Part shown: one piece after another, positions 1 through 64,000 of the stretch | How the letters are laid out: each line of letters opens with the position of its first letter | Position numbering within the stretch: position 1 is the stretch's first letter | Assembly: GCA_014193395.1 (NCBI GenBank) | Contig: BJHT01000005.1 | Coordinates: 1-64,000 of the forward strand | From: Verrucomicrobiota bacterium | GTDB lineage: Bacteria; Verrucomicrobiota; Verrucomicrobiia; Limisphaerales; BJHT01 | Reading direction: 5' to 3' | DNA: 64,000 nucleotides | Position numbers and translations under genes: made by a program | The notes under the pieces: generated by a model | Told to the model about the DNA's origin: nothing | The model's database searches: none | The model's input: the letters and a program-made list of their open reading frames with translations, nothing else

Positions 1-62
1 GGGGGGGGGGGGGGTGGGGGGGGTGGCGGTAGAAGGCGGCGGCCCGGTAGGGGAAAAAGTTT

Positions 63-325
63 GGGACGCGCGCAACGCGTCCCTACCGAGGTGTGGGCAT
101 CGTGGTAGGGCTGCGCTGCGCGCGGCCGTGCAATTTTCCGGTCGGGCGCGTGAGGGAAGATGAGGGCGTTGGTTTGCAAACGGGCGTCGCGGTGGGGCAG
201 AAGTTAGGGACGCGCGCAACGCGTCCCTACCGAGGAAGGGGCGCGTGGGGATTGGCGGGGACGGTGGTTTGCAAGCGGGCGTCGCGGTGGGAGGGAAATG
301 GTTGGGGACGCGCGCAGCGGATCCC
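63..325. repeat. REP-like hairpin repeats downstream of the RAYT gene (hairpins at 63-83, 207-227, degenerate 305-325; second-type hairpin about 113-137)
   Basis: gggacgcgcgcaacgcgtccc (8-bp stem, 5-nt loop) occurs at 63-83 and 207-227; degenerate gggacgcgcgcagcggatccc at 305-325; each is followed by ctacc; second type ggtagggctgcgctgcgcgcggcc near 113. Confidence 0.8.
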
Positions 326-334
326 TACCAAATA

Positions 335-805
335 TTACCACCGGATTTCGTGGACGCGGCCGAAGAAGGGCCAGTCCTCGGGTGTGGTCGCGAGGCCGGC
401 GCGGACGGGGTTTTCGCGGACGTATTGCCATTTCTCGGCGTAGCTTTCGCCGTCGCGAAGGCGGTGGTGCATTCCGCCGCGTTGGAAGGTGCCGGTGTCG
501 GGATGGGTTTTGGCGAAGCGGTCTTTCCAGAAGGCCATCCATTTCTCGATGGTGAATTTCAGGTCGCGCGGCGCGCAGAAGAGGTGGAGGTGGTCGGGCA
601 TGAGCACGTAGTCGCTGACGAGCCACGCGGTGGCGGTGTGTTCCCAGATTTGATGCAGGGCGCGTTGGACGGAGGGTTGCGCGAGCCAGCGTTCGCGTTT
701 GTCGGTGCAGACGGTGAGGAAGACCCAGTTGGGGCCGCTGAGGGAGAGGTGGACGCCCTTGGCGGGTGTGTGGCGTCCGGGTTCGCGATAGGGATCATCG
801 CTCAT
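335..805 (-). CDS. REP-associated tyrosine transposase (RAYT), IS200-like Y1 HUH family
   Basis: Translation has the HUH motif in DYVLMPDHLHLF and the C-terminal YVRENPVRAGL motif typical of RAYTs; flanked by REP-like hairpins. Confidence 0.9.
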   Translation of the reverse strand: MSDDPYREPGRHTPAKGVHLSLSGPNWVFLTVCTDKRERWLAQPSVQRALHQIWEHTATAWLVSDYVLMPDHLHLFCAPRDLKFTIEKWMAFWKDRFAKTHPDTGTFQRGGMHHRLRDGESYAEKWQYVRENPVRAGLATTPEDWPFFGRVHEIRW

Positions 806-905
806 GGGGCGGGAGGTTATTGGTGGCGGTGAGGGGGTGGCAATGGTGTTTTTTGCGGAGGGCGCGGTGGGTCGGTGGACGCGGTGGGGAAGGGGGAAAG
901 GTCAC

Positions 906-1060
906 GGACGCGCGGCAGCGCGTCCCTACCGAATCGCGGTAGGGCCGCGTTGCGCGCGGCCCTGCAAATTCCGGATTCGGGCACGTTGGAAAGAAGCGGG
1001 CGTCGGTTGCAGGCGGACGTCGCGGCGGGGGGAAAGGTCACGGACGCGCGCAGCGCGTCC
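906..1060. repeat. REP-like hairpin repeats upstream of the RAYT gene (906-925, 943-961, 1042-1060)
   Basis: ggacgcgcggcagcgcgtcc, ggccgcgttgcgcgcggcc and ggacgcgcgcagcgcgtcc are near-perfect palindromes of the same types as on the other side of the RAYT. Confidence 0.8.
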
Positions 1061-1122
1061 TTACCAGCTCAAGCGTTGCGGCGAATGCCGCTCGGGCACG
1101 GGCCGTCCGGGACTGACCACTT

Positions 1123-2526
1123 ATGCTGGCATTCCATGATTCTTCTGGCGCGCGTTCTTTGCTCAATCGCCGCGCGTTTCTGCGCGTTGGCGGGCTGGGG
1201 CTGGGCGGGTTGACGTTGAGCGATCTGTTCGCGGCGAAGGCGCTGGCGCGCGCGCGGCGGCTGCCGTTGAAGGACAAGTCGGTGATTTTTCTCTTCATGC
1301 ACGGCGGGCCGTCGCAGTTCGAGACGTTCGATCCGAAGATGGACGCGCCGCGCGAAATCCGCAGCGCGACGGGCGAGATTCCCACGACAATCCCCGGCAT
1401 CCGGTTCGGGAGCACGATGGAGAAATTGGCGCGGCTGGCGCACAAGTTCAGCACGGTGCGGTCGTTTGCCACGGGCGATGCGAATCACGACATCAAGCCG
1501 ATCGTGAGCCGCGAGACGCAGCGGGCGAACCTGGGGTCCCTCTATTCGCGCATCGCCGGGCCGCTGCGGTCGGACACGGGGATGCCGACGAATGTGGCGT
1601 TGTTTCCGCGCGCGGTGCAGCCGGCGGCGGGGCCGGCGATCACGCAGTTCGGCGACTTCAGCGCGACGGGGGATTTGGGGACGGCGTATGCGCCGTTCGT
1701 CCCGGGCGCGGGTGGCGGCTTGCAGCAGGACATGAAGCTGAATCTGCCGACGGACCGGCTGAACGACCGGCGCGCGCTGCTGGCGGGGATCGATCAGTGG
1801 AAGCGCTGGGTGGACACGAGCGGCGTGGTCGAGGGGTTGAGCGCGTTTCAGGAGCAAGCGTTCGAGGCGCTGATGGGCGGGGTGTCCGACGCGTTCGATA
1901 TTTCCAAGGAAGACCCGCGCTTGGTCGCGCGCTACGACACAGCGCCGCTGGTGCCGCCGGACCGGATCAATCCGAAGTGGAATAATCGCAAGCATTACGC
2001 GGATCACGGCGCGACGCTGGGCAAGCTGCTGCTGATGGCGCGGCGGCTGTGCGAGCGCGGCGCGGGCTTTGTCACGGTGAACACGAGCTTCGTCTGGGAC
2101 ATGCACGCGGACGCGAACAACGCGACGATCACAGAGGGCATGGGGTATGTCGGCACGCCGTTCGACCATGCGGTGGCGGCGTTCATCGAGGACGTCGAGG
2201 CGCGCGGGCTGCGCGACAAGATTCTGCTCGTGTGTTGCGGCGAGATGGGCCGCACGCCGCGCATCAACAAGAACGGCGGGCGGGATCACTGGGGCGGCCT
2301 CGCGCCGTTGCTGCTCTACGGCGGCGGCCTGCGGATGGGCGCGGTGATCGGGCAATCCACGCGCGACGGCGGCGAACCGGCCGAGGATCGCGTGACGATG
2401 GCGGACCTGATGGCGACGATCATGCACACGATCCTGGACGTGGGCGAAGTGCGGCTGACGGACGGGCTGCCGAACAACCTGCTCGAGCTGGTCACGCGCG
2501 GGGGACCGATCAAGGGGCTGGTGTGA
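1123..2526 (+). CDS. DUF1501 family protein (sulfatase-like fold, twin-arginine/secreted type)
   Basis: LLNRRAFLRVGGLGLGGLTLSDLF N-terminus; FLFMHGGPSQFETFDPK, VCCGEMGRTPRINKNGGRDHWG motifs typical of DUF1501. Confidence 0.9.
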   Translation: MLAFHDSSGARSLLNRRAFLRVGGLGLGGLTLSDLFAAKALARARRLPLKDKSVIFLFMHGGPSQFETFDPKMDAPREIRSATGEIPTTIPGIRFGSTMEKLARLAHKFSTVRSFATGDANHDIKPIVSRETQRANLGSLYSRIAGPLRSDTGMPTNVALFPRAVQPAAGPAITQFGDFSATGDLGTAYAPFVPGAGGGLQQDMKLNLPTDRLNDRRALLAGIDQWKRWVDTSGVVEGLSAFQEQAFEALMGGVSDAFDISKEDPRLVARYDTAPLVPPDRINPKWNNRKHYADHGATLGKLLLMARRLCERGAGFVTVNTSFVWDMHADANNATITEGMGYVGTPFDHAVAAFIEDVEARGLRDKILLVCCGEMGRTPRINKNGGRDHWGGLAPLLLYGGGLRMGAVIGQSTRDGGEPAEDRVTMADLMATIMHTILDVGEVRLTDGLPNNLLELVTRGGPIKGLV

Positions 2527-2594
2527 GGGGCGCGCTGGGGTGTCGGGGTGAGAGAGTGTGAGTGTGAGGGAGGAGCGGCAAAGACCGCAAACCA

Positions 2595-3458
2595 TCACGC
2601 TTGCTGACGGGCGCGTTCCATCGCCGCGGCGATTTCGCGTTCCATCACGGGCAAGGGATTGAGCCAGGTCAGCGGGTCGCTGACGGCGGTGACGCGGTTC
2701 GTTTTGGGATCCCAATGCACCGGGCCGAAACGCGCGGGCGCAGGCCGGTCGCGCAGCAGGTGGCCCATCGCGTCGTCCTTGTTGAAATGCCAGAACTCGA
2801 AGGGGAAATGGATGAAGCCGTGAGCCTCGACCATGGCGGTGATTTCCAGGCGATTGCGGAGCGCGTCGGGTGTGATGAACGGCGAGCGCATGGGCGTGTT
2901 CTCGCTCATCTCCAGATAGGGAAATCCGCGCCAGACCTCGGAGCCGTCGTCGCGGCGGAACACGGAAACGTCGATGGCTGACCCGGACATGTGCGTGCCG
3001 ATCTTGGGGATGTTGGCGACGAGCACGAGCGCGCGGCGCGCGACCATCTCGACCGGCGGCAGGGTGCCGCCATTTTCCCAGATGCACTTGCGGACGATGG
3101 CATCGAAAACCTCAGGCTTGCGCACCAACTGGCCCTGCATCTCGAGCGACCGAAAGGCGTCCTCGATTTTCAAAATCCACCCGCGCGCATTCATGTCGCG
3201 GCCCACGTTCACCACGTCACGCACCAGGCTTTCGCGCATGTAAAACACGCGGTCGAGTCCACCGGCGATCTTGGTCGTGGAGAAAAGCATCTCGACGCCG
3301 GCGGCACGCGCGGCGTCCGGCAGCGAGGCGAAACCTTCCCCACACTCGCGCACCTCGAAGGGCAGGATTCTCTGCACAAAGTCATAACCGAGCTGCATCT
3401 GCTCGGCCCAGTAGGCGCGGCGCGCGGCTTCGTCGTGGGGGATTTGAGTGGTGTTCAT
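2595..3458 (-). CDS. D-alanyl-D-alanine dipeptidase-like (peptidase M15D/VanX-like)
   Basis: GTHMSGSAIDVSVFRRDDGSEV (HxxGxAxD zinc motif) and FPFEFWHFNKDD motifs. Confidence 0.8.
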   Translation of the reverse strand: MNTTQIPHDEAARRAYWAEQMQLGYDFVQRILPFEVRECGEGFASLPDAARAAGVEMLFSTTKIAGGLDRVFYMRESLVRDVVNVGRDMNARGWILKIEDAFRSLEMQGQLVRKPEVFDAIVRKCIWENGGTLPPVEMVARRALVLVANIPKIGTHMSGSAIDVSVFRRDDGSEVWRGFPYLEMSENTPMRSPFITPDALRNRLEITAMVEAHGFIHFPFEFWHFNKDDAMGHLLRDRPAPARFGPVHWDPKTNRVTAVSDPLTWLNPLPVMEREIAAAMERARQQA

Positions 3459-3503
3459 AGGGTGGGTTTTTGGGAAATAAGCAACAGACTGCTTGAAAAC
3501 CCG

Positions 3504-3575
3504 GTTTGGAGTTCCGCGTTTACGCGGCTCGGGCCTCGTGCGACAAGCGGGCCGCGCAAACGCGGAACTCCAAAC
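3504..3575. repeat. Inverted repeat element
   Basis: gtttggagttccgcg at 3504-3518 and its exact reverse complement cgcggaactccaaac at 3561-3575; the complementarity extends inward. Confidence 0.8.
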
Positions 3576-3630
3576 TCAGTCCACCGCAGCTCAAAGGATT
3601 TTTCCAAACGGTTCATAGATTGCTTTGGTG

Positions 3631-4722
3631 TCACGGCTTCAACTTCAGCTCCACCAGATAGATGGCCGTAATAGCCTTCCCCGCCGCATCCTTCTCATGA
3701 CTTGAATAGTAGGAAACGAGAGCGCGCGTAGGAGAGAGGGTTACGAAGCCGGGATAGGAGTTGTCGCCTTCGCTGGGGAATTCGGCGAACTCTTGTAACC
3801 CATCACCCACGAGCCAGCAGAGCGAGGTCTTCGGGCCGCGGTCGGTCGTGGTCTTGCGCCCGCCGACGATGGTGTGTTCGCCCCAGCGCGCGAGCAGGGG
3901 ACCGCCGATGTGGCGGTCGAGGTCTTTGCGATCCCATTCGAGGTAGGGCGGGCGGGAGCGGTAGAGACGCGCGTTTTTGCGTCCGCCGTGCCGACCGACG
4001 GCGAGGACAGAACCGTCTTTCTCGAAGAGGAACGCGGTCTCGTCACCGGCGGACTCCGCGAAGAAGGCACGCTTTTTCCAGATCAGGCCGTCGTCGCTTT
4101 CGAGCATGAGCGCCTGAACCTTTTCACCTTCGCCCCGGGCATTGATGTCGAAGTCAGGGTAGCGACGACCGCAGAGATAAGCTCGGTCGCCGAAAGTTGC
4201 CGCACGCCAGATGTAATGACCGAAGGTGCCTTCGAGCAGCACGGGGCTATTCCACGCGGTGCCGTCATCGGACCACGCGGCGTAGCCGAGATGCTTGTTT
4301 ACGTCCCATTCCGTCCGCGGGAGAGGTTTCCCGCCGGTCCACCAAGTGCCGGAGTAAACGAAGAGCCGGTCGCGGAAGATGAGAAAGTGCGGATCGCGCG
4401 TGTCGCGGTCCTTCACGGCGAAACGATGCGCCGGCTCCCAAGTGGCGCCTTCGTCCTTGCTGCGGAGAATGATCACCGAGGCGGTCGAAAAGACGCCGTG
4501 GCCGTCCGGGCAACTGCGGAAGGTGAGGTAGAGATGGCCTCGAAACCGGCAGAGGTCGGTGAAGGCGTTGTGCTCGCCATTGTGAAAGGCGCGCCGCACT
4601 GGACTGACAGTGACCTGCGGGGGCGGGGCGGCGACGGCAGTCAGGGCCACAGCCGCGAAAACCAGCAGCGCCGAAGAGAGCCGCACCAAGGAAGCAATGG
4701 AGAGCATACGCATAGGATTCAT
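3631..4722 (-). CDS. Exo-alpha-sialidase / BNR-type secreted protein
   Basis: Start chosen at MNPMRMLSIASLVRLSS (signal peptide); SDDGTAWNSPVLL, ESDDGLIWKK, SKDEGATWEP are Asp-box-like motifs. Confidence 0.7.
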   Translation of the reverse strand: MNPMRMLSIASLVRLSSALLVFAAVALTAVAAPPPQVTVSPVRRAFHNGEHNAFTDLCRFRGHLYLTFRSCPDGHGVFSTASVIILRSKDEGATWEPAHRFAVKDRDTRDPHFLIFRDRLFVYSGTWWTGGKPLPRTEWDVNKHLGYAAWSDDGTAWNSPVLLEGTFGHYIWRAATFGDRAYLCGRRYPDFDINARGEGEKVQALMLESDDGLIWKKRAFFAESAGDETAFLFEKDGSVLAVGRHGGRKNARLYRSRPPYLEWDRKDLDRHIGGPLLARWGEHTIVGGRKTTTDRGPKTSLCWLVGDGLQEFAEFPSEGDNSYPGFVTLSPTRALVSYYSSHEKDAAGKAITAIYLVELKLKP

Positions 4723-4841
4723 GGGGTGAGTCTGACTCAAGGTTGCTTTGGTGTCATGCCAATACACTCGCAGAGGAGGCGCATTCCAGGAGATACCAAT
4801 CTCTGCGAAAGTCCGTGCCGTACGCACCGGGACCTCTGGCT

Positions 4842-4872
4842 CCCTCTCCTCCGTTCGGAACGGAGGAGAGGG
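4842..4872. repeat. 31-nt perfect palindrome
   Basis: ccctctcctccgttc-g-gaacggaggagaggg: 15-nt arms around a single central base. Confidence 0.85.
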
Positions 4873-5028
4873 TTGGGGAGAGGAGGGACTTCGCCATGAC
4901 GAGACCGCACCGAAGAGTGGGGCACCCCTCTCCCCGGCCGTCCCCCCGTTCGTGCCTCACGGGCCGAGCGAGATGGACGCGTTTCTCGTGTTGGCGACTC
5001 CGGCACGAACTTTTGCAGCGGTTGATAG

Positions 5029-6393
5029 CTACCGCGCAGGCTTGCCATCACCCACCAACTCGCGAATCCGCACCACCGCTTCATTTATCAGCCTCTCGCC
5101 CGCGTCCGCGGCCAGGAAGCTACACTCGGCTGCGCCGTAGCCGCCCTCTTTCACAGCCTGCGCGGTCGGAATGTACACCACGAACGGCGTGCCCCGTCCG
5201 TGATACGCAAGGCCAAGGATGAACGTGTTGGGAATGGGTGACTTAGCAGTAAGATCAAGCTGGTGTTGGATGAAAGGTTCGCCGGGGATGGCCACCAAGG
5301 CAAGGTCCTGATTGATGACAACGGTCAGCAACCCAACATCGGTAGTCTGGGTGCCATTTCGGTGCGGGAGGGCCAGGAGACTCTCTTTCACCCGGAGGCT
5401 GGGACGGAGAGTATCGGACTGTGGCTTGAGAGTTGCGGCCACGCGCAGCGCACCTTTGGCCAGGGAAATACCGGCCTGTCGGGAGATATTGAAGCGATTT
5501 TCACCGCGGAGATTGTGCAGGTCATAGGGATCAAGGTCGCCCGACGCGCCTTGCAGAAACATGGCCATGCAGTCACTGCCGAGTTCCTGTTCGAGATAGT
5601 CCACCATGGCTCCGGGATAGTCTCGCGAGACTACTCCGGCACCCATGAGCGCGACCGGGTGACACGCATACTGCACGGCGAAGGCGCGTGGCTTGCCCGA
5701 CAAGTCATCGACCCGCAGCACGCCGACAGTCGGATCGACGGGTTGGGTTGGCCGGCGGTCGGGGTTTTCCCACAACGGCAGGACACGGTCGGGTCGGACC
5801 AGCCGCCGGTTGTGGGCCATGTAGGCGCTCTCCAACGATCCCTTCCCGGAGACCAGGCGCGCAGGGAAGAGACTCTTCATCGCCTTGCCGATGGCGGCGA
5901 CCACCTTGTCCTCAGTCGCGGCATACCACGGGTCCGCCGAGAGACCGGGCCAATCGACGGCGACGCCCGGGCCTTTGGGGCTGCGCGTCCAGTCCGGCGC
6001 GGCGGGCGGCTTGATATAAAGTCCTCGTGGTGCCATGGCGGCATGGGTGTGGGTGGCGCAGAGGATCACCTGATCGACGCCCCATCTGGCCTTCGCCTCG
6101 GCGATCACCTTCTGCGACGCAAAGACTATTAAATCCAGCGAGACAATCGCCACGGACTGAGTCTCACTCTTGAGGATAAGCACGCGCGCATAGAGCGGGT
6201 CACGCAGGCGCAGCGGCTGGCCCAGGAGATTCACCGCCTCCTGTTCCGTCGGAGTTATCTCAACCTTGGCAGTTCCGGCTAAGAAGGTAGGTGCCGAGGC
6301 GGGGGCGGCGGAAATACTGAGCACTGAAATCAGCGAGAATAGGATAATAGAAAGAGCGGTAACTGGTAGGTGTGTTGTCAGTTGAGACTTCAT
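5029..6393 (-). CDS. Neutral/alkaline non-lysosomal ceramidase-like secreted protein
   Basis: FLAGTAKVEITP and VDQVILCATHTHAAMAP motifs; signal peptide from MKSQLTTHLPVTALSIILFSL. Confidence 0.7.
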   Translation of the reverse strand: MKSQLTTHLPVTALSIILFSLISVLSISAAPASAPTFLAGTAKVEITPTEQEAVNLLGQPLRLRDPLYARVLILKSETQSVAIVSLDLIVFASQKVIAEAKARWGVDQVILCATHTHAAMAPRGLYIKPPAAPDWTRSPKGPGVAVDWPGLSADPWYAATEDKVVAAIGKAMKSLFPARLVSGKGSLESAYMAHNRRLVRPDRVLPLWENPDRRPTQPVDPTVGVLRVDDLSGKPRAFAVQYACHPVALMGAGVVSRDYPGAMVDYLEQELGSDCMAMFLQGASGDLDPYDLHNLRGENRFNISRQAGISLAKGALRVAATLKPQSDTLRPSLRVKESLLALPHRNGTQTTDVGLLTVVINQDLALVAIPGEPFIQHQLDLTAKSPIPNTFILGLAYHGRGTPFVVYIPTAQAVKEGGYGAAECSFLAADAGERLINEAVVRIRELVGDGKPAR

Positions 6394-6450
6394 GCGGGTG
6401 TTGTGGTCACCGGTGTGCTCGGGATATGTCATAGGTGCTAGCGGAAACTT

Positions 6451-6606
6451 GGGTGGCACAGGCTACCAGCCTGTGCCGTCTGGCGACTCGCCGGACGGAA
6501 TGGGTGTGACGATGTTTTGGCGCAAGCGCGCCGGATCGTATGAACATCTCCCTCCATTCCACCGGGCCAGTGGCCCGGCGGCACAGGCGGGTCGCCCGTG
6601 CCACCC
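6451..6606. repeat. MITE/REPIN-like element with terminal inverted repeats and internal palindromes
   Basis: gggtggcac at 6451 and gtgccaccc ending 6606; internal ggcacaggctaccagcctgtgcc, ccgggccagtggcccgg, ggcacaggcgggtcgcccgtgcc hairpins. Confidence 0.75.
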
Positions 6607-6646
6607 GCCGACTATGATATGTCTGCCCTGATAAGTCATAGCTGCC

Positions 6647-7999
6647 TCACTTCTTCAAAGCCGCGGCTGTCTCTTGATGCTGCGCCCACGAGGCCTGCTG
6701 CAATTCCCTGGCGACCTCGGCGGGAATAGCGGCGGGTGCGGCGAGTCCGATGGGACTGCGCCCGGTCAACACACTGTAAATCCCACAGGCGTAGAGATAG
6801 GAACCTCGAAGACCGGGGTGCATTTTATCCTGGGCAAAGAGACTCTCCATTCGCTCGGCAGATGGTTGAGCGCCGAAGTATTTCGTGTAGGCCGGACTGG
6901 CATCCACGATGGGGACCGTGAGTTCCCTGCCCATGTCCAAGTGCAGGCGATGCTGTCGCTCGAACCCCGCCGGATAGTCTCTGAGAATCGAAGCCGTCCC
7001 GAACAGCAGCGTCCGGGCACCGCTGCTTTTGATCAGTTCATGAAACTGCCGTGCGTACGGTTGAAAGGCGGCGGACTCGACATAGTAAATGTCCTGCAAC
7101 ACCACGAAATCCCAGCCGCCGCCGGCAATCATCCCGCGCGCCGTATTGGTCCCGACCCCCAGCTCCCAATGACTGCGCAAGGTGGCACCGCCTTTGATGC
7201 AGCCGGTGATATGAATGGCCGGGGCACTCCGGTCCGACTCCGCGAGGTTTTCGATCAGGCGGTTGCTCACGAGGAGCGGGCATTGGCTGTTGCCGATCAT
7301 CAGTACGCGCAGCGGTTTCTTCGGCACCGGGAGCAGCGTCTCGATGGCTTGCGCCACCTGCTTCGACTGCAAGGCCGTGCCCTCGGCGGTGTAATGCACG
7401 CCGCCGCCGTCCCACAGCGGCTTGGAATGCTTCGCGACCAGGGAGTAAAGATCGTTCACCGCGATGCCCGCTCGGGCGATGTGTTCGGCGGCAATCTGGT
7501 TGCGCTCGATCACGTTCCGGTCCGGCGCGCCGTCCTTTTGCTGGCAGGGCGTGGTGGTGGCCCAGACCAGTTTCGCTCCCGGCGCATAGCGTTGCAGGGT
7601 GGCGAGGACATCTGCGAAGCCGGATCGGAAACCCGCCACGCCGCCGTGCAGGCCGTAGTTGAAATGGACCACGGCGTAGGCGTTTTGCCGGAGCACCAGT
7701 TTGATCTCATCCAGCAACGCCGGATCGCCCACCGCCTTCGAGGTGCCCAGCACCGAAACGTAGGCGCGATCCTTGAGCGCGGCACCCACCTCGGCAGCGT
7801 AGCGGACGGTAATCGAATCGCCGATCAACAACACCAGCGGCAGCACCGGACCGTTGGGCGGCCGGGTCTTGATGGTGATGGTACACCAGTCGTGCGCCTC
7901 GCGTGGGAGGGGGTAGTCGTAGCGGTCCTCGGCAGGGAAGGGTGCGGCGGCGGAAACAAACGTAAGCAACCCGACGAAAAGGAGCAGGCACCGGATCAT
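6647..7999 (-). CDS. SGNH/GDSL-type hydrolase, two-domain secreted protein
   Basis: LVLLIGDSITVRYAAEV (GDS block) and a second VLMIGNSQCPLL block; signal peptide at MIRCLLLFVGLL. Confidence 0.75.
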   Translation of the reverse strand: MIRCLLLFVGLLTFVSAAAPFPAEDRYDYPLPREAHDWCTITIKTRPPNGPVLPLVLLIGDSITVRYAAEVGAALKDRAYVSVLGTSKAVGDPALLDEIKLVLRQNAYAVVHFNYGLHGGVAGFRSGFADVLATLQRYAPGAKLVWATTTPCQQKDGAPDRNVIERNQIAAEHIARAGIAVNDLYSLVAKHSKPLWDGGGVHYTAEGTALQSKQVAQAIETLLPVPKKPLRVLMIGNSQCPLLVSNRLIENLAESDRSAPAIHITGCIKGGATLRSHWELGVGTNTARGMIAGGGWDFVVLQDIYYVESAAFQPYARQFHELIKSSGARTLLFGTASILRDYPAGFERQHRLHLDMGRELTVPIVDASPAYTKYFGAQPSAERMESLFAQDKMHPGLRGSYLYACGIYSVLTGRSPIGLAAPAAIPAEVARELQQASWAQHQETAAALKK

Positions 8000-8151
8000 G
8001 GTTTGGATATTTTGAAGTTTCGGCAACTTGCCACATGACTGCGTTGGGTCAGCGGGTTGTCCGCGGAGAGTGTCCGTGATGGCATGATGCTTCAATTCCT
8101 ACTTTTGCCCATTGGCAATCTTCGCGAATGCTGCGGGGTCGGCGGGTTGGC

Positions 8152-10245
8152 CTACTTCAGCACCTCCGCCAGCCATTCGTAGGCGGCCGTCCGCTCGGCT
8201 TCGGGGAAATCGTGCGGCGCGTCGGGGGTGGCGAGCCGCAGGCGCCCGGGCGCGTCAAACAGCGCATAGACTTCCGCGGCCTTTGCAAACGCCTTGCGCA
8301 CGCCGCGGATGTCGAAGTTGCTGTCCCGAAGCGGCGAGTTGGAAAAGAAGCCACGCGGCGCAAGCGCTCCGAGGACTTCGTAAAAATCAAACGGCAGGTT
8401 GTCGGCATTGTTCCCGAACACGTCCCGAATCCGCGGCATGTAGCGGTCGCTGGTCCATCCGGCAACGCGCCCGCCGTAGTAATCGTGGAACGGAGTGAAA
8501 CCGCAGCTCGAAACGACGGCCTTAAGCCGCTCGTCGAACACGGCGGTGAACAGCGAGTTGTGCCCGCCAAGGGAATGGCCGATCACGCCGAGACGGCGCG
8601 GGTCCACCTCGGGCAGCGATTCGAGCAGATCGACCGCGCGAATATTATTCCAGATCGCCTTCATGGAGCCGCTGCCGTAATGCGCGCCCTGCTTCTTGAA
8701 ATCATAGGGATACTCGCCGAAGGACGGATAATCGGGCACGAGGCAGACGAAGCCGCGCTCGGCCAGTTCGTGCGCGTAGTGCAGCGACGGCAGGCCGCCG
8801 AGGCCCGCCGGCTCGTTCTTCCCGATGCCGGTGGTCTGGTGGAGACAGAGCATGCCCGGAGCTTTGCCGCCATCCGCGAGGGCATCGGGAATCAGCAACC
8901 ACGCCGGCACGCGGTCCCCGGTCTCGGGCGTGAACCGCACCTTGCGCCGCCGGTATTTCTCCATGCACTCCTCGAACACAGTCTCGACGCCGAGCGGCAC
9001 GCGGCGCGCGGCCTCGGGCAACGGCCCCATGGCCTGCTGCATCCCGGCGCGAATCTGCGCGACCCGCTCCGCCCACTCGGCCTTGGTTTTCACCGTCCGT
9101 GGCAGGCCATTTGCGTCCTCGAACTCGAGCAGCTGCGAACGATCCAGACAGCGCCCCCAGGGTCCCGGCTCGAACGACCCGACGGGAAACCCGGCCGCAT
9201 ACGAAATCACCCACTCCCCGTTCGGCGTGCGATACCGAATCTGTTCGCCCCGTTCAAAATCCGTGGCCCCGACCCGTCGGCGCGCCGTCGGACCATCAGG
9301 CCGCAGATACTTCTCTGCCGCCGCCAAGACGATGTCCGTAGTGCCAAAGAAGTGACCGGCGGTCTTGTGAACCTTGCCGTCCACGTCGGCCTTCGTGATG
9401 TACTTCGCCTCCACGTCGAGCCCCACGCGCTTCATCGCTTCCACCATTTCCACCGCGTCGGCGTAAGGGCAGACCGTGTCTTCGGCCCCGTGAATCACGA
9501 CCACTTTGGCGCGCGCCCCGAGCTGTCTCATGGTGGCAAGATGGACGGGATGCCCGACAAACCGAAGCTCCTGCTCGTCGGCGGTAAGATAGTTCCGGCT
9601 GCGCGGATCACGGCTCCAGCGGGCATTGAGCGAACTGCCGCCCGGGAGATTGAAAGCAATGTCATCCGAGAGCTTTTTCATCCCGCACATGTCCACCACG
9701 CAGGCGAAGGTGCGGGGCGCGAGCTTGTTCGCCATCAGTGTCACATTGCCGCCGCCGGAACCGCCGGTGCAAAAAATCCGGTCGTCGGCAAACGGCCTGC
9801 CCTGCGCGGCGAGCCGGTCGCGCACCCACCACAAGGCGCGCAAGGCATCCAGCGCCTGCAGGTAGCCGAAATCATACGGCTCCGGCGCGTCAATCGAGTC
9901 CGCCTTGCCGCTCTGGAGGTAGTTCACGCAGACCGCGACCACGTTCAGCCGCTGCGCCAGCACCCGCGGATCGGCCGTCCCCACGCAATCGCTGCCGCCC
10001 CAATTGTGCAGCGTAAGCATGAGACCCGTCGCCGCATTCACGCCGTCCAGCGCGCCACCGGGATAATGCACCAGCACCCGCACGCGCCGCGGCCCAGGCC
10101 GTTGCGGCCACTCCTGCGCCGGTAACTCGGCCGCAGCATCCTTTGCGGGAAGCTCCGGCCATTCCGCCGCAGCGAGCGCCCCCGACGCGAGCAAGACCGA
10201 AAGACAGAAGGACAGTGACAAGGCGGAATAGCGTAGAAGTGTCAT
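8152..10245 (-). CDS. Two-domain alpha/beta hydrolase (acetyl-xylan/feruloyl esterase or dienelactone-hydrolase-like)
   Basis: RIFCTGGSGGGNVTLMANKLAP (N-terminal nucleophile elbow) and RLGVIGHSLGGHNSLFTAVFDERLKAVVSSCGF (C-terminal GHSLGG). Confidence 0.75.
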   Translation of the reverse strand: MTLLRYSALSLSFCLSVLLASGALAAAEWPELPAKDAAAELPAQEWPQRPGPRRVRVLVHYPGGALDGVNAATGLMLTLHNWGGSDCVGTADPRVLAQRLNVVAVCVNYLQSGKADSIDAPEPYDFGYLQALDALRALWWVRDRLAAQGRPFADDRIFCTGGSGGGNVTLMANKLAPRTFACVVDMCGMKKLSDDIAFNLPGGSSLNARWSRDPRSRNYLTADEQELRFVGHPVHLATMRQLGARAKVVVIHGAEDTVCPYADAVEMVEAMKRVGLDVEAKYITKADVDGKVHKTAGHFFGTTDIVLAAAEKYLRPDGPTARRRVGATDFERGEQIRYRTPNGEWVISYAAGFPVGSFEPGPWGRCLDRSQLLEFEDANGLPRTVKTKAEWAERVAQIRAGMQQAMGPLPEAARRVPLGVETVFEECMEKYRRRKVRFTPETGDRVPAWLLIPDALADGGKAPGMLCLHQTTGIGKNEPAGLGGLPSLHYAHELAERGFVCLVPDYPSFGEYPYDFKKQGAHYGSGSMKAIWNNIRAVDLLESLPEVDPRRLGVIGHSLGGHNSLFTAVFDERLKAVVSSCGFTPFHDYYGGRVAGWTSDRYMPRIRDVFGNNADNLPFDFYEVLGALAPRGFFSNSPLRDSNFDIRGVRKAFAKAAEVYALFDAPGRLRLATPDAPHDFPEAERTAAYEWLAEVLK

Positions 10246-10401
10246 GGTAAGGATGCCGGCACCGGCCGTGCAAAAGGCGCGACTTAGTCGTGACTGTTCA
10301 TTCGAGCGGCTTCAGATGAACCACGGAGCGCGGGGGAGGGCAAGAGTGGCTGCAATACTTTGCCAGCCTCCGGAGTGAGTACGCGGAGGGTGCGCATCCC
10401 C

Positions 10402-10513
10402 CCTGCCCTCTCTGCGTCTCTTCCCATCTCTGCGGTGTAATCAGGAAACGCTCCGATCGTAGGGGCGCGGAGTGGAACACCGCAGAGATCGGAAGGGACG
10501 CAGAGAGGGCAGG
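10402..10513. repeat. Dispersed inverted-repeat family, copy 1
   Basis: Arms cctgccctctctgcgtctcttcccatctctgcggtgt (10402-10438) and acaccgcagagatcggaagggacgcagagagggcagg (10477-10513). Confidence 0.85.
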
Positions 10514-10633
10514 AGCCGATGGGAGCGCCCCACAATCGCACGGCAGACGGCCACGCTCCTGAGATACCCCCGGCATGACTCCCGCATAGGTTATTGACTG
10601 CCCTAACCACCCGCCGTGCGCTGCAAACGTGCC

Positions 10634-13600
10634 TCATGGTCGTGGGACTTTCGCAGGCTTGCTGAAAGGGAACTCCTTGAAGGCCTCCGGCTGCAGGCCG
10701 ATGCCCCGTTTGATGAGTTCGGGGTTGGTGGCGAAGAAGGTGTCAAAGTCCGCCTTAAACCCGGCGTCCATCATCCGATCCGGACTAAAACCCGATCTGT
10801 CCTTGGGATTACCGGCCACCCCCGGATCGCCGGCGAACTGGGGGTCGGCGAAGAGCGGTTCGAGAACGTGCCCGCCCAAGTGTTTGAGGGTCCTGGTTCC
10901 ATCCAGCGCCCGCTGTTCCAGCGGAATGCAATCGCGCAGGAAGAAGGCGCTGTTCCGCACGAAGAATGACTCGAGCTCCCCGTCACAACACAGCACCCCG
11001 ATGTTCAGTCTCGCCTTCTTGTCCAGCATGTCGGTGAAGATGCAGTTCTCCATGGTGGCTAGCTGCTTCTTTTGATTGCGATGCACAAACGCCATGATCA
11101 TCGGCTCGGCGAAGACCGTGTTGCGGATGACCAGGTTCGGGCAGCGCCAGAAATACATGCCGCCGAATTTGTAGGTGTTGACACAGTTCTGGATCAGCAG
11201 GCCGTCGATGTGAAACGCCGTCACCGGATTCGCCGAGTACCCGCCGCGACCCTCGGAAAAACAGCGGGTGATCGCGATGTCCTTGCCCGAGTAGAGATGA
11301 AACTCGCCACAGTGCTGCAAGCTCCAGCCGTCGTTCGGGAAGAGATTGAAGTGGGCAAGGTAGAAGCCATCGAAACGCAGATGACTCTTGCCACCCACGA
11401 CGAAAGCGGTGTGAAGGGCCATGTTGTTACCGTCGAGGTCCACCCGCTCTCCCGGCAGCGAACGGAAGGTGATGGGACTCCCCTCCTCGCCGGTGGCGCG
11501 AATACGGATGCGCTCGGAGTATTTCCCGCCAGCAATGAGCACAGTATCGCCGACATTCACCCGCGTGGCGGCGTGATGAATGGTCTGCCACGCGTTTTGT
11601 CGGTCCAGGCCGCTGCTGGCATTGTTTCCGTTGGTTGCGACGTAATAAGTCGTGGGCGGAGGATTCTCTCTCAGCGTGGTGAAGGTGATAGGTGCGTCGG
11701 TCAGTTTGAGCGGCGTGGTTTCCACCTTGGGAAGCAGGTCCGCGGGCCGGTCGATGGACCGGAGCGCGAAGTAATAGCGCTGCCCCGGTTTCAATCCAGT
11801 CAGGCTGTAAATGCCAAAACAATTGACATTGAAGCTCGCCGAACGCTCGCACGCCGGCGTCTCGCCCCAGGCCAGTTGGCAGGTAGCGGGCAGCGAGGTC
11901 GTCCATTCCAGGTTGGCCGTGGTCGCACTGACGGAATGCACCACCGGTTTGCCAACCAGACTAAGTTCCGTGCGTCGCGCCCTGACTTCATGCCGCCCGA
12001 TCGCGCTGCCCAACGGACCGCCCGCGGAAAACAAGCTGGCATTCTTCAGAGCTAAGACGCCCTCACTGACGGCGAACTCCGGCCTCAGCTCCTGCGAGTG
12101 CCGATCGTGTTTCGCCTGCACCTCAGTCAACGTGCGATTCCTACCACCGACTTCCCACGCCGTGGCTGCGTTACGGTAGCTATTGTAGTCCGAATAGATC
12201 ACCGCGCCCGCGTCGGTGAGCTTCAGCGCCGCGCCGCGGGCATTGCCGAAGAGATTCCCGCGCAGGTCCACCTGTCCGCAATCCTTCAATGAGAGCGATG
12301 CCTCTTGGTCGCTGGTGAAGACGCAGTGCGATAGCATCAGTCCGGCGACGTCCACCGCAGCCAAGGCATTACCTTTCGCCGCCAATTCACAGTTATCGAA
12401 AGCAATCCCACTGCTCTTGCTCACCTCCACTCCGCCATCGAAATACAGCCGCTCGAATCGCAAACCCCGGCTGTTGCCCGCGCTCACGGCTCCGCGGATC
12501 AACACCCGCCCTTTGCCGCGGCCACGAATCGCCACCGCCGCGTCCGCTCTCCCTGATATCGCAATGCCGAGATTCCCCACATACACGCCAGGTTCAAGGT
12601 CGAGCGTATCACCCGCACGGAGTTTGCCTACGGCGAGACTCAGGGTTTTCCACGCGCCGGCCACAGAGAGTCCGTCCGCCCGGTCGTCACCGTCAGGCTT
12701 CACATAGAAGATATTAGTCAAGTATGGGAACGGCCCCAGATCCTTCCCGTTGAGTCCCCTGCCCCGGTAGCGAGAAGTCGCTTGCAGGCGATAGTCGTGA
12801 TGATCGGGATCAGCGAACTCCTGTTGCGGGACAATCCCGGCGTCACTGCTAAGATCGATGTTGTCAATCAAGCTGGCCTGCGCCTTCGCGGCCCCGCGAC
12901 CGAGGAGACTGTTCGTGACATTGATTACACTCCACAAACCGGCTCCCACACAGTTCACCGCTGCGTGATGGTATTCGTAGCCCGTCTTGATCTTGATGTC
13001 CGCCGTCTCATTGCCCCACGCCAAATTGTTGGCCAGCAGGCTCCGGTTCTTTGGTTCGTTACCGCCGTCGTCCTTGTAGTTAGGGGCCGCACCGCCCGTG
13101 CCGTAGATGTTGATACCATACATGCCGTTGAGAAAGGCGGTCGAGTTACGGATGACATCGCGGCGGGCCGCGAAGACGGTGATGCCACCCATGTCACCAT
13201 TTGCGAACGGCGACTTGTTGGCCCAGGAGACACAGTGCTCGATGAGATTGTCACCGCTGCCCGGCGGCCCCGAGTGCAGGCCGATGCCCCACGCGTTCAG
13301 ATAGGCGTGGCAATGGCGGATGACACAGCCTTTGCCCGATACGAGATAGATGCCCCACACCCCACCCGCGGTTTCCTCGCGATAGTGCTGCAGTTCCATC
13401 GCACAGAAGCCCGTGACGGCGATGCCCTCGATCACCACCCGTCGCGGGCGCAACAGCCGCACGCCGTGAGTCGGTAGCGTGGAGACACTGTACTTATGGG
13501 TCGTCGCGGGCTGTAAGTCGGAGGTGGAGACGTAGAGTTTCCCGGCGCGATGATCGTGGTGGAACGTGCCGGGAATGAAATCCAGTTCGGTGTAGTTCGG

Positions 13601-14071
13601 CATGCGCCGCAGAATGGTGAGAGTATCTATCTCATTCACCGCGGGAACCTCGCCTTTGAAATCAAAGTCCGCGACCGAGACAAAACGGTGGCCGGCCAGC
13701 GGACGAAACACCGGTGCCGGCACATCGCCCCGCAGCAGCACCGTGCCCGCGATCTCAGCGCGAATGGTTGTCTCTTTGTCGAGGCTGCCGAGGTCACTGC
13801 GTTGGATTGTCTCATGGTATTCGCCCGGCCCGATGGTGAGTGTGTCGCCGGGCTGTAGCGCGTTGACTCCATGTTGAATGGTCGCGAAGGCTGCGGCTCG
13901 CGAAGTTCCCGCGTTATTATCCCGGCCCTGCTTGGTGACGAAGTAGTCTGCCGCCGATGAGTGGGTAACTGCACCGGCCAGCGCCACCAGCAGCACCAAG
14001 GCCCGCTCCAGGCCGAAGGTGCAGAGGTTCGTCAACCGTGCGGTAAGATCTGAAGTCGCTTTGGTATTCAC
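10634..14071 (-). CDS. Large right-handed parallel beta-helix (DUF1565/pectate-lyase-like) protein with three homologous helix starts
   Basis: YFVTKQGRDNNAGTSRAAAFATIQHGVNALQPGDTLTIGPGEY, FYVKPDGDDRADGLSVAGAWKTLSLAVGKLRAGDTLDLEPGVY and YYVATNGNNASSGLDRQNAWQTIHHAATRVNVGDTVLIAGGKY; fibronectin-III-like segment near PVVHSVSATTANLEWTT. Confidence 0.75.
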   Translation of the reverse strand: MNTKATSDLTARLTNLCTFGLERALVLLVALAGAVTHSSAADYFVTKQGRDNNAGTSRAAAFATIQHGVNALQPGDTLTIGPGEYHETIQRSDLGSLDKETTIRAEIAGTVLLRGDVPAPVFRPLAGHRFVSVADFDFKGEVPAVNEIDTLTILRRMPNYTELDFIPGTFHHDHRAGKLYVSTSDLQPATTHKYSVSTLPTHGVRLLRPRRVVIEGIAVTGFCAMELQHYREETAGGVWGIYLVSGKGCVIRHCHAYLNAWGIGLHSGPPGSGDNLIEHCVSWANKSPFANGDMGGITVFAARRDVIRNSTAFLNGMYGINIYGTGGAAPNYKDDGGNEPKNRSLLANNLAWGNETADIKIKTGYEYHHAAVNCVGAGLWSVINVTNSLLGRGAAKAQASLIDNIDLSSDAGIVPQQEFADPDHHDYRLQATSRYRGRGLNGKDLGPFPYLTNIFYVKPDGDDRADGLSVAGAWKTLSLAVGKLRAGDTLDLEPGVYVGNLGIAISGRADAAVAIRGRGKGRVLIRGAVSAGNSRGLRFERLYFDGGVEVSKSSGIAFDNCELAAKGNALAAVDVAGLMLSHCVFTSDQEASLSLKDCGQVDLRGNLFGNARGAALKLTDAGAVIYSDYNSYRNAATAWEVGGRNRTLTEVQAKHDRHSQELRPEFAVSEGVLALKNASLFSAGGPLGSAIGRHEVRARRTELSLVGKPVVHSVSATTANLEWTTSLPATCQLAWGETPACERSASFNVNCFGIYSLTGLKPGQRYYFALRSIDRPADLLPKVETTPLKLTDAPITFTTLRENPPPTTYYVATNGNNASSGLDRQNAWQTIHHAATRVNVGDTVLIAGGKYSERIRIRATGEEGSPITFRSLPGERVDLDGNNMALHTAFVVGGKSHLRFDGFYLAHFNLFPNDGWSLQHCGEFHLYSGKDIAITRCFSEGRGGYSANPVTAFHIDGLLIQNCVNTYKFGGMYFWRCPNLVIRNTVFAEPMIMAFVHRNQKKQLATMENCIFTDMLDKKARLNIGVLCCDGELESFFVRNSAFFLRDCIPLEQRALDGTRTLKHLGGHVLEPLFADPQFAGDPGVAGNPKDRSGFSPDRMMDAGFKADFDTFFATNPELIKRGIGLQPEAFKEFPFSKPAKVPRP

Positions 14072-14105
14072 GGTGGTTTCTTAGCTGCGGGTGGAGTTTA
14101 GGTAA

Positions 14106-15323
14106 CTAGCGCGGAGCCGTCGCCTTGTTGATTAACTGGCGGAGTTTTGTTGCAGGACCTGGCTTGCCCGCGGTGATGTCCGCTTCGTTGGTGATGGCGA
14201 ACAGTATCTCCCGCGCTCCAGCGCGTTCGCGGTCGTAGATGATGTAGAGCTTGCCCGCGTCTGTCTCGATGGCATCGGGATAAGACACCTGGCTGCGGTC
14301 ATCTAACAAGAGCCGGTGCGGCCAGGTCTTACCCTCATCTTCCGATAGCATGGCGGTGAGATGGCTGCGTTGCGCGAGGAGCGAGCCTGTACGGGCGAAG
14401 CCCACATGATTCACCATCAGCAAGCGTCCCGACCGCAGGCGTCGCACATGAAACCGGGAGCCAGGCCCTTCAATGGATGAGCGCACGGGAGCACTCCAGG
14501 TGACGCCGCCGTCTTTCGAGGTCGTTTCTGCGAGACCGTCCTTGATCCGCATGGGCATCCAGAGCGAGCCGTCGTTTCGCTCAATGATGATGTGTTCCAT
14601 GCCGCCGCCGGTAGTCTTGCCATCCCAGTCGGCGTTGCGCCCCGGAGCGCCGCCGATCCAAGTGTAACTCCGACCCTGGTCACGAGACCGCACGATTCCC
14701 GCACCATGGGCACGGTCATACCAATGCGCCACGGGCAACAGCCAGGTGCCATCGCGCAGCACGGTCGGCTTGTTCAACATGATGCCGTCGCAGATACGGA
14801 CCGGCCTGGTCCAGGTGGAGTCAGCGCGTCCGGGTTGCTCGCACGCCGTGAACCACACGCCCCAGCGACCGTCGTGGAGCTGCTTCGCCGCCTCGTTTTG
14901 CGTGTAGAACACCAGCAAGCGTTCGTCGGGTGTGGTCCAGAGACAGGAGTCGGAGGTGCGCACCGTGTTGGGTGGATCGATCACCAACACCGGCTCGGTC
15001 CAAGTGACCCCGTCATCGCCGCTCGTGACCACCACGACATAGTTCTCCTTAGATTCGCCGCGTCCGCCGGAATACCAGGTCGCCCAGAGCCGCCCAGACT
15101 TTGCGTCCCGCGCCAGTCCCGGCACGCCCTGATAGAGACGGGCCGCCGACTGATACTCGGGGCCTGGATTCGTGTTGAGCGGCACGGGGGCGAGCGCTTC
15201 TTCCTTGATAGCCTCGGCCGCCCGTGTCGTGACTGGGATCACGAGTAAAAGCGCGGCAGTGAGAACTGTGATTGGGACGGACAGGCAGCGCACGGCAGCG
15301 AAGGAATTCGAGCTAGACCTCAT
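14106..15323 (-). CDS. Exo-alpha-sialidase family protein
   Basis: VVTSGDDGVTWTEPVL, TSKDGGVTWSAPVRS, LSEDEGKTWPHRLLLDD Asp boxes; SYPDAIETDAGKLYIIYDRERAGAREILFA. Confidence 0.85.
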   Translation of the reverse strand: MRSSSNSFAAVRCLSVPITVLTAALLLVIPVTTRAAEAIKEEALAPVPLNTNPGPEYQSAARLYQGVPGLARDAKSGRLWATWYSGGRGESKENYVVVVTSGDDGVTWTEPVLVIDPPNTVRTSDSCLWTTPDERLLVFYTQNEAAKQLHDGRWGVWFTACEQPGRADSTWTRPVRICDGIMLNKPTVLRDGTWLLPVAHWYDRAHGAGIVRSRDQGRSYTWIGGAPGRNADWDGKTTGGGMEHIIIERNDGSLWMPMRIKDGLAETTSKDGGVTWSAPVRSSIEGPGSRFHVRRLRSGRLLMVNHVGFARTGSLLAQRSHLTAMLSEDEGKTWPHRLLLDDRSQVSYPDAIETDAGKLYIIYDRERAGAREILFAITNEADITAGKPGPATKLRQLINKATAPR

Positions 15324-16900
15324 GGCTTGCCTTCGAGTTGCAAAGCCTCACGGAAGCTAGCGAGTGACTCGGCTTCCTTGCCTTGGGCGGCGTAAGCGTG
15401 GCCGTAAGCGCGGAGGAGCCTGACGCGCCAGGAGGTTGCCATGCCTGCCAGATTGCCATAGGTCTGGAGCAAGGCGAGGGCTTCATCGGGCTTCACTTGA
15501 TTGGTGAGGATGCGGGCGATGGAAACGGTGGCAGTGAGTGGTTGCCAGCCATTGCCTTTGCCGGTGATAGCCAAGGCCTCACGATACGCGGCCAGCGCCT
15601 GAGTGTCGTCGTTCAGGTTATTGGTGTAGTTATCGGCAAGCGTGAGCCAGAGGGTTTCGTTGCGGGGAGTTAGTTTGAGAGCGGCCTTGAGGTCAGTCTC
15701 GGCATGGCTGCCATCTTTCAGGAAAGAATAGGTCTGGCCGCGCAGGTGGAGTGACTCGGCGGCTTGGCGGGATAGTTCCGCAGGCCAGGTGCTGAAGTCT
15801 TCGGTGGCAAACTGTTCGATGAGTTCCTTCCAGCGGCGCTCTTGTAACAGGGCCTGCATACGCTGGGGGACTAACTCCCGGGACGAGGTATAGTCACGGT
15901 AACGGACGGCAACGCTGGCCGCCTGCGAGTCACCGTGATGAAAATAGAGACGGTGCCGCAGGGTGAGACTTTTGCTGGCGGGCAGGGTGTAGTCGCCGGA
16001 GTGAGAGTTGCAGGCGGGGCAGTTGGTGCCGGCCGGGGAACAGATCACGGTTTTGTGGTCGTTGTAGTTGGCTTTGAAGTGATCGGTGCCGAAGCGGTTG
16101 GCGGTGATGAGTCCATAGGTTCGCGCGTGCCAGGGCGTGGGGAAACGGAGGTTCGCGGGATGATCGAACAGGGCAATGCCGACGGTCTTCCCGCTGGCGT
16201 CAGGGCCGGAGTAGTCGGCCCACTCGGCGCGTTTGCCCCACGCGGCTTCGTTGCGGTCGCCGCGACTGTTGAGGATCGTGCCGCTGCCTTTCTCACCTTT
16301 CTCGGACTCGACTTTCATGGTGTTCGCGACGCGCACCAAGAGGCCGCCGTCGCGTTTGTCACCGAACCGCACGGGGGCGCCGGCGGGGGCGTGGAGAGTG
16401 ACATCGTAGTCGAGCAGCAGTTCGCGGTTCGGCAACGGCGTGAAGGCGAGACGCACCTGTTCGCGGAGGACGAGCTTGCCGTCGCCAAGCCATTGGTTCC
16501 AGAGGATGACTTCGCCGGATTTGCCGGAAGTCATCTTTTCTATCTTTTCGAGACGGACTTCCGCCTTGTGTTTGGCGCGTTCCTTGCCGGGCGCCCACCA
16601 GAAGTTGAAACCGTTCACGTCGCTATGGGAGAAACGGATGGAGCGATGATGGGGATGATCCTGCTCCTCGCCAGGCACGCCGGGTTTCATGGGGAAGTGT
16701 CGGGTGACACTCTCACCGTTTGGACCGATGACCGGGTAGAGAAATGGCCCGGCCCATTCCTGATGCCGCCATTCGGTGAAGAGTGTGCCGTCGATGGTGA
16801 CGCGGATACGATCGGGGAGTTCGGTGATGGTGACTTCGGCGGTGAGTCGGTGGGTGAATAGCTGGGTAAGGAGGATGACACTGAAGAGGAATTGTTTCAT
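15320..16900 (-). CDS. DUF6807/PmoA family protein with C-terminal TPR-like region
   Basis: HQEWAGPFLYPVIGPNGESVTRHFPM and DHPHHRSIRFSHSDVNGFNFW; start at MKQFLFSVILLTQLF; 4-nt overlap with the downstream sialidase gene. Confidence 0.75.
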   Translation of the reverse strand: MKQFLFSVILLTQLFTHRLTAEVTITELPDRIRVTIDGTLFTEWRHQEWAGPFLYPVIGPNGESVTRHFPMKPGVPGEEQDHPHHRSIRFSHSDVNGFNFWWAPGKERAKHKAEVRLEKIEKMTSGKSGEVILWNQWLGDGKLVLREQVRLAFTPLPNRELLLDYDVTLHAPAGAPVRFGDKRDGGLLVRVANTMKVESEKGEKGSGTILNSRGDRNEAAWGKRAEWADYSGPDASGKTVGIALFDHPANLRFPTPWHARTYGLITANRFGTDHFKANYNDHKTVICSPAGTNCPACNSHSGDYTLPASKSLTLRHRLYFHHGDSQAASVAVRYRDYTSSRELVPQRMQALLQERRWKELIEQFATEDFSTWPAELSRQAAESLHLRGQTYSFLKDGSHAETDLKAALKLTPRNETLWLTLADNYTNNLNDDTQALAAYREALAITGKGNGWQPLTATVSIARILTNQVKPDEALALLQTYGNLAGMATSWRVRLLRAYGHAYAAQGKEAESLASFREALQLEGKP

Positions 16901-16920
16901 GGGTTGGGCAGGGGAAAATT

Positions 16921-17268
16921 CTAGTTCTGGGCGAAGGCTTCGATCAGGTACCACTCGCGGATGACGGCTTCCTCGACGCGGGGCAGGGTGCGGTAATGGG
17001 TCGCGCTCAATTCGGAACGCAGTGCGTTCCAATTTGGGAAGGCGTTATAGAAGAGCCGCATGTAACGCAGGTTCGAGGCATCAAACCTATCCCCGAATTC
17101 GGTCGTCAGTTGCCGGTCCAGGCGGTCGAGCAGCCCGTGTTCATACGCGGCGCGGATGACTTCCCGCAGATCGTGGAACAGCGTCTCGACGACCGGCACG
17201 TTGTTGGCGGCGGCGGGGGCTTGAGCCGCGGGCTTGCGTTGCGGCTTGGGCTTTGGTTTGGCGGGCAT
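16921..17268 (-). pseudogene. Truncated DUF1016 (YhcG-like) N-terminal domain only
   Basis: DRLDRQLTTEFGDRFDASNLRYMRLFYNAFPNWNALRSELSATHYRTLPRVEEAVIREWYLIEAFAQN then stop, where DUF1016 proteins normally continue into the PDDEXK nuclease domain. Confidence 0.6.
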
Positions 17269-17395
17269 TGGAGGAGTCTAGGTTGTGCGGGGAGTGAGGC
17301 AAGGCGGCGTTCAATTCGCAGTTTGGAAGAGGCGCAACTCGCGGCCGGCTGCGGTACCGGGATGCGGAATGGGCAGTCCACGAATGCGCCTGTTC

Positions 17396-20062
17396 CTATT
17401 CCAGCAGCAGCATCCGGGTCTGCACGGCTTCTAGCTCCAGAGTTACTTCGCGCACATCTTTGCCAAGCACCACGCCGGTCATGGCGTCGCGCACGGTGGC
17501 GGGGCGGGGCAGGCGCAGGGTGCGTTTGCCGGCCTTGACGGCGTGGAGGGAGACGAAGCTGTCGCTGGCGTAGATGACGTCGTTTTCTTCGGACCAGATG
17601 TTGCAGCCGGCCTGGCGCGCGGTGGCGCGGAGCAGTTCGGCGGGCAGTGGAATGGCGCAGGACCAGAGGACGGCGTAATCGTCCGCGCCGCGCGGGCCGG
17701 GCTGGCCGTTGCCCGCGCCGCCGCGGCCGTTTTCGCGTAGGAAGAGGCCGGGGCGGTTGATGAAGAAGGAGGTGTTCGACCAACCCAGCGACGCGGCTTT
17801 GGCCTCGGCGACGGCTTTGTCGGCGGGGATGAGGGTCGGGCCGTAGGCATAGGTGTCGCCGTAGATATGACCGGCGGACAGTTCCCGGACGATAGGATGA
17901 TTTTGTCCGCGCGGTTCCTGCACGATGACACGGCGCTGGGTGGTGCGCGGGACGAGTTCCATTTTCACACCGAGGAGGCGGGTGGCGGGTTCGGCAGTGA
18001 GATGCTGTCCGTCGGTGATGCCGGTGCCGGGACCGAAAATAGCGACGTGACCATCTCGCAATACTTTCTTGCGCAGCAAAGCCATCACGTCGTCATCCAC
18101 GCGGAATAGGTTGGGGAAGAAGAATACCTTGTAGTTTGGGAAGTTATCTTTGCGCAGGTCGCTAAGGAGATAGATGCGGTAAGGAACGCCGCAGTGCGCG
18201 AGGCCCTGGATACGCTGCCAGATGACGGCGAGCGACTGGAAACCGCTGGTGAAGTCCTCATACATCGGGCTGGTGTCATCGATGATGAAGGCGATGGCGT
18301 CGGTAGTCTCGCGGTGTGGCGCGGCGGCAACGCGGCCGAGCATGGGTATGATGCGGGCGATGACTTCCTGGATTTTAGGATCGTGAAAATAGGAGGAGCC
18401 GACATTGCACCAATAGGAGTGGAAATTGCGCGAGAGAGCCATGCCTTCGTTGCGGAGGAGGCCGGCTTCCAACTCGATGGGAGTGAGGAAGGCACCTTGA
18501 TTTTCCGCGCCCTGACCTACCCACGAGCGGGCGTCATTTTCAGCGAGCAGAGTCTTGCCCCGGAGGACCATCGAGTCGGCGGGGCCTTCGGGTTCCCATG
18601 CGAAGCCGACGGTGCGCGCGTGGTAGTCGGCGGGCGTCCAGAGTGCGTCGAGCGTGGGATCGTCGAGGAGTTCGCCCTGATCCCACGAGCCGGAGAGTTG
18701 GAGGACGTTGGGGAAATCGCGCGGTTCGCCGACGCCATCGAACGCGGAGAGAATCTGCCAGCCCATCAGGGGTTGCTTGGCGACATCGGCGGCGACGAGG
18801 CGCGTGCGGCCGAGCGCGGCGGACTGTTCCTTGAGCGCGGTGGTGATGGTGCGGAGCCAGCGGAGGAACATCGCGCGCTCGAAGCGGCAGTAGTCGAGTT
18901 CGCGGGCGGCATCGACGGGTTCGATCCAATGGAAGAGGCCGCGGTCGCGCGTGCCGGAATTGGACTCGAGCCGGCCGGCACCGAAGGGCTTGCCACCGAC
19001 GGTCGGTGTGCCGGTGGTGCGTTTCAGTTTCCACTCTTGGTCGCGCGGGACGGCGACGGTGTCGAAGGTGACGTTGGTATTGCCCCACGCCTTGCGCAGT
19101 GCGGCTTCGTCGGGGTATTGGCGTTTCACCCAAAGGCGAAACTCCTGCTGATTGACCGCCGAGCAATCGAACATCTTGCCGGTGAGCGTGAGCGGCAGGA
19201 GGCCCTCGCCGTAGGGCAGCGCAAGATAGCCGATGATGCGGTCACTCCACGGCTGCGCTTCGCAGTAGGAGACGACGTTGCGCAGCGAGCGGTTGAGGCC
19301 GTCGAGATACGAGGGCGAGGAGATGCTGGCGTGGCGGAGGCGGTTGCCTTCGTCGTCGGTCTGGACTTCGCCGGGGCGTTTTTTCGTCCACGCCAGCGGG
19401 GCGGAGACCGTGGCGCGAACATAGAAACGCGCGGTGGGACAGCGTTCGATAATGAAGCGGGCCTGGTTGGTGACGGAGCCGGTGACGGCGGGTTCGGCGG
19501 TCGGGAACACGCCGTCGTCGGGCCAGAAGGGCGAGTCGAAATAATCCGAGGGCGGATGGCGGATGTTGAGGAAAAAGACCGTCTCGCCGCTGCGGACGAA
19601 TTCATTGATGCGCTCCTTCCACTTGTCGGTCATGGGCGCGATGTAGTCGTTGTAGGCGTGGAGCGGGAGGGGCTTGCCGTTTTGCAGGATGAAGGCGCGG
19701 CCGCGGTCGGTTTTCAGCAGCGGTGCGGGAGCGGCGTCGGCGGACGGGATGAGGGCGAGCAAGAGGGTGAGGAGGAGGGAGAGGGACGCTATAAGATGTG
19801 CAGGTAGGCGGAGGCGGCGCGAGATGGGAAGCGCCGCAACCCCCTGGGGAGCGCACGCCGCTGGCGTGCTGTTTTCGGCGGCTCGCCGAAAACCTCGTGC
19901 CACTAACTTCTCCCCGCCGAAGTGATGGCAGAACGGGGAACGACGGTTTGGGCGGGCCGCCCAAACCGGCACGCGGGCCGCGTGCGCTCCCCATTCGGTT
20001 GCGGCGCTCGGAATCAACGGACGGTGGGCGTTTTGCATAGGAAACGGATAGCGGTACGGCAT
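17396..20062 (-). CDS. GH42-like (beta-galactosidase superfamily) secreted glycoside hydrolase
   Basis: NQQEFRLWVKRQYPDEAALRKAWGNTNVTFDTVAVP and TIM-barrel context; start uncertain because an inserted repeat lies at the 5' end (see findings). Confidence 0.6.
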   Translation of the reverse strand: MPYRYPFPMQNAHRPLIPSAATEWGAHAARVPVWAARPNRRSPFCHHFGGEKLVARGFRRAAENSTPAACAPQGVAALPISRRLRLPAHLIASLSLLLTLLLALIPSADAAPAPLLKTDRGRAFILQNGKPLPLHAYNDYIAPMTDKWKERINEFVRSGETVFFLNIRHPPSDYFDSPFWPDDGVFPTAEPAVTGSVTNQARFIIERCPTARFYVRATVSAPLAWTKKRPGEVQTDDEGNRLRHASISSPSYLDGLNRSLRNVVSYCEAQPWSDRIIGYLALPYGEGLLPLTLTGKMFDCSAVNQQEFRLWVKRQYPDEAALRKAWGNTNVTFDTVAVPRDQEWKLKRTTGTPTVGGKPFGAGRLESNSGTRDRGLFHWIEPVDAARELDYCRFERAMFLRWLRTITTALKEQSAALGRTRLVAADVAKQPLMGWQILSAFDGVGEPRDFPNVLQLSGSWDQGELLDDPTLDALWTPADYHARTVGFAWEPEGPADSMVLRGKTLLAENDARSWVGQGAENQGAFLTPIELEAGLLRNEGMALSRNFHSYWCNVGSSYFHDPKIQEVIARIIPMLGRVAAAPHRETTDAIAFIIDDTSPMYEDFTSGFQSLAVIWQRIQGLAHCGVPYRIYLLSDLRKDNFPNYKVFFFPNLFRVDDDVMALLRKKVLRDGHVAIFGPGTGITDGQHLTAEPATRLLGVKMELVPRTTQRRVIVQEPRGQNHPIVRELSAGHIYGDTYAYGPTLIPADKAVAEAKAASLGWSNTSFFINRPGLFLRENGRGGAGNGQPGPRGADDYAVLWSCAIPLPAELLRATARQAGCNIWSEENDVIYASDSFVSLHAVKAGKRTLRLPRPATVRDAMTGVVLGKDVREVTLELEAVQTRMLLLE
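19831..20007. repeat. 177-bp MITE/REPIN-like palindromic element inside the 5' end of the GH42-like ORF
   Basis: Outer arms gcgccgcaaccccctggggagcgcacgc (19831-19858) and gcgtgcgctccccattcggttgcggcgc (19980-20007); internal ttttcggcggctcgccgaaaa and ggtttgggcgggccgcccaaacc hairpins. Confidence 0.8.
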
Positions 20063-20076
20063 TGGCGAAGACAGCT

Positions 20077-23000
20077 TCAGAACGGTTTTCCACCAATCGT
20101 CTGCCCCCTGGCCTTGAGCGTGCCGAGTGCGCCGAGGGTGAGCTGGGCTTTGCCGCCGCGGATTTGCGCCACGCCGACGGTGCCTCCGAATTCGAGGTCG
20201 TCCTGCTTGAAACTGAACGGCGTGGCGCTGAGAAAAATCCAGTCGTCGCCTTTGGGCGTCTGCACGCGCAGGACGCGGCCCTCGGCGAGCGTGGTCACGT
20301 TCATGGGCGCCTCGGTTTTCAGGCGGGGAAGCAGCAGCGCGGTCACGACGGGCGCGCCGGTCATCGGCACGATGATGCCGTTCTGCGTGTAGGGAAACGT
20401 CACTTGCGCGCCGTCGGGACGCAGGGCTGCGCCGGCACGGCGAGAGATGGCTTCCTGCTTCAATGCGGGTTTTTGCGGTAGGGCGAAGAACACATCCATG
20501 TCCACGTCTTCGAGGCCGGTGACGCCGACGCTGCGTTCGTGCAGGTCGAGTTTGGCGGACGAGGTCCAGAGCCGCCAGATGGCCGAGGGGTCGGGCTGTT
20601 TCAAGGTGTCGCACAACACGGCGTAGTTGGGGCCGAGCGGGTCGGTGTCTTTCACGAAGAGAATCTGCCGGGTCCAGGCTTCCTTCACGCCGCTCACGTA
20701 GTCGGCGTGCGGTGCGGGGGCGAATCCATCGACAGTCATCATGTCCGAGGCCGCGGAGGCGGCGGTGACCATGCTGTGATCCTCGGCGGGCGCGCGGCCG
20801 TAGTAGCCGAAATCATCGCAGAGAATGCGGCCCTTGCCCCAGAAGGTGATCGAGCCGGAATCGTAGTCGTAATGCTGACGATGCTTGCCGACGATGAAGT
20901 GGAGCGCGGTCTCGCGCGGGCCGGGGAAGCCGGTGCGCAGGATCGCGCCGGTCTGCGGGAACAGCTCGCTGCCGTAGGCCGGGACCTCCTCGGGAAGCGT
21001 GGCGTCGAGCAAGAGGGCGCGATAACCCGTGAGCGACGGATAGCTGCCGCCGATGCCCGGCTCCGGGAAGGAGCGCTGCTGGCGGAACATCCACTGCATC
21101 TGCCGCGCGAACGCCGGATCCTTCTCGCGCCACAGGCGGGCAATGATTCCGAACTCGCCGGTCGGCTCGATCATGTAGGTGTTGCCGATGGGCGGGAGAT
21201 GGCGGAAGCCGCCGAAGCGCGAATCCGGCGGCGTCGAGATTTTCGCGAGCCATTCCATGACTTTCTTCATCTTCGGATGGAAGAGGTCGCCGCCGAGGCC
21301 GGCGTTGTGGGCCATGAGCGAGACGCCGAGGAGCGCGTCGTAGGAGACGAGCGCGTAGTGCGGGGCCTCGAGCCAGCCGCCGTTGTCATCGGACCACGTT
21401 TCGAGTTCCTCGTGGGCCTCGCGCTGGGCATCGGCAATCCAAGCTTTGGCCTCCGGATGCGTGGGAAGAAAACAAGCGGCGGTGGCTTTGTAGCCGTAGT
21501 GGGAGGTCGTCATGTTCGGATTCGCCGCGTAGCCGCGCGCGGGCGACCAGACATCGGCGCGGTTCAACGTGTAGCCGATAAACGCCGCCTGCGCCTTGAT
21601 GCGGCGGCGCACTTCGGGGGCGATGTGCCCGCCATCCATCACCGCGTCCGCGAGCAGCAGGCTCACGGCGGTCCCCTGTCGCATGTGGGGCGCGAAGCCC
21701 GGCGTCGCGAGGCGGACCTGGTTGAAATAAGTGTCCACCACGGCCTGCACGCGCGCGGCGGCGAGGTCGGACAGATATTTTCCCAGCGCGGCGTCGCCCG
21801 TGACGAGATAGGCCTCGATGCTCGCGCTCATCGTGTGGTCGTAGAGCGGCGTGGTGGTGAGCTGCTGTTTTTTGATCTTCTGGCGCAGGGCCTCGGCGTC
21901 GGCGTTTTTGCGCAGGGCGGCGACATCGGCGGCGTTGAGAATCAGGCGCGGATGTTGGCCCGGCTCGTTGGTGACTTCGAACTGATAGTCCTTCATGAGA
22001 TCGAGCGGGAAGTCGCCGTGCTTGATGAGCAAGTGCTGCGGCAACGGCGCCGAGTGGCGCTCGATCGTCTGCGGTGACTTGGTGACATCGGCGAGGCTGC
22101 GGTCGCGGTCGGGCGTGCCGAGCATCCAGAGCCGGCGGCCCCAGAGCAGCGGGAAGTCCGCGCCGAACCCGCCGCCCGCCGTGGTGAAATGCAGCATCGC
22201 GGGCGACTGCGGCAGCTTTGCTTCGAGGCGACTCACATCGAGCCAGCTTCCGGCGCGGATGGCGCCGACCATGAGCAGGTCGGCGGTGGTTTCGCTGTAA
22301 AGGGAGAACCAGTTGCCCTGCCGCGCCCGATGATTCCAATGCAGCCACGGCTCGAGCACAAAGGCAGGTTGTCCGTCCGCGGCGGGACCGAGCGGCCACG
22401 TTTCCTGCTGGCCGAAATTCGAGCCGGCGATGGCTTTCTGATTGCGATACAACATCCGCGTCGGCTGCCAACCCGGCGCGAGCGAGAGGTGCCAGACGGC
22501 GGCGGCGGGGACGTCGCACGTCTCGTCCACCAACACGACGGGTTCCCCGCGGACGATGCGAAACCGCAGCCGCCACGAGCCATTCTCACCGAAGCGATAG
22601 GTCGCGGTGGCCTCGAGAAACACCGGCCCCTGCGCGGTGATCTGCGCTTCGTGTGCCGTCGGGCGCGGGCCGGTTTTCATTTCGCCGCCGCCTGCCCACG
22701 CGCCCGAGCTGAGGCGCACGCCGGCGAACGGCCCGTCGCTCAGGGCCTGCGCGCCGCGATGAAGACGCAGGGCGATCTGGGGATTTCCGAGTTCGACGAG
22801 AGTTGCGGATTCGGTGACGCGCAGCTCGTTGTTCGGCGCGGGCGCGGGCGCGGCCGCGGCGCGCGTCACGAGGGAATAAGTGGCCTTGGTGAACTCCGGG
22901 ACGTTGGCGAGGAAGGCCACGCTCGGCTTGGCGATCGGCGATTGTTCGGCGGTGGCCCACTGGTGCGGCGCGGGCTGGCCGTCGGGGCCGAGCAGAGCGA

Positions 23001-23178
23001 GATCCTTGCGGCCCCAGACGGCGGCGTCCACGGGGTAGAAGACGAGTTCGTTGGTCCACGCGCGCTTGAGATGGTCCTCGAAGGAAAAGGTCGCGACCGC
23101 CTGCTGCGCGCGGGCAGCGCCCGGCAGCGTGAGGATGAGGGCGAGCAGGGCGGCGTGGAGCGGGACGAGGATTCTCAT
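20077..23178 (-). CDS. Heparinase II/III-like polysaccharide lyase candidate, paralog A
   Basis: HYDYDSGSITFWGKGRILCDDFGYYGRAPAEDHSMV; signal peptide MRILVPLHAALLALILTLPGAARA; strong similarity to the next gene. Confidence 0.6.
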   Translation of the reverse strand: MRILVPLHAALLALILTLPGAARAQQAVATFSFEDHLKRAWTNELVFYPVDAAVWGRKDLALLGPDGQPAPHQWATAEQSPIAKPSVAFLANVPEFTKATYSLVTRAAAAPAPAPNNELRVTESATLVELGNPQIALRLHRGAQALSDGPFAGVRLSSGAWAGGGEMKTGPRPTAHEAQITAQGPVFLEATATYRFGENGSWRLRFRIVRGEPVVLVDETCDVPAAAVWHLSLAPGWQPTRMLYRNQKAIAGSNFGQQETWPLGPAADGQPAFVLEPWLHWNHRARQGNWFSLYSETTADLLMVGAIRAGSWLDVSRLEAKLPQSPAMLHFTTAGGGFGADFPLLWGRRLWMLGTPDRDRSLADVTKSPQTIERHSAPLPQHLLIKHGDFPLDLMKDYQFEVTNEPGQHPRLILNAADVAALRKNADAEALRQKIKKQQLTTTPLYDHTMSASIEAYLVTGDAALGKYLSDLAAARVQAVVDTYFNQVRLATPGFAPHMRQGTAVSLLLADAVMDGGHIAPEVRRRIKAQAAFIGYTLNRADVWSPARGYAANPNMTTSHYGYKATAACFLPTHPEAKAWIADAQREAHEELETWSDDNGGWLEAPHYALVSYDALLGVSLMAHNAGLGGDLFHPKMKKVMEWLAKISTPPDSRFGGFRHLPPIGNTYMIEPTGEFGIIARLWREKDPAFARQMQWMFRQQRSFPEPGIGGSYPSLTGYRALLLDATLPEEVPAYGSELFPQTGAILRTGFPGPRETALHFIVGKHRQHYDYDSGSITFWGKGRILCDDFGYYGRAPAEDHSMVTAASAASDMMTVDGFAPAPHADYVSGVKEAWTRQILFVKDTDPLGPNYAVLCDTLKQPDPSAIWRLWTSSAKLDLHERSVGVTGLEDVDMDVFFALPQKPALKQEAISRRAGAALRPDGAQVTFPYTQNGIIVPMTGAPVVTALLLPRLKTEAPMNVTTLAEGRVLRVQTPKGDDWIFLSATPFSFKQDDLEFGGTVGVAQIRGGKAQLTLGALGTLKARGQTIGGKPF

Positions 23179-23305
23179 ATTGCTGGGGCGTTCGGCTTGG
23201 GACGACAGACGAGCTTGCGCCGGTCGTCGTCGAGTTTGGTGATTGCGCTGCCGATAGTTTCAGTTGCCGGCCGATTTCTGGGGCGCGCCGGGAACGATTG
23301 AGCGG

Positions 23306-26300
23306 TCATTCCTTCGTGGCGGGATTGCCCGCGGTGAGTTCCTGGCCGCCCGCGCGGATTTTGCCGGCCGCGCCCAGGGTCAGCGTCGTCTTGCCGCCGC
23401 GGATGCGGACCGCGCCCGCGGTGCCCTGGAAGGAAATATTGCCGTCGGGGGTCGCGAAGGTTTCGGGCACCGGGGGCAACAGGGCCTTCGGGTCGAACTT
23501 TTGGGCATCGCCCGAGCAGACCCACCAGATCGCCTGCTCCCAGCCACGGGCCAACTGGTTGCCCAACGGTTCTCCGCGCAGGAGCGACTCGCGCACGTTC
23601 CACTGTTTGCCGGTGCCGTCCCGCACGGTCAGCTCGGTGAGCGTGGTGTCCCACCAGTTGGCGTTTTCGCCTTCGCCCGGAAGCACGACGAGACGAAGCA
23701 GGTCGCCCCGGGCCACGGCGGCGTTTTCGGCGCGCAGCACGAGATTCGTGCCGCCGTTGGCGAGCGCGCCCCGGGCCAGCACGGTCGAGCCGTGCCGCAG
23801 TTCGGCGAGAATGCCGTTGCCGCCGCCGTTGTTGCCGTCGTGCAGGCGGGCTTCCACGCTGACAGTTCCGGCCACGGGGCTTTGCCAGATGACGGTCACG
23901 GGATTTGTTGGCCCGGGATGCACGGCGATGGAACCGGCGGGAATGGTGAGGGTGCGATCAACCATCGCGTTGGCGGTGGGGTTTACCGTGAGGGTCAGTT
24001 GCGGGTCGCCGGACATGGACAGGACGGTGATGCCGTCCTTGGTCGCGAGATCGCGCAACGGCTCGAGCGTTTTGCCGTCACCGACGGGCTTGGGCGGCGC
24101 GTCGGGCGCGACGAGGACGTAGTCGGTGCCGACAGCAGATTTCACCGCCGCGATGCGACCCTCGGCGAACCAAGACACGGCGGGCGGCGGCTCGGTTTTG
24201 AGCCGGGGATAAAGCAGCGCCACCACGGCACCGCGGCCCTTCAGCGTGGCGATCAGGGCGGTCTGCGAATTCGAGACCGGCTCGATGCTGCCGAGCCAGT
24301 TGCCGGTGCTGACGCGCAAAGTGGCTGGCTCCAGTTGCAGGCCGAGCGCGGCGGCGTTGGGGAAGAAGATGTCCATGTCCACGTCGTCCATGCCCGAGAG
24401 CGTGGTGCCGGTGGCGTTGAGCGTCACCGCGCCCGGCGTGGGCCACTTTTTCTTGTCGCCATCGCCCGCGATGCCGGTCGTGAGCCACAAGCGCCAGGTC
24501 GCGGCGGTGTCCGCCGCATGGGAGTCGCGCACGAGGAAGAAGGCCGGGCCGTTGGGATCGGCGTCCTTCACGAAACCGATCTGCCGCCGCCACGCATCCT
24601 TTTTCCCGCTGACGTAATCGAAGGCCGCGGCGGGCGCGAAGGCGTCGAGGTGCATGAGGCCGCCACCACCCGCGGCGCCCGAGGTAAGCATGCTGTGCCA
24701 TTTGTCGGGATGGCGGCCGAGGTAGCCCCAGTCATCAGCGAGCACGCGGCCCTTGCCGTAAATCATGATGCTGCCCGAATCGTGGTCGTAATGCTCATGA
24801 TGCCGGCCGGCGATGAGGTGGAGATAAGTCTCGCGCGCGGAACCCATGCCGGCGCGCAGCACCGCGCCGTTCTGGGCGAAGGCCGTGCTGCCATAGGGCG
24901 CGGATTTGGGCGGCACGCCGTGGCGGGTGAGCAGGAAGCGGTAGCCGGACATGGTGGGAAAATCCCAGCCGGTGCCGAGATTGCCGAACGATCCGCCCTC
25001 CTCGTGCAATGCCTGCATGCGCGCGGCGAAGGCCGGGTCGCGATCCTTCCAGAGGCCCGCGACCACGCCGAACACGCCGGTCGGCTCGCCGTGATAGGTG
25101 TTGCCAATCGGCGGCTGATGCCGGAAGCCGCCGGTGCGCGAATCGCGCGGCGTGCTGATCGAGGCGAACCATTCGATCACCTTGCGCATGCGGTCGGCAT
25201 GCACGTCGTCGCCGAAGCCGGCGTTGGCGGCCATCAGAAACGAGCCGAGCATGAAATCGAACGAGGTCATCGCGTAATGCGGAGCCTCGAGCCAGCCGCC
25301 GTCTTCGGCCGACCATTCCCGCAGTTGCCGCCGGAGTTCGGTCAGGCCGCGTTCGCTCCATTCCTTCGCGCGCGGATGGGACGGGATCATGCAGCCGATC
25401 GCCGCCTGAAAGTTGGCCACCGTGGTGGTCATGTTGGGATTGGCGGAGAAGCCGCGGGCGGGCGACCAGAAGTCGTGGCTGTTGACCACGTATCCGAGGA
25501 AGGCGATCTGCGCGAGCAGGCGCCGGCGTTCCGCGGGTGACACGACGTCGGTGCCGAGAACGGCGTCGAGCAAGTTGAGCGTCGAGATGATCAACGTCTG
25601 TGTGTGCGGCGCGGCACCGATCATCACCTGCGAATCCTGCGCGACATAACGGTCCACGCAGAACTGGAGGAACTCCGCGCCCTTGGCGGCCATGAGCTTG
25701 CCGAGCTGCGCATTGCCCGAGGCGATGAACTCCTGGATGGGCTCGTCGAGGTAATACTTGTTGATCGGCTGCTCGACCGTCCATTTCCGCAGCATGACGG
25801 GATTGGGGGTAAGCCGGGCCTTGAGCGCGGGCAGGTCCTGTTTGCGGAGATAGAGCCGCGGGTGGTTGTCGTGGTCCCCAGTCCAGTCGAGCACCATGTC
25901 CTTGACCTCATCGAGCGGGAAGATGCCGTGCTTGATGAGCAACTGCTGTGCGGGCGGCGCAACGCGGCGATCCTTCAACAGCAGCGCGGCCGCGCTGGCC
26001 TGCTTGTCGATCGCGCCGAGCAACCAGTGCCGTGCGCCGCCGAGGACCGGCAGGTGCAGCGTGGTCACGCCCGCCTTGGTCGTGGCCGACACGCTGCCAC
26101 CGGCCTGCCTCGCCTTGCCGCGCCACTCGTGGCCGGGCGTCACCCAGAGGCTCGGGCGCAGGACCCCGACCACGAGCATGTCCGACAAGGGATCGCGCGG
26201 CTGGGCGGGCACGCGGGACGCGGGTTTCGCCGGGGCGCTGTCGAGTTTGAGCTCGGCGAGCGGGTCGGTTTTGCGCCCATCGGCGGGACCGCCGGCGGGC

Positions 26301-27172
26301 GGCGTCAGCGGGCTGGGGGTGAAGAGGCCGAACCAGTTGCCCTGCCGCTCGGCGCTCCACCAGTGCAGCCAGGGCTCGAGCGTGTAGGCATGACCGGCGG
26401 CCGGCAGATTGGCGACGCTGACCATCCCGATGTTCGGATACATGCCGGCGCGGTAAAGGAGTTGCGTCGGGCGAAACGTCTCGCCGCCCAGCGTCACGCC
26501 AAACGTGCCGCCGCCCGGGGCATCAAAATCTTCGGCCACCAGAATCACCGGCTCGCCGCCTTTCATGCGGAAGCGCAGCGACCAGCGGCCGTCGTCGGCG
26601 AAAACAATCCGGCACACGAGGTCCGCGAACAGCGGCCCGCGCGCGGCAATTTCCGCCGAATAGCTCTTGATGGCGGGGGCCTCGGTGAGCGTGGAATCGC
26701 CGGTCCACGTGCCCGAGCCGAGGCGGATGCCCGCGAGGGGGCCTTCGCCGGCCTTGAGAGATTTGCGCAGGCGCAGTCCGAGGTGGGCGTTGACCAGCTC
26801 GAGAGTGTGCGGCGTTTCCGAAATGCGCGGTTCATCGAGCGGTGCGGGCGGCGTGCCGGTCACGAGGGAATAACGGGCCGTCCCGAATTCCGGGACGCTG
26901 GCGTAAAATGCGACGCTGGCTTTTCCGTTCGGCGCTTGTTCGGCGGTGGCCCATTGGACCGGAGCGGTCCGGCCATCAGGGCCTTGCAGCGCGAGGTCCT
27001 TGCGACCCCAGACGGCGGCGTCCACGGGGAAGAAAACGAGTTCGTTGGTCCAGGAGTGCTTGAGGTGATCGGCGAAAGAAAATGTCGCGACGGCATTCTG
27101 CGCGCGGGCGGGGCTGGCCAGCGCGAGAAGGAGGCAGACCAGAAAGGCGAGGGAATGCGGATGGATTTTCAT
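23306..27172 (-). CDS. Heparinase II/III-like polysaccharide lyase candidate, paralog B, with extra C-terminal insertion
   Basis: HYDHDSGSIMIYGKGRVLADDWGYLGRHPDKWHSML; N-terminus AVATFSFADHLKHSWTNELVFFPVDAAVWGRKDLAL near-identical to paralog A. Confidence 0.6.
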   Translation of the reverse strand: MKIHPHSLAFLVCLLLALASPARAQNAVATFSFADHLKHSWTNELVFFPVDAAVWGRKDLALQGPDGRTAPVQWATAEQAPNGKASVAFYASVPEFGTARYSLVTGTPPAPLDEPRISETPHTLELVNAHLGLRLRKSLKAGEGPLAGIRLGSGTWTGDSTLTEAPAIKSYSAEIAARGPLFADLVCRIVFADDGRWSLRFRMKGGEPVILVAEDFDAPGGGTFGVTLGGETFRPTQLLYRAGMYPNIGMVSVANLPAAGHAYTLEPWLHWWSAERQGNWFGLFTPSPLTPPAGGPADGRKTDPLAELKLDSAPAKPASRVPAQPRDPLSDMLVVGVLRPSLWVTPGHEWRGKARQAGGSVSATTKAGVTTLHLPVLGGARHWLLGAIDKQASAAALLLKDRRVAPPAQQLLIKHGIFPLDEVKDMVLDWTGDHDNHPRLYLRKQDLPALKARLTPNPVMLRKWTVEQPINKYYLDEPIQEFIASGNAQLGKLMAAKGAEFLQFCVDRYVAQDSQVMIGAAPHTQTLIISTLNLLDAVLGTDVVSPAERRRLLAQIAFLGYVVNSHDFWSPARGFSANPNMTTTVANFQAAIGCMIPSHPRAKEWSERGLTELRRQLREWSAEDGGWLEAPHYAMTSFDFMLGSFLMAANAGFGDDVHADRMRKVIEWFASISTPRDSRTGGFRHQPPIGNTYHGEPTGVFGVVAGLWKDRDPAFAARMQALHEEGGSFGNLGTGWDFPTMSGYRFLLTRHGVPPKSAPYGSTAFAQNGAVLRAGMGSARETYLHLIAGRHHEHYDHDSGSIMIYGKGRVLADDWGYLGRHPDKWHSMLTSGAAGGGGLMHLDAFAPAAAFDYVSGKKDAWRRQIGFVKDADPNGPAFFLVRDSHAADTAATWRLWLTTGIAGDGDKKKWPTPGAVTLNATGTTLSGMDDVDMDIFFPNAAALGLQLEPATLRVSTGNWLGSIEPVSNSQTALIATLKGRGAVVALLYPRLKTEPPPAVSWFAEGRIAAVKSAVGTDYVLVAPDAPPKPVGDGKTLEPLRDLATKDGITVLSMSGDPQLTLTVNPTANAMVDRTLTIPAGSIAVHPGPTNPVTVIWQSPVAGTVSVEARLHDGNNGGGNGILAELRHGSTVLARGALANGGTNLVLRAENAAVARGDLLRLVVLPGEGENANWWDTTLTELTVRDGTGKQWNVRESLLRGEPLGNQLARGWEQAIWWVCSGDAQKFDPKALLPPVPETFATPDGNISFQGTAGAVRIRGGKTTLTLGAAGKIRAGGQELTAGNPATKE

Positions 27173-27200
27173 GTTGGGCTAAGAGGTCGGGAGCGGGAAG

Positions 27201-28220
27201 TCAGGGCTTCAACCACTCGTCGCGATGTTGCGCGACAAAGGCGTCGTCGTGGAGATGCGGATAGGCGCGATAGACGCGGTCGATCTCGGCGAGCTGGCCG
27301 GGGCTGAGGGTTTCGTGTTCGTCGAGGCACCAGAGGCCTTCGAGCAGGCCCTGGCGGCGCAGCACTTCATGCAGGCCGGCGATGCAACCGCGGAAACCAT
27401 TCGCGGCATCGAAGAAGGCGGCGTTGCTGTCGGTGACTTCGACGCCGAGGCGGAGGAGGTCGGGTGTGGCGTCGGCGCGGCGGCAGCGGTCGAGGAGTTC
27501 GACGGCGCGGCGGGTCCAGACGGACCAGTGACCGAGCAGCCCGCCGACGATGCGGCGCTCCTGGCCGGCGACGCGGTAGGGCGTGAGAAAATCGGCGACA
27601 ATGTTGTCGTCGTTGCCCGTGTAGAGCGCGAGGTCGTCGCGGCCGGCTTCGATCACGGCGCGGACGACGTCGAGCGTTTGGTAGCGGTTGAACGGGGCGA
27701 TCTTGATGGCGACGACGTTTTCAATTTCCGCAAAGCGTCGCCAGAACGCGTAGGGCAGCACGCGTCCGCCGACGCTGGGCTGGAGGTAAAAACCAACGAC
27801 CGGGATGATTTCCGCGACGGCACGGCAGTGGGCGACGAGGGCGTCTTCATCTGCGTCGCGCAACGCGCCGAGGCTGAGGAGCGCGGCGTGGTAGCCGAGT
27901 TCGCGCACGAGTTGCGCTTCGGCCACGGCTTGCGCAGTGCGGCCGCAGACGCCGGCGATGCGGACGAGCGGCTGGCGGGCGCGGGACATTTCCTCGGCGG
28001 CCAGCGCGAGAACGGGATGGAAGAGGCCGACCTTGGGATCGCGGATGGCGAATTGCGTGGTGTGAACGCCGACCGCGAGGCCGCCCACGCCCGCGGCGAG
28101 ATAGTAGCGCGTGAGCGCGCGCTGGCGGCGCTCGTCGAGACGACGCGCGGCGGTGAGCGCGAGGGGATGGGCGGGGATGACGAGGCCGTGCTGGAGGCGG
28201 GAGCGCAGGTCGGGGGTCAT
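27201..28220 (-). CDS. Dihydrodipicolinate synthase (DHDPS/NAL) family protein
   Basis: Class I aldolase-like TIM barrel; YYLAAGVGGLAVGVHTTQF, VVGFYLQPSVGG, VVAIKIAPFNRYQTLDVVRAV, LYTGNDD. Confidence 0.75.
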   Translation of the reverse strand: MTPDLRSRLQHGLVIPAHPLALTAARRLDERRQRALTRYYLAAGVGGLAVGVHTTQFAIRDPKVGLFHPVLALAAEEMSRARQPLVRIAGVCGRTAQAVAEAQLVRELGYHAALLSLGALRDADEDALVAHCRAVAEIIPVVGFYLQPSVGGRVLPYAFWRRFAEIENVVAIKIAPFNRYQTLDVVRAVIEAGRDDLALYTGNDDNIVADFLTPYRVAGQERRIVGGLLGHWSVWTRRAVELLDRCRRADATPDLLRLGVEVTDSNAAFFDAANGFRGCIAGLHEVLRRQGLLEGLWCLDEHETLSPGQLAEIDRVYRAYPHLHDDAFVAQHRDEWLKP

Positions 28221-28690
28221 AGTTTCATCGCGTAGTGAATCTGCCGGCCGGCCTCGACGAAGCCGCAGGACGGGTAAAGATGTTGGCCCACCGGATTGTT
28301 GACCATGGTCTCGATCATCGCGAAGGCCATGCCTTCGCGGCGGAAGTACTCGAGGGCGTGTTCGATGAGCTGGCGGCCGACGCCTTGACCGCGTGCGGCC
28401 TTGTCCACGGCGAGGTTGGGGATGCGCCCCTTGCGGCCCTCGCGGTCGAGGCGCGTGGAGATGTAACCGAGCACTTTCCCATCTTCCTCGGCGACCGCGA
28501 CGAAAACGCCGGTGGGATTGGCTTCGCAGTCTTCGTCCACATGGCGCGCCTTGCGCCAGCGCCAGTCGTGGCCGCCGACGATGCCGAGCTGCCGCTCGAC
28601 GTTTTGATCAATGGCAATGCCCTCGAAACCTTCGACGGTGATGCGGCGGAGTTCGGGGAGGTCAGCGGGTTGATAGAGTCGGATTTGCAT
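28217..28690 (-). CDS. GNAT family N-acetyltransferase
   Basis: NLAVDKAARGQGVGRQLIEHALEYFRREGMAFAMIETMVNNPVGQHLYPSCGF; 4-nt overlap with the DHDPS gene. Confidence 0.9.
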   Translation of the reverse strand: MQIRLYQPADLPELRRITVEGFEGIAIDQNVERQLGIVGGHDWRWRKARHVDEDCEANPTGVFVAVAEEDGKVLGYISTRLDREGRKGRIPNLAVDKAARGQGVGRQLIEHALEYFRREGMAFAMIETMVNNPVGQHLYPSCGFVEAGRQIHYAMKL

Positions 28691-28740
28691 GGTCAGGGCG
28701 AAGGCTGGCGAAGTTGGATGGGATCAGATGGGAGAAATTG

Positions 28741-29114
28741 AACCACGGATAAACACGGATGAAACCGGCACGGCGATGTCCGTCGCCGAACGCGCGGTGT
28801 TTGGAGTGCGGGGACTTGTCACCGCTTTGTCGAGGCGACTTGTCGCCGTCGAACAGCGGGAGGCGCGGATTTGGAATGGGGCGTTCACGGCTCGCGCCAG
28901 CGGTGGCGCGCCGGCAAGAAGGGAGCCGGTCGGCAAGTTTGACGGCGACAAGTCGCCTGCGCAAAAGCGGTGACAAGTCACCGCACTCCAAAACGACCGG
29001 GCAGGCGCGCTGTGCGACATAGTCGTCGGCGACCCGGCTTGTGTTGCGGAACGGAAGGTCGGCGTCGCGCACCCTCTTTCCCATCCGTGTGCATCCGTGC
29101 ACATCCGTGGTTTT
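28741..29114. repeat. Inverted-repeat element of the ccacggat/acacggat type containing a second nested inverted repeat (28800-28992)
   Basis: aaccacggataaacacggatg at 28741 and catccgtgtgcatccgtgcacatccgtggtttt at 29082-29114; nested arms tttggagtgcggggacttgtcaccgctttg (28800) and its counterpart ending at 28992. Confidence 0.8.
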
Positions 29115-29151
29115 CCAATTCCCATTCCCATTTTCATTTCGGAGTTCGCGA

Positions 29152-30180
29152 TCAGAAGCGGCCGTCGGTGGTTTCAAAATGCGTGGGCTTGCCAAGGGTC
29201 GCGCCGCCTTGGCGGACCCATTGGGCGGTGGCGTCGATCATTTCTTCGAGCGAGACAATGGGCGGGCCGAAGAGCGCGTAAGAGCGCGTCGCATCCCAGC
29301 TCCACACGGTCGCGCCTTCGTGCTCGGCGATGATCGGCGCGCGCCCGAACAGATCGCCGAAGCGCTGCGCGAGCCAGCGGATGGACACGCGCTGGAGGCC
29401 GGTGACGTTCAACGCGAGCGGCGGCGTGGCGGCGTGCGCGAGGCACTGGATGGCGCGGGCGTTCGCATCGCCCTGCCAGATGACATTGGCCGCACCCATC
29501 GTGACATCGACGGGCTGGCCGCGGGCGACCTTGTTCGCCACGTCGCAGAGCACGCCGTAGCGGAGATCAATCGCGTAGCAGAGGCGGAAGAGGAGCGTGG
29601 GCGTGCCGTTCTGTTTGGCGAAATGGGTGAAGACACGCTCGCGGCCGACACACGAGTTGGCGTATTCGCCGGGCGGACCGAGCGCGTCATTTTCATGCGA
29701 GCCGGGGCCATCCGCGCGGACGAGGGGATAAACGCAGCCGGTGGAAAACACGACGATGCGCGAGCGGGCGAAGCGCTCGGCCACGATGGCGGGGACGAGC
29801 GTGTTCATCACCCACGTCAGTTCGGGCGCCTCGCTGGTGCCGAATTTTTGACCGGCCATGAAAATGACATTGGGCGCGTCGGGGAGCGCCTGGACGGCGG
29901 CGCGATCGAGCAGGTCGCACGCGATGGTTTGCACGCCGTGGCGCTGGAGTTCCGCGGCGGCGGCGGCTGATGAAAAGCGCGAGACGGCGAAGACGCGCCG
30001 GTCGCGGCGGCCGATTTCATCAAGGCCGCGGCGCACCATGCGGGCGAGCGTCGGACCCATCTTGCCGCCCGCGCCGAGAACCAGCACATCGCCGTCGAGC
30101 GCGCGGAGCGTGGCGAGCACGCCGGGCGTGGGGAGGCTGAGCTGGTCGTCGAGATCGGCGAGGGTCAGGAGCGGTTTCAT
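29152..30180 (-). CDS. NAD-dependent epimerase/dehydratase family protein
   Basis: DVLVLGAGGKMGPTLARMV Rossmann motif; NVIFMAGQKFGTS; RIVVFSTGCVYPLV. Confidence 0.85.
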   Translation of the reverse strand: MKPLLTLADLDDQLSLPTPGVLATLRALDGDVLVLGAGGKMGPTLARMVRRGLDEIGRRDRRVFAVSRFSSAAAAAELQRHGVQTIACDLLDRAAVQALPDAPNVIFMAGQKFGTSEAPELTWVMNTLVPAIVAERFARSRIVVFSTGCVYPLVRADGPGSHENDALGPPGEYANSCVGRERVFTHFAKQNGTPTLLFRLCYAIDLRYGVLCDVANKVARGQPVDVTMGAANVIWQGDANARAIQCLAHAATPPLALNVTGLQRVSIRWLAQRFGDLFGRAPIIAEHEGATVWSWDATRSYALFGPPIVSLEEMIDATAQWVRQGGATLGKPTHFETTDGRF

Positions 30181-30222
30181 GCAGTGGCAGTCGTGTCGGT
30201 GATGGCGGTGATGGCGACGAGA

Positions 30223-31236
30223 TTACTTGGCCGCGCGCACGGGACGCAACGGCGGCAGCGCGATCAGCTTCTTTTCATCCGCCGCCTCACGCGCCCGCAG
30301 CACGACCTCGGTGATGTAGAAGCTGTCGTCCGCCGTGATGCGCGGGGGGCGGCCGCCGCGGAGGAATTTCACGAACTCGACGAAGATGTTCTCGGTAGTC
30401 TCAAACGGAATGCGTTCGGTCCCGGCCTCGGTGACGAGCGTGATGGCGTCGTCGCCTTCATTCACTTCGACCACGCCCTTGGTGCCGGTGACCCGCAGGC
30501 GGTCATCGCCGTGCGTGGCAGCCTGGACGGGGCGCAGATAATCCAAACGGGCCGTGACGGACGCGCCGTTGGATAACTCCGCGAGGATCGACGCCTGATC
30601 CTCGGTCTCGCCGAATTCGGGCCGGCCACTGCGCCCATGGAACGCCGCGACGTGCGTGAAATCGAGGCCCGTGACCCAGCGGATGATGTCGAGCGAATGA
30701 ATGCCGATGTAAGGGATCGTGCCGCCGAGCCGCGCGCGGCTCTGCAGCCACGCGGGTCGCTCGCCCCATTTGTAAGACTTCTGCGTCGCCACCTGCGAGA
30801 CCGTGCCGATGCCACCGCGCTGGATGATTTCGCGGACGCGCGCGTATTTGGGCTGATGACGCAGTTCGAGGAGCATGGTGAGCTGCGACTTGGATTTCGC
30901 GAACGCGGCGCGCAGACGCTCGAGATCGGCCAGCGTGGTGACGAGGGGCTTTTCGGAAATGATGTGAACGCCGCGTTCGAGCAGCGCGAGCAACTGCTCG
31001 AGGCGCATCCCGCTCTCGTCGGCGACGCAGCAGACATCGGGCAACGTATGTTCGAGGACGTGTCGCCATTCCGCGTAGGCCTGCGCGGCGTGGGACTGCG
31101 GGAGGCGTTTCAGGAAGGCCTCGGCGGCTTTGAGATTGTTGTCGGACACCGCGACAACCTCGACATCGCCGAGCAGCTTCGCCCCCGCGACGATGGCGGT
31201 GACGTGGCCTTTGAGTCCGAGCAATGCGAGTTTCAT
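30223..31236 (-). CDS. Gfo/Idh/MocA family oxidoreductase
   Basis: VEVVAVSDNNLKAAEAFLKRLP; ISEKPLVTTLADLERL; GTIPYIGIHSLDIIRWVTG. Confidence 0.9.
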   Translation of the reverse strand: MKLALLGLKGHVTAIVAGAKLLGDVEVVAVSDNNLKAAEAFLKRLPQSHAAQAYAEWRHVLEHTLPDVCCVADESGMRLEQLLALLERGVHIISEKPLVTTLADLERLRAAFAKSKSQLTMLLELRHQPKYARVREIIQRGGIGTVSQVATQKSYKWGERPAWLQSRARLGGTIPYIGIHSLDIIRWVTGLDFTHVAAFHGRSGRPEFGETEDQASILAELSNGASVTARLDYLRPVQAATHGDDRLRVTGTKGVVEVNEGDDAITLVTEAGTERIPFETTENIFVEFVKFLRGGRPPRITADDSFYITEVVLRAREAADEKKLIALPPLRPVRAAK

Positions 31237-31528
31237 CGGTGGGTGACAGGTTTCATGCGGCGGTTTTTGTGGTGCGATGGATAAGACACGGACGCGCGTT
31301 GGTTTTCAACCGCGCGACGGGCGGGGGAAAATGGCAGAAAAATAGGGGGCAGAAAAATGGCGTGGGGAGCGGGTTGTTCGTCCGCGGGGACCGGCGTGAG
31401 TTCTTCGGGCTGTCTGGAAACGTCGGCCCGCGCAACAACCACCGGGCACCCAAGCCCCCGCCTCCGGCGGCTACCGCGACCGGGCCAACGCGTGTTTGCC
31501 AACCTGAATCTGACCCCCAATCCCCGAA

Positions 31529-31622
31529 GCGGAATGGGCAAAGGAATGGAGGCAAAGGAATGAAGACAAGAAGTCGCCACGTCCCCATTCCTTTGCCTCC
31601 ATTCCTTTGCCCACAATTCCGC
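31529..31622. repeat. Inverted repeat element
   Basis: gcggaatgggcaaaggaatggaggcaaaggaatg (31529-31562) and cattcctttgcctccattcctttgcccacaattccgc (31586-31622). Confidence 0.85.
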
Positions 31623-31672
31623 TGCCCCATTCCCGTGCGCCCATCGGCAGCGCGCCGCGGGGGTTTTTCCAG

Positions 31673-31795
31673 AGCGCGGCTATGTGCGGAGCGCCAGCCG
31701 CAGCAAGTGGTCCGCACTGGACGCCGCGGAATCCAACGGGTGCCCGCGAGGTTCCGGGGCCGCTGCGGCTGGTCCTCGGCGGACACAGCCGCGCT
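31673..31795. repeat. Inverted repeat element
   Basis: gagcgcggctatgtgcggagcgccagccgcagc and gccgctgcggctggtcctcggcggacacagccgcgctc, imperfect long arms. Confidence 0.65.
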
Positions 31796-31809
31796 CCTCG
31801 GGTTGCGGC

Positions 31810-32583
31810 TCACGCGTGCATCACCTGGCCGCCGCCGAGGTTGAGGGTCTGGCCGGTGATGTTTTGCGCGTGATCGGAGGCGAGGAAGACCGCCATGGCG
31901 GCCATTTCCGCCGGCGTCTGCCAGCGGCCGAGCGGGGACACTTTGCGGATTTTTTCCTCGGCCCAGGTCGCGTAGTCCTGCCGCTCGGCGGGCGCGAGGC
32001 GCGCCTGACCGGCCTGCCAGACGGATTGATTCAACTCGGTTTTTACCATGCCCGGCGAGAGCGCGTTCACGCGGATGCCGTGGGGCGCGAGGTCTTTGGC
32101 GGCGCACTGCATGAAGTTGATGAGTCCCGCCTTGGCCGCACTGTAGGGCGGGTCGGTCTGCGAGCCGATCTGGCCGGCGACGGAGACGAGAAACAGAAGC
32201 GAACCTTTCCGTCGCGTGATGAGTTTCGGGGCGAAGGCGTGCGCCACATTCACCGCGCCGAGGAGATTGATCTCCAACACGCGCGGCCAGTCGCCCGGCT
32301 CGAGATTCCAGAAGGGAAAACCGAATTTCCCCGAGCCAACACCGACCGAATAAACAACGTGATCAACCTCACCGAGCCCCGCGGCGAACGCGCGCACCTG
32401 CTCATACGAGGTGACATCGCCCGTCACGATGGTCGTGCCCGCGGACGGCGTGGCGGGGTCGGGCTTGCGGTCGAAGCCGTGGACGCGGCAGCCCTCGGCG
32501 ACAAACTCGTCCGCGATCGCCCGCCCGATGCCGCGCGCTGCGCCGAACACGGCGACCGTTTGATTGGCGAGATTCAGTTGCAT
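31810..32583 (-). CDS. Short-chain dehydrogenase/reductase (SDR)
   Basis: VAVFGAARGIGRAIADEF; YSAAKAGLINFMQCAAKDLAPHGIRVNALSPGMVKT; ITGQTLNLGGGQVMHA. Confidence 0.93.
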   Translation of the reverse strand: MQLNLANQTVAVFGAARGIGRAIADEFVAEGCRVHGFDRKPDPATPSAGTTIVTGDVTSYEQVRAFAAGLGEVDHVVYSVGVGSGKFGFPFWNLEPGDWPRVLEINLLGAVNVAHAFAPKLITRRKGSLLFLVSVAGQIGSQTDPPYSAAKAGLINFMQCAAKDLAPHGIRVNALSPGMVKTELNQSVWQAGQARLAPAERQDYATWAEEKIRKVSPLGRWQTPAEMAAMAVFLASDHAQNITGQTLNLGGGQVMHA

Positions 32584-32638
32584 GGCGCGGGACTGTCACA
32601 GTCGCGCGGCAGGCAGGCAAGGCGCGCGGCGTTGACGC

Positions 32639-32823
32639 CCCTTGTAGGAGTCGAGGTAACGAGACTCTAACCTCCTTCCGCGAACGGTCCGCCCAGACGC
32701 ACCCCACGCCCGTCTTGAAACCAGGTTCCGGTCCCACGCGCCTTACCCAAGTCAGTCTTCGAGACTCAGTCCGCCGCTCGCACAGAAAAGGTCAGAGTCT
32801 CGTTACCTCGACTCCTACAAGGG
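32639..32823. repeat. 185-bp MITE-like element with perfect 30-bp terminal inverted repeats
   Basis: cccttgtaggagtcgaggtaacgagactct (32639-32668) and exact reverse complement agagtctcgttacctcgactcctacaaggg (32794-32823). Confidence 0.9.
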
Positions 32824-33086
32824 TGGGCGGGGAGCGCGGTGCGAACGGAATGCGGTGGTGACTTTGGCGAGAGGCCCCGGGAAGATCGGCAGCACTCGAT
32901 TCCACTGTTGCTCCGCTTTCCAACACATGAACTGCCGCGCCTTCCTCGCCACGCTGCCCGTGCTGACCGCGCTCATGGCGGCGCGCCAGGCGCTCGCCGC
33001 GTAGGGGGATAAACGGAACGCGTAACCATCCGAACTCCACTGGAAATAACCGCCCCGCCACCATCCCCTGCCCTGCCGAAAAAACC

Positions 33087-34400
33087 ATGAGCGCCATCTC
33101 CCCATCGCAACCAGTTCACGCCCGGATTTCCGGCGCATCGTGGGCCATCCTCGCCCTGATGGTCGTGTCGGTGGCGATCAACTACATCGACCGCACGAGC
33201 CTCTCGACAGCCGCGCCGTTGCTGGTGCGCGAGCCGGAGATGGAGATTTCGGCTGCGAAGCTGGGCGTGCTGCTGTCCGCGTTTTTCTGGACCTACTCGT
33301 TTCTGCAACTCGCTTCCGGCTGGCTGGTGGATCGCTACGGCGTGCGCTGGGTGATGGCGATCGGCTTCATCGTCTGGTCGCTGGCCACGGCGGCGACGGG
33401 TTTGGTGTACGGGTTCTCCGCGTTGCTCGCGCTGCGCCTGCTGCTCGGGGCCGGCGAATCCGTGGCGTATCCGTGTTACTCAAAAATCATCGCCGGCAAT
33501 TTCGCCGAGCATCAGCGCGGACTCGCGAACTCGCTGATCGACGCGGGCACCAAATTCGGCCCGGCGCTGGGCATTCTCGGCGGCGGAATACTCATGGATC
33601 GCTACGGCTGGCGGCCGGTCTTCCTCGTGCTGGGACTGGGCAGCCTGCTGTGGCTGCCGGCGTGGTTTAAGTGGATGCCGAGCGGCCACGCGGCGACGCA
33701 GACGACCCCGAGCGGCGGCCCCGGCTTCGCGGAAATCTGCGCGCAACGGCAGGCGTGGGCGACGTTCATCGGGCACTTCAGCGGCAATTATCTCTGGTAT
33801 TTTCTGATCACCTGGCTGCCCTCCTATCTGGTGAAAGAGCGCGGTTTCACCATGTCCCACATGGCTTACGTCGGCGCGCTGGCGTTTTGCGTGACGGGCA
33901 TCTCGACCATCATCACGGGCACGATCGCGGACCGGGCGATCACACGCGGCGCGACGCCCACGCGGGTGCGCAAGACCTGCGTGATCCTCGGCCTCGGGCT
34001 GGCGACCTCGGTGGTGACGGTGACGATGGTGGAAGGCACGCAGGCGTCGATGGCGTGCCTGATGTTTGCGTGCATCGCGCACGGAATCTTCGCCTCCAGC
34101 CACTGGGCGATTGCGCAGACCATCGCGGGGCCGGTGGCGGCGGGGAAATGGACGGGGATGCAGAACTGTCTCGCCAACATGGCGGGCGTGGCGGCCCCGG
34201 CGATCACGGGCTTCGTGGTGGACCGCACCGGCCAGTTTTTCTGGGCCTTCGCCGTGTGCTCGGCGGTGGTGCTGACCGGTGCCGCGGCTTACGCGTTCCT
34301 GCTGGGGCCGGTGGTGCAACGGGTGTGGGCGTCGCAGGAGAGCAGCGAGCCGCGGCGTTTCGAGGCCGGAAACGAACAAACGGAAAATGGCAAATTATGA
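33087..34400 (+). CDS. MFS transporter, anion:cation symporter/hexuronate-type
   Basis: INYIDRTSLSTAAPLL, GVLLSAFFWTYSFLQLASGWLVDRYGVRWVM, multiple TM segments; ExuT/ACS-like motifs. Confidence 0.88.
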   Translation: MSAISPSQPVHARISGASWAILALMVVSVAINYIDRTSLSTAAPLLVREPEMEISAAKLGVLLSAFFWTYSFLQLASGWLVDRYGVRWVMAIGFIVWSLATAATGLVYGFSALLALRLLLGAGESVAYPCYSKIIAGNFAEHQRGLANSLIDAGTKFGPALGILGGGILMDRYGWRPVFLVLGLGSLLWLPAWFKWMPSGHAATQTTPSGGPGFAEICAQRQAWATFIGHFSGNYLWYFLITWLPSYLVKERGFTMSHMAYVGALAFCVTGISTIITGTIADRAITRGATPTRVRKTCVILGLGLATSVVTVTMVEGTQASMACLMFACIAHGIFASSHWAIAQTIAGPVAAGKWTGMQNCLANMAGVAAPAITGFVVDRTGQFFWAFAVCSAVVLTGAAAYAFLLGPVVQRVWASQESSEPRRFEAGNEQTENGKL

Positions 34401-34423
34401 ACCGAAAATGGGCGGGGGAGGTA

Positions 34424-34562
34424 AACCACGAAAAACACGAAAGACACGAAAACAAAGAGCGTCGGCGTGTCTGATTCCGCTCCACACATCGCGCCTGCTC
34501 GAAACAAAATCTCGATACCGAGAAGCTTTCCCCTTTTCGTGTCGTTCGTGTCTTTCGTGGTT
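34424..34562. repeat. Inverted repeat element of the cacgaaa type
   Basis: aaccacgaaaaacacgaaagacacgaaaa (34424-34452) and ttttcgtgtcgttcgtgtctttcgtggtt (34534-34562). Confidence 0.85.
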
Positions 34563-34582
34563 CCAACTCCGTTTTTGAAAAA

Positions 34583-35266
34583 ATGAAAATTACAACCCAC
34601 TCCAAGTCCCCGTCCGCGGCAGTCGTCGCCTCAACGTTTCGACGCCGCTTTCTGAATTTCGCTTTTGTTTTCGGTCTCGCCGCCGTCTTCGCCGCCGTGG
34701 CGATCGGCCGTGCCCAGGAGGCCAAGTTGCTCCTGCACGAGCGTCCGCTGCCGGCGATTGCCGCGCCGGATTTCAAGGGGCCGCTCGACGCGAGCTTCAG
34801 CGTCGCCAAAGGGAAATGGACGCCGCAGGACGGCGTGCTGCGCGTGCTCGATCTCCCGGAGGAAAAGCACATCCCGGTCCTGCATCACAACGTCGGGCTG
34901 GCGGCCGCGGTGATCGAAGTGGAGTTCCTGATCGAGGGTCCCGGCAGTTTCCTGGTGGGTTGCGATGCGGACAAACACGTCGGCCGCGTGGTCGTGACGC
35001 CGACGGCCCTGGGCATCGCGGAAGATTCCGTGAAGCCCTCGCACACCATCGCGCGGCTGCCGCTGCCAGTGAAACCCGGCGAGTGGCATCGCCTGCGCGT
35101 GGAGTGGAAGGGCGACCAGATGGCGGCGAATCTCGACGGCCACGAACTGCGCGCCCAGCACGCGTTCCTCGCCACGCCCAAGGCCCGGAGCTGGCTGGCC
35201 GCCGGCAAATCCGTCCAGGTGCGCAATCTCAAGATCAGTGGCGAAAAGACACCCGCGAAACCGTAG
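34583..35266 (+). CDS. Secreted DUF1080/LamG-like (concanavalin-type) protein
   Basis: DASFSVAKGKWTPQDGVLRV and LPVKPGEWHRLRVEWKGDQMAANLDGHEL; VQVRNLKISGEK ending typical of DUF1080-like proteins. Confidence 0.55.
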   Translation: MKITTHSKSPSAAVVASTFRRRFLNFAFVFGLAAVFAAVAIGRAQEAKLLLHERPLPAIAAPDFKGPLDASFSVAKGKWTPQDGVLRVLDLPEEKHIPVLHHNVGLAAAVIEVEFLIEGPGSFLVGCDADKHVGRVVVTPTALGIAEDSVKPSHTIARLPLPVKPGEWHRLRVEWKGDQMAANLDGHELRAQHAFLATPKARSWLAAGKSVQVRNLKISGEKTPAKP

Positions 35267-35481
35267 GCGGAGGTTTCACCAAGAACCGACACGGATGGAC
35301 ACGGATAGGGCCGAGGATTCGTACCATCCAGTGTTCGCCGGCCGAGTGACGGACTGGAGGCTGGTTTCCTCCCGTTTTTATCGCGTCGTGCCGGAGGCGC
35401 GAAGCGGAGTTAGCCGCGGGCTGAGCACCACTGGCTGCCAGCCTGCGCTTCGGCGAAAAGCGCCACGCCCCGCGCTTCTTT

Positions 35482-36570
35482 TCACTTCCCCTTCAGCGGC
35501 AGCGCCACGACGGCCTTGCGCCGGTGGGATTCGTAGATCGCGGAAAACATCTCGACCACGGCGCGCCCGTCTTCGCCGGTCACCAGCGGCGGGCGGGCCT
35601 CGCGGATGGCGCATAGAAAATCCTGAATTTGCAGCGCGTGATAATGCGCGACGGCGTCGATGACTCCGAAGTGCGCGCGGTCGGTGGCCTGAAATTCCGA
35701 CAGCAGATGCTCCTCACCGGGGATGGTCCAGAGGTCGTTGAGGGGCGGCTCGGCGATTTTGGAAACGCCCGCGATGAAGGTCGCACCGCGGTCGGTCTCG
35801 ACGCCGACGGACGCGCCGTTCGCCCCGTGGATATGAACTTTGGTGAAGATCCCCGGCCGCTGCGACAAGCTGGTGACAATCGAGCCGAGGCCGCCGTTGC
35901 GGAAGGTGAGCGTCGCCACCGCGGTGTCATCCACCTCGATGGAGGGATGATTCAGATTGCTCCAGCGGCCGCTGATTTCCGCCACGTCGCCCATGAACCA
36001 GCGCAGCAGATCGAGCTGATGCGGGGACTGATTGACCAGCACGCCGCCGCCTTCGGTCGCCCATTTTCCGCGCCACGGATCGGACTCGTAATAGGCCTGG
36101 TCGCGCCAGCTAAACATCTGAAACACGCCGAGCACCGGACGGCCAATCTTCCCGGCGGCGATGGCGGCCTTCATGCGCAGCACCGGCTCGTAGAAACGCC
36201 GCTGGCTCATCACGCCGAGGGTCACGCCGGATTTTTGCGCCGCACCGAGCATCGCATCGCAGTCGGCGAGGCTCGCGGCCATCGGTTTCTCCACCATCAC
36301 ATGCAGTCCTGCCTGTGCGGCCAGCACGGCGCTCTCGGCGTGCAGCGGGTGCGGCGTGCAGATGAACACGGCCTCCGCGCCGGATTCCCGGAGCATCGTC
36401 GGCGGGTCGCGAAAGGCGCGTCCGCCATGCCGTGCGGCGAAAGCTTCCGCGCGGTCGAGACTCGGATCGCACACCGCGACCAGCTTCGACTCGGGCAACG
36501 CCGCCAGTGCGGCCGCGTGGAGGCCGCCGACTTTTCCGCAACCCACCAGTGCGGTGCGAACGGGTTTCAT
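35482..36570 (-). CDS. Gfo/Idh/MocA family oxidoreductase
   Basis: TALVGCGKVGGLHAAALAALPESKLVAVCDPSLDRAEAFAARHG; HVMVEKPMAASLADCDAML. Confidence 0.93.
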   Translation of the reverse strand: MKPVRTALVGCGKVGGLHAAALAALPESKLVAVCDPSLDRAEAFAARHGGRAFRDPPTMLRESGAEAVFICTPHPLHAESAVLAAQAGLHVMVEKPMAASLADCDAMLGAAQKSGVTLGVMSQRRFYEPVLRMKAAIAAGKIGRPVLGVFQMFSWRDQAYYESDPWRGKWATEGGGVLVNQSPHQLDLLRWFMGDVAEISGRWSNLNHPSIEVDDTAVATLTFRNGGLGSIVTSLSQRPGIFTKVHIHGANGASVGVETDRGATFIAGVSKIAEPPLNDLWTIPGEEHLLSEFQATDRAHFGVIDAVAHYHALQIQDFLCAIREARPPLVTGEDGRAVVEMFSAIYESHRRKAVVALPLKGK

Positions 36571-37484
36571 CTTTGTGGAGCGGGAAGGTCGCCGAAGTAG
36601 CGGTCCACCATGCGATGCAGATAGGCCAGTGACTCCGCCATTTCCTCCATGCCGTTCATGCCGTCCTCGATGCTAATCCACCCGCGATAGTGGTTTTTCG
36701 CGAGCAAGGTGAAGATCGCGGGATAGTCATTCAGGCCCTTGCCCACGACGCCGTGTTTCAGTTTGGGCGAATAGCCGAGCGTGCCGTCGCTTTGACGCAG
36801 TTCGTCGAGCGTCGCGCCCGCGGTGAGTGAGCGGTCGCTCGCGTGCATGCTCACCACGCGGTCCTGCACGGCCACGAGCCAATCGAGGGGATCGTCGCCG
36901 GCGACGATGGCGTTCGAGGGATCGTACTGCACCCCGAAATGGATGCGGTCGGGAATGGCGGCGAGAATTTTCAGGAACACGTCTTTCTTCTGCGCGAACT
37001 CGGGGAATTTCCAGAAGCCGTCTTTGTAATGATTTTCGATCCCGAGAATCACATCGCACTCGCGGGCCACCGGCAGCAACTCGTGGATGCACTCGACCAC
37101 CCATTCAATGCCGTCCTCGATGCGAACCTCCGGCCGCCGCTGCCCGCTGAGCACGCGACACACCGCGCGCGGGCCGCCCAGACGCCGGGTGACGTGGATC
37201 ATCTTGGCCTCGTGCTCGACGGCCCGCTGACGCGCTGCGCGCTCCGGTTGCGTGAAGTCCGGCGAGCAGCAGAGCATCGGCATCGCAAAGCCAGCGGCAT
37301 GAATGGCCTCGCCGACCGAGTCGATGTAGCCATCCTCAAGGCTGGTGAAAAAGCCCTCATACATTTCCAGACCGTCCGCCTCCAGCGTTCGGGCCATGGC
37401 GATCCAGTCGAACACGGACATCGTCCGTTCGCCGGCGATTTTCTCGAGATAGCATTTGGGAAAGGCGGAGATTTTCGGTTTCAT
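36567..37484 (-). CDS. Sugar phosphate isomerase/epimerase (xylose isomerase-like TIM barrel)
   Basis: VILGIENHYKDGFWKFPEF, HFGVQYDPSNAIVAGDDPLDWL, HYRGWISIEDGMNGMEEMAESLAYL; 4-nt overlap with the Gfo/Idh gene. Confidence 0.85.
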   Translation of the reverse strand: MKPKISAFPKCYLEKIAGERTMSVFDWIAMARTLEADGLEMYEGFFTSLEDGYIDSVGEAIHAAGFAMPMLCCSPDFTQPERAARQRAVEHEAKMIHVTRRLGGPRAVCRVLSGQRRPEVRIEDGIEWVVECIHELLPVARECDVILGIENHYKDGFWKFPEFAQKKDVFLKILAAIPDRIHFGVQYDPSNAIVAGDDPLDWLVAVQDRVVSMHASDRSLTAGATLDELRQSDGTLGYSPKLKHGVVGKGLNDYPAIFTLLAKNHYRGWISIEDGMNGMEEMAESLAYLHRMVDRYFGDLPAPQR

Positions 37485-37735
37485 GAAAGCGACGGCATCC
37501 TGCCGATGGCGCCGGTGAGGGCAAGGGGGTTCCCGCCACGCGGGGCGGTGCGCGGTGGCCGCGGAGTGCGGCCGTCCCCGGCCGCAGCAACGTCCGCACG
37601 CACGGGCGCTGTTGGATCACCCGACGTCCCGCTGCGCGCCAACTTTCTGCCGCCATTGCCAACGCTAATCATGCGGTTCCACACCCACCCACCTCAAATT
37701 TTGGAGCCGTAATTCCGCCACGGACCGCTGAGTTT

Positions 37736-37796
37736 TGGCTGACGAATGGGGACTGACGAATCGGGGCCGAGTTCGCCGGTCCCCATTCGTCAGTCA
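37736..37796. repeat. Inverted repeat
   Basis: tgacgaatggggac (37741-37754 plus flank) and gtccccattcgtca (37779-37792). Confidence 0.8.
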
Positions 37797-37907
37797 CAAT
37801 TCCAGGCCGGTTCTGGAAAGGCCGTTTCGGCACCGTCGCGGAACGACAATGGAAACGAAGCTACGGTGATGGAGATTGAGAGTCGGCCTGCTCGCCGCCA
37901 GCACCGC

Positions 37908-38016
37908 TCTGCGGTCTTTCCCAACTCTGCGGTGTTCTGTGTTTGCTTCCGGGCGACCGGCCGCGGCGGGAGGGGAGGCTGATCAGAACACCGCAGAGAT
38001 TGGAAGGAACGCAGAG
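37908..38016. repeat. Dispersed inverted-repeat family, copy 2
   Basis: ctctgcggtctttcccaactctgcggtgttctg and cagaacaccgcagagattggaaggaacgcagag. Confidence 0.85.
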
Positions 38017-38136
38017 GGAGGTGGGCAAAATCCGACGTCCTCGGTGAAGGATCACAACCAGTTGCACGCCCCGCACCCACAGCTTTCCGGAAAAAACGCG
38101 CTGAACTGCGCACCGGCCAAAAGAGGCTTTTAGAAT

Positions 38137-38222
38137 TGGTGGTAGGAGCTGGATTCGAACCAGCGAAGGCGTAAGCCAGCAGATTTACAGTCTGCCCCCG
38201 TTGGCCACTTGGGTATCCTACC
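38137..38222 (-). tRNA. tRNA-Tyr (anticodon GTA), type II with long variable arm, CCA encoded
   Basis: Reverse complement ggtaggatacccaagtggccaacgggggcagactgtaaatctgctggcttacgccttcgctggttcgaatccagctcctaccacca folds as a tRNA; anticodon loop ctgtaaa. Confidence 0.95.
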
Positions 38223-38307
38223 GATCACCGGCCCGGCGATGAAGGCGCAGACTAGGCCAGACGTGCATCGCCTTGTCAAACGTCCTCTCGCTCCCTAGCG
38301 TCCCGCC

Positions 38308-39648
38308 ATGTTTGATTCACTTTCCGGCAAGCTCCAGAACGTTTTCCGCAACCTCCGCGGCCTTGGAAAAATCTCCGAAAGCAACGTCAGCGACTCCCTC
38401 CGCGAGGTCCGCATGGCCCTCCTCGATGCCGACGTCAATTTCAAGGTCGCCCGCGATTTCATCGAGACCGTCAAGACCAAGGCCATCGGCGAACACGTCG
38501 TCCAGAGCATCCAGCCCGGCCAGCAGATCATCAAAATCATCCACGACGAACTCGTCGCCCTCCTCGGTGCCACCCACGCCGGCCTGACGCTCAGCGGCAA
38601 CCCCGCCTGCCTCATGATGGTCGGCCTCCACGGCTCCGGTAAAACCACCTCCAGCGGCAAGCTCGCCCGTCTCCTCCTCAAGCAAGGCCGCACGCCCCTG
38701 CTCGTCGCCGCCGACGTCTATCGCCCCGCCGCCATGGACCAGCTCGAGACCCTCGGCAAGCAACTCGAAATCCCCGTCTTCACCCTCAAGGGCGAAACCG
38801 ACGTCCTCAAAATTGCCCGCCAGGCCCTCGACACCGCCCGCGCCACCAACCGCAACACCCTCCTCTTCGACACCGCCGGCCGCCTCCAGATCGACGAACC
38901 CCTCGTCCAGGAACTCGTCCGCCTCCGCGACCTCATCAAACCCCAGGAAATCCTCCTCGTCCTCGACGCCGCCACCGGCCAGGAAGCCGTCAACGTCGCT
39001 ACCCATTTCGACAAGGCGCTCAACATCACCGGCGCCATCCTCACCAAGCTCGACGGCGACGCCCGCGGCGGTTCCGCCCTCAGTTTCAAATCCGTTACCG
39101 GCAAGCCCATCAAGTTCATCGGCACCGGCGAAAAACTCGACGACTTCGAACCCTTCCACCCCGAGCGCATGGCCTCGCGCATCCTCGGCATGGGCGACGT
39201 CGTGAGCCTCGTCGAGCGCGCCACCGAAGCCATCAGCATGGACGACGCCCAGCGCATGGAAGAAAAGATGCGCAAAGGCGAGTTCACCCTCGATGACTTC
39301 CTCGAACAGCTCCGCCAGATGAAGAACATGGGTTCCCTCGAAAAACTCGTCGGCATGTTGCCCGGCGTCGGCGACCAGATGAAAGGCATCGACTTCAACA
39401 AGAGCGAACGGGAATTCCGCCGCATGGAAGGCATGATCTGCGCCATGACCCGCGGCGAGCGCGCCAAGCCCGCCATCCTCAACGCCAAGCGCCGCATCCG
39501 CATCGCCAAAGGCAGCGGCGTCACCGTCGCCGAACTCAACAACCTCCTCAACCGCTTCAATCAAATGCAGCAGATGATGAAGAAGATGGGCAAGTTCTCG
39601 AAAATGATGGCCAAGATGGGCGGTGCCATGCCGGGGATGATGCGGTGA
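38308..39648 (+). CDS. ffh: Signal recognition particle protein Ffh
   Basis: MVGLHGSGKTTSSGKLA P-loop, VAADVYRPAAMDQL, DTAGRLQIDEPL, TKLDGDARGG, Met-rich M domain ending NQMQQMMKKMGKFSKMMAKMGGAMPGMMR. Confidence 0.97.
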   Translation: MFDSLSGKLQNVFRNLRGLGKISESNVSDSLREVRMALLDADVNFKVARDFIETVKTKAIGEHVVQSIQPGQQIIKIIHDELVALLGATHAGLTLSGNPACLMMVGLHGSGKTTSSGKLARLLLKQGRTPLLVAADVYRPAAMDQLETLGKQLEIPVFTLKGETDVLKIARQALDTARATNRNTLLFDTAGRLQIDEPLVQELVRLRDLIKPQEILLVLDAATGQEAVNVATHFDKALNITGAILTKLDGDARGGSALSFKSVTGKPIKFIGTGEKLDDFEPFHPERMASRILGMGDVVSLVERATEAISMDDAQRMEEKMRKGEFTLDDFLEQLRQMKNMGSLEKLVGMLPGVGDQMKGIDFNKSEREFRRMEGMICAMTRGERAKPAILNAKRRIRIAKGSGVTVAELNNLLNRFNQMQQMMKKMGKFSKMMAKMGGAMPGMMR

Positions 39649-39696
39649 GAAGGGGCGGACGCAATCATTGCATTCGCAGACACTCCCAGTTAGCAC

Positions 39697-39801
39697 CACT
39701 AACCGGCACTAACTGGCACTAATAAAATGCTCGGAGCGACTTAATTTCGTGGATGCGGCTCAGCCCGGTTCTCTTTAGTGCGGGTTAGTGCCGGTTAGTG
39801 G
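39697..39801. repeat. Inverted repeat downstream of ffh
   Basis: ccactaaccggcactaactggcactaa (39697-39723) and ttagtgcgggttagtgccggttagtgg (39775-39801). Confidence 0.85.
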
Positions 39802-40032
39802 TTTCCAGTCCCTACCTCAGAATTTCCGCCTAACTCAGTCAGTATCCGGCTGCTGTTGTTGCGCCATCCCGGTTTGCGTCAATTTCCATCCGTGACGGCG
39901 ATCCGATTTGCCCGTGGTCTGCGGGCTTCTTCACCAACGCCTTGCTGCAGAAGCGGGCCGCGACCGGTGGTCCTGAACTTCGATGAAAACAATTTCCAAT
40001 TCGATGTGGGCTGCCAGCATCGCGGCTTGAAA

Positions 40033-42504
40033 ATGCAAACAAAGCTCGGGAGCAGAAACGTGGGGCGCCCCAGTCAGTGGGCGGTACAGCTATTGGTTGG
40101 GATTGCGTTGTGGCTGGCGCGCGCAGCGGACCTGACAGCCGAAACGCTGAAGTTTGAGCCAGAGCGCAAGGGGGTCGCTGCGGTGATCGACCCGGCGGCA
40201 TCCGGCAAAAGGGCGGTGGCCATCAATGTCGAGGCGGAGTCAGGGAAGGTGGTGCTCGGCATGGTGAAGAAGCCGCTGGCTCCGGGGTTGTATCGCTTCA
40301 CTCCGCGGGTGCGATGGCATCTGCCGGCGGATTATGATCAGTCGCGGCTCCGACTGACACTTAACTTTGTCGTGGAGGGCAAGCTGGTCACACAGATACC
40401 GATGCTGTGGCCACACTTCAATTCGCGTCCCGGAGTTTACACGGAGTTTCCCATGCAACTCTCCTTCACCAGACCCACCACACCGACCATTGAGCTAGCG
40501 TGGTCTGTCGCCGCCGTGCCCGCCGGAGAGCGCCCGCGGCTCGTGCGGCCGATGAAGGGGCCGTCCATTGATGAGACTGGCACTAAGTCGCCTCCGAAGA
40601 TCAAAGGTTCACCGGACCTCGGCGATCTGGTGGGTGAGCTTCAGGCCGATGTGGCGGTGTCACTGGCGGGCATTACTTACCCGGCCGTGCTGGCGGACCA
40701 ACTCACCATCACTCCTGAGACTACCACCCTCTCGGTCGAGAAGGTCTGGCCTGAGAAGGTCCATGTTTATCCCGGAGAAGCCAACCCCGTAGAAGTAACT
40801 CTTCGTAACTACCAAAGCCGTCCCGAGACGGCGCTGGTGCGGCTGGAAATCCGCACTGGACTCGCCGAAATCTCGGCACCGCAGGAAACGCAAGTCACCG
40901 TTCCCGCCGGCGGCACGGCACAGCATAGCTTCCAGTGGAAATCAGGGAAACGAGAGTACGGGCACGAGGCGCATGTCACGATCGTGGCGGGCGGCAAGAC
41001 CGTGCATGAGGCGGCGGAGTATTTCTCGGTCGGCGCTCCCATCTGGAAGACAGCCGTGCAAGGCAGTGGCTTTCTTACTTGGTTCGGGCGGGAGTTCCAG
41101 TTTCCCGAGCATGTGGAATCCAACCGTCGCGCCTATATCAACGTGGAGGAGGCCTTTAGCTGGCAGCCGAGCAGTTGGACTGACCTGAATCCCACCGGGG
41201 AAGACTGGTGGACCGGACAGGGCAACGCCCACAACAGTCTCAAGGGTCTGCGTCAGTGGATGGGTCTGAGTCACTCCAATGGGATCAAACTGATCACCTA
41301 CTCCTGGCCCAGCGCCAGCGGCCCGGCGGGGATCGAGTGGGGACGGAGGCATCCGGACTTGGTCACTCATGCCCAGATCGGTCTGGCGAGTGAGTTTCAC
41401 GATGTCGAGGACCTCCGGCTCTATGACCTGCTGCATACAAACCTGATCTACAAAGGCTACCAATACGGGGTGTGGCACGGGTTTGGCATCAATCGCGGCT
41501 ATCTCAAGACCATTGATCTGGGAGCCGAAGAAATCATCAAATCCGCGCGCAACTTCGGCTGGGATGGCGTGCGGTTCGACTCACCCCCCGGCTGGAGTGC
41601 GATGGGTGCGGAGGATGTGCATGAGGAATTCAAGCGGATGAAAGTCGCCGATAAGATCGCCGGACTCCTGCCGGAGTTCATGGGGGTGAAGACGGGCGAC
41701 TGGGATGACCTGGCCATCTCGACCCGCAACGTGCGCTGGCTGCGGCATAGGTTTCAAACCGAAGTCGGCAAACCTTTCGCCATCTCCTATAACTACGGTG
41801 TGGACGTGGGTGCCGACGGAAAGGCAGGACGGCCGCTGGACTTCTTCCGCGAGTGCTGCAAGGACGGTGGCCAAATCATGCACGAGGCGATCCGGCTCTC
41901 GGGAAGCTGGGAGTCCTATCGTAAGACGGTTCTTCAGCAGGCCGAGGTGGCGCGGCAGAATGGCGGCTTCCACACTGTCTTCCACCCTGACCGGGCGGCG
42001 GACTGGGGCCGCAACTTCTCGGCGATCTTCACCTTTGCCTCCGGTTCCCATCCGTATGGGAACTACGGCTGGGGACCGAAGCTGGTCGGGGCATACAGTC
42101 AGTTGATGACCCGCTACGGTGAGTACTGCTGGGATCTCGCGCTCACACCAATTCCGGCCGATAAGTCGGGAGTTACCGTCCAAAGTCAGTCACCGCTGCT
42201 GTGGCAAGACTATGTTCGGCAGCGCACCATGTCGGATGGATCAATCCAGACCGTCGCGCATCTGATTACCCCGCCACCTATGGATGCCGTGGTCCCCGGC
42301 GGCAAGCTCGGCGCTTTCGCACCGTGGCAAAAGGACGTGATGGTGAAAAGGAAAGGCACGACCAAGCCGTCCGTCTGGCTGCTAAGCGCGGAGCCGTCAA
42401 CCCGCGCTGAACTGCTGACCGTGCGACAGGACGGTGATGCTTTCGCCGTGACCGTGCCCGAGCATCGGCTCTGGAGCATGCTGGTTTGGACGGAGGCGAA
42501 GTAG
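40033..42504 (+). CDS. Secreted protein with putative TIM-barrel glycoside hydrolase-like domain, function unknown
   Basis: Start chosen at MQTKLGSRNVGRPSQWAVQLLVGIALW (ORF is open from 39856); NFGWDGVRFDSPPGW and HTVFHPDRAADWGRNFSAIFTFASG resemble TIM-barrel GH segments. Confidence 0.5.
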   Translation: MQTKLGSRNVGRPSQWAVQLLVGIALWLARAADLTAETLKFEPERKGVAAVIDPAASGKRAVAINVEAESGKVVLGMVKKPLAPGLYRFTPRVRWHLPADYDQSRLRLTLNFVVEGKLVTQIPMLWPHFNSRPGVYTEFPMQLSFTRPTTPTIELAWSVAAVPAGERPRLVRPMKGPSIDETGTKSPPKIKGSPDLGDLVGELQADVAVSLAGITYPAVLADQLTITPETTTLSVEKVWPEKVHVYPGEANPVEVTLRNYQSRPETALVRLEIRTGLAEISAPQETQVTVPAGGTAQHSFQWKSGKREYGHEAHVTIVAGGKTVHEAAEYFSVGAPIWKTAVQGSGFLTWFGREFQFPEHVESNRRAYINVEEAFSWQPSSWTDLNPTGEDWWTGQGNAHNSLKGLRQWMGLSHSNGIKLITYSWPSASGPAGIEWGRRHPDLVTHAQIGLASEFHDVEDLRLYDLLHTNLIYKGYQYGVWHGFGINRGYLKTIDLGAEEIIKSARNFGWDGVRFDSPPGWSAMGAEDVHEEFKRMKVADKIAGLLPEFMGVKTGDWDDLAISTRNVRWLRHRFQTEVGKPFAISYNYGVDVGADGKAGRPLDFFRECCKDGGQIMHEAIRLSGSWESYRKTVLQQAEVARQNGGFHTVFHPDRAADWGRNFSAIFTFASGSHPYGNYGWGPKLVGAYSQLMTRYGEYCWDLALTPIPADKSGVTVQSQSPLLWQDYVRQRTMSDGSIQTVAHLITPPPMDAVVPGGKLGAFAPWQKDVMVKRKGTTKPSVWLLSAEPSTRAELLTVRQDGDAFAVTVPEHRLWSMLVWTEAK

Positions 42505-42507
42505 AAA

Positions 42508-44256
42508 GTGCCAATCATGAAACTGAACCTCATACGGACCGCGGTGTTGGGCTTTGCGCTAGCCCGATTGATACTCGATGTGAACCCGGCCGTGGCGGCG
42601 GAGGCGGGTAAGGAGGCATGGGTTTGGAAGCCTTCGCTCCTGCCCAAGGCGCTCGTCCTTGAAGGTCTCTGGACAGACTACTTTCGCGTGACTCCCGCCT
42701 TGCACGATGCGGGAATTCGTTACCACCAGAGTTATGTCTCGCGCAGTCCGTATTTTGGTGGCTACACGCGGTTCTATCATCTGCCGGCGATCGATGAGTT
42801 GAAGAGTTACTCGGTCATCGTCATCGCCAATCTGGATGCACCCTCGCTCAATGCGGAGAGATTGAAGGCCTATCGCGAGTTTGTCGCGCAGGGCGGTGGG
42901 CTTGTGGTGCTGGGAGGTTACTGGGCCTTTAGTCGCGGAGCTTACGCCGGGACGCCGCTGGAAGAGATGCTGCCGGCGACCTTTGCACCGGAACATCGTA
43001 TTCCAGAGACTCCCGAAGGTCTGCCGCTGCATCCCGGTGCGCAGGCGACTTGGAAGCCACCGATCGAGTTGAAGTCCAAGCCGGTGGCTTTCTATGTGCA
43101 GACTCTCACTCCCAAGCCGGATAGCACGGTGCAATGGCTCGCGGGAGACAAGCCCGCACTCGTATCGGGAAGCTTCGGCAAGGGTCGGGTGGTGGCCTGT
43201 GCTTTGACTGCCAATGGGGAGACACCGGCGGGAGTTATGCCGTTCTGGGACTGGCCGGAGTGGCCGAAGCTACTGGGTCAGGCATTGGACTGGGCGGCGG
43301 GCGCGCGCCCGACGGTTCGTCCCGCAACGGGCGCGGTGAAGCCACATCTGACCGACGACGAGATGAGTGCGCTGACTTTGGGCGGGGTAGTTACTCCTGA
43401 CATGGTCCGCCGCATTAGTGAGCGTCCGAATTCGGAGACAGTCGAGGCATTGTTCCAGCATGTCATGCGTCCAGAGGGTGGCGGCAAGGTGGATCTCGCG
43501 ATGGTTGTGCCAACTTTGTTGCCATTTGTCCGAGTGGAATGGGGCGTGAAACTCAAAGAGTCACTCAAACAGTTCAGTCCCGATCTCAAGAGCCGGCAGG
43601 CCGCGCTGATTCTGCTGGGCGCCTCGCGTGATCCCGGGGCTTACCCGTTGCTCGTGCAAGCGCTGCAGAGTGAGGAGACTAGGGAGGCGGCGATGAATGG
43701 TCTGGGTCGGTTGGGCAGGGCGGAGGCGGTGCCACTTATCCTTAAGTTGCTAAGCCGGGCGGAGGCGGCGTGCAAGGTCGCCGCCAGTGCGGACACTCCC
43801 GGCCCCAGCGTTTTCGCGTCCGATCAGGGGAGCACGATTGTGGAGGCGGCGATTGCACTCTACCGGCTCGGCGAGCCGGAGGCCGTGCCGCGGATGCTGG
43901 AAGTCTATGCGCAGGTGCATTTACTCACTCGGATTTTTGAGAATGCGGTAAAACGGAGAGTCTCGGACACGGACCCGCAAGGGATCGGAATTCTGAAGCG
44001 CCTGCATCAAGGTTTGGAGAAGCTGGTGCTGATGCGGGAGAAACTCCGCGCCGAGGCCGGGCCGCTGCCCGAGACACAGCGCGCCGCCTTTCTCAAAGCG
44101 GCGGCGGAGGCGAAGGACCCGGTGGCCGTGGAATGGCTGTGTCTCGCAATGGAACAGTCCGCCGGGTCACTGCCCGCGACTACTTGGGAGCCACTCATCA
44201 TGGCGCGCGACGGAATTATCGCGCGGATGAGCCGGGCACTTGCAGGTGGCAGGTAG
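42508..44256 (+). CDS. Secreted protein with class-I glutamine-amidotransferase-like fold and HEAT-like repeats
   Basis: LKAYREFVAQGGGLVVLGGYWAFSRGAYAGTPLEEMLPA; SRDPGAYPLLVQALQSEETREAAMNGLGRLGRAEAVPLILKLL. Confidence 0.6.
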   Translation: MPIMKLNLIRTAVLGFALARLILDVNPAVAAEAGKEAWVWKPSLLPKALVLEGLWTDYFRVTPALHDAGIRYHQSYVSRSPYFGGYTRFYHLPAIDELKSYSVIVIANLDAPSLNAERLKAYREFVAQGGGLVVLGGYWAFSRGAYAGTPLEEMLPATFAPEHRIPETPEGLPLHPGAQATWKPPIELKSKPVAFYVQTLTPKPDSTVQWLAGDKPALVSGSFGKGRVVACALTANGETPAGVMPFWDWPEWPKLLGQALDWAAGARPTVRPATGAVKPHLTDDEMSALTLGGVVTPDMVRRISERPNSETVEALFQHVMRPEGGGKVDLAMVVPTLLPFVRVEWGVKLKESLKQFSPDLKSRQAALILLGASRDPGAYPLLVQALQSEETREAAMNGLGRLGRAEAVPLILKLLSRAEAACKVAASADTPGPSVFASDQGSTIVEAAIALYRLGEPEAVPRMLEVYAQVHLLTRIFENAVKRRVSDTDPQGIGILKRLHQGLEKLVLMREKLRAEAGPLPETQRAAFLKAAAEAKDPVAVEWLCLAMEQSAGSLPATTWEPLIMARDGIIARMSRALAGGR

Positions 44257-44326
44257 AAAGGCAAGGGAGCGACAAAACTCTGACGCTCCGTAAGCAGGAT
44301 ACCCGCTACGCGCGCGTTCGTCGGCG

Positions 44327-44426
44327 CTCTCTCTGGTTTCTTCCGATTGCTGCGGTGTTTTGAGAAAACGCACTGAGGGTGGGGGCGTGGAGTGGAACAC
44401 CGCAAGAGATCGGAAGAAACGCAGAG
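44327..44426. repeat. Dispersed inverted-repeat family, copy 3
   Basis: ctctctctggtttcttccgattgctgcggtgtt and aacaccgcaagagatcggaagaaacgcagag. Confidence 0.8.
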
Positions 44427-44541
44427 AAGGGAAGGGAAAACCAACCGCGGTCGCCGGCAGGCGTCAGCACATTCGAAGCGATGCACGCGAGGCGGCCGAG
44501 TCGGGCAGGGGAATTTGGGCCAAGGAATGGGAGGGAACGAT

Positions 44542-44562
44542 GTGGGGACGGGCCGTCCCCAC
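44542..44562 (-). terminator. 21-nt perfect GC-rich hairpin just after the stop of the giant gene (possible terminator, no T-tract)
   Basis: gtggggacgg-g-ccgtccccac starts 5 nt beyond the stop codon at 44568-44570. Confidence 0.35.
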
Positions 44563-44567
44563 CCCAC

Positions 44568-47500
44568 TCAGAGTTTGACCACCCGGTAGAAGCGGCGGCG
44601 CATCGACGGGGACGAAGGATCGGTGAAGGTGGACTGGCCGTTGAGGTTGTTGGTCACGGTGGCCACCACGGTCCAGGTCACGAAGTCGGTCGTGGCTTCA
44701 ATGCGGTAGTTGCCGAGCGGCAGGCCCTGAAGGTTGAGCTGGAATGGCCCGGTGCGGGTGGCGGTGAGGGGCGCGAGGGCGGCGACGTTCGGGGTGCCGT
44801 TCAGGCGGGCGACGTGGTTGCGGGGGACGCCGTCGAAGTGCGTGAAGTCGCCGCCGAGGAAGACCTTGCCATCCAGGCCGAGTGTCACCGAGTAAACGAT
44901 GCCGTCGGCACCGGCACCGGGGTCGAAGGTCAGGTCCACCAGGCCATCGGGAGTCAACCGGGCGATGCGCGACCGGGGCACGCCGGTGACGCGGCTGAAG
45001 TCGCCGGCGACGATGATCTGACCGTTGGGCTGGAGCACCGCCGTGAGGACCGAGCCGTCAATCGATGGGGCAAAGCCGGTGTCCAATGCACCGTTGGTTT
45101 CGAAGCGGGCAACGAAGCTGCGGACGGCGAGATTGGTGATCGGGAAGGGCGACGGCGGCAGCGACTGCCCGAAGACACCCACCGCGATGATCCGGCCATC
45201 GAAGGGTTGGATCGTCACCCCCAGCGCGGCCGCATCCAGCACGGTGCCGGGGTTGAAGTTGGTGTCGAGCGAGCCGTTGGCGTTCAGCCGGGCGAGGTAG
45301 TTGCGGTTGGTGCCGTTGTAGCGGGTGAACGCGCCGGCGATGACGATCTTCCCGTCCGGCTGCACCGCGATGTCGAACACGGACTGATCGGCGGCGGCGA
45401 GGAACCGGTTCGGCCCGTTGGAGGCCCCGAAGGTCGTGTCGAACGAGCCGCTGGAGTTGAGCCGCGCGATGTTGGTCAGCGCGTAGCGGTTGGTGATCGC
45501 GACGGAATTGCTCACCACGACGTTGGTGACCACCATGCTGAACATGCCGCCAATAAGCACCTTGCCGTCGGGCTGCCGCGCCAGGGCGATCACGGGGCCG
45601 CCCGCGCCGGTGTTCGGGGTGAAGCTCGTGTCGAGCGAGCCATCCGCGTTCAGGCGGGCGACGTGATTACGGATGTAGCCGGTCTGGGAGACGTAGGTGA
45701 AGTCGCCGCCGATGAGCACCTTGCCGTCGGCCTGGAGGACCATCGCGCGCACGGCGTCGTTCGGTCCGGCTCCGGGGTTGAAGGTGGCATCCAGCGAGCC
45801 ATCGCTGTTCAACCGGGCGATGTTGTTCAGCACCGGGTAATTCGTGACCGGGACGCCGCCGACCACCACGACGTTGGTGAAGACGACGCGGAAGGAACCG
45901 CCGACGAGCAGTTTTCCATCCGGCTGCGCGACGACCGAGAAGACCGAGCCGTTGGTGATCCACGTCGTGGGATCGAAGCGGTAGTCGTTCCCCGACGGCG
46001 TGTCGTTGTCGAGGATGCTGACGGTCGCATTGCTGAACGCGCCCAGTTTCGCCCCGGTGGTCGGGTCAATGATGCGGAGGGTGACCGTGAAGGTTTCGGT
46101 CGGTTCGATCAGGCGGTCGTCGATGATCGGGACCACGATGAAGCTCGCGAGCACGCCCGGCGCGAAGACGAGCGTGCCGCTGGCCGCAACATAATCGGAG
46201 CCGCCGATGGCGGTGCCATCCACCGTTTGATAAGTGAGGCTGACGGTCCCGGCGGCTCCGGAGGTGCGCACGACGGTGAGCACGGCATTGGTCGCGTCTT
46301 CGAGCACGATGTACGCGGCGGCGGTGAAGGCGAAGGTGCCGGCGTTGTCGGAAATGGTGAGGGTCGCCGTCGTGATCGGCCCGAGGGTGACGCCCGCGCT
46401 GGGCAGCGAAAGGATGAGCGGCACGGTCTCAGAACCCTCGACGACATTGTCGAGCACGACGGTCACATTGAAAACATTGGTGAGAATGCCGGGGCCGAAG
46501 ACGACCGGACCGTTGGTGGCCACGTAATCCGCGCCCGCGGTGGCGGTGCCGACGCCGGTGGAGACATTCACGGACACGGCGCGATTCGTGGCCCCGAGGC
46601 GCACGAGGGAGATGTTCGCGATGCCGGCGGCCTCGCTCACCGCGTAGTTGGCGAGCGCAAAGCCGACCTGCGCGTCGTTGTCGAGGATGGTCACGGTGGC
46701 GTTGCTGAGCGCGCCAAGGAAGGCGAGGCCGGCGGGCTGCGGGTTGCTCAACTGCACGGTGAAGGTCTCGTCGCTCTCGGGCAACGCATCATCGCTGATG
46801 ACCACGCTGAAGGACTTGGAGGTATCACCGGCGTCGAAACGCAAAACACCGTTGGTCGCCTGATAGTCGCTCGAACTCAGCGCCGTACCGTCCATCGTCT
46901 GGAAAACCACCGAGTTCGTTCCCGTCAAAGAGCCCGTCCGTAACACGGTGATGATCGCCGAACCGGCGGCCTCGCCGACCGAGAAGTTCGCCGCCGAGAA
47001 GAGGAAGCCGCTGTCGTTGTCGAGAATGGTCAACACGGCGGTGTTGGTGACGCCCAACTGCACGCTGTTGGTCGGGAACGGATTGAGCAGGCGCAGATTC
47101 ACGGTGCGACTGCCATCCACGCGGGTGTTGCCGAGGACCGGCACGGGGACGTCGCGGAAGATTTCGCCGGGGCCAAACGCAAATGAATTGGTGAAGCCGG
47201 TGTAGTCGATGCCGTTGGTGCCCGATCCGTCGCGGGTGGCGACCTGGAAGGTGACCGCCGAGTTCGTGTTGCCAGTCCGCACGACGAGCACATGGCCGTT
47301 GCCCGCGTCCTCGTCCACGGCGAAGCGGTTGGTGCTGAAGGCGAGGACGACGTCATTGTCCACGATGGTGAGAACCGCACTGGACAAGGCTCCGAGCGCC
47401 GAGCCGAGGCTCGGGTTGGAGAGCGTCAGGCGGATCTGTTCGTCCACCTCGAGCAGCGAATCGTCAATGATGGGCACCAGGAAGTTCGTGGTCTGCACCT

Positions 47501-50500
47501 TCGGAACATTGCCCGGACCGGCGTCAGGGAACACGAGCGAACCGTTGGTGACGAGGTAGTCAAGGCCCGCGACCGCAGTGATGTCCGAGACCGCGAAGGC
47601 CACCGTAGCCCGCCCGGCATTCAAGCCCGTGCGGCGGACGGTGATGACGGCGTTGGTCTCGCCTTCGCCGACGCGGAAGGCGTCCGATGTAAATTCGAAA
47701 CGTCCGCCGAAGACCACGTCGTCCACGATGGTGAGCGTCGCTGCCGCCAGCCCGAGCGCCGCGCCGCCGGTCGGATTCGCGAGCGTTAGGCTCAGCGGTT
47801 CGTCGCCTTCGATCAATTGATCGGCGAAAATCGGCACGGTGAAGGTCTTCACGATTTCGCCATCGGCGAACGCCAGCGTGCCCTGCGTGAGGAGGAAGTC
47901 CACATTCGGCCCGCCGACCACGCCGCCGATGGCGCCGTTGGGCACCGCGACCGTGGCGTAATTCACCGAGACCGCGCCCGAACGGCCGAGCGTGCGCACG
48001 ACCGTGATGGTCGCGGACCCGCCGGTCTCGAGCACCGAGAACGCGTTGGTGGCGAAGCCGAGCGTGCCGCTGCCGCCGTCGTTATCAATGATGACGAGGG
48101 TCGCGTTGGTGAACTGGCCCGGAGCGGCGAAGCTGCCGAATGCGGCGGGAATGGACAGCGTGAGGGGAATCGTCTCGTTGCCCTCGACCAAGCCGTCGTC
48201 GGTGATCGACACGGTGAAGGTGGCGTTGCTCTGGCCGCTGGTGAACGAGACCGTGGTCACAACCGCCGTGAAATCGGTCCCGGCGAGGGCGGTGCCGTTG
48301 GTGCCGGTGGCGACATCGACGGTCAGGTTTTCGACCACGCCGCCGGTGCGAACGACGGTGATGACGGCGTTGCCGACGTTCTCGGCGACGTTGTAAACCG
48401 CGGCGCTGAAGCTCACGAGGCAGTCCTTTTCCTGAATCGAAACCGTGGTGTCCGTAATGGCGTCGAGGACCGCGCCGCCGCCCGCACTGCTCAGGTTCAG
48501 CACAATGGTCTGGTCGGGCCGGATGAGGTGGTCGTCGAGCAGCCGGATCGCAAAATCGGCGGTGGCCTGGCCCTCGGCGAAGACGAGGATGTTGGTGGTG
48601 AGCGGGACGTAATTAATGTTCGGAACCGCCGTCCCGCCGGTGACGTTCAGCGCGACGGTGACCTGGCCGAACGTGCCGCCCGAGCGGGTGACGGTGACCA
48701 CCGCGTTCGAGGCGCTCTCGCTGACCTGATAGAGCGGCGCGCTGAACGCCAGCGTGCCGCTGCCGACATTGTCGCCGCCGAACAGCCGCGCGAGGTAGTT
48801 GTTCGTCGCACCGTTGAACCGGGTGAAAGCGCCGCCCAGCAGAATTTTCCCGTCGCCCTGCAGGGCGAGGGAGGTGACGAGATTGTTCGCACCCAAGCCC
48901 ACATTTAGCGACGCGTCGAGCGAACCATCCGCATTCAGGCGGGCGATGCGGCTGCGACCGATGCTGTTCACGTTCGCAAAAGAACCGCCGAGGAGCACCT
49001 TGCCATCCGGCTGCACGGCGACGGCGGAGACGGAATCATCCGCACCGGTGCCGGCGAAGAACGTGGTGTCGAGCGAGCCGTCGGCATTGAGCCGCACGAC
49101 GCCGCCCATGTTGGTCTGGAGGCCCGGCCCGCCGGCAGCGAGGAACTGGCCACCGACGAGCACCTTGCCATCCGTCTGAATCGCGACGGAGTACACCGAG
49201 CCGGTGATCGACAGGCCGAACGGAACGAAGCTCGCATCGAGCGAGCCGTCGGTGTTGAGGCGGGCGAGGTGATTCCAATTGCTCAGGCTGTTCACCGAGG
49301 TGAAGTCGCCGCCGATGATGACCTTGCCATCGTTCTGAATCGCGACCGCGCGCACCGGTCCGTCGGGACCGACCTGCGGATCGAAGCTGGCATCAACGCC
49401 GCCGGTGGCTGTCAGGCGCGCCACGAAACTGCGATTGGTGGTGTTCACGGTCGTGAAGGTGCCGCCAATCACGACGCGGCCGTCGGCCTGCACGGCGACG
49501 GCGTAAACGCCATTGTTGGGACCGGCCAGCGAGTTCGTGAACGAGGCATCGACCGCGCCGTTGACATCCAGCCGTGCGACGTGGTTCAGCGCGCGTCCGC
49601 CGATGGAATTGAAGAAGCCGGCCACGACCACCTGGCCCGCGTAGAAGCCGTTGGTGTGCGGTGCAACCGCGCGAATCGAGGCCACGCCGGACGCGAACGA
49701 AACCGCCCCCGCGTTGAAGCTTTGGTCCAGCGTGCCATCGTCATTCACCCGCGCCACGCGGGAACGAGTGATGCCGTCGAAGGAATTGAACTCACCGCCG
49801 ATGATCAACTGCCCGTTCCCTTGCAGGCCGAGCGAGTAAACGATCGCGTCCGGCCCGAGGCCGTTGGTGTAGGAGGAATCAATCGATCCGGCCGCGCCTT
49901 CGTCGTCGGCGATCCGCACCAGCGCGTTGGTCAGGCCCGGGACCGCGCCGACGAAGCCAGAGAGGCGGACCTGGAAGAAACGCGAGCCGTCCAGAATCGC
50001 ATTGTCGAGGAGCGGCACCGCGAAGGTCTGCGTGGTCTGGCCGTTGGTGAACGTCAGCACGCCGTTCGTCGCCGTGTAGTGGCTACCCGCGAACGCGGTG
50101 GCATCAGCAGTGTTGAAGCTCACCGACACAGGCCCGGTGATGCCATTGGTCCGCACGACGGTGACGGTGGCGTTAGTGCCGTTCTCGACGGCGGCGAACA
50201 CCGTCTGCGCAAACCCGAGCGCGCCCGGCAGGGCGTCCTCGTTGGTGATCGTGATGAAGGCACGCCCCGGCGTGCCAACGCTCGCGCCACCCGTGACATT
50301 CGTCAGCACGACCTCGAGCGCCCGCGAGCCGTCCACGAGTGCGTTGTTGAGCAACGGCACCGCAATGAAGCGGCTGCTCCCGTCGAGATTCCCCCACACC
50401 AGAATGCCGCTCACAGGGACGTAGTCGTTGGTGGTCGCAACGGTTTCGTTGGTCGTCGGCGTCGCGCCGGCGAGCGTCGTGAAAAACACCGTCACCGCGT

Positions 50501-53500
50501 TGGTCAGGCCGCCGATGCGCCGGACTTCAAGCACCGCGTTGCCCGCCGCTTCGCTCACCACGTAGTTCGTGGCCGTGAAGACCAGGCTGCCGAAGCTCAA
50601 CTGGTTGTTGTTCACGATGGTCAGGATCGAACGGTTGGTCGCGCCGAGCACCGCACCGCCGCTCGGGTTGGAGAGGACCAGATTCACGAATTCATTCGTC
50701 TCGACCAGCGCGTCCAGAATGACGGGCACCAGGAAACTCTTCACCGTTTCCCCGTCGGCGAACGAGATCACGCCCGACGAGCTGGTGTAATCCAGACCCG
50801 CCAGCGCCGAGCCGTCCGCCGTCGCATACTGCACCGAGACCAAGCCCAACGAACCGCCGCTGCGCACCAGCGTGATGACCGCGTCGCCCACTGCTTCGTC
50901 CACCACGAAATTGGTGCTCGCGAAGTTCAGCGCGCCCGCCGAGTTGAGGCTCTCGATGATCGTCAGCGTGGCGTTGGTCAGCGTACCCAGCGTGACGAAA
51001 TTGGTCGGCACCGCGTTGCTCAACACGAGGCCGACAGTCAGGTTCCCCAGCACCAGCCCATCGTCGAACACTCCCACCGCCACAGTCATCTCGTTGGTCC
51101 CCGCCGGGAAGGTCACAACCTGGGTGGTCGGCTGATAGTTCACCCCGGCCACCGCGGTGCCGTTGGTGGTCGTCGCAAAATTCACCGACACCGCGCCCAC
51201 CAGGCCGCCACTGCGCACCAGCGTGATCAGCGCGTTGGTCGTGCTCTCGCCGACGCTGTAGCTCGCCGTGGCGAAACTGATCAGGCTGTCGTCATCCAGA
51301 ATCGTCAGCACTGCCGTCGGCGGCACTTCCAGCGCGGCCCCGCCGGTCACGCTGGTCAACGCCAAGCCCACGGTCCGGTCGCCCCGGTTGGTGAAATCAT
51401 TGAACACCGGCACCAGGAAGCTGCCCACCGTCACGCCGGGCGCGAAGGTCAGCACGCCGTTGGTGGCCCGATAGTCCACGCCCGCCACCGCGGTGCCGTT
51501 GGTCGTCGTCGCGTAGCCCACCGTCACCACACCGCTCAGGCCGCCCGCGCGCACCACGGTGATCACCGCGTTGGTCCCGCTCTCCGTCACCGCATAAGCC
51601 GGCGCGGAGAAGGCCAGCACGCCCGCCCCGAGATTCTCGCCGCCGTGGAGGCGCACGAAGTGATTGGCCGTCGTCCCGTTGAAATTGGTGAACGCCCCGC
51701 CCGCCAGAATCTTCCCGTCAAACTGCAACGCCAGCGCCGCGATGTAGTCATTCGCCCCGGAGCCGAAGTTGCAGGTCACATCCACCGTGCCGTTGGCTTC
51801 CAGGCGGACGATCCGGTTTTCCGGCAGACCATTGAACGTGGTGAACGCCCCGCCCACCACCACGCGGCCGTCGGGCTGCACCGCCAGCGCGCTCACGTAG
51901 TCATTGCGCGCCACGAACGGATTAAAGCCGCCATCGAGCACTCCGTTCGCGTCGAGCCGCACGAGGTTCGTATGCACCACCCCGTTGGTCGCCACGAACG
52001 CGCCGCCGACCAGCAGCCGGCCGTCGCGTTGCAGCACCAGCGTGTACACCGCGCCATTGGTAATCCAGCCGCCGCCGAGGAACGTGCTGTCAAACGAGCC
52101 GTCCGCATTCAACCGCGCCAATCGGCTGCTCGCGAATCCGTCCACCGTGGTGAACTCGCCGCCGATAATCGCGCGGCCATCTGGTTGCAACACCAGCGCG
52201 CGCACCGCGCCGTTCGGGCCGAGGCCGCGCGAGAAGCCCGTGTCCAGCGAACCGTCCGCATTCAGGCGCGCGATGAAATTGCGGTTGGTCCCGCTGACCC
52301 GCGTGAACAGGCCGCCCAGCACGACGCGGCCGTCATTCTGCACCGCCACCGCGTTCACGAGGTTGTTCACGCTCGCGACGAAATTCGTGTCCACCGTGCC
52401 GTCTGTGTTGACCCGCGCCACGTTGGTCCGCGCGGCCCCGCCCACCGACGTGAAGAGACCGCCGAAGACGGCCTTGCCCGTGAAGAAGCCGTTGGTGATG
52501 ACCAGCGAAACCGAGCGCACCGACGCGTTGGAACCGGTGAAGCCAATCGCGCCGACATCGAACCCAGCGTCGAGCGAGCCGTCGGCATTCAGCCGCACCA
52601 CGTTGGCGCGGTTGGTGCCGTTGAAGGCCGTGAAATCGCCCGCCACGTAGGCCTGGCTGTTGGTCGTGACCGCGAGGGAATAGACCGTGCCATTGAAGCC
52701 GGTGCCCAGCGCATACAGGCCGTCCACCGACCCGGCCGGGCCTTCGTCGTCGCCGATTCGCACCAGGGAATTGGTCAGGCCCGGGACCGCGCCGCCGGCG
52801 AAACCCGAGAGCACGACGCCGAAGAAGCGCGTGCCATCCTGCAGCGCGTTGTCGAGCACCGGCACGGTGAAGGTCTGATTCGTCGCGCCATTCGTGAAGA
52901 CCAGGAAGCCGTTGGTCGCGAGATAATCGCGGCCATTCACCGCCGTGCCGTCCACCGTGGCGAAGCTGACCCCGACGATGCCGTTGATTCCGTTGGTGCG
53001 CACCACCGTGATCAGCGCGTTGGTGGCGTTCTCCGTCACGTTGAACACCACCTGCTCAAATCCGAGCGCGCCCGCCAGGAAATCATCGTTGGTGATGGTG
53101 ATGATCGTGCTGCCCGGCGTGCCGATGGACGCGCCGCCGACCACGTTGCGCAACACCACTTCCACCGTGCGATCCGCGTCGGCGAGGTTGTTGTTCGTAA
53201 TCGCGACGCGGATGAAACGGCTGCCGCCGTCGAGATTGCCCCAGAGCAGGTTCCCGCTCACCGGCCCGTAATCATTGGTCGTCGCCGTGCCGTTCGTGGT
53301 GGTCGTGTAGAACACCGCGATGCCGTTGGTGCGGCCGCCGATGCGCTGCACTTCCAAAAGCACTTCGCCCGCCGCCTCGCTCACCACGTAATTCGTCGCG
53401 GAGAAAACCAGCGTGCCGAAGATCAACTGGTTGTTGTTCACGATCGTCACCACCGCCCGGTTGGTCGCCCCGAGCAGCGCGCCGCCGGCCGGGTTGGTGA

Positions 53501-56500
53501 GGGACAGGTTCAAGAACTCATTCGGCTCGATGAGCGCATCGAGAATCACGGGCACCACGAACGTCTTCGCCGTTTCCCCGTCAGCGAACGACAACACGCC
53601 CGAGACGCCGGTGAAGTCGAGGCCCGTCTGCGCCGTGCCGTCCGCCGTCGCATACTGCACGGAGATCGAACCGAGCGAACCAGCGCTGCGGACCACCGTG
53701 ATCACCGCGTTGCCCACCGTTTCGTCCACCACGAAATTCGCGCTCGCGAAGTTCAGCACCCCCGCGGCGTTGCGGCTCTCGATGATCGTCAGCATCGCGT
53801 TCGTCACCGCGCCCAGCGTGACAAAATTCGTCGGCACCGCGTTGCTCAGCGACAGGCCAACCGTGAGGTTGCCCAGCACCAGGCCGTCATCCAGCACGCC
53901 GACCGCCACGGTCACCACGTTGCTTCCAGCGGGGAAGGTCACCACCTGGTTGGTCGGCACGAAGTTCACTCCGGCCACCGCGGTGCCGTTGGTGGTCGTC
54001 GCAAAATTCACCGACACCGCGCCCACGAGGCCGCCGCTGCGCGTGAGCGTGATCACCGCGTTGGTCGCGCCTTCGCCGACGCTGTAATTGGCCGACACGA
54101 AACTGATTGCGCTGTCGTCCTCGAGGATCGTCACCACCGCGGTCGTCGGCACGGCCAACGCGGCCCCGCCGGTCACGCCGCTCAACGCCACCTCCACCGT
54201 CCGGTTGCTCGTCACCGAGCGATTGTCGATCAGCGGCAACACGATGTTGGTGGTCATCACGCCGGGCGCCAGCGTCAGCACGCCGGAGACGGCCTGATAA
54301 TCCACGCCCGCCACCGCGGTGCCGTTGGTGGTCGTCGCATACGTCACCGTCACCACATTGCTCAGCCCGCCGGTCCGCACCACCGTGAGCACCGCATTGG
54401 TCGCGTTCTCCGAGACCGTGTAGCCGGCTGCGCCAAACAGGAGCAAGCCCGCGCCCCGGTTCTCGCCGCCCGTGAGCCGCGCATAGTGATTGACCGCGAC
54501 GCCGTTGAAATTGGTGAACGCGCCGCCGATGAGGATCTCGCCATCCGGCTGCACGGCCACGGCCGCGAGATAGTCGTTCGCGCCGCCGCCGAAGTTGATG
54601 CTGTAGTCCACCGCGCCATCCGGCTGCAACCGGACGATCCGGTTTTCCGGCAGGCCGTTGAACATGGTAAATGCGCCGCCCACCACGATCCGGCCGTTCC
54701 GTTGCAAGGCCAGCGCGCCCACGAATTCGTTGGGGCCGGTGCCGGGATTGAAGCTCAGGTCGACCGTGCCGTCGCCGTTCAACCGCATCAGATTCGTGTG
54801 CGCCACGCCGTTCGTCGCAACGAACGCGCCGCCGACCAGGATGCGTCCGTCCGGCTGCCGCAGCAACGCCTGCACGGAACCACTCGCCACCCAACTGCTG
54901 CCCGCGAACGTCGGGTCGAGCGTCCCGTCCGCATTCAGCCGCGCAATCCGGCTGGCCGGCGCGCCGGCGAAGGAAGTGAACTCACCCGCGATGAGCAGCT
55001 TGCCGTCGGGTTGCAGCGCCAGCGCGCGCACAGCGCCGTCCGGCCCGGTCCCGTTCGCGAAGCCCGCGTCCAGCGAGCCATCCAGATTCAAGCGCGCGAC
55101 AAAGTTCTGGCTGATGCCGTTCACCCGAGTAAACAGGCCGCCCAGCACCACCCGGCCGTCCGGCTGCACGAGTACCGCGTTGACCAGATTGTCCGTGCCC
55201 GCCACGAAATTTGTGTCCACCGAGCCGTTCGGATTTACCCGCGCCACGTTGGTCCGTCCGACGCCGCCGAGCGAAGTGAAGACCCCGCCGAACACCACCT
55301 TGCTCGCGGTAAACCCGTCCGGCGGATATTCCGCCACCGAGCGCACCGCCGCGTTGGAACCGGTAAAGCCGACCGCGCCGAGGTTGAACCCGCCATCCAG
55401 CGAACCGTCCGGCAGCAACCGCACCAAGCCCGCGCGGTTGGAGCCATTGAACGCCGTGAAGTCGCCGCCGACATACGCCAGATTGTTCGTCGTCACCGCC
55501 AGCGCATAGACCGTCGCGTTGAAGCCGCTTCCCAGCAGATACGAAAGATCGACCGACCCGGCCGAGCCTTCGTCATCGGCGATCCGCACCGACGCATTGG
55601 TCAGGCCGCCCGTCGCGCCGCCGGTGAACCCGGAGAGCCGCACGCCGAAGAACCGCGTGCCGTCCTGGTTCGCATTGTCCAGCAGCACCACCGCAAACGT
55701 CTGCGTGGTCTGACCGTTGGTGAACGTGAGCACGTTGTTGGTGGCCACGTAATCAATCCCCGCTCGCGCCGAGGCATCCACCGTGGTGAAGGTGGCCGTC
55801 ACAATTCCGAAGGAACCATTGGTCCGCACGACCGTCAGCAGCACCGTGCCGTTGGTCTCGGAAGCGCCCGTGACCAACTGGCTGAACCCGAGCGCGCCGG
55901 GATTGGTGAGGTCATCGTTGGTGATCGTGATGAGCGTCCGACCGGGCGCCGCGATGTCCGCGCCACCGGTTGCGTTGGACAACTCGACTTCCACGGTGCG
56001 GTCGCCGTCCGCGAACGGGTTGTTGAAGATCGGCACGCGGATGAAGCGATCGCCGCCCTGCAAATGCGCCCAGCTCAAGAGGCCGTTGGTTGCCGCGAAA
56101 TCCGCCGTCGGCGCGGTCCCGTTGGTCGTGGTCGTGTAGAACACCGACACGGCATTGGTGGTTCCGCCGATGCGCTGCACCGTCACCACCGCTTCGCCCG
56201 CGGCCTCGCTCACGAAGTAATTCGTCGCGGTAAAGACCAGGTTGCCGAACACCAGCAGATTGTTGTTCACAATCGTGAGAATCGCCTGGCTGGCCGCACC
56301 CAGCACCGTGCCGCCGCTGGGATTCAACAGCGTCAAGTGCAGGAACTCATTGGTTTCCGCCAACTGGTCCAAAATCACCGGAACCAAAAAGCTCTTGGCC
56401 AGCTCGCCGTCCGCAAACGACACCACGCCAGTCACGCTCCCGTAGTCCAAGCCCGCCAGCGCCGTGCCGTCGGTGGTCACAAATTGCACCGACACCAAGC

Positions 56501-59500
56501 CGAGCGAACCGCCGCTGCGCACCACGGTGATCACCGCGTTGCCCACCGCTTCATCGACCACAAAATTGGTGCTCGCGAAGTTCAGCACGCCCGCGCTGTT
56601 GAGACTCTCAACAATGGTCAGCGTCGCGTTCGTCACCACGTCGAGCCCGACGATGTTGGTCGGTCCCGCGTTGCTCAGCACCAAGCCGACGGTCAGGTTT
56701 CCGACGATCAGGCCGTCGTCGAGCACGCTCACCGCGACGGTCACCGTGTTGGTTCCCGGCGGGAAGACCACGAACCGGTTGGTCGGCAGATAATTCACTC
56801 CGGCCACCGCGGTGCCGTTGGTCGTCGTCGAAAAATTCACCGTCGCCAGGCCCACCGCGCCGCCGCTGCGCACCAGCGTGATCACGGCGTTGGTTGTGCT
56901 CTCGTCCACGCTGTAGGTCGCCGACGCGAAGCTGATCAGGCTGTCGTCCTCGAGGATCGCCAGCACCGCCACCGGCGGCACCTCGAACGCCGCGCCACCA
57001 GTCACGGCGGTCAAGGCCAGCCCGACCGTGCGATCGCCGCGGTTGGTCGAATCATTCAGCACCGGCACCAGGAAGCTCGCCGCCGCCACGCCGGGCGCGA
57101 AGTTCAGCACGCCGTTGGTCGCCACGTAGTCCACGCCCGCGACGGCCGTCCCGTTGTTCGTGGTCGTGAAGCTCGCCGTCACCGGGTTCGCCAGCCCGCC
57201 GTTGCGCAGCACCGTGATCACCGCGTTGGTCGCGCCCTCCGACACCAGGAACACCGGCGTCGCAAACGCCAGCACGCCCGACCCGAGGTTCTCACCGCCG
57301 AAAAGCCGCACGAAATGTCCCACCGTCGTCCCGTTGAAATCGGTGAACGCCCCGCCCGCCAGCAGCCGCCCGTCCGGCTGCACCGCCACCGCCGCCAGAT
57401 AATCACTCGCGCCCGCACCGAAGTTGATGCTCACGTCCACCGTGCCGTTGGTTGTCAGCCGCACGATGCGGTTCTCCGCCAAGCCATTGAACGTCGTGAA
57501 CGCGCCCCCGACCACCGCGCGCCCGTTGCCCTGCAACGCCAGCGCGCTTACGTAATCGTTCCGCTCCACGAACGGATTATAGGCGTCCTCGATCACGCCG
57601 CTGGCGGTCAATCGCACGAGGTTCGTATGCACCACGCCGTTGGTCGCGACGAATGCGCCGCCCGCCAAAATCCGCCCGTCGCGCTGCAGCGCCAGCGCGT
57701 ACACCGCGCCGTTCGTCAGCCATTTGCCCCCTTGGAATGTGGCGTCCAGCGACCCGTCCGTATTGAGCCGCGCCAGCCGGCTGGCGGCCACGCCGTTCAC
57801 CGCCGTGAACTCGCCGCCGATGATCGTCTTGCCATCCGGCTGCAGCACCAGCGCCCGCACCGCGCCGTTCGGCCCGAGGCCCGTCGCAAAGCCCGCGTCC
57901 AGCGTGCCGTCGAGATTGAGCCGCGCCACGAAGTTCCGCGTGACTCCATTCACCACCGTGAACTGCCCGCCCAGCACCACGCGGCCGTCGTTCTGCACCG
58001 CCGCCGCGTTCACCAGGTTGTTCACGTTCGCCACGAAATTCGTGTCCAGCGTCCCGTTCGCGTTGAGCCGCGCCACGTTCGTCCGCGCCACGCCGCCCAC
58101 CGTGTTGAACAAACCGCCGAACACCACCCGCCCGTCCGCCACGCCGTTCGTGCCCGCCAGCGCCACCGCCCGCACCGCCGCGTTCGTCCCCGACCGCACG
58201 ATCGCCGGCACCGCGAACCCCGCGTCCACCGCGCCGTCCGCCGTCAGCCGCACCAAAGGCGGATGGTTGGTCCCGTTGAAGGTCGTGTAGTCGCCGCCGA
58301 CATACGCCAGATTGTTCGTCGTCACCGCCAGCGCATAGACCGTCCCGTTGAAGCCGCTCCCCAGCAGATACGACGCATCCACCGAACCCGCCGCGCCTTC
58401 GTCATCGCCAATTCGCACCAGCGCCCCGGTCAAGCCCGGCAGCGCGCCGCCCGCGAGACCGAAGAGCTGCACCGCGAGGAACCGCGGGCCGTCCTGCACC
58501 ACGTTGTTGGTCAGCGGCACGCTGAAGGTCGCGTTCGTCGCGCCGTTGGTGAACACGAGGAAACCATTCGTCGCCACGTAATCGCGCCCCGCCACCGCCG
58601 TCACATCGAGCGTCGCAAAGCTCGCGCCCACGATCCCCAGCGTTCCATTCGTGCGCGTCACCGTGATCAGCGCGTTGGTCGCGTTCTCCGTCACGTTGAA
58701 CACCAGCTCGCTAAACCCGAGCGTCCCCGCCAGAAAATCATCGTTCGTGATCGTGATGAACGTGCTCCCCGGCGTCCCGATCGACGCGCCGCCGACCGCA
58801 TTGCGCAGCACCACTTCCACCGTGCGATCCGCGTCCGCGAAATTGTTGTTCGTCACTGCCACCCGAATGAACTGGCTGCCCCCATCCTGATCGGCCCAGA
58901 ACAAATTCCCGCTCACCGGCCCGTAATCATTGGTCGTCGCCGTGCCATTGGTCGTCGTCGTGTAGAACACCGCGACCGCACTGCTGCGCCCGCCGAGCCG
59001 CTGCACTTCGAGGATCACCTCGCCCGCTGCCTCGCTCACGACATAGTTCGTCGAAGAGAAAACGAGGCCGCCGAAAACCAACTGGTCATCATTCAGAATC
59101 TGCACCACCGCGCTGTCCTGGAAGCCCAGCCCCGCCCCGCCGGTGGGATTGGACACGGTCACGGTGAAGCTCAGATTCGTCGTGGACAGGCCATCCGAAA
59201 GGATCACGACTGGGAACGTCTTGGCCGGCTCGCTGTCGGCAAAGGCCAGCGTGCCGCTTGTCGCCACGTAGTTCACGCCCGCCAGGGCCGTGCCGTCGCC
59301 CGTGCTGAAATCCACCGTCACCACGCCCGCGTTGCCGTTGGTGCGAATCACCGTGATCGTCGCCACCGCGATGCTCTCGGACACATCGAACGTCGGCTGG
59401 CTGAAGCCCACGAGGCCGCGTCCGAATTCATTGTCCACAATGGTGAGCGTGGCGTTGGTCTGGCCGGTCAGGGTGATGGGCGTGCGCGCCGTCACGTTGG

Positions 59501-62500
59501 TCGCGCCGAACAGCGCCAGGTTGATCGTGCGGTTCGCATTGGTCAGCAGGTCATCAATGATCCCGACGGCGAACGTTTTGCCGCCCGTCTCGCCATTCGC
59601 CCACGTCAGCACGCCCGCCGCGTTGGTGTAGTTCGCGTTGCCCACCGGTCCCGCGCCCGGATACAGAATCGCCGTGCCGCCGGTGCTGGTGAGATACTGC
59701 ACCGACACCGAGCCGGCGGAACCGCCGAGGCGCTCGACGGTGATGAAAGCCCGCGCGCCGGGCACATTTTCAATCACGGAAAACGTGGGCGAACTGAAAT
59801 TCAGAACCGTGTCGTCATCGAGGATCGTGACGGTCGCCACAGCCGGCTGGCCCAGCACGGCCCCGCCCGTGCTGCCCAACGTCACCGTGAAGCTCCGGTC
59901 GCCGTCGCTGACGAGATTGTTCGTCACCGGCACCAGGATCGTGCGGAACAGCTCGGCGTCGCGGAAGACCAGCGGGCCGCTCGTCGCGGTGTAATCGACG
60001 CCGTTGGTCGCGGTCCCGTTGGCCGTGGCAAACGTCAGCGTCGCCGCCCCGGCGGCACCGTGAACGCGGCGCACGACCAGCGTGGCGTTGGTCGCGTTTT
60101 CCGAAACGGTGAAGCCCACGCTTAAGAACTGGAACTCTCCCGGTCCGAAGTTGTCGCCGCCGAGCAGGCGCGCGAGATGGTTGCGAGGCAGGCCGTCAAT
60201 CTGCGTGAACGCCCCGGCCACGTTGATCTGCTGGTCGGCCTGGATCGCCAGTGCGAACACGGGGGCGTTGGCGCCCAGCCCGAAATTCATGGTGGGGTCC
60301 ACCGCGCCGCTCGTAGTCAGGCGGGTGAGATATTGGCGGCCGAGGTTGTTGAAATTGGTGAACGAGCCGCCGACGAGGATGCGGTTGTCCGGGGCCGGCA
60401 GAAGGGCCAGCGCGAGCACGTCTTCATTCGCGCCGGTGCCGGGATTAAAAGAGCGGTCAGGCGTGCCGTCCGCATTCAAGCGTGCAATGTGATTCCAGTT
60501 CGTGCCACTGATGTTGGTGAAGGAACCGCCGACGAGCACCTTGCCATCGGGCTGCACCGTGATCGCCCGCACCGTGGCGTTCGCGCCGTTGGTGCCGGGG
60601 TCAAAGGTCAAATCCAGCGTGCCATTCGCGTTGAAGCGGGCGAGCCGCGCCCGATTGGTGTTGTTGACCAGCGTGAAGTCACCACCGATCAGCACCCGGC
60701 CATCCGGCTGCACGGCGACCGCGTACACCTGCCCGTTCACACCCGCGCCGACGTTGAAATTCGGATCGACCACGCCGTTGGTGGTGAGCACGACAAAGTT
60801 GGCACGCCCGACGCCATTGAACGTGGTGAACGAACCGCCCACCGCCAGGCGACCGTCCGTGCGCACCGCGACGGCGAACACCGGATTGTCCGGCCCCGAG
60901 CCGATGTTGAAGGTGGAATCCAGCGAGCCTTCCGCATTGAGCCGCGCGAGGTAACTGCGGTTGGCCCCGTTGAAGGCGGTAAACCTACCGCCCACCACGA
61001 GCTTCTGATCCGCCTGCAACGCGAGGGCCGTGATTTCCCCGTTGGCCGCGGTGCCCGGCTGGAACTCCACATCGATCCGCCCATCGGGATTCAGCCGCGC
61101 AATGCGGTTGATCGCCGTCCCGCCGTAGCCGGTGAATTGCCCCGCGATGACCAGCTTCCCGCCCGCCGCCAGCAGCAGCGCGTTGATCGGCGCGTTGGCG
61201 CCGACCGAGGTGTCGAACCCGGTGTTCAGCGCGCCCGCGTCCGCCGCCAGCGATTCGTCGTCGAAGATGGTCAGCGTGGCGTTGGTGAAGCGGCCGGGGG
61301 TGGCCTTGTTGAAATTGGAGAGGATCACCGAGAGCGTCCGGTTTGGTCCGACCAGAAGGTTGTCGATGATCGAAATCAGCAGGTTGGTCGAGGTCTGCCC
61401 GTCTTCGAACAGCAACGTGCCGGACAAGGCGTTGGACAGCGTGGTGAAATTCGTCACCAACTGCGCCGTACCGGGAACAATCAGATATTCCACCGCGACC
61501 TGCTCAGCGTCGCCGCCCACGCGGTCAATGCGGATGCTGGCCGTGCCGCCGTTTTCACTGATGAAATAACTCGCTGCCGAGAAGGTGAGCTGGCCGTAGG
61601 TGTTGGCATCGACAATCGACACCGTCGCGTTGCTGAGGTAGCCGAGCCGCGCGCCGCCCGCCACATTGGTCAGCCAGACCGTGAAGACTTCGGTCCCCTC
61701 GACCAAACGGTCCGCCGAAACGGGAATGGACACGGTCTGCGAATTCGTGGAGCCGGCCGGGAAAATCAGGTGCTGGTTCACCGGCGTGTAATCCAAGTTC
61801 GCCCGCGCCCGCCCGGGGGCCACCGGCCGAACGTCGCCGGTCTGCACATCGACCTCGACCTGGCCGACGCCGCCGCTCGTGCGCCGCACCACGACGCTGA
61901 CGAAACCGTTGGTCTCGCTGACGCTGAAATTGTTGGTGGTGAAACTCAGGCTGCCGAAACTGCCGGGGCCGGAATCGTTGTCCTGGATGAGCAGGACCGC
62001 GTTGGCGAGGCCGAGCGTCGCGCCGCCGGTCGGGTTGGCAAGCGTGAGCAGGACGGACTCCTCAAACTCGGGCGCGACGTCGTTGATGATCGGCACCGTG
62101 AACGTGCCCTTGGTCTGTCCCGAGATGAACGTCAGCGTGCCGCTGCGCGAGAGATAATCCACACCGGCGGTCGCCGTGCCGGGGGCGGTGGCGTATTGCA
62201 CCGACGCCACGCCGGTCGAACCGTTGGCGCGTTCGATGGTTATGGTGGCGTTGCCGACGGCTTCGCTGACCTCGAAAACCGGCCCGGCGAATCCAAACAC
62301 GCCGGCCGTAAAATCATCGTCGATGATCGTCACCAGCGCGCGGCGCTGAAAACCGGGCGCGGGTTGCGTGGTGGGCGCGGGCGTGCCGGAACGCGGGTTG
62401 GAGAGGACGACCTCGAAGGTGCGGTTCCCGTCCACGAGCGCGTTGTTCAAAATCGGAACGGCGAAGGTCTTGTTGGTCGCCAGCGATTCCTGATCGTTCC

Positions 62501-64000
62501 ACGACAGCGTGCCCGTGACGGCTTGATAATCGACACCCGCCACCGCCGTGCGGTCGCTGGTCGCATAATCCACCACGAGCGGCAACAGGTTTCCGCCCGT
62601 GCGGCGCGCGGTCACGATCACCACGCCGCCGGCGGCATTTTCATTGACCGAAAAGCTGGCCGCGACGAACTCGACATTGCCGGGACGATTCAGCGGCGGC
62701 GGCGGATTGCCGCCGATGAGCCGCGCCACGTTCTGCCGTTGCAGCACGTCGCTCGGGCTCGGTCCGCCGCCGACGGTGTCGAAGCTGCCGCCCACAACGA
62801 CGTTCGTGTCCGGATGCAACGCCACCGACAGCACCAGGCCGTTGGGGCCTTGCGAAGTCTGGTTGTAGTAGGAATCCAAGAAGCTCGTGTCCAACGTCCC
62901 GTCCGCATTCAACCTCGCCAAGTTGTTCCGCACCACGCCGTCGAACGCCGAGAACTGCCCGGCAATCAGGATCGCCCCATTCGCCTGGATCACGATGTCG
63001 AACACCGATCCCTCCACCGCCGCGCCTGGATCAAACGTGGCATCCAGCGTCCCGTTCGGATTCACGCGGACGATGGACCGGCGGCTCGCGCCATCAAACG
63101 CATTGAACGAACCGCCCAGCAAACTCGCGCCGTTCGCCTGCACCGCGATCGCAAATACAATCCCGTCAATCCCCGCCACCGGCGCAAACGTTCCGTCCAC
63201 CGTACCATCCGCATTCAGTCGCACGATGCCGTTGGCCGCGACACCGTTGAACGTGGAGAACGCGCCGCCCACGAGAATCTTGGACGGCCCACCGCCGGCC
63301 CCCGGCACAATCGCCACCGCGAGCAGCGAGCCATCCGACCCCAACCCCGCATCGAAAGTCACATCGACGGAACCGTTGGCATTCAAACGCGCCACCTGCC
63401 GGCGCGTCTCGCCGCCCGCCGCGGTGAAATCACCTACGACCACCACTTTGCCATCGGGCTGCAGCGCCATCGCCGCCACCGTTCCGTTCAGGCCCTGGCC
63501 CGGATCGAACGAAACGTCCGGCAACCCCGTCGCCAGCAGCCGCGCCACACCGTTGCGCGGGAGGCCATTGATCGCCGCAAATCCGCCCGCCACCAAGATT
63601 CTGCCGTCCGGCTGAATCGCGACCGCCGCGACCGAGCCGTCCGCGCCATCCTGCGGTGCAAAGCTCGGGTCCAAGAAACCGGTCGCATCCAGCCGCGCCA
63701 ACCGGTTGCGCACGACACCGTTCACGGCCGTGAAATCGCCGACCAACACGGTTTTCCCGAAGTTGGGATCGCCGACCACGCTGTTCACCGCGACCGCGCG
63801 CACCGTGTTGTTCGCCCCGGGCGTCGGGTTGAACGCAGCCACGGGATTGAAGGCGACATCCGCCGCGCCGGCCGGCTGGTCATTGAAATCAATCGTGATC
63901 GCCACTGTGCTGGCATTGGGATTGATCAGCGCGCCGCCGGTGGCGTTGGTCAGGCCGAGCAGGATGACCTCGTTCAATTCCACCAAACCGTCGGCGAGGA
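44568..64000 (-). CDS. Giant delta-60 repeat / Calx-beta domain protein (partial, N-terminus beyond window)
   Basis: Continuous ORF of more than 6,470 codons; the listed start is a TTG and the frame remains open to the window edge (LADGLVELNEV). Seven blocks of GG.F...NG / RLN.DGSLD..F delta-60 units and about 32 Calx-beta-like modules. Confidence 0.9.
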   Translation of the reverse strand, partial: LADGLVELNEVILLGLTNATGGALINPNASTVAITIDFNDQPAGAADVAFNPVAAFNPTPGANNTVRAVAVNSVVGDPNFGKTVLVGDFTAVNGVVRNRLARLDATGFLDPSFAPQDGADGSVAAVAIQPDGRILVAGGFAAINGLPRNGVARLLATGLPDVSFDPGQGLNGTVAAMALQPDGKVVVVGDFTAAGGETRRQVARLNANGSVDVTFDAGLGSDGSLLAVAIVPGAGGGPSKILVGGAFSTFNGVAANGIVRLNADGTVDGTFAPVAGIDGIVFAIAVQANGASLLGGSFNAFDGASRRSIVRVNPNGTLDATFDPGAAVEGSVFDIVIQANGAILIAGQFSAFDGVVRNNLARLNADGTLDTSFLDSYYNQTSQGPNGLVLSVALHPDTNVVVGGSFDTVGGGPSPSDVLQRQNVARLIGGNPPPPLNRPGNVEFVAASFSVNENAAGGVVIVTARRTGGNLLPLVVDYATSDRTAVAGVDYQAVTGTLSWNDQESLATNKTFAVPILNNALVDGNRTFEVVLSNPRSGTPAPTTQPAPGFQRRALVTIIDDDFTAGVFGFAGPVFEVSEAVGNATITIERANGSTGVASVQYATAPGTATAGVDYLSRSGTLTFISGQTKGTFTVPIINDVAPEFEESVLLTLANPTGGATLGLANAVLLIQDNDSGPGSFGSLSFTTNNFSVSETNGFVSVVVRRTSGGVGQVEVDVQTGDVRPVAPGRARANLDYTPVNQHLIFPAGSTNSQTVSIPVSADRLVEGTEVFTVWLTNVAGGARLGYLSNATVSIVDANTYGQLTFSAASYFISENGGTASIRIDRVGGDAEQVAVEYLIVPGTAQLVTNFTTLSNALSGTLLFEDGQTSTNLLISIIDNLLVGPNRTLSVILSNFNKATPGRFTNATLTIFDDESLAADAGALNTGFDTSVGANAPINALLLAAGGKLVIAGQFTGYGGTAINRIARLNPDGRIDVEFQPGTAANGEITALALQADQKLVVGGRFTAFNGANRSYLARLNAEGSLDSTFNIGSGPDNPVFAVAVRTDGRLAVGGSFTTFNGVGRANFVVLTTNGVVDPNFNVGAGVNGQVYAVAVQPDGRVLIGGDFTLVNNTNRARLARFNANGTLDLTFDPGTNGANATVRAITVQPDGKVLVGGSFTNISGTNWNHIARLNADGTPDRSFNPGTGANEDVLALALLPAPDNRILVGGSFTNFNNLGRQYLTRLTTSGAVDPTMNFGLGANAPVFALAIQADQQINVAGAFTQIDGLPRNHLARLLGGDNFGPGEFQFLSVGFTVSENATNATLVVRRVHGAAGAATLTFATANGTATNGVDYTATSGPLVFRDAELFRTILVPVTNNLVSDGDRSFTVTLGSTGGAVLGQPAVATVTILDDDTVLNFSSPTFSVIENVPGARAFITVERLGGSAGSVSVQYLTSTGGTAILYPGAGPVGNANYTNAAGVLTWANGETGGKTFAVGIIDDLLTNANRTINLALFGATNVTARTPITLTGQTNATLTIVDNEFGRGLVGFSQPTFDVSESIAVATITVIRTNGNAGVVTVDFSTGDGTALAGVNYVATSGTLAFADSEPAKTFPVVILSDGLSTTNLSFTVTVSNPTGGAGLGFQDSAVVQILNDDQLVFGGLVFSSTNYVVSEAAGEVILEVQRLGGRSSAVAVFYTTTTNGTATTNDYGPVSGNLFWADQDGGSQFIRVAVTNNNFADADRTVEVVLRNAVGGASIGTPGSTFITITNDDFLAGTLGFSELVFNVTENATNALITVTRTNGTLGIVGASFATLDVTAVAGRDYVATNGFLVFTNGATNATFSVPLTNNVVQDGPRFLAVQLFGLAGGALPGLTGALVRIGDDEGAAGSVDASYLLGSGFNGTVYALAVTTNNLAYVGGDYTTFNGTNHPPLVRLTADGAVDAGFAVPAIVRSGTNAAVRAVALAGTNGVADGRVVFGGLFNTVGGVARTNVARLNANGTLDTNFVANVNNLVNAAAVQNDGRVVLGGQFTVVNGVTRNFVARLNLDGTLDAGFATGLGPNGAVRALVLQPDGKTIIGGEFTAVNGVAASRLARLNTDGSLDATFQGGKWLTNGAVYALALQRDGRILAGGAFVATNGVVHTNLVRLTASGVIEDAYNPFVERNDYVSALALQGNGRAVVGGAFTTFNGLAENRIVRLTTNGTVDVSINFGAGASDYLAAVAVQPDGRLLAGGAFTDFNGTTVGHFVRLFGGENLGSGVLAFATPVFLVSEGATNAVITVLRNGGLANPVTASFTTTNNGTAVAGVDYVATNGVLNFAPGVAAASFLVPVLNDSTNRGDRTVGLALTAVTGGAAFEVPPVAVLAILEDDSLISFASATYSVDESTTNAVITLVRSGGAVGLATVNFSTTTNGTAVAGVNYLPTNRFVVFPPGTNTVTVAVSVLDDGLIVGNLTVGLVLSNAGPTNIVGLDVVTNATLTIVESLNSAGVLNFASTNFVVDEAVGNAVITVVRSGGSLGLVSVQFVTTDGTALAGLDYGSVTGVVSFADGELAKSFLVPVILDQLAETNEFLHLTLLNPSGGTVLGAASQAILTIVNNNLLVFGNLVFTATNYFVSEAAGEAVVTVQRIGGTTNAVSVFYTTTTNGTAPTADFAATNGLLSWAHLQGGDRFIRVPIFNNPFADGDRTVEVELSNATGGADIAAPGRTLITITNDDLTNPGALGFSQLVTGASETNGTVLLTVVRTNGSFGIVTATFTTVDASARAGIDYVATNNVLTFTNGQTTQTFAVVLLDNANQDGTRFFGVRLSGFTGGATGGLTNASVRIADDEGSAGSVDLSYLLGSGFNATVYALAVTTNNLAYVGGDFTAFNGSNRAGLVRLLPDGSLDGGFNLGAVGFTGSNAAVRSVAEYPPDGFTASKVVFGGVFTSLGGVGRTNVARVNPNGSVDTNFVAGTDNLVNAVLVQPDGRVVLGGLFTRVNGISQNFVARLNLDGSLDAGFANGTGPDGAVRALALQPDGKLLIAGEFTSFAGAPASRIARLNADGTLDPTFAGSSWVASGSVQALLRQPDGRILVGGAFVATNGVAHTNLMRLNGDGTVDLSFNPGTGPNEFVGALALQRNGRIVVGGAFTMFNGLPENRIVRLQPDGAVDYSINFGGGANDYLAAVAVQPDGEILIGGAFTNFNGVAVNHYARLTGGENRGAGLLLFGAAGYTVSENATNAVLTVVRTGGLSNVVTVTYATTTNGTAVAGVDYQAVSGVLTLAPGVMTTNIVLPLIDNRSVTSNRTVEVALSGVTGGAALAVPTTAVVTILEDDSAISFVSANYSVGEGATNAVITLTRSGGLVGAVSVNFATTTNGTAVAGVNFVPTNQVVTFPAGSNVVTVAVGVLDDGLVLGNLTVGLSLSNAVPTNFVTLGAVTNAMLTIIESRNAAGVLNFASANFVVDETVGNAVITVVRSAGSLGSISVQYATADGTAQTGLDFTGVSGVLSFADGETAKTFVVPVILDALIEPNEFLNLSLTNPAGGALLGATNRAVVTIVNNNQLIFGTLVFSATNYVVSEAAGEVLLEVQRIGGRTNGIAVFYTTTTNGTATTNDYGPVSGNLLWGNLDGGSRFIRVAITNNNLADADRTVEVVLRNVVGGASIGTPGSTIITITNDDFLAGALGFEQVVFNVTENATNALITVVRTNGINGIVGVSFATVDGTAVNGRDYLATNGFLVFTNGATNQTFTVPVLDNALQDGTRFFGVVLSGFAGGAVPGLTNSLVRIGDDEGPAGSVDGLYALGTGFNGTVYSLAVTTNSQAYVAGDFTAFNGTNRANVVRLNADGSLDAGFDVGAIGFTGSNASVRSVSLVITNGFFTGKAVFGGLFTSVGGAARTNVARVNTDGTVDTNFVASVNNLVNAVAVQNDGRVVLGGLFTRVSGTNRNFIARLNADGSLDTGFSRGLGPNGAVRALVLQPDGRAIIGGEFTTVDGFASSRLARLNADGSFDSTFLGGGWITNGAVYTLVLQRDGRLLVGGAFVATNGVVHTNLVRLDANGVLDGGFNPFVARNDYVSALAVQPDGRVVVGGAFTTFNGLPENRIVRLEANGTVDVTCNFGSGANDYIAALALQFDGKILAGGAFTNFNGTTANHFVRLHGGENLGAGVLAFSAPAYAVTESGTNAVITVVRAGGLSGVVTVGYATTTNGTAVAGVDYRATNGVLTFAPGVTVGSFLVPVFNDFTNRGDRTVGLALTSVTGGAALEVPPTAVLTILDDDSLISFATASYSVGESTTNALITLVRSGGLVGAVSVNFATTTNGTAVAGVNYQPTTQVVTFPAGTNEMTVAVGVFDDGLVLGNLTVGLVLSNAVPTNFVTLGTLTNATLTIIESLNSAGALNFASTNFVVDEAVGDAVITLVRSGGSLGLVSVQYATADGSALAGLDYTSSSGVISFADGETVKSFLVPVILDALVETNEFVNLVLSNPSGGAVLGATNRSILTIVNNNQLSFGSLVFTATNYVVSEAAGNAVLEVRRIGGLTNAVTVFFTTLAGATPTTNETVATTNDYVPVSGILVWGNLDGSSRFIAVPLLNNALVDGSRALEVVLTNVTGGASVGTPGRAFITITNEDALPGALGFAQTVFAAVENGTNATVTVVRTNGITGPVSVSFNTADATAFAGSHYTATNGVLTFTNGQTTQTFAVPLLDNAILDGSRFFQVRLSGFVGAVPGLTNALVRIADDEGAAGSIDSSYTNGLGPDAIVYSLGLQGNGQLIIGGEFNSFDGITRSRVARVNDDGTLDQSFNAGAVSFASGVASIRAVAPHTNGFYAGQVVVAGFFNSIGGRALNHVARLDVNGAVDASFTNSLAGPNNGVYAVAVQADGRVVIGGTFTTVNTTNRSFVARLTATGGVDASFDPQVGPDGPVRAVAIQNDGKVIIGGDFTSVNSLSNWNHLARLNTDGSLDASFVPFGLSITGSVYSVAIQTDGKVLVGGQFLAAGGPGLQTNMGGVVRLNADGSLDTTFFAGTGADDSVSAVAVQPDGKVLLGGSFANVNSIGRSRIARLNADGSLDASLNVGLGANNLVTSLALQGDGKILLGGAFTRFNGATNNYLARLFGGDNVGSGTLAFSAPLYQVSESASNAVVTVTRSGGTFGQVTVALNVTGGTAVPNINYVPLTTNILVFAEGQATADFAIRLLDDHLIRPDQTIVLNLSSAGGGAVLDAITDTTVSIQEKDCLVSFSAAVYNVAENVGNAVITVVRTGGVVENLTVDVATGTNGTALAGTDFTAVVTTVSFTSGQSNATFTVSITDDGLVEGNETIPLTLSIPAAFGSFAAPGQFTNATLVIIDNDGGSGTLGFATNAFSVLETGGSATITVVRTLGRSGAVSVNYATVAVPNGAIGGVVGGPNVDFLLTQGTLAFADGEIVKTFTVPIFADQLIEGDEPLSLTLANPTGGAALGLAAATLTIVDDVVFGGRFEFTSDAFRVGEGETNAVITVRRTGLNAGRATVAFAVSDITAVAGLDYLVTNGSLVFPDAGPGNVPKVQTTNFLVPIIDDSLLEVDEQIRLTLSNPSLGSALGALSSAVLTIVDNDVVLAFSTNRFAVDEDAGNGHVLVVRTGNTNSAVTFQVATRDGSGTNGIDYTGFTNSFAFGPGEIFRDVPVPVLGNTRVDGSRTVNLRLLNPFPTNSVQLGVTNTAVLTILDNDSGFLFSAANFSVGEAAGSAIITVLRTGSLTGTNSVVFQTMDGTALSSSDYQATNGVLRFDAGDTSKSFSVVISDDALPESDETFTVQLSNPQPAGLAFLGALSNATVTILDNDAQVGFALANYAVSEAAGIANISLVRLGATNRAVSVNVSTGVGTATAGADYVATNGPVVFGPGILTNVFNVTVVLDNVVEGSETVPLILSLPSAGVTLGPITTATLTISDNAGTFAFTAAAYIVLEDATNAVLTVVRTSGAAGTVSLTYQTVDGTAIGGSDYVAASGTLVFAPGVLASFIVVPIIDDRLIEPTETFTVTLRIIDPTTGAKLGAFSNATVSILDNDTPSGNDYRFDPTTWITNGSVFSVVAQPDGKLLVGGSFRVVFTNVVVVGGVPVTNYPVLNNIARLNSDGSLDATFNPGAGPNDAVRAMVLQADGKVLIGGDFTYVSQTGYIRNHVARLNADGSLDTSFTPNTGAGGPVIALARQPDGKVLIGGMFSMVVTNVVVSNSVAITNRYALTNIARLNSSGSFDTTFGASNGPNRFLAAADQSVFDIAVQPDGKIVIAGAFTRYNGTNRNYLARLNANGSLDTNFNPGTVLDAAALGVTIQPFDGRIIAVGVFGQSLPPSPFPITNLAVRSFVARFETNGALDTGFAPSIDGSVLTAVLQPNGQIIVAGDFSRVTGVPRSRIARLTPDGLVDLTFDPGAGADGIVYSVTLGLDGKVFLGGDFTHFDGVPRNHVARLNGTPNVAALAPLTATRTGPFQLNLQGLPLGNYRIEATTDFVTWTVVATVTNNLNGQSTFTDPSSPSMRRRFYRVVKL
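49898..52741 (-). repeat. Higher-order repeat unit 4 (about 948 aa)
   Basis: DDEGPAGSVDGLYALGTGFNGTVYSLAVTTNSQAYVAGD boundary; next boundary DDEGAAGSIDSSYTNGLG at 49897; spacing 2844 bp. Confidence 0.85.
52742..55567 (-). repeat. Higher-order repeat unit 3 (about 942 aa)
   Basis: DDEGSAGSVDLSYLLGSGFNATVYALAVTTNNLAYVGGD boundary; spacing 2826 bp. Confidence 0.85.
55568..58396 (-). repeat. Higher-order repeat unit 2 (about 943 aa)
   Basis: DDEGAAGSVDASYLLGSGFNGTVYALAVTTNNLAYVGGD boundary; spacing 2829 bp. Confidence 0.85.
58397..61252 (-). repeat. Higher-order repeat unit 1 of the giant gene (propeller block + 5 Calx-beta), divergent
   Basis: Boundary motif DDE.. (cttcgtcg-type on + strand) at 61252 and 58396; spacing 2856 bp. 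Confidence 0.7.

Follow-up and report, generated by a model that had tools for sequence, protein, structure and literature searches.

A multicopy palindromic repeat lies in frame ahead of the signal-peptide core of exported-protein genes in a Verrucomicrobiota genus

In the 64,000-nucleotide stretch of Verrucomicrobiota DNA that we analysed (hereafter the window; contig BJHT01000005.1, positions 1 to 64,000), a palindromic repeat lies in frame between the start codon of a gene for a GH42-like exported enzyme and the hydrophobic core of its signal peptide. The repeat belongs to a high-copy, mobile-looking family that takes the same position in other exported-protein genes, and we consider it likely that it is a translated but cleaved extension of the signal-peptide n-region, tolerated rather than functional. 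The genus was sampled by two genomes, both fragmented drafts: the one that contains the window (G000) and that of a congener (G001).

The host ORF occupies positions 17396–20038 of the minus strand and encodes 880 amino acids counted from the ATG at 20038, which lies shortly past the stop codon of the directly adjoining upstream gene on the same strand (20077–23178; 1033 aa, without a Pfam match). The GH42 profile PF02449 matched the ORF below the curated cut-off (E=0.0055; 16.5 bits versus a cut-off of 21). Since a five-sequence family profile matched structures of GH42-type beta-galactosidases (best 6y2k, E=8e-7; 1kwg, 3.7e-5), 'GH42-like' seems a fair label for what is a remote similarity. 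The signal core, LIASLSLLLTLLLALI (19748–19795, minus strand; residues 82–97 counted from ATG 20038), has a mean Kyte-Doolittle hydropathy of 2.7, and the ~82 residues before it are basic, with a net charge of +9. The initial annotation had pointed out that the 177 bp at 19831–20007 make exactly 59 codons without a stop on the minus strand, and that two ATGs (20062 and 20038) lie 5′ of the repeat and the hydrophobic core 3′ of it, with no ATG or GTG between; the sequence bears out both statements. Indeed, between the repeat and the core of this gene we found no in-frame ATG, GTG or TTG, the single TTG being inside the core itself.

The same annotation took all 177 bp for the palindromic element and gave it two internal hairpins. 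The inverted repeat is indeed strong and multicopy, but the repeat unit is 147 bp long (19846–19992, minus strand; codons 16–65 of the GH42-like ORF), beginning GGGGAGCGCACGC and ending GCGTGCGCTCCCC. Its ends are fixed by aligned copies, which terminate in GGGGAGC...GCTCCCC, and are defined also by head-to-tail copies, because these repeat at an exact 147-bp period (for example, on contigs C286 of G000 and C17 and C37 of G001). The extra length comes from local 11-bp arms, a locus-specific flanking inverted repeat outside the family unit (left arm GCGCCGCAACC, 19831–19841; right arm GGTTGCGGCGC, 19997–20007) that is missing in the congener. Instead of two hairpins there are two per half, four in all. 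Half-unit A, which comes first when the element is read in the direction of the gene, contains the GGGGAGCGCACGCGGCCCGCGTGC hairpin (19969–19992, minus strand), followed by an inner hairpin, CGGTTTGGGCGG / CCGCCCAAACCG (19944–19968, minus strand; inverted-repeat analysis I4). Half-unit B contains the GGGGAGCGCACGCCGCTGGCGTGC hairpin (19846–19869, plus strand) and an inner hairpin, GTTTTCGGCG / CGCCGAAAAC (19871–19893, minus strand), recognized from sequence and fold. The arms of the whole are 72 nt long and 81% complementary, giving the terminal inverted repeats by which MITEs are recognized, and the fold of the segment is much more stable than that of shuffled versions (z = -8.4 for RNA, -9.8 for DNA).

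A half-unit pattern matched 154 times in the genome of the window and 148 times in the congener, versus 0–1 times per strand for the reversed control pattern. The copy number is ~77 in the former, where half-units are mostly paired at a spacing of ~123 nt, as is typical of REP/REPIN high-copy palindromes, and is similar in the one congener. An Rfam scan of the window returned a tRNA alone and nothing for the repeat. Across the 126 distinct copies that we fetched and analysed (63 per genome), 78% of frames were open, versus 38% in shuffles. Stop-free reading is a family trait of the repeat and nothing special at the GH42-like locus, so that survival in frame without local adaptation is likely; we rejected the idea that a chance stop-free frame is a sign of adaptation, as most copies are open in four of six frames. 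No constant target-site duplication was seen at the flanks of the element, one empty site being too diverged to give exact junctions. Just 5′ of many copies (L117, L137, L233, L238, L239 and others) there is a motif near CCGAACTC, and just 3′ of them CGGGCTTCGCCCG; these flanking motifs are possibly part of a larger composite repeat. A composite cassette with its own start codon (ATGAAYCCGAACTC 5′ of the element) had one exact match per genome, and, given this single match, we regard a cassette that carries its own start as unproven.

Searching 146 related genomes, we found one close ortholog of the enzyme, 94% identical, in the congener (public contig record CAMAUZ010000015.1), and none beyond the genus, where the best match had ~38% identity. 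The repeat is present at the matching site of this ortholog: in both species the ATG is 46 nt from the element, the element is 147 nt long, no indel occurs before the signal core, and no stop interrupts the frame. The insertion thus predates the split of the species, and a recent, species-specific insertion, which we had considered, is rejected. The initial annotation proposed comparison with orthologs and a search for other copies as checks, and the two gave opposed answers, because the segment is present not only in an ortholog but also at dozens of unrelated loci; jointly they indicate an old, shared repeat insertion rather than ancestral coding sequence. The leader around the element is 22–33% diverged between the species. 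ATG 20038 (20036–20038, minus strand), which opens the conserved start MQN[A/D]HRPLI, is present in both, and ATG 20062 is ACG in the congener. The hydrophobic core has diverged and is still hydrophobic. In the mature domain the differences fall 27/14/155 at codon positions 1/2/3 (155 of 196 at position 3), with 148 synonymous versus 35 nonsynonymous codons; the mature enzyme is evidently under purifying selection and has been kept since the species split. The codon-position bias is absent in the leader and the repeat (2/4/4 before the element and 3/6/4 within it), and we therefore infer coding of the leader from its frame and starts, not from the synonymous rate.

The same layout, that is, an in-frame ATG 8–25 codons upstream, the repeat, and then the core of a signal peptide or prepilin, without any start codon from repeat to core, recurs at ~11 independent loci, all of them exported, lipoprotein or prepilin-like genes: the GH42-like gene itself (L001/L086), L118, L238/L151, L117/L214, L233/L110, L239, L137, L128, L192, L200 and L225. 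From our reading of their sequences we take the product of L118 to be a PQQ-like protein, that of L238/L151 a lipoprotein, that of L239 peptidase-like and that of L225 prepilin-like. Three more loci (L219/L217, L102/L129 and L013) are ambiguous, with a possible GTG or TTG after the repeat or with the upstream ATG absent. An in-frame ATG within 25 codons upstream was present in 11 of 14 such cases, versus a background of 19%. In contrast, none of the 12 non-exported genes that adjoin a copy has the layout, and all 12 have a start codon after the repeat; Fisher's test of exported versus non-exported genes gave p of about 0.004–0.008 on hand-made tallies, which were curated by eye and are approximate. 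Because some ten exported-protein genes besides the GH42-like one carry the repeat at the same position, leader peptides appear to be places where its insertion is tolerated. The first 70 copies mostly have coding sequence on one side or on neither; coding potential of the flanks was scored with a simple codon model trained on the genes of the window, and the gene calls rest on the same model. An automatic screen for gene bodies flagged two copies, L011 and L141, upstream of what is by our own reading presumably a uracil-DNA-glycosylase-like gene. Both were rejected as gene-body insertions, since the orthologous copies lie 5′ of the gene and a GTG follows the repeat. One copy in the congener (C2:43583–43731; L088) lies within the reading frame of a serine-recombinase-like gene, at its 3′ end.

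We looked up the orthologous sites of eight leader loci. One is empty: a gene of the window's own genome reads MTTSPARIFALFLLSLLLV..., where the congener has MTTTPPLPMILPNSDAR-[element]-...FVLPWLLLTLLTL (L137/L258), and from the ATG that matches the start of the filled gene the empty one encodes a normal-looking signal peptide, MTTSPARIFALFLLSLLLVTHPNAARA. Other sites are filled differently. The congener's ortholog of L128 shares the MKT...PLH start and then has a shorter in-frame insert of another kind; the orthologs of L225 and L192 have other, longer palindromic inserts, also open; the ortholog of L118 has another palindrome, in frame and followed by an additional ATG; and the ortholog of L239 has another insert plus a new downstream ATG. 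The sites orthologous to L013 and L143 were uninformative. At four leader loci shared by the species, the stretch from the ATG to the core has indels of 3 and 6 nt only, whereas of the 22 indels in control flanks, 18 have lengths not divisible by three. Taken together, the empty and alternative alleles and the indels show insertion between the native start and the core, tolerance of different inserts, and upkeep of the frame. Repeat-like in-frame inserts other than the 147-bp unit were seen where the sister species has the element (L253 in G000; L245, L247 and L242 in G001).

Of the three options raised by the initial annotation, the evidence most favours an N-terminal extension derived from the repeat. 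The element would be a non-autonomous copy of a multicopy two-REP palindrome (REP/TIR/MITE-like) that entered the GH42-like gene between start codon and core before the species and its congener separated. Since most units measure 147 bp, a length divisible by three, and most are stop-free, the gene would stay open and the repeat would be read through as ~49 extra codons of the n-region, translation from ATG 20038 giving the long basic stretch ahead of the core. The core would still direct export, and signal peptidase would presumably remove the extension along with the signal peptide; the insertion would be tolerated because the affected part of the protein is discarded. The n-regions of exported proteins would then act much like intergenic DNA toward repeats. 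A point against this reading is that an n-region of ~82 residues is unusually long.

The second option, a non-canonical start, would place the repeat in the 5′ UTR, with translation beginning after it (for example, at the ATC at 19825) or inside it, at the GTG in CGCGTGCCG. In its favour, many REPs that annotations place at N-termini are in fact extragenic, as argued by Di Nocera et al. (PMC3733652), and an in-frame GTG is present inside the repeat in both species. The ATC is an attractive start in the window's own sequence (ISRRLRLPAHL...), yet in the congener it falls in another frame, and there, too, no ATG, GTG or TTG occurs between repeat and core; the codons for MQNxHRPLI, 5′ of the repeat, are conserved, and ATG 20062 is not; and the native start of the sister locus L137/L258 lies 5′ of the insertion point. 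We regard a start after or inside the repeat as unlikely. A selected role of the repeat in the leader, either as an mRNA hairpin controlling translation or as a targeting extension, seems more doubtful still: species-specific occupancy, the empty allele and the unrelated repeats at the same place in orthologs speak against it, as do the use of both orientations and several frames and the many copies outside any leader, even though the fold is very stable, the predicted peptide is basic, the position is recurrent, and several insertions are kept in both species. That the insertion harms export and the gene is decaying, in line with the third option of impaired export, is very improbable. The leader is very long and, like the hydrophobic core, diverges fast, but the divergence of the mature domain since the insertion is mostly at third positions, and both species keep the frame, a hydrophobic core and a conserved enzyme.

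The classic in-frame palindromes are the Rickettsia palindromic elements (RPEs). As summarised in PMC3733652, these are read in frame within protein genes. The element resembles RPEs in this behaviour, if it is translated as we suppose, but its in-frame copies lie in leader peptides and those of RPEs in gene bodies; the comparison is of behaviour, not of sequence. Besides GTAG and CGTC REPs, Di Nocera et al. (2013, PMC3733652) described intragenic REPs, many of them in Opitutus terrae and many N-terminal, which they suspected to be possibly non-coding, and a Yersinia repeat unit lies in the predicted signal peptide of Y. pestis YPO1552 (Delihas 2007, PMC2759123). Such intragenic REPs (Opitutus terrae and others) and the enterobacterial RU, ERIC and YPAL elements (PMC2759123) are likewise in-frame palindromes, many of them N-terminal; here, however, the pattern is systematic and shared by the two species, and it includes an empty allele and alternative inserts. 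The element shares with REP/BIME/REPIN systems and their RAYT (TnpA-REP) the short high-copy palindromes, the two inverted hairpin units per element, the tandem arrays and, in relatives (G011, G027 and several others), half-units that flank RAYT-like genes. Unlike them, it has the terminus GGGGAGCGC in the copies inspected, in place of a GTAG (or CGTC) tag at the base of the stem, it has no repeat-flanked RAYT that we could find in its own genus, and it recurs in frame in signal peptides. TIR-associated transposases (TIRYT) have GGGGWSAS motifs (Di Nocera et al. 2013, PMC3733652). Long inverted repeats and a GGGG-type end ally the element with TIRs, GGGGAGCG fitting GGGGWSAS at seven of eight positions, a likeness drawn from the published motif and not from aligned sequences; association with a transposase is seen in relatives only. 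TIR families are 'moderately abundant' (PMC3733652), whereas the copy number of the element looks higher.

None of the 18 PF01797 (Y1 transposase) loci of the genus, nine in each genome, is flanked by the element, and the RAYTs of the genus were therefore rejected as its mobilizer; some of these loci carry their own, unrelated hairpins. Among relatives, G011 has a RAYT-like transposase bordered by half-copies inside thrS (L298/L303) and G027 has one inside alaS (L277/L311), each with its HUH motif intact. Both transposases are in frame, with synthetase domains on either side, and the bordering palindromes are in frame as well. A search of 320 genomes of the order yielded further members, and the RAYT-like Y1 (HUH) transposases inside thrS or alaS also include L304–L332 and L363–L372. 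In the 30 best loci, wherever synthetase sequence could be recognised next to the transposase, the two share a reading phase, and the insertion is at one thrS site or at two alaS sites; most of these loci show synthetase segments on both sides, and the rest reach the end of the contig or locus. Both alaS sites are filled in some genomes, and one case comes from a single-contig genome. More divergent Y1 transposases (L343–L362, from other genomes of the order) lie in frame inside PriA, DnaE, DinG-like helicase, ClpB and UDPGP ORFs, and also in type I restriction, N6-methylase and NOV_C helicase ORFs. The repeat family and thrS/alaS RAYTs co-occur (8/10 versus 15/48 genomes, p 0.006) among 58 genomes counted by hand, in a statistic that ignores phylogeny. 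Because half-copies flank RAYTs in relatives and the family co-occurs with them, a RAYT-type enzyme is likely the mobilizer of the repeat, and in the genus studied here it would be missing, lost or undetected. We saw no embedded RAYT in alaS of this genus, which has other in-frame inserts at the same site. These inserts, at alaS site 2, are ~60–80 aa long and lack a transposase (L336 in G000 and L337 in G001).

To our knowledge, in-frame palindromic insertions are known from RPEs and intragenic REPs, and the translation of N-terminal ones has long been open. What appears to be new is that leader peptides are occupied systematically, with filled, empty and alternative alleles, and that transposases occur in frame. 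The translation question is directly testable here, because loci of one kind are available with the element, without it and with another insert, and start codon, insert and signal core are all defined. Leader peptides in such genomes are prone to misannotation. HUH transposases in frame in aminoacyl-tRNA synthetases and replication proteins suggest an intein-like lifestyle of RAYTs, for which we found no describing paper in the literature library searched. A joint reading, to which we give slightly less than an even chance, is that the REP/RAYT system of the order is a translated transposon: its palindromes would be stop-free, its RAYTs would sit like inteins in frame in essential genes (thrS and two alaS sites; distantly, dnaE, priA, dinG and clpB), and transposase-free copies would settle in stretches that are discarded, above all n-regions.

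Other repeats were seen in the same DNA. A separate dispersed, partly inverted repeat (CCTTGAGCTTTGAGCTTTATTCTTGGAGCTT region) has dozens of matches in the genome of the window (C45:9193, C438, C155, C105 and others; L258–L272). Positions 44825–63950 of the window hold a very long run of related direct repeats, with ~150-nt units in a super-repeat of 2826–2829 nt, which are apparently giant repetitive protein genes.
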